IMG/VR virus record: IMGVR_UViG_3300032092_000132
Location: 1-33,565 of that record
DNA length: 33,565 nucleotides
Source of the DNA: a virus
Reading direction: 5' to 3' (one strand)
The translations under genes were made by a program, and so were the position numbers. This document shows positions 1 through 33,565 of the stretch, piece after piece (position 1 is the stretch's first letter; each line of letters begins with the position of its first letter). Under the pieces are notes generated by a model. That model was not told the DNA's origin. It searched no databases and saw nothing but the letters and a program-made list of their open reading frames with translations.

Positions 1-2
1 TA

Positions 3-59
3 ATGCGACAGCTTCCAGAACTTGAATTAGAAACTATAGAATTTTTAGATGAGGAGTAA
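3..59 (+). CDS. C-terminal end of an upstream gene, or an 18-residue ORF
   Basis: An open frame reaches a TAA at 57-59. Its only visible start is an ATG at 3-5 that overlaps a possible stop in the TAATG arrangement used repeatedly in this genome. The window edge prevents deciding between a tiny 18-residue acidic peptide and the tail of a longer gene. The peptide ends in an acidic stretch (ETIEFLDEE). Its TAA lies 5 nt before the next start, and GAGGAG within its last codons supplies the ribosome binding site for that gene. No function can be assigned. Confidence 0.35.
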   Translation: MRQLPELELETIEFLDEE

Positions 60-64
60 GTAAA

Positions 65-448
65 ATGGCAGCAAAGAAGCCAACAGGCGAATTTCCAAAG
101 AGAAACTCTAGCTTGGCAAAGTTTATTAAAAGTAGCGATAGTGGTAAAAGTTTTACTCAAGCAGAAGCACGTACAGCTGCTGGAAAATATCGTGATATGG
201 AAAAAGCAGCAGGTCCAAAAGGATTTAGCGGAATGGGTGCGTTGGACAGGTCAGGCGTTGCTTTAGGCAAAGCAGAAGCTGCAGTCAAAGCAATGAGAAA
301 GCCAGCAGCTAAGAAAGCAACTTTGCCAGCAGCACGAGGCGCTAAGCCACTTCTACCAGTTAAGCCAGCTCGTCCAGCACGTCCAGCTGCAACAACTCGC
401 CAAGTTGGCAAGGCGAAGCCACTAATGCCAAAGAAGAAGGCTCGCTAA
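65..448 (+). CDS. Lysine/alanine/proline-rich basic protein (putative DNA-binding virion protein)
   Basis: This is a 127-residue, strongly basic protein. Residues 1-75 look like a small folded region (SFTQAEARTAAGKYRDMEKA). The C-terminal 50 residues are low-complexity Ala/Pro/Lys/Arg with repeated KPARPARPA-type units and a terminal PKKKAR. The composition resembles histone H1-like tails, so nucleic-acid binding, for instance DNA condensation in the virion, is a reasonable inference; no catalytic motif is visible. GAGGAG upstream of ATG 65 gives a good ribosome binding site. It heads a run of small basic genes continuing to 939 that are tightly packed with TAATG junctions, so they are probably co-translated. 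It lies on the structural arm, upstream of adaptor and fibre genes. Confidence 0.7.
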   Translation: MAAKKPTGEFPKRNSSLAKFIKSSDSGKSFTQAEARTAAGKYRDMEKAAGPKGFSGMGALDRSGVALGKAEAAVKAMRKPAAKKATLPAARGAKPLLPVKPARPARPAATTRQVGKAKPLMPKKKAR

Positions 449-505
449 TTGCCAGCAAAAATGTGCAAGAAGTGTGGCAAAGCCAAGTCAAAGTGTAAGT
501 GCTAA
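449..505 (+). CDS. Tiny four-cysteine peptide, putative zinc-binding microprotein
   Basis: TTG 449 directly follows the TAA of the previous gene and opens an 18-residue frame ending at 505, where TAATG starts the next gene. An internal ATG at 461 is an alternative start. The peptide has the pattern CKKCGKAKSKCKC, meaning one CxxC pair followed by C-x-C, with lysines filling the rest. Four cysteines in so short a peptide suggest a metal-binding knuckle. The perfect fit between two stop/start junctions argues that it is translated, but there is no homology evidence. It could instead be a chance frame bridging two basic genes. Confidence 0.4.
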   Translation: MPAKMCKKCGKAKSKCKC

Positions 506-663
506 TGCCAAAGAAGAAGCAAGTTTGGGATAAGCCAAACCCAAAGAAAGTTTCTAAACCACTTACATCAGCGCAGAAAGCATCAGCCAAGGCTGCAGCT
601 AAAGCAGCAGGACGTAAGTATCCGAACCTCGTTGACAACATGAGAGCAGCAAAGAAGAAGTAA
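505..663 (+). CDS. Small basic phage protein, 52 residues
   Basis: ATG 505 overlaps the preceding stop (TAATG) and the frame ends at TAA 661-663, directly abutting the next ATG at 664. The protein is basic and Ala/Lys-rich. It has an N-terminal KKKQVWDKPNPKK segment, a helical Ala/Lys middle (SAQKASAKAAAKAAGRKYP) and the tail YPNLVDNMRAAKKK. Sequences of this style (W-D-K-P-N-P near the start and YPNLVDN near the end) seem familiar from structural arms of actinobacterial and aquatic phages, from memory and not verified. The function is unknown. Its position between two other basic proteins suggests a virion or DNA-associated role. Confidence 0.6.
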   Translation: MPKKKQVWDKPNPKKVSKPLTSAQKASAKAAAKAAGRKYPNLVDNMRAAKKK

Positions 664-939
664 ATGGACCCAAGACTAAAGCGAGCAGGTGTATCTGGTT
701 TCAATAAGCCAAAGGCTACACCTAGCCATCCAAAAAAGTCGCACGTTGTCGTAGCCAAATCTGGCTCACAAGTAAAGACTATTCGCTTTGGTCAGCAAGG
801 TGTGTCTGGTTCACCAGAGAAATCTGGTGAAACCAGAGCATACAAACAACGTCGCCAAAGTTTTAAGGCACGTCATGCAAAGAACATTAACAAGGGTGTC
901 ATGTCGGCAGCCTATTGGGCAGACAAGGTGAAGTGGTAA
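664..939 (+). CDS. Conserved small basic phage protein
   Basis: This 91-residue basic protein begins MDPRLKRAGVSGFNKPK, continues with TPSHPKKSHVVVAK and IRFGQQGVSGSPEKSGE, and ends in a K/R/H-rich helix and WADKVKW. That overall pattern recurs, in my recollection, in a small family of unknown function carried by many aquatic tailed phages (possibly the DUF6321 family; not verified). No enzyme motif is visible. The strong positive charge and neighbours of similar composition suggest nucleic-acid contact. It starts immediately after the previous stop, and its TAA overlaps the ATG of the next gene at 939, so translation is probably coupled. Confidence 0.7.
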   Translation: MDPRLKRAGVSGFNKPKATPSHPKKSHVVVAKSGSQVKTIRFGQQGVSGSPEKSGETRAYKQRRQSFKARHAKNINKGVMSAAYWADKVKW

Positions 940-1193
940 TGGCAAAGATTTTCCGTGGACCAACTATGAAGATAAAGCTTGGGTTGGCAAACGACCTATG
1001 GTTTGTTTCATACCCATGGGGAAAGACTGTTGTTAAAGACAACGGAACCTGGAAGACAATCGTATCCCCGCAAGATTCATCTCTTGCCGATTATGACAAG
1101 GTTCTGCGCGGTGGGTATGACAACCCAATTACAGATGCGGAAGCAGCAGAGTTAACTGCTGCTGGTTATGGGGATTACATTGTCGAATTGTAG
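939..1193 (+). CDS. Hypothetical phage protein, 84 residues
   Basis: The start at ATG 939 is preferred over an in-frame TTG at 915 because it forms the TAATG overlap used at neighbouring junctions. The product is a soluble small protein. It has an early beta-rich half (LGLANDLWFVSYPWGKTVV, NGTWKTIV) and an acidic C-terminal half (DYDKVLRGGYDNPITDAEAAEL). I see no membrane segment, signal peptide or metal site. Its placement ahead of the adaptor-like gene makes a minor virion or assembly role possible but unproven. Confidence 0.6.
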   Translation: MAKIFRGPTMKIKLGLANDLWFVSYPWGKTVVKDNGTWKTIVSPQDSSLADYDKVLRGGYDNPITDAEAAELTAAGYGDYIVEL

Positions 1194-1422
1194 AAGCGGT
1201 TGCAAAACACAAGACCATGCAAACTGGGGCGAGTGTGCTCGTGCAGCCAATCTAAGTATTGGCAACGAGCAAGTTAGCAATACGTTAAAGAGTAATGAAA
1301 AAGAATTAACAGCCTATCGTGATGCTCGTAAGCTTGGTATACAACCAGCATCAACAAGGATGAAAGATATCCAGAAAGCCGTGAGGGTTTCTGAAGCTAC
1401 TGGAAGGGCAGCGAAAGCGTAA
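1180..1422 (+). CDS. Small cysteine-containing actinophage protein of unknown function
   Basis: The frame extends upstream to ATG 1168, but TTG 1180 gives a protein beginning MSNCRSGCKTQDHANWGEC. That N-terminus reads naturally because three cysteines and a His lie in the first 19 residues (C-x3-C, then H-x5-C), suggesting a small metal-binding knuckle followed by helices. From TTG 1180 the product is 80 residues with a basic helical C-terminus (ARKLGIQPAS, KDIQKAVRVS). It overlaps the previous gene by 14 nt and its TAA overlaps ATG 1422 of the adaptor-like gene. I recall similar short CRSGC-QDH proteins in structural clusters of actinophages, unverified. The function is unknown. Confidence 0.6.
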   Translation: MSNCRSGCKTQDHANWGECARAANLSIGNEQVSNTLKSNEKELTAYRDARKLGIQPASTRMKDIQKAVRVSEATGRAAKA

Positions 1423-2321
1423 TGGCAACATTAAACCAGCTAGTCGAACAGACTATTGCAGAGGTTGGTTCTTATGTAAAGAACCAGGAATCTGTTACAG
1501 TCATTACATCATCTATGGATAATGATGACCTGACAGTTGCAATCGATGATGCATCATCTCTTAGTAAGGGCATTGTCGAGATTGATGAAGAGCTTATCTA
1601 TGTGAAGAAGTCAATCAAGGACAGCGGTACTATCCAGATTCTTGGCGTTGCAGGTAACCCTGTAGGTCGTGGCTGGCGTGGCACAACAGCAACAAGTCAC
1701 GTTGCTGGCTCAGTTGTACGTAACAACCCGCTGTTCCCAAAGACTCAGGTCAAGCGAGCCATCCTAGAAACAATCAAGGGAATGTCATTCCCTGTTATCG
1801 CTAATGAAACATTCCAGTTCAATGGGTCTGACTACTCATACATCATGCCAGATGCACTAGAAGATATCACTGGTATCTCATGGGATGTGCCAGACTCAAC
1901 AGGAGTATGGCAGATAATTAAGAACTGGCGACTAGATACAAACTACTACGATGCCACATCAGGAACTACTAAGCAGGCTTTAGTTCTAAAAGAAACCCCT
2001 ATGCCTGGTCGTGATGTACGAGTTCAGTACACAAAGTTCCCAACAGTTATTACTGATAATCAAGAATTAACCGTAAGCGGTCTGCCATCTTCTTGCGAAG
2101 ATGTAGTTCGTCTCGGTGCTATGTATCGTCTACTGTCAACAGTAGATGCAGGAAAGGTTACCGCAGTATCTGTATCCGCAGATGCACTTGACCAACCAGT
2201 TGCAGCTGGTGCATCAACCAGTGCTGCTAAGTATATTTTCCAGCTTTACACTGTTCGCTTGGCGGAGGAAATCGCAAAGCAGCAGGCAAACTTCCTAAAC
2301 ACAATCCAGTATACGAGGTAA
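1422..2321 (+). CDS. Virion structural protein, candidate head-tail adaptor/neck protein
   Basis: A 299-residue protein starts at ATG 1422 in a TAATG overlap. It opens with a helix (MATLNQLVEQTIAEVGSYV). A beta-rich domain follows around residues 25-100 that repeats the theme of fibre heads (DDASSLSKGIVEIDEELIYV, GRGWRGTTATSHVAGSVV). A central helical and aromatic region contains PLFPKTQVKRAILETIKG and a C-terminal helical bundle ends LAEEIAKQQANFLNTIQYTR. The layout, a helical bundle with an embedded beta domain lying directly upstream of the fibre gene, fits adaptor or neck proteins of short-tailed phages. I recognise no diagnostic motif, so this is an inference from size, position and fold impression. 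A baseplate or tail-tube accessory protein is the main alternative. Confidence 0.5.
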   Translation: MATLNQLVEQTIAEVGSYVKNQESVTVITSSMDNDDLTVAIDDASSLSKGIVEIDEELIYVKKSIKDSGTIQILGVAGNPVGRGWRGTTATSHVAGSVVRNNPLFPKTQVKRAILETIKGMSFPVIANETFQFNGSDYSYIMPDALEDITGISWDVPDSTGVWQIIKNWRLDTNYYDATSGTTKQALVLKETPMPGRDVRVQYTKFPTVITDNQELTVSGLPSSCEDVVRLGAMYRLLSTVDAGKVTAVSVSADALDQPVAAGASTSAAKYIFQLYTVRLAEEIAKQQANFLNTIQYTR

Positions 2322-2324
2322 CGA

Positions 2325-4154
2325 ATGCCAACACCGTCACGTTATTACAGTTCTACAGCTGCTAAGACAACGCTTTCAAGTTCTGTAGATTCATCAAGCG
2401 CAAGCATCTTGCTTGCTGCTCCATCTGGTCTTCCATCCCAGTATCCGTTTACCCTAATTCTTGAAAAGGATTCAGCTAACGAAGAAATCGTAACGGTTAC
2501 TGCTCTAGTTGGTTCTTCTTATAGTGTGACTCGCGGTGTTGACGGAAGCACAGCCAAGGCTCACTCAGTTGGAGCAACAGTAGAACACGGCGTATCTGCT
2601 CGTGACTATGCCGAGTCTCGTACGCACGAAGTATCAACCAACGCTCACGGTGTAACTGGTGACATTGTCGGTACTGGTGGAACACAAACTCTTACTGGCA
2701 AGACACTTACTACCGCAACACTTGGTTCAATCCTTGATGCTGGTGGATATAAGATTACAAACCTTGCTACACCAACATCATCTTCTGATGCAGTACGTAA
2801 AGATTTTGCTGATGCCCAGGTAGCAGCAGCTGCTACGTCTGCAACTTCTGCATCTAATTCAGCAACCGCATCATTAAACTCTGCAAATGCTGCAGCAACT
2901 AGTGCTTCTAGTGCATCAACTTCTGCAAGTTCTGCCTTAGCATCACAACAGGCTGCAGCTACTTCTGCAACCAATGCATCTAATTCAGCACTTGCTGCAG
3001 CAACTTCAGCATCCAGCGCTTCGACATCAGCAAGCAGTGCATTAGCTAGCGCCAATGCTGCTTCAACAAGTGCAAGTAATGCAACTGCTTCGGCTAGTGC
3101 TGCTGCAACTAGCGCAGGAGCAGCCTCTACTTCAGCATCTTCTGCATTAACAAATGCCAATAACTCTGCATCTTCTGCAGCTCTAGCAGTAACATCTGCT
3201 AACTCAGCAGCAACCAGCGCATCAAGTGCTTTAGCTTCAGCAAATAGTGCAGCAACAAGTGCATCATCTGCTAACTCATCTGCAACTACCGTTGCTGGTC
3301 AAGTTGCTTCTGGTCTTGTTCGTGACATGGGTGACATTACATCTTCAGATACAAGCACTGGAACTTGGATATCCCTATCATCTCTTGAAACAAACACACA
3401 GGCTGCAGCGACAGCTGCTGCAACAAGTGCTACCAGTGCAGCAACCAGTGCCACAAGCGCAGGCAACTCTGCAACTGCAGCAGCAGCAAGTGCTGCAACT
3501 TCTGTAACAAGTGCAGGGCAGGCTGCTACATCAGCGACCAGCGCACTTGCTTCTCAAACCGCTGCTGCAACATCCGCTGCTAGTGCGTTAACATCACAGA
3601 CTGCTGCTGCAACTTCGGCAACATCTGCTGCAGCAAGTGCAACTGCTGCTGCTACCAGCGCAACAAGCGCTGCAGCATCTGCAACTACAGCATCTAACAG
3701 TGCAGCAACTGCAACCACATCTGCATCACAAGCAGCCACATCGGCAACTAGTGCAGCAACCTCAGCGACTTCGGCAGCAGCATCTGCTACGGCAGCAGCT
3801 GCAAGTTACGACAGTTTTGACGACCGTTATCTTGGAGCTAAGGGAACAGCACCTACATTAGATAACGATAGCAACGCACTTCTTGAAGGAGCGTTGTATT
3901 GGGATACAACAAATAAAAACATGAATGTTTACAACGGAACCGCATGGGAAGTTGTAACAACGTCTGGAGATATCACAGCGGTAACCGCTGGTACTGGTCT
4001 TTCTGGAGGTGGAGGTTCTGGAGCAGTAACAGTATCGCTTAATACAACAAGCGTTTATGTACTACCAAGCCAAGCATCAAGTAATGGATATTTTTTAACC
4101 ACAAACGGAAGTACCGCTTCGTGGGCTAACCTCTCAGATTGGGGAACACTCTAA
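2325..4154 (+). CDS. Tail fibre with long Ala/Ser/Thr-rich repeat shaft
   Basis: A 609-residue protein in three parts. Residues 1-165 form a head domain (ITVTRGVDG-type strand, the segment EHGVSARDYAESRTHE, then TGTGGTQTLTGKTL and DAGGYKITNLATPTSSSDAV), as in virion-attachment domains of phage fibres. Residues about 165-495 are almost only Ala, Ser, Thr and Asn in short ATSASSA / SATSAASA units, interrupted once near 320-365 by VRDMGDITSSDTSTGTW. This looks like a trimeric shaft. Residues about 495-609 are a compact tip (DRYLGAKGTAPTLDNDSN, GALYWDTTNKNMNVYNGTAW), a motif set common in aquatic phage fibres. It starts 3 nt after the adaptor-like gene. The repeat tract is a likely recombination hot spot. 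The tip and head motifs are established; the receptor role is inferred. Confidence 0.85.
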   Translation: MPTPSRYYSSTAAKTTLSSSVDSSSASILLAAPSGLPSQYPFTLILEKDSANEEIVTVTALVGSSYSVTRGVDGSTAKAHSVGATVEHGVSARDYAESRTHEVSTNAHGVTGDIVGTGGTQTLTGKTLTTATLGSILDAGGYKITNLATPTSSSDAVRKDFADAQVAAAATSATSASNSATASLNSANAAATSASSASTSASSALASQQAAATSATNASNSALAAATSASSASTSASSALASANAASTSASNATASASAAATSAGAASTSASSALTNANNSASSAALAVTSANSAATSASSALASANSAATSASSANSSATTVAGQVASGLVRDMGDITSSDTSTGTWISLSSLETNTQAAATAAATSATSAATSATSAGNSATAAAASAATSVTSAGQAATSATSALASQTAAATSAASALTSQTAAATSATSAAASATAAATSATSAAASATTASNSAATATTSASQAATSATSAATSATSAAASATAAAASYDSFDDRYLGAKGTAPTLDNDSNALLEGALYWDTTNKNMNVYNGTAWEVVTTSGDITAVTAGTGLSGGGGSGAVTVSLNTTSVYVLPSQASSNGYFLTTNGSTASWANLSDWGTL

Positions 4155-4621
4155 TGCCATTCGCATTTCAGCGCCGTAGAGGAACCACGGCACAACACGC
4201 TTCGTTTACTGGATTACTTGCGGAGCTAACAGTTGATACAGACAAGAAAACAGTGGTAGTCCATGACGGCTCAACAGCTGGCGGAGTACCACTATCAAAG
4301 CAGCGTTCAACAACGACATCAACATCTGGCACTACATACACCTTAGCGTTGGCAGATGCCAACAATGTGGTTGTCACAACAAGTGCATCTGCCACAACAG
4401 TAACAGTGCCAGCAAGCGTTTTTGGAGCAGGCGACCAGATTACAGTATTACAGGACGGCGCTGGACAAGTTACTTTTGCAGCAGGTTCTGGTGTAACAAT
4501 AGTTTCAACTGGTGCATCAACAGCAGCACCGAAAATTCGAGCAACATATGCTGGAGCAACCGTTTACTACAAGACAGGCGGAGCTAACCCTACAGTTACA
4601 ATTGTAGGAGATATTGCATAA
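4154..4621 (+). CDS. Tail-tip protein with Mtd-N-like head domain
   Basis: ATG 4154 overlaps the fibre stop (TAATG) and gives 155 residues. Residues 1-50 read FQRRRGTTAQHASFTGLLAE, then LTVDTDKKTVVVHDGSTAGG. This is the repeat-like head motif (RRGT...AEL..DTD...V.DG) seen at the N-terminus of the Bordetella phage major tropism determinant and many fibre or hub proteins. The remainder is Thr/Ala/Ser/Val-rich beta structure (TTYTLALADANNVVVTT, GAGDQITVLQDGAGQVTF) typical of a beta-sandwich tip. It lies between a fibre and an adhesin, so it likely anchors or extends the receptor-binding apparatus. No C-lectin variable domain or repeat pair is seen, so no diversity-generating retroelement is implied. 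Confidence 0.7.
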   Translation: MPFAFQRRRGTTAQHASFTGLLAELTVDTDKKTVVVHDGSTAGGVPLSKQRSTTTSTSGTTYTLALADANNVVVTTSASATTVTVPASVFGAGDQITVLQDGAGQVTFAAGSGVTIVSTGASTAAPKIRATYAGATVYYKTGGANPTVTIVGDIA

Positions 4622-6333
4622 TGCCAATTATTAAAGGAGTTATTGCATCTAGTAAGTACATCCCACAAAATTTAGTTGTTGATGTACTTTTAGTTGCTGG
4701 CGGTGGTGGAGGCGGTGGTCGCGGAAACCGTGGAGCTGGCGGTGGTGGTGCTGGTGGTGTTCTTTACTACTCATCACAAACATTAAGCAACCAAACATCT
4801 ACAACTATTGTTGTCGGTGCTGGTGGTGCTGCTAACGGAGATGCCGCAGCAGGAAATGGCAAGGGTACAAATTCATCTTTTGCTGCACTTACTGCAGCAG
4901 TTGGTGGTGGATTTGGACGGTCAGATAATGGTGGTCCAGGTGGTTCTGGTGGCTCTGGTGGTGGAGGTTACTCTGGAGGACCAGGTGAAGACGGTACTGC
5001 AGGCGGGTCACCAACTTCTGGTCAAGGCTATGCTGGTGGTGCTGGAACATCGAGCCAGACATTTAATTCTCCATTCGGCGGTGGCGGTGGTGGCGGTGCA
5101 GCGCAAGCTGGCTCAAACGGCGGTCAAGGTCAAGGAGGTAACGGTGGTAATGGAACCTCTACTTATTCATCATGGGGCGCTGCAACATCAACTGGTCAGA
5201 ACTCAGGTGGAACTTATTATTATGCTGGCGGTGGTGGCGGTGGTGTTGGAAGCTACAGTGGTGGCGATGCAACAACTGCTGGCACTGGCGGTTTAGGTGG
5301 CGGAGCAAATGGAAACGGTTCAGCTTCCTCACCCGCTACAAACGGTACAGCAAACACTGGCGGTGGAGGTGGAGGCGGAAACGCTGGTGGTGGCAATGGT
5401 GGCTCTGGCATAGTTATCGCCAGATACTCTGGCGTTCAAAAAGCTACAGGAGGTTCTGTAGTAACTACTGGTGGATACACATATCATACATTTAATGCAT
5501 CTGGAAGTTTATATACTGGTCTAGCTAAAGCTAATGGCGGTGGAGTATATAAGGATGCTAACTACTGGTATCACGCATTTCGCGGTTCTGGAAGTTTCAT
5601 TACAACAACTCCTGTTACAGCAGATATCTTTGTTCTTGCAGGTGGAGGTGGTTCTACATCAGATAACTCTGGTGGTGGTGGAGCAGGTGGTGCAGTTGCG
5701 TTTGCATCTCAATCACTTTCTGGAACATACGCAATCACCGTTGGCGCTGGTGGAACCAATAACAGCGGTGGCAATAACTCAACATTTCAAGGACTAACAT
5801 CTGCCATAGGCGGAGGTCGTGGTGGCGGATACTTCTATACCGCAGGCAGTGGCGGTTGTGGTGGTGGTGCTGGCTCACAAGGCGGTACAGGTCAAAACGC
5901 TGGAAGCGGAAGCCAAGGCGGTAACGGTGGCAGCAACGGTGGTTCTCCTTCATCTGCTGGTGGTGGCGGTGGTATGGGTGGAGTTGGTGGCACTGCTACT
6001 GGTTCACCTAGAGGTGGTAACGGCGGTGCAGGTATCAGCTCAATTACCAACTTCTCGAATCTCTCAACAGCTCTTTCCGTAATTGGAGTTGGGCAAAATA
6101 GCTCAGGCACTTGGTATGTTGCAGGTGGAGGCGGAGGCGCAGGTCGTACCAACCCAGGAACTACAGGAGCTGTAGGTACTGGTGGAATTGGTGGCGGTGG
6201 TAACGGCGGTTCCTATACTCAAATTGCTTCTACAGATGGTTTAATTTCTTCTGGCTCTGGCGGAGGCGGTTCAGACTTTACTATTCCAGGTAGTGGCGGT
6301 TCTGGACTTGTTATTATCAGATACCCTATTTAA
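4621..6333 (+). CDS. Glycine-rich tail adhesin with internal duplication
   Basis: A 570-residue, extremely Gly-rich protein built from two homologous halves. The first begins near residue 20 (DVLLVAGGGGGGG) and ends GGSGIVIARYSG. The second begins near residue 334 (ADIFVLAGGGG) and ends GGSGLVIIRYPI at the C-terminus. Between them are paired YTYHTF / YWYHAF strands. Each half has the order: beta strand, Gly tract, SSQTLSNQ or ASQSLSGT strand, VGAGG, then alternating Gly-rich loops. Known Gly-rich phage adhesins (for example gp38 of T4-like phages) form polyglycine II lattices with variable receptor loops, and a receptor-binding role is inferred here. ATG 4621 overlaps the preceding stop. The GGT/GGC-rich DNA is repetitive and could mis-assemble. 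Confidence 0.8.
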   Translation: MPIIKGVIASSKYIPQNLVVDVLLVAGGGGGGGRGNRGAGGGGAGGVLYYSSQTLSNQTSTTIVVGAGGAANGDAAAGNGKGTNSSFAALTAAVGGGFGRSDNGGPGGSGGSGGGGYSGGPGEDGTAGGSPTSGQGYAGGAGTSSQTFNSPFGGGGGGGAAQAGSNGGQGQGGNGGNGTSTYSSWGAATSTGQNSGGTYYYAGGGGGGVGSYSGGDATTAGTGGLGGGANGNGSASSPATNGTANTGGGGGGGNAGGGNGGSGIVIARYSGVQKATGGSVVTTGGYTYHTFNASGSLYTGLAKANGGGVYKDANYWYHAFRGSGSFITTTPVTADIFVLAGGGGSTSDNSGGGGAGGAVAFASQSLSGTYAITVGAGGTNNSGGNNSTFQGLTSAIGGGRGGGYFYTAGSGGCGGGAGSQGGTGQNAGSGSQGGNGGSNGGSPSSAGGGGGMGGVGGTATGSPRGGNGGAGISSITNFSNLSTALSVIGVGQNSSGTWYVAGGGGGAGRTNPGTTGAVGTGGIGGGGNGGSYTQIASTDGLISSGSGGGGSDFTIPGSGGSGLVIIRYPI

Positions 6334-6346
6334 CAGAAGGAATCAA

Positions 6347-6535
6347 ATGACAAATAAAAATACAAACGTAACGCAGTGTTTTAGCTATGAAGTAAAAATG
6401 CTTGTTCATATCATTGCCGATGACGAGAAGTCAGCAAAAACACAATTAGATGAAAAGGGTGGCATTGTAACTAAACGCGACGTTAAGTTACTTAATGCAT
6501 CCATTCTTTATGGCGAAGAAAAGGAAAAGGAATAA
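6347..6535 (+). CDS. Small hypothetical protein, 62 residues
   Basis: The start is taken at ATG 6347 because AGAAGGAA lies 7-8 nt upstream; an upstream extension of the same frame would overlap the adhesin gene and has no such site. The product has a beta-rich core (CFSYEVKMLVHIIADDEKSA), a Lys/Asp middle and an acidic/basic tail ending EEKEKE. It has the size and character of small tail-assembly or chaperone proteins often found next to adhesin genes, but no motif proves that. Its stop overlaps ATG 6535 (TAATG). Confidence 0.55.
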   Translation: MTNKNTNVTQCFSYEVKMLVHIIADDEKSAKTQLDEKGGIVTKRDVKLLNASILYGEEKEKE

Positions 6536-6876
6536 TGGCTCATTTTGCTAAAGTAGTAGATGGGGTTGTTGAGCAAGTTATTGTTGCCGATGACCAAGCA
6601 TGGTGTGAATCAAATCTTGGCGGAACATGGGTTCAGACTTCATATAATACCTACGGTGGAAAGCATAAGCTAGGCGGTACTCCGCTAAGAAAAAACTATG
6701 CTGGAATTGGTTATGAATATAATTCAGAGCTAGATGCTTTTATTGCACCAAAGCCTTTTGATTCATGGACATTGAACCAAGAGTCATGTTTATGGGAAGC
6801 CCCTACTCCAATGCCAGAAGATGGCAAGTTGTATAACTGGGATGAATCCACGTTAACGTGGGTTGAAGTTCAGTAA
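6535..6876 (+). CDS. Conserved small tail-region protein
   Basis: A 113-residue protein with a recognisable pattern: an opening beta strand (MAHFAKVVDGVVEQVIVADD), LGGTWVQTSYNTYGG, TPLRKNYAGIGYEYNSELDA, then PKPFDSWTLNQESCLWEAP and a final DGKLYNWDE strand with TWVEV. Proteins with this order are widespread beside tail genes in phages of marine and freshwater bacteria, from my recollection. Their role is not established, though fibre assembly or minor virion component is often proposed. It begins in a TAATG overlap and is the last gene before a 71-nt gap preceding the lysis cassette. Confidence 0.7.
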   Translation: MAHFAKVVDGVVEQVIVADDQAWCESNLGGTWVQTSYNTYGGKHKLGGTPLRKNYAGIGYEYNSELDAFIAPKPFDSWTLNQESCLWEAPTPMPEDGKLYNWDESTLTWVEVQ

Positions 6877-6947
6877 TATTAATTAATTAATAATAACCCC
6901 TGAGCATGGGTATAAACTGTTCTATTTTTATTTCCCAAAGGAGAATC
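6877..6947 (+). promoter_or_regulatory. AT-rich leader with candidate promoter for the lysis cassette
   Basis: This is the only sizeable gap on the left arm before 9931. It carries an alternating TTAATTAATTAATAATAA tract at about 6880-6896, a TATAAA hexamer at 6911-6916 that could be a -10 box, and AAAGGAGA ahead of ATG 6948. No good -35 hexamer sits 16-18 nt upstream of TATAAA, so the promoter call is tentative. The tract may instead be an UP-like or transcript-processing element. Confidence 0.3.
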
Positions 6948-7145
6948 ATGAAGTTATCTAAAAAGCAAGTATCAGCAATTAAGTCATACCTACGTGCAGT
7001 GCTTGCATCTGCAATCGTACTTGGCATTGCATTGTTAACAGACTTAGCCCCACAGTATGCCGTCATCATCGGTGCAGTTGCTGCACCTCTTGCCAAGTGG
7101 GCAGATAAGAATGAGGCAGAGTTCGGAATCGGGTCTAAAGAATAA
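6948..7145 (+). CDS. Holin-like membrane protein 1
   Basis: A 65-residue protein with a basic N-terminus (MKLKSKK-type charge, then KSYLRAVLA), one or two hydrophobic segments at roughly residues 16-31 and 34-47 (ASAIVLGIALLTDL, YAVIIGAVAAPLAKW), and a charged tail (DKNEAEFGIGSKE). This matches small phage holins that permeabilise the inner membrane to release endolysin. AAAGGAGAATC precedes ATG 6948. It is followed by a second membrane protein and the endolysin in TAATG-linked order, which supports a lysis cassette. Which of the two membrane genes is the functional holin cannot be told from sequence. Confidence 0.75.
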   Translation: MKLSKKQVSAIKSYLRAVLASAIVLGIALLTDLAPQYAVIIGAVAAPLAKWADKNEAEFGIGSKE

Positions 7146-7339
7146 TGTCTACCAACGAATGGGCTGGTATCGCTGTTGCGGTTACCACAATAATTGCCAG
7201 TTTTGCTGGTGCTGTTCGTTGGTTGGTTAAGCATTACCTTGCTGAACTCAAGCCGAATTCTGGCTCAAGTATGCGTGACTCACTCGACAGATTAGAACGC
7301 AGAGTCGACGAACTATTTACAATTATAGCGGGGAAGTAA
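7145..7339 (+). CDS. Holin-like membrane protein 2 with C-terminal coiled coil
   Basis: This 64-residue protein has one transmembrane helix at about residues 6-28 (AGIAVAVTTIIASFAGAVRW). A short basic/polar linker follows, then a C-terminal amphipathic helix (SMRDSLDRLERRVDELFTII) with heptad spacing. The single-TM plus coiled-coil layout is common among actinophage holins and holin partners. It overlaps the first holin-like gene and the endolysin by one base each (TAATG). It may be the holin itself, an antiholin or a co-holin. Confidence 0.7.
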   Translation: MSTNEWAGIAVAVTTIIASFAGAVRWLVKHYLAELKPNSGSSMRDSLDRLERRVDELFTIIAGK

Positions 7340-7794
7340 TGAGCCTACTAGATATAGCTAAAGCAGAGATTGGTACTATTGAAGTACCAGTTAACAAGAC
7401 TAAGTATGGCAAGTGGTATGGCTTGAATGGTCAACCATGGTGCGCCATGTTTGTTTCATGGTGTTTCAACGAAGCTGGTCTATCTAAGTCTATTGCTGCA
7501 CAAACACCAAAAGGATTTGCATCTTGCGATGCAGGGCTTAAGTGGTTTGCTAAGAAGAATAAACTTGTACCAGTTGGTCAAGCACAACCTGGAGACATTG
7601 TCTTCTTTCAGTTTGATGAAGATGCACAGGCAGACCACGTAGGGATTGTTACTTACAACAACAGATTAACAAAGAACCTCAACTGCATTGAGGGAAATAC
7701 ATCCAGCGGTAACGCTGGCAGCCAGTCCAATGGCGACGGCGTATATAAAAGAAAGCGTTCATACTCGCTGGTAATGGCAGTAGCTCGTCCATAG
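7339..7794 (+). CDS. CHAP-domain endolysin
   Basis: A 151-residue single-domain enzyme with the CHAP (NlpC/P60-like) layout: catalytic Cys35 in PWCAMFVSWC, His100 in ADHVGIV and a Glu/Asn118-120 polar partner in CIEGNTS, with PGDIVFF and RSYSLVMAVARP core strands. CHAP enzymes act as amidases or endopeptidases on peptidoglycan and act from the cytoplasm after holin triggering. No signal peptide and no separate cell-wall-binding domain are present, so the protein is at the small end for endolysins; the short PGBD-like gene at 9713 could be relevant. ATG 7339 overlaps the preceding stop. Confidence 0.88.
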   Translation: MSLLDIAKAEIGTIEVPVNKTKYGKWYGLNGQPWCAMFVSWCFNEAGLSKSIAAQTPKGFASCDAGLKWFAKKNKLVPVGQAQPGDIVFFQFDEDAQADHVGIVTYNNRLTKNLNCIEGNTSSGNAGSQSNGDGVYKRKRSYSLVMAVARP

Positions 7795-7808
7795 TATAAG
7801 GAGTAAGC

Positions 7809-9713
7809 GTGGCAACAAATAACAAAGCACTTGTTGGTGACCTTCCGATTATCCTTAGCCAGTCGATTCCGACTGCGCTTGTAAAGTATAAGAGAGAAGA
7901 CTTTGCAGCAAGCTATGCTATTGGTAATACTCCATGGCTATCTGCAGCCAATGACCAGAACCGTATTAGTCGTATCACGACTACATACCAGAAGGAACGT
8001 ATCGACCAGGGTTCATCCGCTGGCGAAAACTCTTTGTCTAACTGGTGGCTTCGGTCTGCTACATCATGGCATCATGGTGCTGGCGAACGTTACTACGATG
8101 CTGAAGCATCAGACTTGTTTAGATTCTATGAGTCAAGCAACATAGATGTATGGACACAGGGCGAACTCAAACTTCTTAAGAAGACAACCAACGTTAGTAC
8201 GGCATCGGTTAACAGCCCCGCTACGGTAACAGGTGGAACATTCTATACATCTGGAAACAACGTATTCTTTTTTAACCAGTCAACTTCAACCAGCACATCA
8301 ACCAGTTTACCTGGTGGTGCTGTAGCACAGAAGATTACATCCGACGGCGCTGTTGGAATTGTTGGCGCAAGCGACGGTATCTACGTCGTTACAACAGCTA
8401 TGGCTGTCAGTAAGATTTGGAGCAAGCCAAGTTCAAATACAACATGGACTGTTCAAGCAATTGGTTATGTCAAAGATAGAATCGTCGTCGGTGTCCAATT
8501 AGATTCTGGCGAAGCCAACACATACGAACTGAGTAGAAACCCATCATCGCCACCTAAGACAGTAAGCACAACAGAACTTAGATATTCATTCCCTAACACA
8601 ACATTAAATTATGTTTCAATTGCAGAGTTAAACTCTTCAATCATTGTTGGCTATACGGTTGGTATCTATTCAAGAATCCATAGCCATGCTCTCGATGAGG
8701 CATCACCATTGGCAGCAATCAAAGAACCAATTGTTGTAGCCGAACTGCCACGTGGTGAAACCCTTAACCAGTTTAGAACCTACCTTAATGAGTATGTTGT
8801 ACTGGCAACTAGCTCTGGTCTTCGTATTGGTACACAATCAACTGATGGGTTGGGGTTTACATATGGACCACTTACTATCAACACGGAAGTAAAAGACGTA
8901 GCGTTTAATGATTCGTATGTATATGCCACACGTTCCTATAACAATACCGCTGGTCTATGGCGTATTGATTTAGGTACACCCCTTGGCAGTAGTTATGCAT
9001 ATGCATCCGACTTGTCTATAACTTCTGGGTCTGCAACTGGCGTTGCATTTATTGGAACATCTGGTCGTAAGTTTATTACCGCTACCTCTGGAGTATGGAC
9101 TGAATCAGCAACAGAGCTAGAACAAACTGGATTCTTAAAATCTGGCTGGATTCGTTGGGGTACAGCAGAAAAGAAGCAGCCAGTATCAATTGCTATTCGT
9201 GCAACAGGTACAGGTGGAACAGTTAACTTTACGGTTGAAGACCAAGAAAGTCGCTCATCTGGTATTGGTGCTGTCCCGCTGACAGGGTCTAACGACGTGC
9301 AGTTATCTGCTGCGTTGCAGCCAGCCGACCACTTTGAAATTACAGTAACTCTTAACCGCAGTACCAGTAGTGCAACAGTTGGACCAACACTAGAAGAGTG
9401 GCAGTGTCGTGCATTGCCAGCACCTCTACGTTCAAGAACCATTACGGTTCCACTGTTGTGCTACGAAGAAGAGCGTGACTCTAATGGAGTCACTCGTGTC
9501 TCATCACCAGCAGAAAGAGTCAAGTATCTAGAACGTATTGAGCAGAACGGTGGAGCAGTATTGTTCCAAGACTTCTCATGGGAAGAAGAACGTGTATGCA
9601 CTATTCGTGCTATTCAGTTTGAGCAGAACTCGCCACCACCATTTGCCAGTGGCTTTGGTGGAATTGTTACCGTTCAATTGCAGACAATTGATACGGAGCA
9701 GGCGATTCAGTAA
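7809..9713 (+). CDS. Large tail protein, beta-rich (minor tail/baseplate)
   Basis: GTG 7809 follows AAGGAGTAAGC, a good ribosome binding site, and gives 634 residues. The N-terminal region contains RITTTYQKERIDQGSSAGE, SLSNWWLRSATSWHHGAGE and SSNIDVWTQGELKLL. This combination recurs in large tail proteins of actinophages, from recollection. The middle, about 130-400, is a series of short beta repeats (NVFFFNQ, GIYVVTTAM, VGYTVGIYS, ATSSGLRIG) that reads like a beta-propeller or beta-helix. The C-terminal third is a beta-sandwich (VNFTVEDQESRSSGIGAVPL, HFEITVTLNRS) and a last domain with ERVKYLERIEQNGGAVLFQD, as in tail proteins that fold like distal tail or hub domains. It is probably a virion protein contacting the cell surface. 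Confidence 0.7.
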   Translation: MATNNKALVGDLPIILSQSIPTALVKYKREDFAASYAIGNTPWLSAANDQNRISRITTTYQKERIDQGSSAGENSLSNWWLRSATSWHHGAGERYYDAEASDLFRFYESSNIDVWTQGELKLLKKTTNVSTASVNSPATVTGGTFYTSGNNVFFFNQSTSTSTSTSLPGGAVAQKITSDGAVGIVGASDGIYVVTTAMAVSKIWSKPSSNTTWTVQAIGYVKDRIVVGVQLDSGEANTYELSRNPSSPPKTVSTTELRYSFPNTTLNYVSIAELNSSIIVGYTVGIYSRIHSHALDEASPLAAIKEPIVVAELPRGETLNQFRTYLNEYVVLATSSGLRIGTQSTDGLGFTYGPLTINTEVKDVAFNDSYVYATRSYNNTAGLWRIDLGTPLGSSYAYASDLSITSGSATGVAFIGTSGRKFITATSGVWTESATELEQTGFLKSGWIRWGTAEKKQPVSIAIRATGTGGTVNFTVEDQESRSSGIGAVPLTGSNDVQLSAALQPADHFEITVTLNRSTSSATVGPTLEEWQCRALPAPLRSRTITVPLLCYEEERDSNGVTRVSSPAERVKYLERIEQNGGAVLFQDFSWEEERVCTIRAIQFEQNSPPPFASGFGGIVTVQLQTIDTEQAIQ

Positions 9714-9931
9714 TGGAACAGAACAAGTTAATATCACTAGTATCACCAGGTGAAAGAAGTGAGTTAGTCAATAAGGTCAGGCTAGCTCTTAATGTTGCTG
9801 GCGATGATGTGTTGGATGCTCCTCTAGCCGAAGTGCTTAAGGGTTTGCAGCACCAGCTTTCCATCCCAGCAGTCGGGTGCATCAATATAGCCACGCTGGA
9901 TGCGCTCGCAGTTGCTCCACCAGAATGGTAG
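9713..9931 (+). CDS. Small protein resembling a peptidoglycan-binding domain
   Basis: This 72-residue protein is TAATG-coupled to the tail gene. Residues 20-66 follow the spacing of peptidoglycan-binding type 1 domains: VRLALNVAGDDVLDAPLAEV, then LKGLQHQLSIPAVGCINIAT and LDAL. This is equivalent to the usual LQ..L...-DG.-G..T..A...FQ....L...G.....T..AL pattern, with several consensus residues changed. If correct it would supply cell-wall binding missing from the endolysin, or anchor the tail to peptidoglycan. The match is weak and done by eye. It is the last gene of the left arm and is followed 9 nt later by a strong terminator. Confidence 0.5.
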   Translation: MEQNKLISLVSPGERSELVNKVRLALNVAGDDVLDAPLAEVLKGLQHQLSIPAVGCINIATLDALAVAPPEW

Positions 9932-9940
9932 GGCGAGAAG

Positions 9941-9976
9941 AGAGGGGGAATCAGAAATGGTTCCCCCTCTTTTTTT
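9941..9976 (+). terminator. Rho-independent terminator closing the structural arm
   Basis: A perfect 10-bp stem, AGAGGGGGAA at 9941-9950 with TTCCCCCTCT at 9961-9970, has a 10-nt loop and runs into a T tract to 9976. It separates the late rightward genes from the replication operon that starts at 10115. Confidence 0.93.
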
Positions 9977-10098
9977 ATTTTCCAAGGGTTTACCACGGCT
10001 TGCCATCAGGCAAGCCTTTCCCGCCCACCACCCCTCAACCCTATCAGATTATTGGTAATAATCTTTGGCGTGTCGTTGCTCGGTTTATCCTGACCGTT

Positions 10099-10114
10099 TG
10101 GTACAATTGTCGGC
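10099..10114 (+). promoter_or_regulatory. Extended -10 promoter placed for a leaderless transcript
   Basis: TGG-TACAAT (10099-10107) is an extended -10 element. Exactly 7 nt separate the hexamer from ATG 10115, so transcription would start on or within two bases of the start codon and the mRNA would have no 5' leader. No Shine-Dalgarno sequence lies upstream of this ATG. No good -35 is present at 17 nt; TTGCTC at 10076-10081 is 20 nt away. Leaderless starts are common in Actinobacteria, supporting the host inference. Confidence 0.65.
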
Positions 10115-10309
10115 ATGAATCAACTTCCTCCTCATCGGTCTTACAGTCAGCTTACAACGTGGCAGTCCTGCCCTCAGAAATACTTCCTGAGTAAAGTAGC
10201 CATGGTTCCAGAGAAGCCAGCAGTATACCTGGCTGCAGGGTCTGCAGTCCACAGTATGATTGAGTGGTTGAATCATGAGTTCTACAAGCAGCAGCAGGCG
10301 AATGATTGA
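10115..10309 (+). CDS. N-terminal fragment of a split Cas4/RecB-like nuclease
   Basis: This 64-residue protein begins RSYSQLTTWQSCPQKYFL and continues with KPAVYLAAGSAVHSMIEWLN. These are the first two conserved blocks of Cas4/AddB-type PD-(D/E)XK nucleases: the S-x-S-x-L...C-P-x-x-Y block with the first Fe-S cysteine (Cys19), and the GxxxH block (Gly42, His46). The protein then stops, whereas typical actinophage versions continue for about 200 more residues. The missing part is found in the separate ORF at 10507. Since each conserved block is intact, this is more likely a functional split gene than a decaying one. It is the first gene of the operon and appears to be leaderless. Its end overlaps the zinc-ribbon gene by 8 nt. 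Confidence 0.7.
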   Translation: MNQLPPHRSYSQLTTWQSCPQKYFLSKVAMVPEKPAVYLAAGSAVHSMIEWLNHEFYKQQQAND

Positions 10310-10520
10310 CCAACGCGGTATACCCAGTAATGAGTGTATCAATTGCGGTAGCAATGTCCAAGTAGTTCGTGCTATATTTCAAGACTACGAATTGGTTATG
10401 TGGTTTACTGATAGCTTCTGCGGTACTTGTGGTTCTCCTATGACAACCCCAACACCAGTGGACCACCCAGAATATGTGAAGCCACACTACCCAGAGGAAG
10501 AAGACGATGAGTTTAACTGA
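10302..10520 (+). CDS. Zinc-ribbon protein inserted between the nuclease halves
   Basis: The start at ATG 10302 is preferred over ATG 10275, which would overlap the previous gene by 35 nt. The 72-residue product has Cys12-x2-Cys15 (ECINCGS) and Cys40-x2-Cys43 (FCGTCGS) flanking a beta segment (VVRAIFQDYELVMWF), a classic four-cysteine zinc ribbon. A Pro/His/acidic tail ends EEEDDEFN. Acidic tails are frequent in proteins that contact basic partners. It overlaps the upstream half by 8 nt and the downstream half by 14 nt, so all three may be translated together. It may be a subunit or regulator of the nuclease; no direct evidence shows this. Confidence 0.65.
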   Translation: MIDQRGIPSNECINCGSNVQVVRAIFQDYELVMWFTDSFCGTCGSPMTTPTPVDHPEYVKPHYPEEEDDEFN

Positions 10521-11175
10521 GAAGTGGCTAGAAGTATTTAATGATGAAGTAAAATCTGTAGAGGAACAATCAGGTATTCCATCGGCGGAGTGGAAGACAG
10601 CTGGTCGCAAGACCGCTGCTCGACCAGATGGAGAAGACCTATCGTTCTGGCAAAGCGATGGGCTCAAGCAGGTTGAGGCGTACCAGAAATGGTACGAGCA
10701 ATCTGGTTGGAAAATTGCCACAATGCCTGACGGTCGTCCTGGAATCGAGTGGTCAGCAGATGTACATTTCGGAGGTACACCTGTTCGATTTATTGTAGAT
10801 GCCATCTATCAAGTAGGGGAAGACTTGGTAATCGTGGACTACAAGACTGGTTCCAGGACACCGTTCGGTGTAATCCAGAATGGCTTGTATGCCAGTGGTA
10901 TTGAAAAGATTTTTGGAGTACGTCCTAAGTGGGGCGCATTCTTTATGACTCGCAAAGGCGAGCTTGATGATTTGGTTGACCTGTCTCACCTCAGCATAGA
11001 ATATTATGAACATGCATTTGCATCTATGAATCATGGTGTACTCAACGGTTGGTTCCCAACATTTGTTGGAGAAAACTGTAAGATGTGTAGCTACATGGAC
11101 AAGTGTCCAGCATGGGGCTCAAAAGATTTCCCATTACAAATACCAACAACAGGGAAAGAAAAGGAGAGAAAGTAG
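10507..11175 (+). CDS. Catalytic C-terminal part of the split Cas4/RecB-like nuclease
   Basis: A 222-residue protein with the remaining Cas4-family blocks: Asp98 in VRFIVDAIYQ, the D-x-K catalytic motif (VIVDYKTG, Asp111/Lys113), the QxxxY motif (QNGLYASGI, Gln124/Tyr128), and three cysteines near the C-terminus (ENCKMCSYMDKCPAW; Cys191, Cys194, Cys200). Together with Cys19 of the 10115 product these make the usual four-cysteine Fe-S set, so an assembled cluster would bridge two polypeptides. Cas4-type enzymes resect DNA ends and serve recombination-dependent replication in phages. The N-terminus (SLTEKWLEVFNDEV) matches the linker region that normally follows the GxxxH block, so little sequence seems lost. 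ATG 10507 overlaps the zinc-ribbon gene. Confidence 0.8.
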   Translation: MSLTEKWLEVFNDEVKSVEEQSGIPSAEWKTAGRKTAARPDGEDLSFWQSDGLKQVEAYQKWYEQSGWKIATMPDGRPGIEWSADVHFGGTPVRFIVDAIYQVGEDLVIVDYKTGSRTPFGVIQNGLYASGIEKIFGVRPKWGAFFMTRKGELDDLVDLSHLSIEYYEHAFASMNHGVLNGWFPTFVGENCKMCSYMDKCPAWGSKDFPLQIPTTGKEKERK

Positions 11176-11652
11176 ATGACTGAATCTATGTTCTCGTATA
11201 CAGGTAAGTTGAATTCAACTGACCTATTTACCGTCCGAGGTAATAGCGTTAGTGAATTCAGAGCTAACCTAAACGCAGCAGTCGAAGCAATCGCTGAGGC
11301 TGTGCAACTACAAGCATCACTCGCTGGTCGAGTTGCTGCACCTGCAGGAAATGCATACACACCTAACGCTGACCAAGCAATCCAGATGTTGCAGGATGCG
11401 GGTCTTAACCCACAGCCTGTAGTCGCTGGCACAACCCCACAATCAATCGAGGTTGTCAAAGATAAGTACGGTAACGAATGGACATATGGACATCCAGATG
11501 CGCCAGACCTACCAGACGGACGTGGCAAGTACGCCAAGAAGAAGGGCGTATCGAAGGCAGGCAAGGCTTACGTTGGTTGGTTTGACCCAGCCAAGGGACC
11601 GAAGCCTTTCAAGCCAGGCGTTACTGAAGCCGAAACTATTTGGGCTAAGTAA
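11176..11652 (+). CDS. Replication-operon protein of unknown function (possible ssDNA-binding role)
   Basis: A 158-residue protein begins at the base after the nuclease stop. The N-terminal part contains FSYTGKLNSTDLFTVRG and a long Ala-rich helix (AAVEAIAEAVQLQASLAG). The C-terminal half has YGNEWTYGHPDAPDLPDGRG, then a Lys/Gly-rich stretch with KKKGVSKAGKAYVGWFDP. Aromatic and basic residues in short strands suit nucleic-acid contact. Its place between a resection nuclease and a helicase-like ATPase matches where phages carry single-strand binding or annealing proteins. I see no OB-fold signature that would prove it. Confidence 0.5.
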   Translation: MTESMFSYTGKLNSTDLFTVRGNSVSEFRANLNAAVEAIAEAVQLQASLAGRVAAPAGNAYTPNADQAIQMLQDAGLNPQPVVAGTTPQSIEVVKDKYGNEWTYGHPDAPDLPDGRGKYAKKKGVSKAGKAYVGWFDPAKGPKPFKPGVTEAETIWAK

Positions 11653-11654
11653 TC

Positions 11655-12488
11655 ATGCGTAGCCTATTGCAAGTAGTGGGTGTCGAATCACCAGCTGGTA
11701 TTCAGTTACCAGAAATCCTACCTCAACTCACCGCCAGTCAAGTTACCTTTCGTCAAGCGCAATTGCATTTGATTGCTGGTCAACCAGGCGGAGGAAAGAC
11801 ACTACTTGCATTATGGTACGCGATTACATCTAAGGTTCCATCGCTCTACATATCAGCAGACTCTGACTCCAGAACAATTGCAACTCGTGCAGGTGCAATC
11901 ATTATGGATAAGGAAGTCGCTAACGTAGAGAAGTTGATGGATACAGATGCGAGTGTTCTTCTTGAGGATGCTCTTGCTGACGGCGCGAGCCATGTTCGAT
12001 TCGCCTTCGACCCAGCACCTTCTCTTCAAGATATCGAAGAGGAGATAGAAGCGTGGATTGAATTGCATGGCTCCGCCCCAGCAGCAGTATATGTAGATAA
12101 CTTAATGAACGTCGCTGCAGCTAGCGACAATGAGTGGACTGCATTGCGTGATGCAATGTCAGCGTTTCACTATATGGCACGTGAGTATGAGTCAGCATTT
12201 ATTGTGCTACACCATGTGTCCGAGAATGAAAGAATGTCTAAGCCAAACTATCCAGCACCACGCAAAGCGTTGATGGGTAAGGTTGCTGCTCTACCTGAAT
12301 TGGTATTGAGCGTAGCGTTAGACAGTGGGGCAAACGCTTATCGCGTTGCCGTTGTTAAGAATCGTCATGGCAAGGCTGACCCTAATGCAGAGGAGTATGT
12401 AACACTGGCAGCAGAGGCTAGCAAGATGGCTCTCTATAATTCCTCAGCGGAGCTGTTCCGTCAAAGGACATTAAGTCAGTGGCAGTAG
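11655..12488 (+). CDS. RecA/DnaB-type ATPase, probable replicative helicase
   Basis: A 277-residue protein with Walker A GQPGGGKT at residues 42-49, a Walker B-like AAVYVDNL (Asp148), and an AFIVLHHVSENE strand that resembles the DnaB H-x-S/L sensor region. LMGKVAALPELVLSV and VAVVKNRHGKAD follow, the latter like the KNR-x-G motif that precedes the C-terminus of DnaB-like proteins. The protein lacks an N-terminal primase-binding domain, so it is about half the size of bacterial DnaB. It is the core ATPase seen in many actinophages as helicase. The nearby separate primase genes support that reading; a RecA-like recombinase is the alternative. Confidence 0.75.
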   Translation: MRSLLQVVGVESPAGIQLPEILPQLTASQVTFRQAQLHLIAGQPGGGKTLLALWYAITSKVPSLYISADSDSRTIATRAGAIIMDKEVANVEKLMDTDASVLLEDALADGASHVRFAFDPAPSLQDIEEEIEAWIELHGSAPAAVYVDNLMNVAAASDNEWTALRDAMSAFHYMAREYESAFIVLHHVSENERMSKPNYPAPRKALMGKVAALPELVLSVALDSGANAYRVAVVKNRHGKADPNAEEYVTLAAEASKMALYNSSAELFRQRTLSQWQ

Positions 12489-12868
12489 GCAACTCCGACT
12501 TTGATTTAGATTTTAGTTACGGTCATGAAGGCGAGCAGTTAGTAGAGCAGTTACTTACTAACGGCAAGACGGTAGAAGTTAAACGCGACCGCAAGTGGCA
12601 CTCCACTGGTAACGTGTATGTAGAAGTTGAATGCTGGTATAGACGAAGCGAATCATGGGAACCATCAGGTGTGATGGTAAGCAAGGCAGATTACTGGGCA
12701 TTCGTGTTAGAACATGCAGTGCTTATGATTCCAACTGGGCATGTGCTACATGCCATCCGTACATACGGCAGAGAAATTACTTGTGAGATTCCGCCCAATA
12801 GAAGTAAGGGCTACTTAATTACTGTAGATGATTTAATGAAAGCGACAAAGGAACTAATGCATGTATAA
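12479..12868 (+). CDS. PD-(D/E)XK nuclease-like protein
   Basis: GTG 12479 overlaps the helicase end by 10 nt and yields 129 residues. Glu19/Glu23 in a leading helix (GHEGEQLVEQLL), then TVEVKRDRKW with Glu33-x-Lys35, then NVYVEVEC and SGVMVSKADYWAFVL, follow the order of PD-(D/E)XK nucleases in phage replication modules. The E-x-K pair and downstream G-x-V-x-E strand are the core catalytic elements. It may trim junctions or flaps. A second and clearer resolvase-type member occurs at 13421, so roles may be divided. Confidence 0.65.
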   Translation: MAVGNSDFDLDFSYGHEGEQLVEQLLTNGKTVEVKRDRKWHSTGNVYVEVECWYRRSESWEPSGVMVSKADYWAFVLEHAVLMIPTGHVLHAIRTYGREITCEIPPNRSKGYLITVDDLMKATKELMHV

Positions 12869-13010
12869 GATATACGGTGCGTACATAAAGTATAAAGTAA
12901 TGAGGAAGCTTGGTGTTTCAAGGAGAAAGTCCTTGCGACATATTGTAGTTACTGACAGAGTTACGCTAGATTACTGGAAGAAAGTGTACAGTCAAATTAC
13001 TAAACCATAA
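12861..13010 (+). CDS. Small basic protein, 49 residues
   Basis: ATG 12861 overlaps the preceding stop by 8 nt, and the frame ends at TAA 13008-13010, 10 nt before the WhiB gene. The product is rich in Tyr, Lys and Arg (MYKIYGAYIKYKVMRKLGVS, RRKSLRHIVVTD), with no membrane segment. The positive charge suggests nucleic-acid contact. It fills an otherwise empty 150-nt gap and has clean junctions, which is the main reason for calling it. Confidence 0.5.
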   Translation: MYKIYGAYIKYKVMRKLGVSRRKSLRHIVVTDRVTLDYWKKVYSQITKP

Positions 13011-13020
13011 GGAGTAGCTT

Positions 13021-13290
13021 ATGAATATGCCAGACTTATCCAAAGGTCTTTGTCGAGAAGTTGGTACAGAATTTTTTTACCCAGATTCTGAGAACGATAG
13101 CGATACATCTATATATGCTTTTGGTAAGAAGATTTGTTCTGGCTGTGAAGTAAAGCAGGCTTGCCTTGATTGGGCTGTTAAACACGAAGGTTATGGTTTG
13201 TGGGGTGGTACTACCCCGCGTGATAGAATGGCTATCCGTCGTACTCTTAATATAAAACTAGAGTCTATTATCCCAGGAGAATATGCATGA
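13021..13290 (+). CDS. WhiB-like Fe-S transcription factor
   Basis: This 89-residue protein has all WhiB hallmarks: Cys11, then Cys39-x2-Cys42-x5-Cys48 for the [4Fe-4S] cluster, and the G-x-WGG turn (GYGLWGGTTPRDR, residues 57-67) followed by a basic helix (RMAIRRTLNIK) that contacts DNA. WhiB-like proteins bind region 4 of the housekeeping sigma factor and are restricted to Actinobacteria and their phages, so this gene is the best host marker in the window. ATAAGGAGTAGCTT gives a strong ribosome binding site. A likely role is redirecting host transcription or excluding superinfection, as shown for phage WhiB in mycobacteria; that role is inferred here. The gene end overlaps the next start (ATGA). 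Confidence 0.93.
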   Translation: MNMPDLSKGLCREVGTEFFYPDSENDSDTSIYAFGKKICSGCEVKQACLDWAVKHEGYGLWGGTTPRDRMAIRRTLNIKLESIIPGEYA

Positions 13291-13421
13291 CAACTAAAAC
13301 ATTTAAGTTCAAATTTACAATTGCGTATGGAAAGATATCTGGCTTTGGTTTGGGAATTAACATCAGTAAGTGGTGGACAACCATTGACCTTGGCTTCTGG
13401 TATATCGGAATCGAATACTAA
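13287..13421 (+). CDS. Small beta-rich protein, 44 residues
   Basis: ATG 13287 overlaps the WhiB stop (ATGA) and TAA 13419-13421 overlaps the next ATG. The peptide is almost entirely beta-prone and aromatic (FKFKFTIAYGKISGFGLGIN, WWTTIDLGFWYIGIEY) with few charges. It reads like a small amphipathic or membrane-associated peptide, or a fragment of a beta sheet. No family is recognised. Double coupling to both neighbours is the evidence that it is translated. Confidence 0.5.
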   Translation: MTTKTFKFKFTIAYGKISGFGLGINISKWWTTIDLGFWYIGIEY

Positions 13422-13774
13422 TGACAACTGCAGCTAAACGAAAAGGTTCACAGTACGAACGCGACGTAGTCAAATGGCTACGCCAGATGGGATACCCATG
13501 CGCTGAACGTGCATATGGTGCAGGTAGGCACGACGATGTCGGTGATATCGATGGCATCAATGGTGTAGTTATAGAATGCAAGAATGAAAAAGCAATTAGG
13601 ATTCCTCAATACCTTCGGGAACTTGAGGATGAGATGACACACGCGGATGCGGAAACAGGTGTTGTCTTAATTAAGAAGCGTGGCACTTCTAATATCTCAG
13701 AGTCGTATGCAGTAATGCCTGCGGAACTCTGGGTCAATCTGCTAAAACAGGCAGGTTACAATGGACATCAGTGA
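13421..13774 (+). CDS. Holliday-junction resolvase-like PD-(D/E)XK nuclease
   Basis: This 117-residue protein has the Hjc/RuvC-replacement layout: N-terminal KGSQYERDVVKWLR with Glu13, GDIDGINGVVIECKN with Asp42, and the Glu52-x-Lys54 pair. A long helix (PQYLRELEDEMTHADAE) and VVLIKKRGTSNISESY follow. The size is typical of archaeal-type Hjc and phage resolvases. It would process four-way junctions during recombination-dependent replication and before packaging. Coupled in TAATG to the small beta-rich gene upstream. Confidence 0.82.
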   Translation: MTTAAKRKGSQYERDVVKWLRQMGYPCAERAYGAGRHDDVGDIDGINGVVIECKNEKAIRIPQYLRELEDEMTHADAETGVVLIKKRGTSNISESYAVMPAELWVNLLKQAGYNGHQ

Positions 13775-13812
13775 GAAAGTGACAGTTACTCACAAAATGA
13801 AAAGAGGTAACT

Positions 13813-14190
13813 ATGCGGTTAATGTTAACGATGAGCTTGGCGATGGCGATGGTGCTTGCATCACCAGCCGAAGCCAAGTCACCATTACTTACACAAGAAG
13901 TTCTTATGTCCAAGATGGACAAGGAAACGAAAGTGGAGTATGCGATAGCTCAGTTCGTAACCGACAGCAAGGAACGACTATGCGCCAAGCGCATAGCCTA
14001 CAAGGAGAGCCGATACAACGAGGACTCACTCAACAAAAAGAGTGGGGCTCGTGGAACTTGGCAGTTACTGTGGGCTCAACCAGGTTGGTCGTTACTGAAA
14101 CAAACACAGGAGGCACACGACTATGTGCTTCACAGATACGACACTTGGTGCGGAGCGTACAGGTTCCATCAGGAAAGGAATTGGTATTAG
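13813..14190 (+). CDS. Secreted lytic-transglycosylase-like protein
   Basis: AAAAGAGGTAACT precedes ATG 13813. Residues 1-21 form a clear signal peptide (MRLMLTMSLAMAMVLASPAEA with AEA cleavage). The mature part has CAKRIAYKESRYNEDSLNKK with Glu65 as the likely catalytic acid, GARGTWQLLW as the substrate-cleft strand, and a C-terminal HRYDTWCGAYRFHQERNWY. This is the order of SLT/resuscitation-factor-like domains, with Cys57 and Cys113 able to form a disulfide. It is an unusual cargo for a replication operon: an exported wall-remodelling enzyme made early, perhaps acting in lysis, exclusion or wall loosening. An overlapping 148-codon frame covers the same DNA (see rejected items). Confidence 0.72.
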   Translation: MRLMLTMSLAMAMVLASPAEAKSPLLTQEVLMSKMDKETKVEYAIAQFVTDSKERLCAKRIAYKESRYNEDSLNKKSGARGTWQLLWAQPGWSLLKQTQEAHDYVLHRYDTWCGAYRFHQERNWY

Positions 14191-14193
14191 AAA

Positions 14194-14523
14194 ATGAATC
14201 AGTCTGAGTTCCTTGAAGCAGTCTTTAATCATTACGGATTGACCTTGCCACTTGGCGGGGAGAAATCAATCCTGTGTCCTGTACATGATGACTCACGTAA
14301 GTCTGCTTCGGTCAACTCAGACAAGGGACTCTGGGTATGTTATGCGTGTAACGCAAGTGGTTCTGGTATACAGATAATCATGGGTCGTGAAAACTTAACA
14401 TACCCAGAGGCTCGTTCATGGGCAGAGAAGAACATTGGTAAGGAGTCCAAGCAATCTGCACCATCACGTGGACGTAAGAAGTCAAGCGGACGTTGGACTC
14501 CACCTAGATTGCGAGTTGGCTAA
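14194..14523 (+). CDS. DnaG-type primase zinc-binding domain (stand-alone)
   Basis: A 109-residue protein with the CHC2-type zinc ribbon of primases: Cys28-x2-His31 (SILCPVHDDSRKSASV) and Cys49-x2-Cys52 (GLWVCYACNASGSG), then EARSWAEKN and a basic Lys/Ser tail. This domain recognises the priming site. It ends with RWTPPRLRVG and a TAATG overlap with the Ntn-hydrolase gene, instead of continuing into the polymerase core. The core with TOPRIM is encoded separately at 15050, so the primase appears to act as two chains. Confidence 0.83.
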   Translation: MNQSEFLEAVFNHYGLTLPLGGEKSILCPVHDDSRKSASVNSDKGLWVCYACNASGSGIQIIMGRENLTYPEARSWAEKNIGKESKQSAPSRGRKKSSGRWTPPRLRVG

Positions 14524-15053
14524 TGACAACTATCGTTGGTATCCAACAAGACAATGGCTGCATGTTAGTGGCTGACTCGCGTACAACTGCTGGCAATAGA
14601 CCATACTCTCATCCAACAGTTACTAAGATTAATAAGCGTGGCAAGTGGCTTATCGCTGGCGCTGGTGATGTGCAACCATGTGATGTAGTGCAGCATGTGT
14701 GGAAACCACCAACCATTCCAGCTAACATTAAAGATGAATATCATTTCATGATTACAACTGTGGCTCCGAGCATCAGGGAATGCATCAAAGAGTCTGGCTA
14801 TGTGCCAGACAAAGATGATGCCGATGCTGGATTCGAATTACTATTAGCTATCAACGGAACCATCTACCAAGTAGATGATTCCTACTCTGTATATCTGCGT
14901 GATGATGGGCTGTATGGCATAGGGTCTGGTTCATCGTGGGCATTAGGCGCACTGGCAGTAGGTGCAACTTGGAAGCAAGCAATGCAGACGGCAGCAAAGA
15001 ACGATGTGTATACTGCTCCCCCATTCATAGTGCATAGGCAGGAAAAGAAATGA
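14523..15053 (+). CDS. HslV/proteasome-beta-like Ntn hydrolase
   Basis: This 176-residue protein begins MTTIVGIQQDNGCMLVADSR, matching the start of HslV and 20S proteasome beta subunits. After Met removal Thr2 would be the N-terminal nucleophile, Asp18 (VADSR) matches the conserved Asp17, and Lys35 (TVTKINKRG) the conserved Lys33. GLYGIGSGSSWALGAL corresponds to the conserved G-S-G region, followed by ALAVGATWKQAMQTAAKND as the usual helix. Length is close to HslV. No HslU-like unfoldase or proteasome ATPase is seen in the window. It lies between the two primase genes with TAATG and ATGA junctions. It may process a phage or host protein; whether it forms rings or uses host ATPases is unknown. 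Confidence 0.8.
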   Translation: MTTIVGIQQDNGCMLVADSRTTAGNRPYSHPTVTKINKRGKWLIAGAGDVQPCDVVQHVWKPPTIPANIKDEYHFMITTVAPSIRECIKESGYVPDKDDADAGFELLLAINGTIYQVDDSYSVYLRDDGLYGIGSGSSWALGALAVGATWKQAMQTAAKNDVYTAPPFIVHRQEKK

Positions 15054-15697
15054 GAACAAACCCCAAGCTCATTGAACTTTGGACACGAGCAGCAAAGACT
15101 TATCATGAATCATTAGCTGGTTCACCAGCCGAGGCATACCTTGAGAAGCGTGGCATCTTAGATGGTGCTGAAAGATTCCAACTTGGTTACGTGGCAGAAC
15201 CAGTAGCAGGTCATGAAGACAGACTCAAGCATCACCTATCCATCCCCTATCTAACAGAGGCTGGTGTAGTTGGGTTTAAGTTTCGTCGCATTGATGATGG
15301 CGACCCAAAGTACATGATACCTACAGGACAGAAGCATCACCTGTATAACGTAGGTGCGATACTACATGCAGTGAGGGAGGTGTTAATAGTTGAAGGAGAA
15401 ATTGATGCAATATCTGCAACTCTTGCTGGTCATCCTGCTGTCGCTGTTGCTGGCGTTAACGCTTGGAAGCCTTATTTCTCACGTTGTTTTGATGGTATAG
15501 GCAGAGTAATCATTGCCACTGACAATGATGTAAAGGAAGATGGGTCTAACCCAGGGCAGGACTTAGCCCGACGATTGCAGGATGCAATCCCTCAAGCAAT
15601 CCGCGTGTCGCTACCGCCTGATAGCGACATCAATAGTATAATTGTGCGCCAAGGAGCTCAAGCTTTAACCGATTTGATTAAAGCACTAGACGATTAG
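15050..15697 (+). CDS. Primase TOPRIM catalytic core
   Basis: A 215-residue protein with an RNA-polymerase-like N-terminal part (SPAEAYLEKRGILDGAERFQ, LSIPYLTEAGVVGFKFRRID) followed by the TOPRIM fold. Its key acids are Glu115/Glu117 in VLIVEGEIDAISA and Asp158/Asp160 in VIIATDNDVKEDG, and NPGQDLARRLQ follows, as in phage and bacterial primases. These acids bind the Mg2+ ions that drive primer synthesis. No zinc ribbon is present; it is provided by the separate gene at 14194. ATG 15050 overlaps the Ntn-hydrolase stop (ATGA). Confidence 0.87.
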   Translation: MRTNPKLIELWTRAAKTYHESLAGSPAEAYLEKRGILDGAERFQLGYVAEPVAGHEDRLKHHLSIPYLTEAGVVGFKFRRIDDGDPKYMIPTGQKHHLYNVGAILHAVREVLIVEGEIDAISATLAGHPAVAVAGVNAWKPYFSRCFDGIGRVIIATDNDVKEDGSNPGQDLARRLQDAIPQAIRVSLPPDSDINSIIVRQGAQALTDLIKALDD

Positions 15698-15708
15698 AAG
15701 GGGCTGCC

Positions 15709-16023
15709 TTGGCTGAAGACACAACCATCCTTGAATTTGAAGAGGATGCTCAAAAAATATACGACGAGTTGCTTGCTATCTTAGTAAAGAAGCAACTTGA
15801 TTATGGTCCATACAACATCTGGCATGCGCCAGGTGGCGCAACCAATGGGCTGATGGTTCGTATGTCAGACAAGCTAGAGCGTTTGAAGAATCTGATATAC
15901 AAGAATAGAGAGCCGAACAATGAATCTCTTGAAGATTCATTTGTTGATATGGCTAACTATGCAATCATCGCACTAATGGTACAGCGTGGAGTGTGGGCTA
16001 AGTATGCCGAGAAACAGAAATAA
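15709..16023 (+). CDS. DUF1599/MazG-like nucleotide-associated protein
   Basis: TTG 15709 is chosen because AGAAGGGG lies just upstream and no ATG is available near the start; it gives 104 residues. The pattern YDELLAILVKKQLDYG, then NGLMVRMSDKLERLKNLIYK, ESLEDSFVDMANYAIIAL is that of DUF1599 (nucleotide-modification-associated domain 1), an all-alpha MazG-like fold with acidic metal ligands in helices. Members occur in phages beside nucleotide metabolism or DNA-modification genes. It may hydrolyse or sense unusual dNTPs; no other base-modification genes are evident apart from the glycosyltransferase at 17084. Confidence 0.75.
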   Translation: MAEDTTILEFEEDAQKIYDELLAILVKKQLDYGPYNIWHAPGGATNGLMVRMSDKLERLKNLIYKNREPNNESLEDSFVDMANYAIIALMVQRGVWAKYAEKQK

Positions 16024-16291
16024 AACTTACGAAGAGCAACGCATCTCTCGCATACGGTCTTACGGTATTAGTGTCGAAGAGTACGACCGTATGCTCGCCG
16101 AGCAGAATGGTGGTTGTTACATTTGTGGGGAAGCTCCCACCAACAGGGCGCTTGACATCGACCATTGTCATACGTCTGGCAAGGTACGAGGACTTCTTTG
16201 CAGTAACCATAATCGCGCCCTTGGTTTATTAGGTGATGACCCCGACCTACTACTCAAGTCTGTTGAATACTTGGTGAAGAACCATGGTTGA
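16004..16291 (+). CDS. Endonuclease VII-like HNH nuclease
   Basis: ATG 16004 gives 95 residues and a 20-nt overlap with the previous gene; GTG 15986 is a longer option. After a basic helical start (KTYEEQRISRIRSYGI) comes GCYICGEAP, then the diagnostic DIDHCHTSGKVRGLLCSNHN and RALGLLGDDPDLL. This is the recombination endonuclease VII family: zinc from two CxxC-like pairs and an active site D-x-DHCH. Here the second pair is Cys-x2-His (CSNH) rather than Cys-x2-Cys, a variant that still can bind zinc. In T4, EndoVII resolves branched DNA before packaging. Related small copies are also mobile homing nucleases, so this may be an insertion. Confidence 0.82.
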   Translation: MPRNRNKTYEEQRISRIRSYGISVEEYDRMLAEQNGGCYICGEAPTNRALDIDHCHTSGKVRGLLCSNHNRALGLLGDDPDLLLKSVEYLVKNHG

Positions 16292-16925
16292 ACTAACACG
16301 CGACCATGAAATATGGATACAGGTGGATGAGATAACTTCTATCATTGCCTACAACTTGTCCAAGAAGTACCATCGGTTTGCCGAGCGTGATGATATTAAG
16401 CAGGCGATGAATGAGTATGCCTGGAAGCGCAAAGATAAAGTCAACGAGTACCTCATGCGTGAAGATGATATCGAACGGAAGATGGGATACAAAGCTTTCA
16501 CTACCTTCATGCGTAGGGCAGGCGAGCGATACGCTCGCAAGGAAAAGGCTAAGGCTTTAGGGTTTGAACTTGGTGATGAATACTTCTATCGTATTGAGAT
16601 GGTTGAGAACCTGATTAAAGTTCTTGGCTCTGAAGATTCCCACTTGGTTAACCAAGTAATGGACCCAGATATGCATGGCGTTCAGGCTAAGCGACAGGTT
16701 AGTGAAGGCAACAACTTGCTAGCTTTGCTAGCAGATGTAGACAAGGCGATGAAAAGATTAGACCCACGTACGCAGGGGATACTTAACAGTCGCTTCGCTC
16801 AAGACCTACCACTTACGGAGATAGCAACCGCATGGGATATATCTCCGCAGCGAGTAGAACAGATAGCTACACGTGGTGTTAAAGATATTATCGAACTACT
16901 CGGAGGCGCTACACCTTATGCCTAA
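16284..16925 (+). CDS. Sigma-factor-like protein
   Basis: A 213-residue protein. The N-terminal half is charged and helical (RFAERDDIKQAMNEYAWKRK) and resembles sigma region 2 loosely. Residues about 155-205 form a clear helix-turn-helix region 4: LDPRTQGILNSRFAQDLPLT, EIATAWDISPQRVEQIATRG. It would guide host RNA polymerase to phage promoters or act as a replication/transcription regulator. With WhiB (which binds sigma region 4 of the host) in the same operon, a coordinated switch of transcription is plausible. The overlap with the HNH gene is 8 nt. Confidence 0.65.
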   Translation: MVELTRDHEIWIQVDEITSIIAYNLSKKYHRFAERDDIKQAMNEYAWKRKDKVNEYLMREDDIERKMGYKAFTTFMRRAGERYARKEKAKALGFELGDEYFYRIEMVENLIKVLGSEDSHLVNQVMDPDMHGVQAKRQVSEGNNLLALLADVDKAMKRLDPRTQGILNSRFAQDLPLTEIATAWDISPQRVEQIATRGVKDIIELLGGATPYA

Positions 16926-17097
16926 CTATAACTTTGCTTGTCCCATGTGTGACAAGCAGCAAGAGCTGTATCTTGGTTATGATGATGATGTCTTTCCTAA
17001 ATGTGAAGACTGCAATGTTACTTTAAGTAAGGTGTTCACCCCACCTGCAATCCATTTCAAGGGTGGCGGATGGGGAGGAAGTCATGGCGGACAATAA
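16918..17097 (+). CDS. FmdB-type small zinc-ribbon protein
   Basis: ATG 16918 overlaps the sigma-like gene by 8 nt. The 59-residue product begins MPNYNFACPMCDKQQELYLG with Cys8-x2-Cys11, then FPKCEDCNVTLSKVF with Cys29-x2-Cys32, followed by TPPAIHFKGGGWGG. This matches the FmdB/CxxC_CxxC_SSSS family of putative regulatory zinc ribbons down to the P-x-A-I-H-F-K-G end. The function of the family is not settled, and it is frequent in phages. Its 3' end overlaps the start of the glycosyltransferase gene. Confidence 0.82.
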   Translation: MPNYNFACPMCDKQQELYLGYDDDVFPKCEDCNVTLSKVFTPPAIHFKGGGWGGSHGGQ

Positions 17098-17854
17098 GCG
17101 TGAGCTGGTTGAGAAGATGAAAGCTAAGACCAGCGGAAGTAACAACCAAATCATGTTGACTTGGTGCGACAATGGCACTGTCGATGGCAAGTTCATGGAA
17201 GGCGTAGTGTATTCGCTATTAACTGCTGGTCTACCGATTACATCAGCGCAACGTGTACAAGGTAATCAGATAGGTAGACAGCGTGATACTGCATTCGATA
17301 CGTGGCACAAGAAGACAGACTTTGATTGGATACTATGGGTGGATAGCGACATCGTTCTAACGAACGAGTCGCTTAAGAAAGTATGGGATGCAGCTGACCC
17401 AGTAGAACGACCAGTTGTATCTGGTACTTACTTCATCAGTAAGCAGATGGAATCCTCCATCATGCAACCATATCCCGCGCTATTTACAGCCCACGAATCT
17501 GGTGATAAGTACACCATGACATACGTACATCCACTGCCACACGACCAGCTAATCCCTATCGACTACGCTGGGTTTGGATTCTTATTGATGCACCGTAATG
17601 CAGCTAATAAGATACGAGAATTCCATGGTGATAAAGCTTTGTTCATCGAGACAGATGGTGGTGGTAGTGATGGCAGAGATAGATTTATTGGTGAAGATAT
17701 CCAGTTCTTCATGAACATGAAGGAGGCTGGTGTCCCATTGTATGGTCATACTGGGGCAACGGTGAAACATATGAAACGATTTGCATTCGATGAAGAGTTC
17801 TACAAACTCTATTGGATTACGATGATGAACAGCGTGAAGGCGCAGGCGGAATAA
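17084..17854 (+). CDS. GT-A fold glycosyltransferase
   Basis: ATG 17084 is chosen because GGGGAGGAAGTC precedes it, though an in-frame GTG at 17063 exists. The 256-residue protein has NQIGRQRDTAFDTW, then FDWILWVDSDIVLTNESL with the DxD metal motif (Asp87, Asp89), PVVSGTYF and DYAGFGFLLMHR. A late IGEDIQFFMNMKEAGVPLYG serves as the catalytic E-D-x-x-F block. This is a nucleotide-sugar-dependent GT-A enzyme of the GT2/Anp1-like kind. Possible substrates are modified DNA bases, a tail protein or a host surface polymer; none is proven. It is the last gene of the rightward operon, 2 nt before a bidirectional terminator. Confidence 0.75.
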   Translation: MADNKRELVEKMKAKTSGSNNQIMLTWCDNGTVDGKFMEGVVYSLLTAGLPITSAQRVQGNQIGRQRDTAFDTWHKKTDFDWILWVDSDIVLTNESLKKVWDAADPVERPVVSGTYFISKQMESSIMQPYPALFTAHESGDKYTMTYVHPLPHDQLIPIDYAGFGFLLMHRNAANKIREFHGDKALFIETDGGGSDGRDRFIGEDIQFFMNMKEAGVPLYGHTGATVKHMKRFAFDEEFYKLYWITMMNSVKAQAE

Positions 17855-17855
17855 A

Positions 17856-17885
17856 AAAAGGCGGGGGTGTGAGCCCCCGCCTTTT
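17856..17885. terminator. Bidirectional Rho-independent terminator
   Basis: GGCGGGGG at 17860-17867 pairs perfectly with CCCCCGCC at 17874-17881 around the 6-nt loop TGTGAG. It is flanked by AAAA on the left (extending from A-rich 17853) and TTTT on the right, so it can stop both the rightward operon and the leftward operon that ends at 17891. It also marks the left edge of the hairpin-dense block. Confidence 0.93.
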
Positions 17886-17890
17886 CTCTT

Positions 17891-18037
17891 TTACTTCAGA
17901 CTTATCGAAGAGAAAAATTCTCTCTTCGATTGCTCTGCGTTATAGCAAAGCCGATACATATCGGCTTCACCTTTCCTCTGTCCCAACCGATAGGCAGTGA
18001 AACCTACAGCTATTGCTGTGATGATGATGGTAATCAT
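17891..18037 (-). CDS. Small membrane protein, 48 residues
   Basis: A frame read from 18037 down to TAA at 17893-17891. The N-terminus MITIIITAIAVGFTAYRLGQ is a single transmembrane helix or uncleaved signal anchor followed by a charged tail (RKGEADMYRL, EQSKREFFSS). Its ATG overlaps the stop of the upstream gene (ATGA), the coupling seen at most junctions in this operon, which supports translation. Two strong hairpins (10-bp at 17904-17930 and 8-bp at 17948-17967) lie inside it. It is the last gene of the leftward operon. Function unknown; a membrane-localised exclusion or lysis accessory role is possible. Confidence 0.6.
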   Translation of the reverse strand: MITIIITAIAVGFTAYRLGQRKGEADMYRLCYNAEQSKREFFSSISLK

Positions 18038-18360
18038 CTCTTTAATTCTCCAATCCGTTCTAGTAATTTCTCTGGTTGTTCAAGGTGAACAATTGCTGCA
18101 CGTCCACCTTCTGCATCACAGGCTGATAAGTTCTTCATGAACTTCTCAACCTGCAACTTGGTACTGAACTCACCCCACGCTTGGACTGGAGCCCATCGTG
18201 CCAACTGTGCTACGAGTATGTAGTTATCACGTTTCATTCTGGATTCATCCAGAGCTTCGATGATTTCTACGGCTAAGTCCGCAGCACTTTCGGAGTCAGT
18301 GTTGTCTGGGTCTAACAAGTTAGCAACTAACTTGATTTCAGTTGGGCGTGGTTTAGCCAT
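18034..18360 (-). CDS. Hypothetical protein, 108 residues
   Basis: A soluble helical protein: KPRPTEIKLVANLLDPDNTD, then DLAVEIIEALDESRMKRDNY, a central ILVAQLARWAPVQAWGEFS, and a C-terminal GGRAAIVHLEQPEKLLERIG. I vaguely recognise the opening P-R-P-T-E-I-K-L-V as similar to small actinophage early proteins, without a known role. Both ends are in ATGA-type overlaps. It contains four of the in-gene hairpins. Confidence 0.65.
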   Translation of the reverse strand: MAKPRPTEIKLVANLLDPDNTDSESAADLAVEIIEALDESRMKRDNYILVAQLARWAPVQAWGEFSTKLQVEKFMKNLSACDAEGGRAAIVHLEQPEKLLERIGELKR

Positions 18361-18491
18361 CAGTAGTTCTTAATACATTGAACGTAGTTCTGATGCTGAG
18401 CCAACGCTTCAAGCGCTTCTCTTGATGTGCGCCTTTCTATCTCTGCATTGCAGTAATCGCAGATGATAGTAACGCTAGCGATATGTATCAT
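18360..18491 (-). CDS. Small CxxC protein, 43 residues
   Basis: From ATG 18491 to TGA at 18362-18360. The sequence begins MIHIASVTIICDYCNAEIER with Cys11-x2-Cys14 and later a lone Cys near the C-terminus (NYVQCIKNY), suggesting an incomplete zinc knuckle that could form a site as a dimer. It fits exactly between two ATGA overlaps, which is the main support. Unknown function. Confidence 0.55.
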   Translation of the reverse strand: MIHIASVTIICDYCNAEIERRTSREALEALAQHQNYVQCIKNY

Positions 18492-18769
18492 GATTCCTCC
18501 TTGTTAAACCAAGGAGCACCAGCGATATGTTCCCTTGGCTTTGGCTCTGGGTCAGCAGAATGCTGACGTGTAACTAGTTGACATACATCACCGTCTGCTT
18601 CCTTGTAATGCATGTGAGCACCAGCCATGAAGAGGACTTCGTCCTCGTCATCGCCGATGCCGTAGGTGTCGTGATACCCGCAGTACCACGACCACCCATC
18701 GATAGGACGGATACGTAATGCTTGAGGTCTTACCTCAATCGTATCCTTGTCGGTCATCTTGCCCATCAT
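18488..18769 (-). CDS. Hypothetical protein, 93 residues
   Basis: The protein starts MMGKMTDKDTIEVRPQALRI; a second start at the next Met is possible. It contains PIDGWSWYCGYHDTYGIGDD and EVLFMAGAHMHYKEADGDVC, where Cys, His and acidic residues alternate (C-x2-H, H-x-H, C), hinting at a metal site. It ends EHIAGAPWFNKEES. This size and W-x-W-Y-C-x-Y-H pattern recall small actinophage early proteins, unverified. GAGGAATG upstream serves as ribosome binding site. Hairpins at 18497, 18551, 18632 and 18722 (the last nested inside a second 7-bp stem, 18709-18746) fall in it. Confidence 0.62.
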   Translation of the reverse strand: MMGKMTDKDTIEVRPQALRIRPIDGWSWYCGYHDTYGIGDDEDEVLFMAGAHMHYKEADGDVCQLVTRQHSADPEPKPREHIAGAPWFNKEES

Positions 18770-18990
18770 TCCTCCTCTGGAGCATACATAATAACATCAG
18801 TAAGCATAGCTTCTGTGTTGTCATGTCGTGGTTGTTCAATCAACTCTGGTTGATTGGTGTCCCTACTGTAGATGAATAGATAGTCAAGTGCTTTGAGAAG
18901 GTACTGCCCAACCTGCGCTGTTAACGCAGGCTGGACATACTCCTTCTGGTTGTCGATAGCATCGACATATTTCTGTAATGGATTATCCAC
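18766..18990 (-). CDS. Hypothetical protein, 74 residues
   Basis: A small, soluble and acidic protein: MDNPLQKYVDAIDNQKEYVQ, then PALTAQVGQYLLKALDYLF and a polar end (PRHDNTEAMLTDVIMYAPEE). Predicted mostly helical. It begins 2 nt after the DUF932 stop and overlaps the following gene at ATGA. No family recognised. Confidence 0.6.
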   Translation of the reverse strand: MDNPLQKYVDAIDNQKEYVQPALTAQVGQYLLKALDYLFIYSRDTNQPELIEQPRHDNTEAMLTDVIMYAPEEE

Positions 18991-18992
18991 GA

Positions 18993-19973
18993 TTAGATTC
19001 CTTTCGTGATTAGTTCAAGAGCCTTGCTCTTGATGCGGTCAGCTGAGCCAGTGATGATTCGTTCGGCTCGTGTTGCTTCTGACTTGTGGCTGTAGTGGTC
19101 AGCGTATTCGACGATGGCTTGGAATGCACCGAAAGCTGTGCCGTACAGTTCTTCTTGAGTACCAGTAGCACCCTTGTAGATTTGCTTGACTGCATCTCTT
19201 GATGCAATCGCTGAGTTGTACTGACGGCGCTGACCTGTGGTCAGCATGTTGTATGGTGCATTCTCCACTGCAGTTGGTAGCGAGAACATCTTCTTGAAGA
19301 TGGCATCTACCTCAGCATCAGACACCTTCTCATTAATGAGTCGGTTACCGACTGTCTCATACATCTGGATACCAGCGTATGTTACTGGGATAATCTTGCG
19401 GATATCTTCGATACGGAATTCCGCATTGGTTGTATGCTTCAACGTAAACGTTGCAGTCTTTGAGAAGATACCAGCAATCTGGTTGGTGCATCGTAAGCGG
19501 TTGATGCTTGGTGCAATCTGCAAAGCAGTCGAACCATCATGTGAAGTACGAGCCACAAGGTAAGCCTTGTGTTCATCGCCCTGAATCTTCACACCTTCTG
19601 GCAGTTCGAGCACCATGTAAACCTGTGCTCCACCTTTTACTTCACCAGCATATGCATATCTGGCATCGCCAGAATCAACTAGTGCATCCAGTGCAGAGAA
19701 CATCTCTCCATTCTGGAACACTTTGTATCGACCGCCAACTGTACCTAGTACAGACTGACCGCCGTCCTGATTGGTACGGATAGTTGCGAAAGTGTTAGGC
19801 ACTTCGATAGTGCTGACACCCTCATCGTTCAAGGCTAAAGCTTGAACGTCTGCTAGTGATACGTTCCAGTCAAGCCCTGCTTGACGTGCTGCATCTACTG
19901 CTGATGTTGCTGATACTTCTTCTCCGATAATGCTATAAGCATTACGGCGTGACTTGATTGTTAGTTGTGACAT
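18993..19973 (-). CDS. DUF932 family protein
   Basis: At 326 residues this is the largest gene of the leftward operon. GFL-type landmarks of DUF932 (phage/plasmid-like TIGR03299) are visible: an N-terminal QAGLDWNVSLADVQALALND, the block FATIRTNQDGGQSVLGTVGG with RYKVFQNGEMFSALDALVDS, then VYMVLELPEGVKIQGDEHKA, LVARTSHDGSTALQIAPSIN and LRCTNQIAGI. The family is widespread in plasmids and phages of Actinobacteria and Proteobacteria and has no settled biochemical function. ATG 19973 follows GAAAGGAAGTACC in a CAACCAACC leader shared with other genes here. About ten in-gene hairpins are present. Confidence 0.88.
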   Translation of the reverse strand: MSQLTIKSRRNAYSIIGEEVSATSAVDAARQAGLDWNVSLADVQALALNDEGVSTIEVPNTFATIRTNQDGGQSVLGTVGGRYKVFQNGEMFSALDALVDSGDARYAYAGEVKGGAQVYMVLELPEGVKIQGDEHKAYLVARTSHDGSTALQIAPSINRLRCTNQIAGIFSKTATFTLKHTTNAEFRIEDIRKIIPVTYAGIQMYETVGNRLINEKVSDAEVDAIFKKMFSLPTAVENAPYNMLTTGQRRQYNSAIASRDAVKQIYKGATGTQEELYGTAFGAFQAIVEYADHYSHKSEATRAERIITGSADRIKSKALELITKGI

Positions 19974-20012
19974 GGTACTTCCTTTCAGGTTGGGTTGGTT
20001 GTGAGGTATATC

Positions 20013-20282
20013 TTACAGTCGGCTGTTGAAATCGTCAACTGCAGGGGAGAGTTGGTCATGGTAATGACCTTGGTAGCAGATGATGCCTTCGTCTTGAACA
20101 CGTACGAACCACGTTACATATGGGTCAACGGTACGTTGATAAGGCTCGGCGGTCTGCCTGTCCTCTGTCCATAGACAGAGAGCTATGTAGCCAGATGAAT
20201 CCCATGCTGGCTTGATATCTATGATGAGCGCCCCATTCTTGCAGCGGTCACCACGTCGTGGTACTAGGGTTAGTGCTGGCAT
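20013..20282 (-). CDS. Hypothetical protein, 89 residues
   Basis: A beta-rich soluble protein: ALTLVPRRGDRCKNGALIID, IKPAWDSSGYIALCLWTEDR, DPYVTWFVRVQDEGIICYQG and HYHDQLSPAVDDFNSRL. Its start overlaps the stop of the preceding gene in TAATG. Two or three separated cysteines do not make a clear metal site. No family recognised. Three of the in-gene hairpins (20054, 20125, 20163) lie here. Confidence 0.62.
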   Translation of the reverse strand: MPALTLVPRRGDRCKNGALIIDIKPAWDSSGYIALCLWTEDRQTAEPYQRTVDPYVTWFVRVQDEGIICYQGHYHDQLSPAVDDFNSRL

Positions 20283-20758
20283 TATCTAGCCTCCTGTATG
20301 TAGTCGACACGAGTGTCGTCGATAGACCATGTGTCTACCTCTGTGTTTTCACCATCGATGTCCCAGTCTGGGTCACTGGAGATACCAATCTCCTCAGCAA
20401 TTGAGCGAGCATCATCTTCTGATGCTGCCGTTACCTTGAAGGTTGCATACAAGGTGTATCGCATCTGTACTTCGTACTCCTTGGTGAATACCAATTCGTT
20501 ACCGAAGATATCTTTTAGAATCTCAGATAGTTCTGAGAATTCTATGGTGTCATCTGGGTCTGACTGATTCTCTTGAATCAGGTTGTTGATTGATGTGTAT
20601 AAATCTCGCACCTTGTTGCGATGGTCGCTGACTAGGTTTGAGTAGTTAGAAACCTTGGTTTCTAGGTCGGATAGTTTCGTATTGAGTTGTTGTACTAGTA
20701 CATCTGGTGCAATGTAATCGGTAACTGTTGCACCGAATGGTGTTGTTTCTTCGGTCAT
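20282..20758 (-). CDS. Hypothetical coiled-coil protein, 158 residues
   Basis: ATG 20758 is chosen because it follows CAACCAACCGAAAGGAAAAC; the frame could extend upstream but through the palindromic module. Residues about 20-75 form a coiled coil (VQQLNTKLSDLETKVSNYSN, HRNKVRDLYTSINNLIQENQ). The C-terminal part is an alpha/beta domain (VQMRYTLYATFKVTAASEDD, ARSIAEEIGI) with an acidic ending. The last portion resembles small DUF-type domains that add to viral proteins, but I do not recognise it. Confidence 0.65.
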   Translation of the reverse strand: MTEETTPFGATVTDYIAPDVLVQQLNTKLSDLETKVSNYSNLVSDHRNKVRDLYTSINNLIQENQSDPDDTIEFSELSEILKDIFGNELVFTKEYEVQMRYTLYATFKVTAASEDDARSIAEEIGISSDPDWDIDGENTEVDTWSIDDTRVDYIQEAR

Positions 20759-20792
20759 TTGTTTTCCTTTCGGTTGGTTGGTTGGTGTTGCC

Positions 20793-20826
20793 CTTATATA
20801 TATGCACAGCTTTGCTGTGCTATCTT
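20793..20826 (-). repeat. Palindromic module, copy 1 of 3
   Basis: GCACAGC-TTT-GCTGTGC at 20804-20820 forms a perfect 7-bp stem with 3-nt loop and is flanked by CTTATATATAT on the left and TATCTT on the right. Read on the minus strand it is AAGATA-hairpin-ATATATATAAG, followed by the CAACCAACC/GAAAGGA leader of the gene starting at 20758. It lies in a 77-nt gap in the leftward operon. The same module occurs at 22245 and 23400. Confidence 0.85.
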
Positions 20827-20835
20827 TGATGCGTG

Positions 20836-21018
20836 TTAGCCACAACATGCACCATCATTGGTATCGGCACAGCATTCTGAACAGAATGGTTCGTTGTCCT
20901 TCATGCTATTGCGACAGCCATATTCATCCATCGTGTTGGTGCATGGATGTCCTTCGTATCCGAAGCAAGTTAGTTGAGCCAACTCTTCGGCTGTCATATC
21001 GTAGATATGTTTAGTCAT
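20836..21018 (-). CDS. Cysteine-rich small protein, 60 residues
   Basis: The start at ATG 21018 gives an 8-nt overlap with the upstream gene. The sequence is MTKHIYDMTAEELAQLTCFG, YEGHPCTNTMDEYGCRNSM and then KDNEPFCSECCADTNDGACC. With eight cysteines and one or two His, it very likely binds zinc (a C-x2-C-C set near the C-terminus) or forms disulfides. No matching family is recognised. It ends 10 nt before palindromic module copy 1. Confidence 0.58.
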   Translation of the reverse strand: MTKHIYDMTAEELAQLTCFGYEGHPCTNTMDEYGCRNSMKDNEPFCSECCADTNDGACCG

Positions 21019-21355
21019 CATCCTCATCCTCGTCATCATCCTCCATATGGTGTGGGTCAATAGCAAGTTTGCTATCGATTATGTAAGCACGAACTGCGTT
21101 ATCGATACCTTCATATCCATCTTCATCGATGGATACTGGTTGCCAGTTATCACGAAGAATCCATGCCATCAACACCTCTGGTGTGAAGACAGTCTGGATG
21201 TCGTACTCTTCTTGGTCTGCCACCATTGCTTGCAATGAATGGAAGATTGCTAGGTCTGTCATGCTAGAACGCCAGCCATCTAATGATTGGCGGTATGCGG
21301 TCATGGTTTCGCTAGTCTTTGCTAGCAAAGCCACACTATCTTCGATTGTATTCAT
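21011..21355 (-). CDS. Hypothetical protein with acidic tail, 114 residues
   Basis: Mostly helical and soluble (NTIEDSVALLAKTSETMTAY, RQSLDGWRSSMTDLAIFHSL, AMVADQEEYDIQTVFTPEVL), with YEGIDNAVRAYIIDSKLAID before a C-terminal run of Glu/Asp (EDDDEDEDDD). Such tails can mimic DNA or bind basic partners. Its start overlaps the zinc-ribbon gene at 21352 (ATGA). Function unknown. Confidence 0.62.
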   Translation of the reverse strand: MNTIEDSVALLAKTSETMTAYRQSLDGWRSSMTDLAIFHSLQAMVADQEEYDIQTVFTPEVLMAWILRDNWQPVSIDEDGYEGIDNAVRAYIIDSKLAIDPHHMEDDDEDEDDD

Positions 21356-21474
21356 GCTGATACCCCCTTATTGGCACAGTCATAGCAAGTCTTTTCGACT
21401 TGCACTCCTAGTACGAATGCATCTATTCCTGAATAGATGATGTTGTCTTGTGTGTTACAGATGGTGCATTTCAT
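21352..21474 (-). CDS. Zinc-ribbon microprotein, 40 residues
   Basis: The start at ATG 21474 follows GAGGAACCAA, a good ribosome binding site, and gives 40 residues: MKCTICNTQDNIIYSGIDAF, VLGVQVEKTCYDCANKGVSA. Two Cys-x2-Cys pairs (3/6 and 30/33) around a beta segment form a rubredoxin-like zinc ribbon. An upstream extension of the frame would overlap the GP88-like gene and lacks a ribosome binding site. Two hairpins (21385, 21420) fill most of its length. Confidence 0.6.
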   Translation of the reverse strand: MKCTICNTQDNIIYSGIDAFVLGVQVEKTCYDCANKGVSA

Positions 21475-21482
21475 TTGGTTCC

Positions 21483-22211
21483 TCATTTCTTTGCGATAGC
21501 AAAGCGAACATCCACTTTGCCATCGACACATAGTCGGCATGTTGCACAAGCACTACCTTCGGTAGTGATGAGTGGGATTGAGCCCAGATTCTCTGGGCAT
21601 TTGGCTCCCACTTTGCCTGTCATGTTGAGCATGGTGTCCTTTGCATCAGCAAAGGTGTCAGCAAGATAGGCAATCTTTATCTTGTCGGTTTGTTTACGTA
21701 AGTAAACAGCATCCGATTTGTTCTCATCATCTGTACTGAAGTACAGCGATAGGTTGTACAGTCCAGCCAGAATTGTGGCAGCGGACGGCACTCTTGTATA
21801 GACCCAGAACTGGGTCTTGTGATTGTGTAGTTCGATGACTCGTCGCCATGCATAGGCATAGGTATCGGAGAAGAAATCCCCATCCCAATGGATGCGGAAC
21901 ATCGGCTCTGCATTCTTGGCTTTGCATTCTAATTCGAATGCAGTAATCATGTCATCAAGAAGCGACACCATAGTGTCGTAGTCTGCATCTTTGATGGTGT
22001 TCCAGTTGTGTAAGAGAGTATCTCTTACTGAAGGGAAGATGCGTTCTAACTTTCCAGCGTAGCAAATCTTCTCGCATATGCTGGTTGCATTAGGACATGA
22101 GTAGGACTTGCCACTTGGCAAGCCGAATGTGTTGGCAATTGCTGAGCGTTTGCCGTTCGGTGTTGGTAGGTTGGCTACCTTTCGGTCGTTAGACCGCTTG
22201 AGTCCTGCCAT
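21483..22211 (-). CDS. GP88-like actinophage protein
   Basis: A 242-residue protein. It opens GLKRSNDRKVANLPTPNGKR and has SYSCPNATSICEKICYAGKL, then RIHWDGDFFSDTYAYAWRRV and FWVYTRVPSAATIL, and ends with GSIPLITTEGSACATCRLCV. The order 'SCP....C..CYA ... R-x-H-x-x-GDF-x-S ... Y-T-R' with a C-terminal C-x2-C-x2-C cluster matches the GP88 family, named from a mycobacteriophage gene, of unknown function. The clustered cysteines suggest one or two metal or Fe-S sites. ATG 22211 follows a CAACCAACC-GAAAGGAGCAACACC leader. It carries ten hairpins, the largest number in any gene. Confidence 0.8.
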   Translation of the reverse strand: MAGLKRSNDRKVANLPTPNGKRSAIANTFGLPSGKSYSCPNATSICEKICYAGKLERIFPSVRDTLLHNWNTIKDADYDTMVSLLDDMITAFELECKAKNAEPMFRIHWDGDFFSDTYAYAWRRVIELHNHKTQFWVYTRVPSAATILAGLYNLSLYFSTDDENKSDAVYLRKQTDKIKIAYLADTFADAKDTMLNMTGKVGAKCPENLGSIPLITTEGSACATCRLCVDGKVDVRFAIAKK

Positions 22212-22244
22212 GGTGTTGCTCCTTTCGGTTCGGTTGGTTGCTTC

Positions 22245-22274
22245 CTATATATGCACAGCGAAGCTGTGCTATCT
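22245..22274 (-). repeat. Palindromic module, copy 2 of 3
   Basis: GCACAGC-GAA-GCTGTGC at 22253-22269 is flanked by CTATATAT and TATCT, with the same core stem as the copies at 20793 and 23400. On the minus strand it starts within the stop codon of the gene at 22273 (TCATAGATAGC) and precedes the leader of the GP88-like gene. Confidence 0.85.
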
Positions 22275-22629
22275 ATGACTTTGCGTATGTGGTGAAGTCA
22301 TCGGGGATTTGTACTACTGCCCCGCGATTGTTTAGCGCAGAGTAGATACAAGCCACTGCCAGATGGTCATTGCCACCGATGTGCCATCGATACGGAGTAT
22401 CGAGGTCGATGTCTTCGTACTCTTTGTAATCGTAGATATCTGCCACGATGTCGGGAATACCATTGCCCACTTCGAATAGAAGTGTCCAGTGATATTGCAC
22501 CTTGTCACCCTCGTACCTGTCCACGTTTCCAAACGCTAGGTTCAAGCCACGTCGGGTTGTTGTGATGTATCCCTTTAGGGATGTGCCATTGATATCTATC
22601 TCTGGCGAATTGATTGCCTTAAGTTTCAC
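22273..22629 (-). CDS. Hypothetical protein, 118 residues
   Basis: GTG 22629 directly abuts the stop of the previous gene. The product has MKLKAINSPEIDINGTSLKG, YITTTRRGLNLAFGNVDRYE, HWTLLFEVGNGIPDIVADIY and WHIGGNDHLAVACIYSALNN, ending IPDDFTTYAKS. It is beta-rich with scattered acidic residues. No family recognised. Its stop codon merges with the start of palindromic module copy 2, so its 3' end and the next gene's leader share one structure. Confidence 0.6.
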   Translation of the reverse strand: MKLKAINSPEIDINGTSLKGYITTTRRGLNLAFGNVDRYEGDKVQYHWTLLFEVGNGIPDIVADIYDYKEYEDIDLDTPYRWHIGGNDHLAVACIYSALNNRGAVVQIPDDFTTYAKS

Positions 22630-22902
22630 TTAGTCCTCCTCGTTGTTGAGCCATGGCTCAAGATGATGAGCCTCTACTATGGCGTAGGCTGGTGCTGTTG
22701 GATACCCTTTCCAAAAGATTCCTTTTGGAAGTTGGATACTCTTATGAGTATCGCCGTCATCGACTGCATAGATGGCTTCGATACATGGTTCCACCATGGT
22801 AAGTGGAACTGGCGGATAATGATTACCACGTAAGTGGTAACCGATTGATTGGCGAATGTCAATGACATTCTCCACTAGGTCATGTGCTAGATTGCTACCC
22901 AT
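22630..22902 (-). CDS. Hypothetical protein, 90 residues
   Basis: A soluble protein: MGSNLAHDLVENVIDIRQSI, GYHLRGNHYPPVPLTMVEPC, IEAIYAVDDGDTHKSIQLPK and GIFWKGYPTAPAYAIVEAHH. Start overlaps the preceding gene's end by 8 nt. Unknown family. It holds six hairpins within 273 nt, including the longest in-gene stem with a 4-nt loop (9 bp, 22709-22730). Confidence 0.6.
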   Translation of the reverse strand: MGSNLAHDLVENVIDIRQSIGYHLRGNHYPPVPLTMVEPCIEAIYAVDDGDTHKSIQLPKGIFWKGYPTAPAYAIVEAHHLEPWLNNEED

Positions 22903-23194
22903 TTAATGCCTCCTCCTTGTAGTAGTTCTTTGCGATAGCAAACCATTCACTATCGCCCCATCCACCCATGATTTGGCGGATGAGTAGTGTGGCTGGGGCA
23001 TCATTGCCCCATTCACGTTCGGCTAGACCAGCCACTTGGTTGACGTAGTCATCCCATTCTTGGCGTAATACATTGACGAACTCATGAATATCTACCGACT
23101 GCTTAGCAGTCGACATGAGGTCACGCCATGCATCTTCATCGTTGTCCATTACCAATAGGTAATCTTGTACGAATTGCTCACTTGCTGTATTCAT
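22895..23194 (-). CDS. Hypothetical protein, 99 residues
   Basis: An acidic helical protein: MNTASEQFVQDYLLVMDNDE, DAWRDLMSTAKQSVDIHEFV and NVLRQEWDDYVNQVAGLAER, followed by ATLLIRQIMGGWGDSEWFAI and AKNYYKEEALNG. I recall small helical early proteins of this kind (F-V-Q-D-Y-L.. acidic start) in actinophages, without known function. ATG 23194 overlaps the stop of the first gene of the operon (TAATG). Confidence 0.62.
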   Translation of the reverse strand: MNTASEQFVQDYLLVMDNDEDAWRDLMSTAKQSVDIHEFVNVLRQEWDDYVNQVAGLAEREWGNDAPATLLIRQIMGGWGDSEWFAIAKNYYKEEALNG

Positions 23195-23361
23195 TATCGT
23201 TCCTCTCGGATTGTTGTTGCCCAGTGCTTCTCATCTATTGCAGACCTACGGTCTGCTATCTTGATTGCGAGTACATCCCATAGCAATGCGAGGGATAACG
23301 TGCCAGTGATTCCAATGAGGATTCCGACAGCGAGGTAATCGCCCCAATAAAGTGCATCCAT
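23194..23361 (-). CDS. Small membrane protein, 55 residues, first gene of the leftward operon
   Basis: Read from ATG 23361 to TAA at 23196-23194. It follows GATTGGAGCAACAAG, a usable ribosome binding site. Residues 8-33 are a transmembrane helix (DYLAVGILIGITGTLSLALL, then WDVLAIKI), followed by a charged tail (ADRRSAIDEKHWATTIREER). Its TAATG junction with the next gene supports expression. It is the second membrane microprotein of this operon (the other is the last gene, 17891-18037). Function unknown; a role at the cell envelope is likely. Confidence 0.6.
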   Translation of the reverse strand: MDALYWGDYLAVGILIGITGTLSLALLWDVLAIKIADRRSAIDEKHWATTIREER

Positions 23362-23399
23362 CTTGTTGCTCCAATCTGCCCCGATATTTTCGAGGCTCC

Positions 23400-23432
23400 C
23401 CTTATATATGCACAGCGAAGCTGTGCTATCTT
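23400..23432 (-). repeat. Palindromic module, copy 3 of 3
   Basis: GCACAGC-GAA-GCTGTGC at 23410-23426 is flanked by CTTATATAT and TATCTT. This copy lies upstream of the whole leftward operon, between its candidate promoter (23491-23519) and first gene, so it would be in the 5' leader of the transcript. Copies 1 and 2 are inside the operon. Confidence 0.85.
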
Positions 23433-23490
23433 GAGATGCGTAGCGCCCGCATCATGGCGCTCCATCTGAGGGCTACCAATAGCCAACCCG

Positions 23491-23519
23491 CAGATACAAT
23501 AGATATCATCGTTTGTCAA
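23491..23519 (-). promoter_or_regulatory. Candidate leftward promoter of the accessory operon
   Basis: On the minus strand TTGACA (23519-23514) is a perfect -35 box, followed after 17 nt by TATCTG (23496-23491), a weak -10. Transcription would start near 23484 and run through palindromic module copy 3 into the first gene. An 8-bp hairpin (CAAGTACC/GGTACTTG, 23517-23536) overlaps the -35, a possible operator. Confidence 0.5.
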
Positions 23520-23534
23520 GTACCTTTAGGTACT

Positions 23535-23577
23535 TGCTATTAATTGCCAACACGTAAGTGCTATTTATTGCCAACGC
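23535..23577. repeat. 24-bp-period direct repeat (two copies)
   Basis: TGCTATTAATTGCCAACACG at 23535 is repeated 24 bp later as TGCTATTTATTGCCAACGCA at 23559. A 12-nt palindrome, ACGCATATGCGT (about 23574-23585), follows the second copy. Direct repeats in a divergent control region are typical of replication iterons or operators. Confidence 0.7.
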
Positions 23578-23596
23578 ATATGCGTGTATCGCGGGG

Positions 23597-23642
23597 GTGT
23601 CATGCCGTATGTGTCGCATCATGTGTCATGTCATGTGTCATG
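23597..23642. repeat. GTGTC(ATG) repeat array in the divergent control region
   Basis: GTGTC occurs at 23597, 23611, 23623 and 23635, spaced 14, 12 and 12 bp. Three copies continue as GTGTCATG and the last two form a perfect tandem of CATGTGTCATGT. The inverted form GACAC appears at 23654 and another GTGTCATT at 23724, in the promoter region of the rightward gene. This is a plausible multi-site binding array for an initiator or repressor. Confidence 0.7.
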
Positions 23643-23694
23643 ATTCAATGAAAGACACGACACACCGCAATTACGCTCAGCCGTCGGGCTGAAT

Positions 23695-23723
23695 TTGACA
23701 ATGGGGGGCTGGTCGTGTATTCT
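23695..23723 (+). promoter_or_regulatory. Candidate rightward promoter
   Basis: TTGACA at 23695-23700 and TATTCT at 23718-23723 are separated by 17 nt, a good sigma-70-type promoter. The transcript would have a leader of about 45 nt containing GAATCAACTGAAAGG before ATG 23776. Its start region includes a GTGTCATT copy of the repeat. Confidence 0.7.
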
Positions 23724-23775
23724 GGTGTCATTCAATCGGCAACTCCGTCGGTCGAATCAACTGAAAGGTAAGACA

Positions 23776-24045
23776 ATGAAGACAGCATGGACACACGATG
23801 ATTTACTAGTAAATCTAGAGGCTGAAGTTGCTGAAGTTAAATGGGAATTGGGTATCGAATCTCTAAAAGAGATTCCAGATTTCATGGTGCTTCAGCCTCA
23901 TGAAATTCATCATGCGAAGATTGGAGATATTCTCCAATTGGCAAACGGCAAGAATTGCATCATCTTCGACATAGTCGAAACACCAACGGCGTTGGAGATT
24001 TCAGCGGTAACCGAATCACTAAGAGTGATTGTGAAACGCTTCTAG
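23776..24045 (+). CDS. Hypothetical protein, 89 residues, from the divergent rightward unit
   Basis: ATG 23776 follows AACTGAAAGGTAAGAC. The protein starts MKTAWTHDDLLVNLEAEVAE, VKWELGIESLKEIPDFMVLQ and then HAKIGDILQLANGKNCIIFD and TALEISAVTESLRVIVKRF. The second half looks like a small beta-barrel of SH3 or KOW kind (I-G-D-I-L-Q-L-A-N-G-K). No family is recognised. It is the only gene of its transcription unit, sits opposite the leftward operon with its own promoter and terminator, and carries five stem-loops of 6-8 bp like the leftward genes. A regulator of the block is an attractive but unproven idea. Confidence 0.65.
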   Translation: MKTAWTHDDLLVNLEAEVAEVKWELGIESLKEIPDFMVLQPHEIHHAKIGDILQLANGKNCIIFDIVETPTALEISAVTESLRVIVKRF

Positions 24046-24119
24046 GGATAGTCAGCCCATCTCTCCACTTCTAAAGAAGTGGGGGGGTGGGTTCTTCCCT
24101 TTTCAGCTGAAATTTTCGT

Positions 24120-24150
24120 GGGGCAGGGGGCAACCCTTGCCCCTTTTTTT
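24120..24150 (+). terminator. Rho-independent terminator of the 23776 gene
   Basis: GGGGCA (24120-24125) pairs with TGCCCC (24138-24143) and GGG with CCC (24126-24128/24134-24136), with one T bulged at 24137, followed by seven Ts at 24144-24150. It marks the right edge of the hairpin-dense block. Confidence 0.85.
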
Positions 24151-24407
24151 GTGCTCACAGCCTATGCTACCCCAGGGGTTTTTAACCAGACCCCCCACCT
24201 ACCCCCCACTATCATCAAAAATATTTTCACCAGAAAACCAGTGCTGACCAGGACTTTTACCAAGTTAATAAAAAAACTTTTAGAAAGCCCTTGAGAAACG
24301 CCCATGCTCTAGCCCCCTATATAAGTGTAACGGCGGAGTTCCACGAAGCCGTAAAACGCGGGCTGAACGCCCGCTTTAAGTTTGGTTATGCTTATGTGGG
24401 GATACCT

Positions 24408-24436
24408 CTGTCAACCCCCTTGTAGACCCCTACAAC
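24408..24436 (+). promoter_or_regulatory. Candidate leaderless promoter of the packaging genes
   Basis: CTGTCA (24408-24413), a 17-nt spacer and TACAAC (24431-24436) place the start of transcription at the GTG codon at 24444, which lies 7 nt after the -10. The same hexamer-to-start spacing occurs at 10102-10115. The alternative is a TTG start at 24450 with GGAG at 24441-24444. Confidence 0.5.
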
Positions 24437-24443
24437 CTCTGGA

Positions 24444-26339
24444 GTGACATTGGAAAGAAATCTAAATCCCGAAGAAGCTCGGAAAGAATTAATCAGCTTG
24501 GTACGCCAAGGGCGCACCATCGCTGATGCCCTAAAGGTTGTTGGTAGAAGCCGAAGCTGGTATGACACTCAACGACGTGAAGCCCCTGGCTTTTCGGCGC
24601 TAATTGACAACGTTCGGTTTAGAACCCAAGACCTCGCACAAGATGCTCGGTCTAACCTATCTGACTTTGCTGAGTTCTCTGAGAAATACCTGGGAGCCAA
24701 AGTTTGGGACCATATGCTAAATGTGGTCGATATGTTGGAAGGTAAAGAGCCCCGCTGGATTGACCCAGCGATGACATACGAAAAAGGGTCGGCGGGTCTG
24801 TCCCGCCTCTTGGTAAATGTTCCACCAAACCACGCCAAGACGATGACCATCACAATTAACTACGTGACCTACCGTATCGTTAAAAATCCGAATATCTCGG
24901 TTATCGTTATTTCTAAAACCCAAGAGCAAGCCAAGAAGTTTCTCTACGCTATCAAGCAAAGACTGACACATCCTCGGTATGCTGACATGCAGGTTGCTTT
25001 TGGACCAGCAGACGGTTACAAAGCTACAGCTGACCAGTGGTCGGCAAATAAGATTTATCTCGGTGGAGACATCCGCGACAACGATGCTAAAGACCCTACG
25101 GTCGAAGCTATCGGTATGGGCGGTCAGGTCTACGGCGCACGTGCTGACCTAATCGTCCTTGATGACGTGGTCACTCTCTCTAATGCGGGAGAGTGGGCAA
25201 AGCAACAGGAATGGATTCGCCAAGAAGTTGCTTCTCGTCTTCCACCAGGTGGCGGACAGCTACTCGTTGTTGGTACACGAGTATCTGCCGTTGACCTCTA
25301 CAAAGAACTGCGTAACCCGCAGCATTACACCGATGGCATATTGCCATGGTCATACTTGTCCATGCCTGCCGTACTTCAGTACGCAGACGACCCAAAGGAT
25401 TGGAAAACTCTTTGGGGTAAGTCAGAACAACCTCTCACTGATGACGATGTCCCAGACGAGAATGGTTATTTTGACCGATGGACTGGACCGCGTTTAACGG
25501 CGGTCCGCAATGAGGCTGGTCCATCAAAGTGGTCTTTGGTTTACCAGAACCTCGATATCGCGGAGAATGCAATCTTCGACCCGCTGTGCGTTAGAGGCGC
25601 AGTAAACGGAATGAGAAAAGCGGGTGCTTTGGTTGCAGGCGCAGCAGGACATCCTGAAAATAGTTCAAACTTTTATCGGGTTATAGGTATCGACCCAGCA
25701 ATGACTGGTGATACTGCAGCTGTCGCTTATGCGGTTGACCGCAGGACACACAAGCGCTATGTCATGGACGTTCACGTCATGAGCAGCCCCACACCTGCAG
25801 CAATCCGTTCGTTGATTAGAGAATGGACAGATGCTTACAAGCCACATACTGTCATAGTTGAGTCAAACGCTTTTCAGCTTTTCTTGACTCAAGATGAGGA
25901 AATCAGAAACTTCCTCTCCACTCGTGGAATTAATTACCGACCACATTACACTGGTAATAATAAGCAAGACCCAGAGTTCGGCGTAGCCTCTCTGGCTCCG
26001 TTATTTGGAACCGTCATTAAGCGAGACGGCAACAATAACAACTTGAAACATGCAGGCGATAACATGATTGAACTGCCTGACTCTTCAAGAAATGAACATA
26101 TTAAAAAGCTAGTAGAACAACTTGTAACCTGGCAACCAGGAGTACAGGGCAAGCGATTAAAGATGGATGCTGTGATGGCACTCTGGTTCTGTGAAATCGT
26201 AGCTCGTGACGTTCTACTTACTTCAGCAAATGTACCGAACTTCCTCAAGAATGAATTCACACCTCAATCTGATATCGAGTCAAGGTACATCGTCAACTTA
26301 GATGACTTAGCTGCAGCGCAGCGAATAGCGAGATTGTGA
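24444..26339 (+). CDS. terL: Terminase large subunit
   Basis: A 631-residue protein. An N-terminal HTH-like part (TIADALKVVGRSRSWYDTQR) is followed by the ATPase domain with VNVPPNHAKTMTITINY (Walker-A-like, about residues 124-140), IVISKTQEQAKKFLYAIKQR (motif Q/C area) and DLIVLDDVV as the Walker B with catalytic acid. The C-terminal nuclease has VIGIDPAMTGDTAAVAYAVD, then VIVESNAFQ and KMDAVMALWFCEIV. This is the motor that cuts and packages concatemeric DNA into the portal. The start is GTG 24444 if leaderless or TTG 24450 by ribosome binding site. No small terminase gene is seen upstream. The portal gene follows after 4 nt. Confidence 0.93.
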   Translation: MTLERNLNPEEARKELISLVRQGRTIADALKVVGRSRSWYDTQRREAPGFSALIDNVRFRTQDLAQDARSNLSDFAEFSEKYLGAKVWDHMLNVVDMLEGKEPRWIDPAMTYEKGSAGLSRLLVNVPPNHAKTMTITINYVTYRIVKNPNISVIVISKTQEQAKKFLYAIKQRLTHPRYADMQVAFGPADGYKATADQWSANKIYLGGDIRDNDAKDPTVEAIGMGGQVYGARADLIVLDDVVTLSNAGEWAKQQEWIRQEVASRLPPGGGQLLVVGTRVSAVDLYKELRNPQHYTDGILPWSYLSMPAVLQYADDPKDWKTLWGKSEQPLTDDDVPDENGYFDRWTGPRLTAVRNEAGPSKWSLVYQNLDIAENAIFDPLCVRGAVNGMRKAGALVAGAAGHPENSSNFYRVIGIDPAMTGDTAAVAYAVDRRTHKRYVMDVHVMSSPTPAAIRSLIREWTDAYKPHTVIVESNAFQLFLTQDEEIRNFLSTRGINYRPHYTGNNKQDPEFGVASLAPLFGTVIKRDGNNNNLKHAGDNMIELPDSSRNEHIKKLVEQLVTWQPGVQGKRLKMDAVMALWFCEIVARDVLLTSANVPNFLKNEFTPQSDIESRYIVNLDDLAAAQRIARL

Positions 26340-26343
26340 ATCG

Positions 26344-28113
26344 ATGAAAGAACTTGTACAAGCATTCGAGCAATTAAAAACTCGAAACTCCGAGCGCGAT
26401 AAGCGCATGCGCGAGGTTGCCTTGGTTCGTGCTGGTCAAGCAGACCAGGTATTCAAAGGCTTGTTCCCAGAGGGAACATGGTCACGACCAATCATTGCTA
26501 ACCTCATTGACGTTGTAGCTCGTGATGTATCTGAGCAAGCTGGTGTTCTACCTACCATTACTGCTGCTGGCGATTCATCATTAGATGATAACCAGCGTAC
26601 CAAGGCTGACAAGAGAACAAAGATTGCTAACTATTACGTAGCATCCTCACGTCTAGGTACGGAACTACTGCGTGGCGCAGACCAGTTGGGTACATACGGA
26701 TTCTGTGTATTCCGTATTGAACCTAACTTCAAAGAAAAAAGACCGCATATCCATGTAGAAAACTCTATGGGTGCGTACTATGACGTTGATAGATTTGGTG
26801 AAGTCCAAGTTTATGCACGTTCTTATTATCGTAAAGCTGGAGATTTAGCAGCACATTTCCCAGAACACGCAGATGCTATCTTGCAAACAGGTGCATTTTC
26901 ACGTGGCGATACCAATGACCTTCTTGAAGTAGTCCGATGGACTGACAAGAAGCAGACAGTTATGTTTATTCCATCACGTGGGGGAACCGTCCTTGCACAG
27001 ACACCAAACAAAATCGGTCGTGTACCAGTTGCGATTGCTCAACGCCCTTCGCTCGACGGCGAAGTTCGCGGGTCATTCGACGATGTTCTGCCAGTGTATG
27101 CAGCAAAAGCACGTCTTGCGTTGCTTACTATGGAGGCTGTTCAAAAATCTGTTGAAGCTCCTCTGGCTCTTCCCACCGATGTTACTCAACTATCTGTTGG
27201 TCCTGATAGTGTCATCCGTTCGAACAGTCCTGAGAAGATTCGTCGTATTAATCTTGACGTTCCTCAGTTTGCTTTCGCGGAGAACAATGTTTTAGCAGAT
27301 GAAATGAAGCTAGGCACTCGCTTTCCTCAAGCTCGTGCTGGGCAAGCCGAAGGTTCTATCGTTACAGGTCAAGGTGTTAAGGCACTTATGGCAGGTTTCG
27401 ACTCACAGATTAAGGTTATTCAGTCTGTACTTGGAGAAGCCATTGGTCAGGCTCTCTCAATTGCTTTCGCAATCGACCAAGCATATTTTAATGATGTCAC
27501 TCGTGAGGTATCTGCCACAGCAAACGGCGTACCTTACAAGTTAAAGTACAAGCCAGCAGTTGATATTAACGGTAACTACGGAGTTACAGTTGAATATGGA
27601 CTAATGGCAGGGCTAGACCCTAACCGAGCCCTCGTCTGGGGACTACAGGCTCGTGGTGACAAGCTTATTTCACGTGGCATGCTACGTAGAAACCTACCGA
27701 TTTCGCTCAATGCTGGAGAAGAAGAGCGAGCAATCGACATTGAAGAGATGCGTGACTCATTAAAAGGTTCAATCGCATCACTTGCCCAAGCAATTCCTCA
27801 AATGGTAATGCAAGGTCAAGACCCAATGCAGATTGTTGAAAAAATGGCTGCAGTTATTGATGAACGTAAGAAAGGCACACCGCTAGAAGATGCGGTTGCT
27901 AAAGCGTTCAAGCCAGAACCAGCACCAAAGCAACCTGAAATGCAACCAGGAATGCCAGGAGAACCAGCGCCAGAAGAAATGGGCGCAGAGATGGGTGGCG
28001 AATTGCCACAAGCTCCACAAGGTAGACCAGCAATGCAAGAACTTCTTGCAGGTCTTACAGGTTCAGGCAATCCAGTTCTATCAGGTCGCGTAACTCGTCA
28101 AATACCAGCATAA
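26344..28113 (+). CDS. Portal protein
   Basis: A 589-residue protein starting at ATG 26344, 4 nt after terminase. It has FKGLFPEGTWSRPIIANLID, VVARDVSEQAG, then GADQLGTYGFCVFRIEPNF and GAYYDVDRFGEVQVYARSYY, and a stem/crown region with PQARAGQAEGSIVTGQGVKA and SQIKVIQSVLGEAIGQAL. This pattern of clip, stem and wing with GQA-GSIVTGQ fits actinophage and aquatic phage portals. The C-terminal 90 residues are Pro/Met/Gln-rich (EMQPGMPGEPAPEEMGAEMG), disordered. Portal dodecamers form the DNA channel and dock terminase. Confidence 0.85.
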   Translation: MKELVQAFEQLKTRNSERDKRMREVALVRAGQADQVFKGLFPEGTWSRPIIANLIDVVARDVSEQAGVLPTITAAGDSSLDDNQRTKADKRTKIANYYVASSRLGTELLRGADQLGTYGFCVFRIEPNFKEKRPHIHVENSMGAYYDVDRFGEVQVYARSYYRKAGDLAAHFPEHADAILQTGAFSRGDTNDLLEVVRWTDKKQTVMFIPSRGGTVLAQTPNKIGRVPVAIAQRPSLDGEVRGSFDDVLPVYAAKARLALLTMEAVQKSVEAPLALPTDVTQLSVGPDSVIRSNSPEKIRRINLDVPQFAFAENNVLADEMKLGTRFPQARAGQAEGSIVTGQGVKALMAGFDSQIKVIQSVLGEAIGQALSIAFAIDQAYFNDVTREVSATANGVPYKLKYKPAVDINGNYGVTVEYGLMAGLDPNRALVWGLQARGDKLISRGMLRRNLPISLNAGEEERAIDIEEMRDSLKGSIASLAQAIPQMVMQGQDPMQIVEKMAAVIDERKKGTPLEDAVAKAFKPEPAPKQPEMQPGMPGEPAPEEMGAEMGGELPQAPQGRPAMQELLAGLTGSGNPVLSGRVTRQIPA

Positions 28114-28127
28114 CTAAGGAGAAACAA

Positions 28128-28277
28128 ATGTTCGGAAAGCAAGGAAAGCCAGCTAAGGCTCCAGTAGGTTCACCAATCATGGGTAAGAAGCCTGCAGGCA
28201 AGGGTGTCGGAATGGGTCAGGTTCAACAGGGAACCACACCAAAGGGCATCAAGGGTAACAAGAACAAGCTTAAGTAA
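28128..28277 (+). CDS. Small basic glycine/lysine-rich protein, 49 residues
   Basis: ATG 28128 follows AAGGAGAAACAA, a strong ribosome binding site, and the frame ends at TAA 28275-28277. The product is MFGKQGKPAKAPVGSPIMGK, KPAGKGVGMGQVQQGTTPKG and IKGNKNKLK: highly basic, with no acidic residue at all. It is probably disordered and nucleic-acid-binding. It sits between the portal and the long LysM protein, matching the basic small proteins at the left end (65-939). Confidence 0.65.
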   Translation: MFGKQGKPAKAPVGSPIMGKKPAGKGVGMGQVQQGTTPKGIKGNKNKLK

Positions 28278-28296
28278 TACTTAACGTCTTTAAGTA
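28278..28296 (+). other. Intergenic stem-loop with alternative pairing
   Basis: TACTTAA and TTAAGTA form a 7-bp stem with loop CGTCT (28278-28296). Just upstream, TTAAGT in the gene end (28270-28275) can pair instead with ACTTAA, so three arms compete. There is no T tract, so it is not a terminator; a processing site or translation control for the next gene is possible. Confidence 0.4.
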
Positions 28297-28306
28297 AAGG
28301 ATAAAC

Positions 28307-29908
28307 ATGGCAGCCAAAAAAGGCAAGACCAATCGAAAGTATCGGCAGGCAAAGCAGGCTGCCAAACCTGCTGCTAAGGCAGCATTCTCTGGCAAGAAGC
28401 AAGCTTCTCGTAAAGACCCAAAGATTAAAATCAGTGCTGAAGATAAGATGGCACTAAAGGATATGAAGGATACTGCTAAAGCAGACCTTGGCAAGAATGC
28501 TTACCTCAGCAGAGCTGAATATGAAGCAAATCAGGCTAAGGCACGTGAAGCATTCCGCGAACGTATGCGTACCGAATTCGGTGAGTACGGCGGAAAGAAA
28601 GCTTCAGCAGCCGAAGCAGCAATGAAGGACACTAAAGCAGGCGGTAAGAAAACAAAGCCAAAGGCGAAAGCACCTGCTGCTAAACCATCTACTATTTCCA
28701 CTAAAGGTCCATCTCTTGTGGAAAACGGTAAGGTTGTTTCTGAGCTTCGTGCTAAAGAAATTATGTCAGGGTCAGGAGAAAAACCATCTGTAAAGAAGAA
28801 GGCAGTAACAAAGAAGAAGGCTGCTGTAAAGAAAGCAGCATCATCGAAGCCATCTGCTCCTGCGACTTCGAAGTCTGCCACTGTGGCAGAGCCAGCAACC
28901 AAGCCAGCTACTAAGAAACCATCAGTTAAGAAGAAGGCTGCAAGCAAGCCTTCAACCAAAAAAGCAGCTTCTGTTGCACGTCCAACTGATGCATCTCTTA
29001 CCAAGATGGAAGATGATTATCTAAAGAAGACACAAGAAAAGCTAATCAAAGAAGGAAAGCTTTCTGGGTCTAAGGAATTAGTTCTTCGTCCAAAGGGTGA
29101 AGTTGTTAGCACACGTACAGGTACAGTTGCAACAACTACATCACCAGTAAGACCAATTCCTGGCAGCGATACCGTTGTCAAGAAGGGTGGCAAGCTTAAG
29201 AAGCTTGGAAAGTTTGGTTTATATTCTGGAATACTTGCTGCAGGTTTTGGCGCAAAGGACATGGTTGAAGGGTCTAAGCGTAAAGCTCAGGCTGAAGCAG
29301 ATTTGTTCTACGCTCAAAAGGGACGTAACCGCAATGTTGGAGAGCGCGTAGCAGATGTAGCTACAAAGTCATTGCCAACTTCTGCAAAGCAACTTGCTAA
29401 GTATTTTTCAATGGGTCTTGTCGGCGAAGATGTTTCAACTGCTGCAACAAAAGCAGAAAAGAAACTTGCTCAATACAAGCAAAAGAAAACCGCTGCAGCC
29501 AATAAGGGATTACGTTATGGTCCTAATGGCGAAAGCCTTGTTCCAGGAACAGATGCTTACAAGAAGGGTTCCAAGACTCGTCCAGTAATTAAAGACGGCA
29601 AAGTCGTGGGCGGAACTTCTGGTGCAAAAGGTGGAGCAACTGGCGGAACATCTGGCGGAACATCTGGCGGTGCATCTGGCAGTAAGTCAGGTGGTGCAAC
29701 TCCAGGTGCTGGTGGTTCAACAATCACAGCAAAACCAGGCAGCACATACATAGTTAAATCAGGTGACACACTTAGCGCAATTGCTAAAGCATCTGGCGTA
29801 TCTCTTTCAGAGATTCGTAAAGCAAATAAGAAGTTTGCGACCAATCCTAAGTACAAGCAAGGCAACATGATTTGGTCAGGAACTAAGGTAAACATTCCAA
29901 AGAAGTAG
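28307..29908 (+). CDS. Lysine/alanine-rich virion-region protein with C-terminal LysM domain
   Basis: A 533-residue protein. Residues 1-250 are dominated by Lys, Ala, Pro and Ser in histone-like patterns (KKKAVTKKKAAVKKAASSKP, KPSVKKKAASKPSTKKAASV), with short folded-looking stretches (AEYEANQAKAREAFRERMRT). Residues about 290-400 are mixed, with a hydrophobic FGLYSGILAAGFGAKDM segment. Residues 440-475 are a Gly/Ser/Thr linker. The last about 50 residues are a LysM domain: STYIVKSGDTLSAIAKASGV, SLSEIRKANKKF, IWSGTKVNIPKK. LysM binds N-acetylglucosamine in peptidoglycan. Placement among portal and large virion genes suggests a protein that is packaged with DNA and touches the wall during entry. 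The LysM match is clear, the packaging idea is inference. Confidence 0.78.
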   Translation: MAAKKGKTNRKYRQAKQAAKPAAKAAFSGKKQASRKDPKIKISAEDKMALKDMKDTAKADLGKNAYLSRAEYEANQAKAREAFRERMRTEFGEYGGKKASAAEAAMKDTKAGGKKTKPKAKAPAAKPSTISTKGPSLVENGKVVSELRAKEIMSGSGEKPSVKKKAVTKKKAAVKKAASSKPSAPATSKSATVAEPATKPATKKPSVKKKAASKPSTKKAASVARPTDASLTKMEDDYLKKTQEKLIKEGKLSGSKELVLRPKGEVVSTRTGTVATTTSPVRPIPGSDTVVKKGGKLKKLGKFGLYSGILAAGFGAKDMVEGSKRKAQAEADLFYAQKGRNRNVGERVADVATKSLPTSAKQLAKYFSMGLVGEDVSTAATKAEKKLAQYKQKKTAAANKGLRYGPNGESLVPGTDAYKKGSKTRPVIKDGKVVGGTSGAKGGATGGTSGGTSGGASGSKSGGATPGAGGSTITAKPGSTYIVKSGDTLSAIAKASGVSLSEIRKANKKFATNPKYKQGNMIWSGTKVNIPKK

Positions 29909-29916
29909 GGTAAACA

Positions 29917-30312
29917 ATGTCAATGATGCAGCCTTCGGGTCCAGGTAAGTTCTCAAAGAGAACTGACCGTCAGGCTCCAAAGCAACTTCCAAATGCTGCT
30001 TATGGTGAGCAAAAGCAATTCCAGGCAGAACAAGCAGGCGCACCAATGGCTAAAGCACCTAACCCAATGGCAGATGTTGTTCCATTAACTGCGCCAACAC
30101 GTAGACCAGATGAACCTGTTACAGCAGGTGTTGATGCTGGTCCAGGTCCAGGTAGTGAAATCTTGGGTCTTAAAACACCAACAGATGTTACGTTAGAAGA
30201 CCTTAGCAAGTTATCTCGCTACATGCCATTAATGATGGAGTATGCAGATTCACCACAATCAAGTGGAACAATGAAAGCGTTTGTAAAGTATCTGAGGAGC
30301 CAGACAGGATGA
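29917..30312 (+). CDS. Hypothetical proline-rich virion-region protein, 131 residues
   Basis: ATG 29917 follows GTAGGGTAAAC. The protein is Pro/Gln/Ala-rich and probably disordered for its first 90 residues (QPSGPGKFSKRTDRQAPKQL, GAPMAKAPNPMADVVPL, DAGPGPGSEILGLKTPTDVT). The C-terminal 40 residues look folded (LEDLSKLSRYMPLMMEYADS, MKAFVKYLRSQTG). Scaffold-like or linker-like composition. ATGA overlap joins it to the next gene. Confidence 0.6.
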   Translation: MSMMQPSGPGKFSKRTDRQAPKQLPNAAYGEQKQFQAEQAGAPMAKAPNPMADVVPLTAPTRRPDEPVTAGVDAGPGPGSEILGLKTPTDVTLEDLSKLSRYMPLMMEYADSPQSSGTMKAFVKYLRSQTG

Positions 30313-30488
30313 AGATTCTCAAGAAGTTCGAAGAGAACCTTGAGTACCTTGGATTTGATTTAGCTCCTGTCGCTTGGGATATAGCAAAGATGAAGTTTGA
30401 TTCTGACGATGACCGCTTAGCTTTGCTAGAGGAATTAACAACAACGAAGGAGGCTGAGCCAGTTGTCAATGACGGAATGGTGGAATGA
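30309..30488 (+). CDS. Small acidic helical protein, 59 residues
   Basis: ATG 30309 overlaps the previous stop (ATGA). The product MKILKKFEENLEYLGFDLAP, VAWDIAKMKFDSDDDRLALL and EELTTTKEAEPVVNDGMVE is acidic and helical. An AAGGAGG within its 3' part (30447-30453) is the ribosome binding site for the large gene beginning at 30463, so the two genes overlap by 26 nt. Unknown function. Confidence 0.6.
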   Translation: MKILKKFEENLEYLGFDLAPVAWDIAKMKFDSDDDRLALLEELTTTKEAEPVVNDGMVE

Positions 30489-33400
30489 CCCACGTTATAC
30501 TGACCAGCCTACTTCGACTCCTCCATCAAAAGTAGATGGGTTTAAGAAGAATCAATTCGACAATACCAAGGTCGGAAAGATTGAGGAAGCAGTTGTTCCT
30601 AAAGTTATGGGAGCAATTGAATCTGCACAAAAAAGTAAGTTTGGATTTATAGTCAATCCAGCAATGCGTGTTCTTGAATACTTTGGTGAAAATGTTGTAC
30701 AGCCAATTACTCAAGGCGTATCTACTGGTCTGCTTACAGCAGAAGCTGCTCGCCAAAAGAAGGGCAGCAACATTGTAGAAAACTTTAGGTTTGCAAAAAA
30801 GCAGGCTAAAAAAGTTTCTATGGGACAGGCGTTGGCTACAACTGCAACACGTGCCATCGCACCTGTAGTTGGTTCATTTACTAACCCTACATTTCTTGAA
30901 GAAGATTTCAATGTATTTGATGATAAGCAACGCGACAAAGCATTCCGTGATGAATGGTTTGGTGTGTTCGCATCTGGTGGCACTGACCTAGCGCTTGCAA
31001 TGCTTGGTACTAAAGGTGCTGGCACTGTTGTTCGTGCAGGTGCGAAAAAGGTAGTTGGACCAAAAAAGATTGTAACTGGTCAAGACATGAACCAGTTCCG
31101 CAATAACCTTAACAACATTGTTAATGAGGTAGAGGCTGGCGTAGTTGCGGAAGCACGTACACGTACAGGTCTTAGCGTTCTTGTAGATGATGCAGTAGAG
31201 ACACGCGACGTGTCCAAGCTTGCTGCAAACCCGCTTATTAGCGAAACATCTAACCCATACCGTACAGCAACAATCGTTTCACGATTAGATAACCACCGCG
31301 ATGTAGCAGATTATCTGCTAGCAGAACGCGGTGATGCTGCTGCATTCAATCGATTCTTTGCTAAGAATCCACTTGATGCAGACCACATTGATGACTATGG
31401 GTTTGACAAGACAACACCTATTACAGATTTTGCTGACATTGGCAAAGACATGCTGTCACCAAAATTGGAAACTCGCTTTCAGCGAGTCATAGATGCAAAG
31501 AAAGCATCAGACCCACAATTTGCTAGAGCTCTTGAAGAGTTCGCAAGTAACGTGCCACGTGGCGTTGGCGTTGAATCATGGCAGCCAGGACGATTTGCTG
31601 CGCTTGAATCAGTTGGTCTAGCCAAAAAGAAGCTTGCTATCCAAGCACAGTTTGGTGACTTAAAGTTATTTGGTGATGATGGTTCCAGCAATTGGAAAAC
31701 CGAAGTTTATCAAAGCAAGCCTTACGACCGTGTAATCCGTACAATTGCATGGGTTGGCTCAGGTCGCCCACAAGGTCATATTAATATTTCTAACCCACGT
31801 AAGTTCGAAGCATCAAGCGATTTGTTATCAGACCTCAACCGTCTTCAATTCCTTAGCGGAGCCGAAGGCGCTAAGTTTAAGCGACGTATGGTTGAGCAGT
31901 TCCTTAACGCACAAGATGACACACAACGTGCTATTGCACTTGGTCGCATCGAAGAACAGGTAATGGTTCGTCTTGCTAAGGCGTACGGCATTGTAGATAT
32001 GCAGGACATTCGTTCTGCATCTGATGCTGTAAAAGAAATTACTCGCTGGCGTTCAAAGACTGCAGAGAATCGTGCGACCATCAAGCAGTACGCTGCTAAG
32101 AATGGTTGGGTTCCTGGCGAAGATGGTTCAATCAACGTACAGAACTTTATCTCTGTAGCCAACGAAGCACAGACAATTCCTATGCTGGACTTCCGCAAGC
32201 TTGAGGTCGAAGTAATCTTCAACGCTCGCCGTATGGGTGGCAAAGCAACTAAAGTTACTGATGCTCAGTATTACGGAGCACGTGTATCTAAAGCGTTTAT
32301 GAATACAGGTCAATTGCTTGACCTTGCCAATATGGTGTTTAGCAATTTGAACTTGATTCGCCTTGCTTACATTCCTAAGAACTCTATCGTAGACCCTATG
32401 GCTCGTGCCAGCATGGCACTTGAGTCAATGGAATTGATTCGCAACGGCGCACCAGCGTTGGACAATATTGTTTACAATTCAAGTCTTAGCAGAGAATCAT
32501 TAAAAAGATTTATTCCAGGTACTCCAGCAGCACAGGCTCGCAAGCGAGCTAAAGATGCTAGGTTCCAAGTTGAACGCTACCAAGCCGAGATTGAACCAAA
32601 AATTGCTGCATGGGAAAAAGCACAAGATACAGAAGCTGTTGCACGTAAAGCGCTTACAGCTGCTGCAAAGCAGCGTGAATCTGCACTTAAGGTAGCAGCA
32701 CGTAAGCAGGGTGACCCAGATGCACAAGCTGCAGTACATGCAGCAGATGATGCATTATTCGAGGCGCGTACCGCTTTGGCTAACGCAGAAGCAGAACTTG
32801 GTCGCGCAGCAGATTTGCTTAACGGATATGCCAAACTTATTCAAAAGCAGCGCAGAGATTGGGTTGACTTTGAAACAACAAAGCAAACTCGCAAAGCTGG
32901 CAAGAAGAGTCTTGGAAAAGATAAAGAAGTTATCGTAAGTGCGAGTGGTAGAAAATACACAATTGATGGTCTTGCAGACCCTAACGTGCGTGGTGTTAAC
33001 GCATACATGGCAGAGGTTGACTCAGCACAAAACTTCTATTCAACTGCTATGCAGTCAGAAATTTCTCGCAGGCTTCAGGCAGACGGAACACGTTTTGTAA
33101 AGATTGACCGTAGAGACAGAGCAGAGTACATGAATGCTTTGGCTCATATTGCTAACCGACAGATTCGCAACGAAATCAATATGCCTATCGGCATGATGAT
33201 GCGTGGAGATTCACCAGCAGATATTCTCAAGTGGCTTTATTCGCCAGCTGGCAAGGAATACCGTCTACGTATGCAGTCACGATTTGGTAAGGAAATGACC
33301 AAAGATGACTTTGCTGCATGGATTACACAGACAAGCGACAAGCTTGTCAAGATGTATCCAGACCCAGACCTACGCAAAATTATCTTGCAGCGCAACGTAA

Positions 33401-33565
33401 GCGTTGACGAAGTAGATGCAATGCTCTACGGACGTACCGACCTTCTTGAGTCAATTGATGGACCAAACATCAAGCTCAATGACCTTAACGTTGCAGAACG
33501 TGGACTTGTTAAGCTAGGCGGTGCAACCGACTACGCATGGCGCATACTTTCCAAGTCTGAAAACA
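30463..33565 (+). CDS. Very large virion protein, incomplete at the window edge
   Basis: The frame is open from TTG 30463 (9 nt after AAGGAGG; ATG 30469 is two codons later) to the end of the window, at least 1030 residues with no stop. The start is disordered (EWWNDPRYTDQPTSTPPSK). The body is helical with repeated acidic/aromatic blocks: GVFASGGTDLALAMLGTKGA, NPYRTATIVSRLDNHRDVAD, VIRTIAWVGSGRPQGHINIS. A long coiled coil lies around residues 690-800 (AKDARFQVERYQAEIEPKIA, AADDALFEARTALANAEAEL). It resembles the internal or ejection proteins of short-tailed phages rather than a tape measure, judged on absence of repeats and hydrophobic segments. The C-terminus is outside the window. Confidence 0.7.
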   Translation, partial: MSMTEWWNDPRYTDQPTSTPPSKVDGFKKNQFDNTKVGKIEEAVVPKVMGAIESAQKSKFGFIVNPAMRVLEYFGENVVQPITQGVSTGLLTAEAARQKKGSNIVENFRFAKKQAKKVSMGQALATTATRAIAPVVGSFTNPTFLEEDFNVFDDKQRDKAFRDEWFGVFASGGTDLALAMLGTKGAGTVVRAGAKKVVGPKKIVTGQDMNQFRNNLNNIVNEVEAGVVAEARTRTGLSVLVDDAVETRDVSKLAANPLISETSNPYRTATIVSRLDNHRDVADYLLAERGDAAAFNRFFAKNPLDADHIDDYGFDKTTPITDFADIGKDMLSPKLETRFQRVIDAKKASDPQFARALEEFASNVPRGVGVESWQPGRFAALESVGLAKKKLAIQAQFGDLKLFGDDGSSNWKTEVYQSKPYDRVIRTIAWVGSGRPQGHINISNPRKFEASSDLLSDLNRLQFLSGAEGAKFKRRMVEQFLNAQDDTQRAIALGRIEEQVMVRLAKAYGIVDMQDIRSASDAVKEITRWRSKTAENRATIKQYAAKNGWVPGEDGSINVQNFISVANEAQTIPMLDFRKLEVEVIFNARRMGGKATKVTDAQYYGARVSKAFMNTGQLLDLANMVFSNLNLIRLAYIPKNSIVDPMARASMALESMELIRNGAPALDNIVYNSSLSRESLKRFIPGTPAAQARKRAKDARFQVERYQAEIEPKIAAWEKAQDTEAVARKALTAAAKQRESALKVAARKQGDPDAQAAVHAADDALFEARTALANAEAELGRAADLLNGYAKLIQKQRRDWVDFETTKQTRKAGKKSLGKDKEVIVSASGRKYTIDGLADPNVRGVNAYMAEVDSAQNFYSTAMQSEISRRLQADGTRFVKIDRRDRAEYMNALAHIANRQIRNEINMPIGMMMRGDSPADILKWLYSPAGKEYRLRMQSRFGKEMTKDDFAAWITQTSDKLVKMYPDPDLRKIILQRNVSVDEVDAMLYGRTDLLESIDGPNIKLNDLNVAERGLVKLGGATDYAWRILSKSEN

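Follow-up and report, generated by a model that had tools for sequence, protein, structure and literature searches.

An excess of small hairpins around ribosome-binding sites in a phage operon points to selection on messenger RNA folding

Why should one run of phage genes be saturated with perfect stem-loops? The window analysed here (33,565 nucleotides; IMG/VR record IMGVR_UViG_3300032092_000132) belongs to a tailed phage group whose hosts are probably freshwater actinobacteria. In its block 17904-24082, a first-pass annotation had counted about 70 perfect stems of ≥ 6 bp and about 45 of ≥ 7 bp, against an expectation of about 9 and 2 to 3. The recount gave 79 and 47 (loop 3 to 8 nt), and dinucleotide shuffles of the block gave 9.0 ± 2.8 and 2.1 ± 1.4, confirming the observation as a whole. 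The 15 block genes hold 66 stems of ≥ 6 bp (12.2 ± 3.2 in 1000 synonymous shuffles, maximum 25) and 40 of ≥ 7 bp (3.5 ± 1.8, maximum 10). It is clear from the two types of shuffle that neither composition nor protein sequence is the source of the stems. The operon genes hold about five times the perfect small hairpins that their proteins need, a level above synonymous shuffles as expected of coding-region RNA structure under selection. The proposal that coding and folding are satisfied at once is thereby supported.

A background excess of stems of ≥ 7 bp occurs in other phages (1.5-fold in lambda and 1.75-fold in the first 50 kb of T4). However, the shuffles contradict chance and composition, and the stem sequences differ save for one leader element, making these sources or a dispersed repeat family hardly credible. 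Copies of a shared sequence, as in REP-like dispersed palindromes, were found for this leader element alone. The stems had been described as all different, which is true of most, but a gcacagc/gctgtgc stem occurs three times and a further stem has the same left flank (Table 1). The leftward gene run is taken to be one operon, accompanied by one divergent gene, and the hairpins at the two block boundaries, previously called terminators, do both look terminator-like.

Table 1. Positions of the block, its genes and its leader hairpins in the window (stem positions in remarks are relative to the start codon)
Feature	Position	Strand	Remarks
Stem-loop-saturated block	17904..24082		
Bidirectional terminator-like hairpin	17856..17885		12 bp stem; low block end
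Terminator-like hairpin	24120..24143	+	T tail; high block end
Operon gene, 108 aa	18034..18360	-	Weak phrog_3965 match
Operon gene, 93 aa	18488..18769	-	Stem +31..+47
Operon gene, 74 aa	18766..18990	-	GTG start; stems -43..-25, +23..+39
DUF932 (PF06067) gene, 326 aa	18993..19973	-	11 stems ≥ 6 bp; stem +29..+45
Operon gene, 89 aa	20013..20282	-	
Operon gene, 158 aa	20282..20758	-	Leader hairpin -62..-46
Operon gene, 114 aa	21011..21355	-	Stem -48..-30
GP88 family (PF17338) gene, 242 aa	21483..22211	-	11 stems ≥ 6 bp; leader hairpin -58..-42
Operon gene, 118 aa	22273..22629	-	Stems -43..-26, -32..-17
Operon gene, 90 aa	22630..22902	-	Stem +32..+48
Operon gene, 99 aa	22895..23194	-	Stems -62..-46, +31..+46
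First gene of leftward operon, 55 aa	23194..23361	-	
Divergent rightward gene	23776..24045	+	5 stems ≥ 6 bp, first at +24..+39
Leader hairpin	20804..20820	-	gcacagc stem
Leader hairpin	22253..22269	-	gcacagc stem; loop varies among relatives
Leader-type hairpin	23240..23256	-	gcagacc stem; left flank common to gcacagc leader hairpins
Leader hairpin	23410..23426	-	gcacagc stem; ahead of first operon gene

Block stems are 6 to 10 bp long, with C-G the most frequent closing pair, and the loop range first given as 3 to 8 nt can be refined to mostly 3 to 4 nt (64 of the 79 stems). Loops at first seemed A-rich solely on the coding strand; as both A and T are enriched (0.41 and 0.30, compared with 0.31 and 0.22), loop composition gives no strand evidence and this view was dropped.

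The block is the peak of stem density, but the remainder of the window also exceeds its shuffles, about 3-fold for stems of ≥ 6 bp and about 5-fold for ≥ 7 bp. Positions 1-17903 hold 72 and 34 stems, respectively (24.3 and 6.2 in shuffles), and positions 24083-33565 hold 38 and 14 (12.2 and 2.9). A count of only two stems at 10115-11175 had been given, which looks low as the 1-kb bin from 10000 has five and the next bin one. The peak does not extend beyond one operon and the gene that diverges from it. Relaxed protein constraint is unsupported as its cause in the one comparison made: 11 stems lie in the 729 nt of the GP88 gene and four in the 1896 nt of TerL, although nucleotide identity to the related locus L006 is alike in the two regions (83.1% for GP88, 83.6% for terminase). 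No near DNA match of 15000-26000 was found in the phage collection, no Rfam family matched at gathering scores and a tRNA search found none.

Stems are phased around start codons. Across 77 operons they were scarce at -20 to +19 of starts and enriched at -60 to -26 and +20 to +49; coverage over 248 start codons was 0.261 at -60 to -26, 0.041 at -20 to +19 and 0.209 at +20 to +49 (null 0.141). Predicted pairing fell to 0.39 to 0.46 over -20 to +19, compared with 0.52 to 0.63 elsewhere. Among 118 highly distinct starts, 61 had an upstream stem, 37 a downstream stem and 14 both, while a stem touched the start in 12. Block operons therefore have the depletion at starts and enrichment on both sides that mark start-flanking inverted repeats, the downstream part being weak at this strictest deduplication (0.175 vs 0.143, P = 0.053). 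At the 23 distinct GP88 starts coverage was 0.16 to 0.26 at +10 to +29, so the start gap is not clean there. At 21 starts elsewhere in the window the flanking pattern was not seen, and stems there were not excluded just upstream (coverage 0.10 to 0.11 at -20 to -1).

Of 29 operons hand-picked from the 77 for diversity, 25 had the greater excess folding energy on the coding strand, as had 147 of 201 ORFs, giving the block a coding-strand bias. Elsewhere in the window, and in three Streptomyces phages, no such bias was seen: the energy excess was approximately equal on both strands, and in one of these phages, FlowerPower, it was slightly greater on the non-coding strand (P = 0.045).

Of 230 loci fetched, 121 (several of them sharing a contig) have an alignment of ≥ 600 bases with the block. 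These have 1.6 to 9.1 stems of ≥ 7 bp per kb, compared with approximately 0.34 per kb in block shuffles, and high density is retained down to 66% nucleotide identity. Single stems are often lost. In 19 relatives (L009 and L010 give identical counts), 170 of 1587 changed pairs had become another Watson-Crick pair through change on both sides, about twice the 60 to 90 obtained with slid partners. Coordinated change is thus present, although it concerns a minority of changed pairs, and the 'conserved structure' of the first-pass annotation stands for local density and not for individual stems. Stem arms also changed more slowly than other block sites: in seven close relatives the rates at codon positions 1, 2 and 3 were 0.028, 0.017 and 0.086 in arms and 0.059, 0.030 and 0.137 elsewhere, and in 11 more distant relatives the position 3 rate was 0.312 in arms and 0.383 elsewhere. 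Outside the block, the rate at the first codon position was not lower in arms (0.032 vs 0.029).

Changed pairs in the block became G-U 243 times and A-C 282 times (ratio 0.86; slid controls approximately 0.78). The corresponding counts were 565 and 545 in Streptomyces phages (1.04; slid 0.87) and 226 and 140 outside the block (1.61; slid approximately 1.29). These fates barely favour G-U, which counts against a role in mRNA; near-perfect stems with one mismatch do favour it, with 76 G-U (29.7 expected) and 47 A-C (41.5 expected).

The Streptomyces comparison covered Beephvirinae and a relative (Stella, WRightOn, FlowerPower; Abafar). These phages share with the window a terminase (43% identical) and some gene order, and their 5- to 7-fold excess of stems of ≥ 7 bp resembles that of the raised window. 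The three phages tested had few stems at their start codons, as do block operons. In contrast to the block, there was no enrichment downstream of starts and the energy excess was almost strand-symmetric; in Stella the stems are spread genome-wide without a single peak. The DUF932 pattern had 26 matches in bacterial and archaeal genome contigs, none of them a relative.

The computed excess over synonymous shuffles, with its persistence in the clade, slower arms, moderate covariation and arrangement around ribosome-binding sites, points to selection on messenger RNA folding. The reading we favour, at a probability of about 0.52, is that selection favours small hairpins in the mRNA which keep ribosome-binding sites free and probably shield the remainder of the transcript from nucleases. 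Selection would act on codon choice, and perhaps on some amino acids, so that the mRNA folds as a row of short perfect hairpins. Acting in the mRNA, the hairpins would tie up flanking sequence and so keep ribosome-binding sites open, and we infer that they may guard the transcript elsewhere against single-strand ribonucleases. The selected trait would be the density and position of local hairpins and not particular stems, which would let stems turn over while density stays. The initial interpretation thus survives in its excess beyond composition and protein, in joint coding and folding and in a role in mRNA, which coding-strand bias and start-codon phasing make the best supported of its candidates; individually conserved stems are unsupported. 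More tentatively, an operon-wide design, a hairpin string with ribosome-sized gaps at starts and selected for density, might serve as a general defence against ribonucleases, whether of host decay or of RNA-cutting defence.

If the hairpins act at the DNA level, forming hairpins or cruciforms from single-stranded or supercoiled phage DNA for replication, packaging or protection, the mRNA would be a bystander. An excess across the whole window and the Streptomyces Beephvirinae genomes, almost strand-equal there, fits such a role, as do the near-equal G-U and A-C fates, the absence of strand bias in loop composition, and the C-G closing pairs and short loops, which also suit DNA hairpins. We regard it as less likely than a role in mRNA, given the phasing of operon stems around start codons, the coding-strand bias in the block, the G-U enrichment among near-perfect stems and a peak restricted to a single operon plus the divergent gene. 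N4 virion RNA polymerase uses hairpin promoters with short stems and small loops. Block stems share these features but have unrelated sequences and are much too numerous, and no polymerase match was found in the giant ORFs of two related phages, Stella and LanE43AprF5. The giant ORF of the window itself is cut off.

Sequence-directed mutagenesis (quasipalindrome correction, template switching) could create stems without function, and stems that are often lost while density stays are consistent with it, as are isolated one-arm multi-base changes in Abafar (2504) and WRightOn (24147). One-arm-only change was slightly above control in tier 2 alone (240/608 vs 34%) but below it in the other two comparisons, among close relatives (79/315 vs 35%) and between tiers (258/1154 vs 26%), and clusters of derived changes fell in stems less often than expected (8/438 vs 19.4; 3/220 vs 7.4 in Streptomyces phages). 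Template switching was rejected as the main source of stems on this arm asymmetry and the polarised mutation clusters. Clusters that avoid stems, slower arms and the doubled coordinated change indicate selection instead, and stems also avoid start codons, leaving mutagenesis quite improbable. Nor are the stems at all likely to be terminators or attenuators, for example against antisense read-through. There are 22 terminator-like sites (5.1 in shuffles), 18 on the + strand, but the bulk of stems have no T tract after them: antisense tails are barely richer in T than the base content (0.332 vs 0.310; 27 of 415 T-rich, 18.8 expected), on which antisense terminators were rejected, and sense tails have no T excess (0.219 vs 0.219; 4 vs 3.3).

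It had been stated that no described system matches the block, which is too strong. In bacteria, local mRNA structure beyond shuffles has been described (PMC4060949); base pairing there, as in the block, exceeds protein-preserving shuffles, whereas the block adds an approximately five-fold level of perfect stems, a one-operon peak and start-codon phasing. Inverted repeats in E. coli are enriched approximately 20 to 45 bp upstream and 25 to 60 bp downstream of starts and depleted just before them (Miura et al. 2018, PMC6060812). Block operons share this pattern, which in E. coli is a genome-wide statistical trend; in the block it is concentrated in one operon, many genes having one or both hairpins. 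An open translation-initiation region is common to the block and to dsDNA viruses, whose mRNA structure is described as reduced at start codons (Zhou and Wilke 2011, PMC3072339), and the flanking hairpins of the block are additional to this. Ladoukakis and Eyre-Walker (2008) are reported to have ascribed an excess of small inverted repeats to sequence-directed mutagenesis; theirs, like block stems, are short, perfect and within genes, but the expected mutational signatures were not found overall here. The block is an extreme case of an already known phenomenon, and a literature search found no report of such hairpin density in these phages.

If selection on mRNA hairpins is right, these phages offer a natural case in which genes have been recoded to give densely structured mRNA with ribosome-binding sites still open, and in which hairpin density is selectable though individual hairpins turn over. 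They would be a test bed for structure and translation sharing one message, for which many phage genomes could be studied, and as the Streptomyces relatives are in culture, parts of this reading are testable now. The spacing of stems in the window operon is somewhat more even than random (CV 0.61 vs 0.77 ± 0.10).

Perfect inverted repeats (loops of 3 to 8 nt) are concentrated at positions 17904-24082, hereafter the block, where a script count of 79 stems of ≥ 6 bp bears out the roughly 70 reported in the first-pass annotation. Loops of 3 to 4 nt occur in 64 of these, and 47 stems are of ≥ 7 bp; dinucleotide shuffles of the block gave 9.0 and 2.1, respectively. The block had been singled out for its density and is indeed the peak, but both sides of it also exceed shuffles (≥ 6 bp, 72 versus 24.3 and 38 versus 12.2; ≥ 7 bp, 34 versus 6.2 and 14 versus 2.9), and it is therefore a peak over an elevated background. 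Protein sequence and codon use do not account for the stems, since synonymous-codon shuffles give far fewer. The 15 block genes contain 66 stems of ≥ 6 bp and 40 of ≥ 7 bp (shuffle means 12.2 and 3.5), and the highest values among 1000 shuffles were 25 and 10. For 21 genes outside the block, the corresponding figures are 70 and 34, with 30.7 and 8.8 in shuffles.

The stem excess is real and is common to a clade. Of 230 fetched loci, 121 (several on one contig) gave an alignment of 600 bases or more with the block, and these carry 1.6 to 9.1 stems of ≥ 7 bp per kb of aligned span, down to 66% nucleotide identity; the shuffled block has approximately 0.34 per kb. Among 80 GP88 relatives, whole loci of 45 to 50% GC have 1.9 to 5.4 such stems per kb and those of 33 to 40% GC have 0.5 to 2.2. 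For stems of ≥ 7 bp, observed and shuffled counts were 95 and 12.6 in the whole window, 24 and 16.3 in lambda, 53 and 30.3 in the first 50 kb of T4, 24 and 21.6 in HTVC010P, 28 and 26.7 in MadMarie, and 21 and 14.6 in LanE43AprF5. Four Streptomyces phages have 103 to 131 versus 17 to 22 (tRNA regions excluded), with Stella stems distributed genome-wide. These four, related to the window by terminase, thus show a five- to seven-fold excess. T7 lies below its shuffles (4 versus 11.7).

Conservation in homologues, proposed as a check on the stems, holds for density to 66% identity but not for individual stems, which the fates of block pairs in 19 relatives show to be lost frequently. In these comparisons 4468 pairs were unchanged, 243 became G-U, 282 became A-C and 692 were broken otherwise; where both sides had changed, another Watson-Crick pair was formed in 170 (slid partners give 60 to 90) and pairing was lost in 200. 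The 19 include two contigs with identical counts (L009 and L010, of 82688 and 40624 bases). Their matches are identical, and doubling during assembly may account for the longer one.

Stems could also arise by template switching, a sequence-directed mutagenesis that predicts changes in one arm only and clusters of new changes inside stems. One-arm-only changes exceeded the control in one of three comparisons (240/608, control 34%) but fell below it in the other two (79/315, control 35%; 258/1154, control 26%), and polarised clusters inside stems were rare (8/438 versus 19.4 expected; in Streptomyces phages, 3/220 versus 7.4). In seven close relatives, block arms evolved more slowly than other sites at codon positions 1 (0.028 versus 0.059), 2 (0.017 versus 0.030) and 3 (0.086 versus 0.137). 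Outside the block, arms were slower at position 3 (0.055 versus 0.126) and not at position 1 (0.032 versus 0.029). Because of the slower arms, the one-arm fractions and the rarity of clusters, purifying selection fits stem evolution better than template switching, and the excess is better explained by selection than by mutation.

Stems of the operons are scarce at start codons. At 248 starts from 77 operons (84% identity cut), coverage was 0.261 at -60 to -26, 0.041 at -20 to +19 and 0.209 at +20 to +49, against 0.141 at random positions. At 118 starts (55% cut) it was 0.250, 0.043 and 0.175 (P = 0.053 for the last); a stem lay upstream in 61 of them, downstream in 37 and on both sides in 14, and touched the start in 12. 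In the window, a downstream stem begins at +23 to +32 in 6 of 11 scored leftward genes, and a 90-aa gene has a stem at about +28 to +52 in 25 of 64 distinct relatives, of 12 kinds. GP88 starts (23 distinct) have higher coverage near the start (0.16 to 0.26 at +10 to +29). Three Streptomyces phages pooled (152 starts) showed the gap and an upstream peak of up to 0.22, with no downstream peak; 21 starts of the window outside the block had no upstream gap (0.10 to 0.11 at -20 to -1). Coverage around starts never rose above 0.12 in lambda, T7, T4 and MadMarie. Comparable stem positions are described for E. coli (PMC6060812).

One hairpin recurs upstream of starts, flanked in most copies by AGATAGC (5') and ATATA (3'). 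A loose pattern found one to four copies in 24 of 77 operons, at least one copy being doubtful. Pairing is intact at each of the 126 pair cells of 18 hand-picked copies; variation is confined to two of the seven pairs and consists solely of double changes (9 cells). None of 500 shuffles matched the nine cells, though 148 reached two such pairs. This leader element may serve for processing or for protein binding.

The hairpins may be selected in operon mRNA; the main rival reading is a role in DNA. Near-perfect stems in the 77 operons contain 76 G-U mismatches (29.7 expected) and 47 A-C (41.5 expected), observed counts being of unique sequences and expected counts not. In 25 of 29 operons, hand-picked from the 77 for diversity, and in 147 of 201 ORFs, the coding strand had the greater excess of local folding energy over synonymous shuffles (mean difference over the operons -0.27 kcal/mol per 40 nt); six control phages gave -0.01 to -0.14, each non-significant at 0.05. 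P values are too strong because the compared genomes are related. An RNA role is opposed by pair fates with hardly any G-U preference (G-U/A-C ratio 0.86 in the block, slid 0.78; 1.61 outside it, slid 1.29; 1.04 in Streptomyces phages, slid 0.87) and by an energy excess about equal on both strands outside the block as well as in three Streptomyces phages. In FlowerPower the excess tilts to the non-coding strand (P = 0.045). With the leader element excluded, 5'C-G3' is the commonest closing pair (131 of the 303 unique stems whose loops are 3 to 4 nt long) and suits RNA and DNA hairpins equally. Selection on the mRNA is favoured, at about even odds in its full form, and the phenomenon belongs, as an extreme form, to a known kind, selected local mRNA structure. 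A literature search, with most subscription papers outside its reach, found no report of the stem excess in these phages.

Features of the window
Feature	Position	Remarks
HslV/proteasome-like peptidase gene	14523-15053	between two primase-like genes
Block	17904-24082	leftward run of small genes, including DUF932 protein and GP88 protein
Divergent block gene	23776	opposite to leftward run
Leader element copies	23410, 23240, 22253, 20804	-65 to -42 of four starts
Giant ORF	30463-33564	open at window end
Terminase, portal		encoded
DnaB-like helicase, RusA-like resolvase		encoded
Primase pieces, sigma factor, glycosyltransferase		encoded

The best terminase match in the phage collection (46%) was the record 'ct2KA10, LanE43-AprF5', taken to be Planktophila phage LanE43AprF5 (PMC10202952), followed by Streptomyces phages (43%). 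These matches and GC content point to a freshwater actinobacterium as the probable host; a DUF932 search of genome contigs found no relative. As its 3' end cuts the giant ORF, the 33565-base virus record is apparently a fragment. A phrog_8200 gene precedes this ORF, an order shared with Stella, by which the ORF may be the counterpart of Stella gp10 (phrog_10618).
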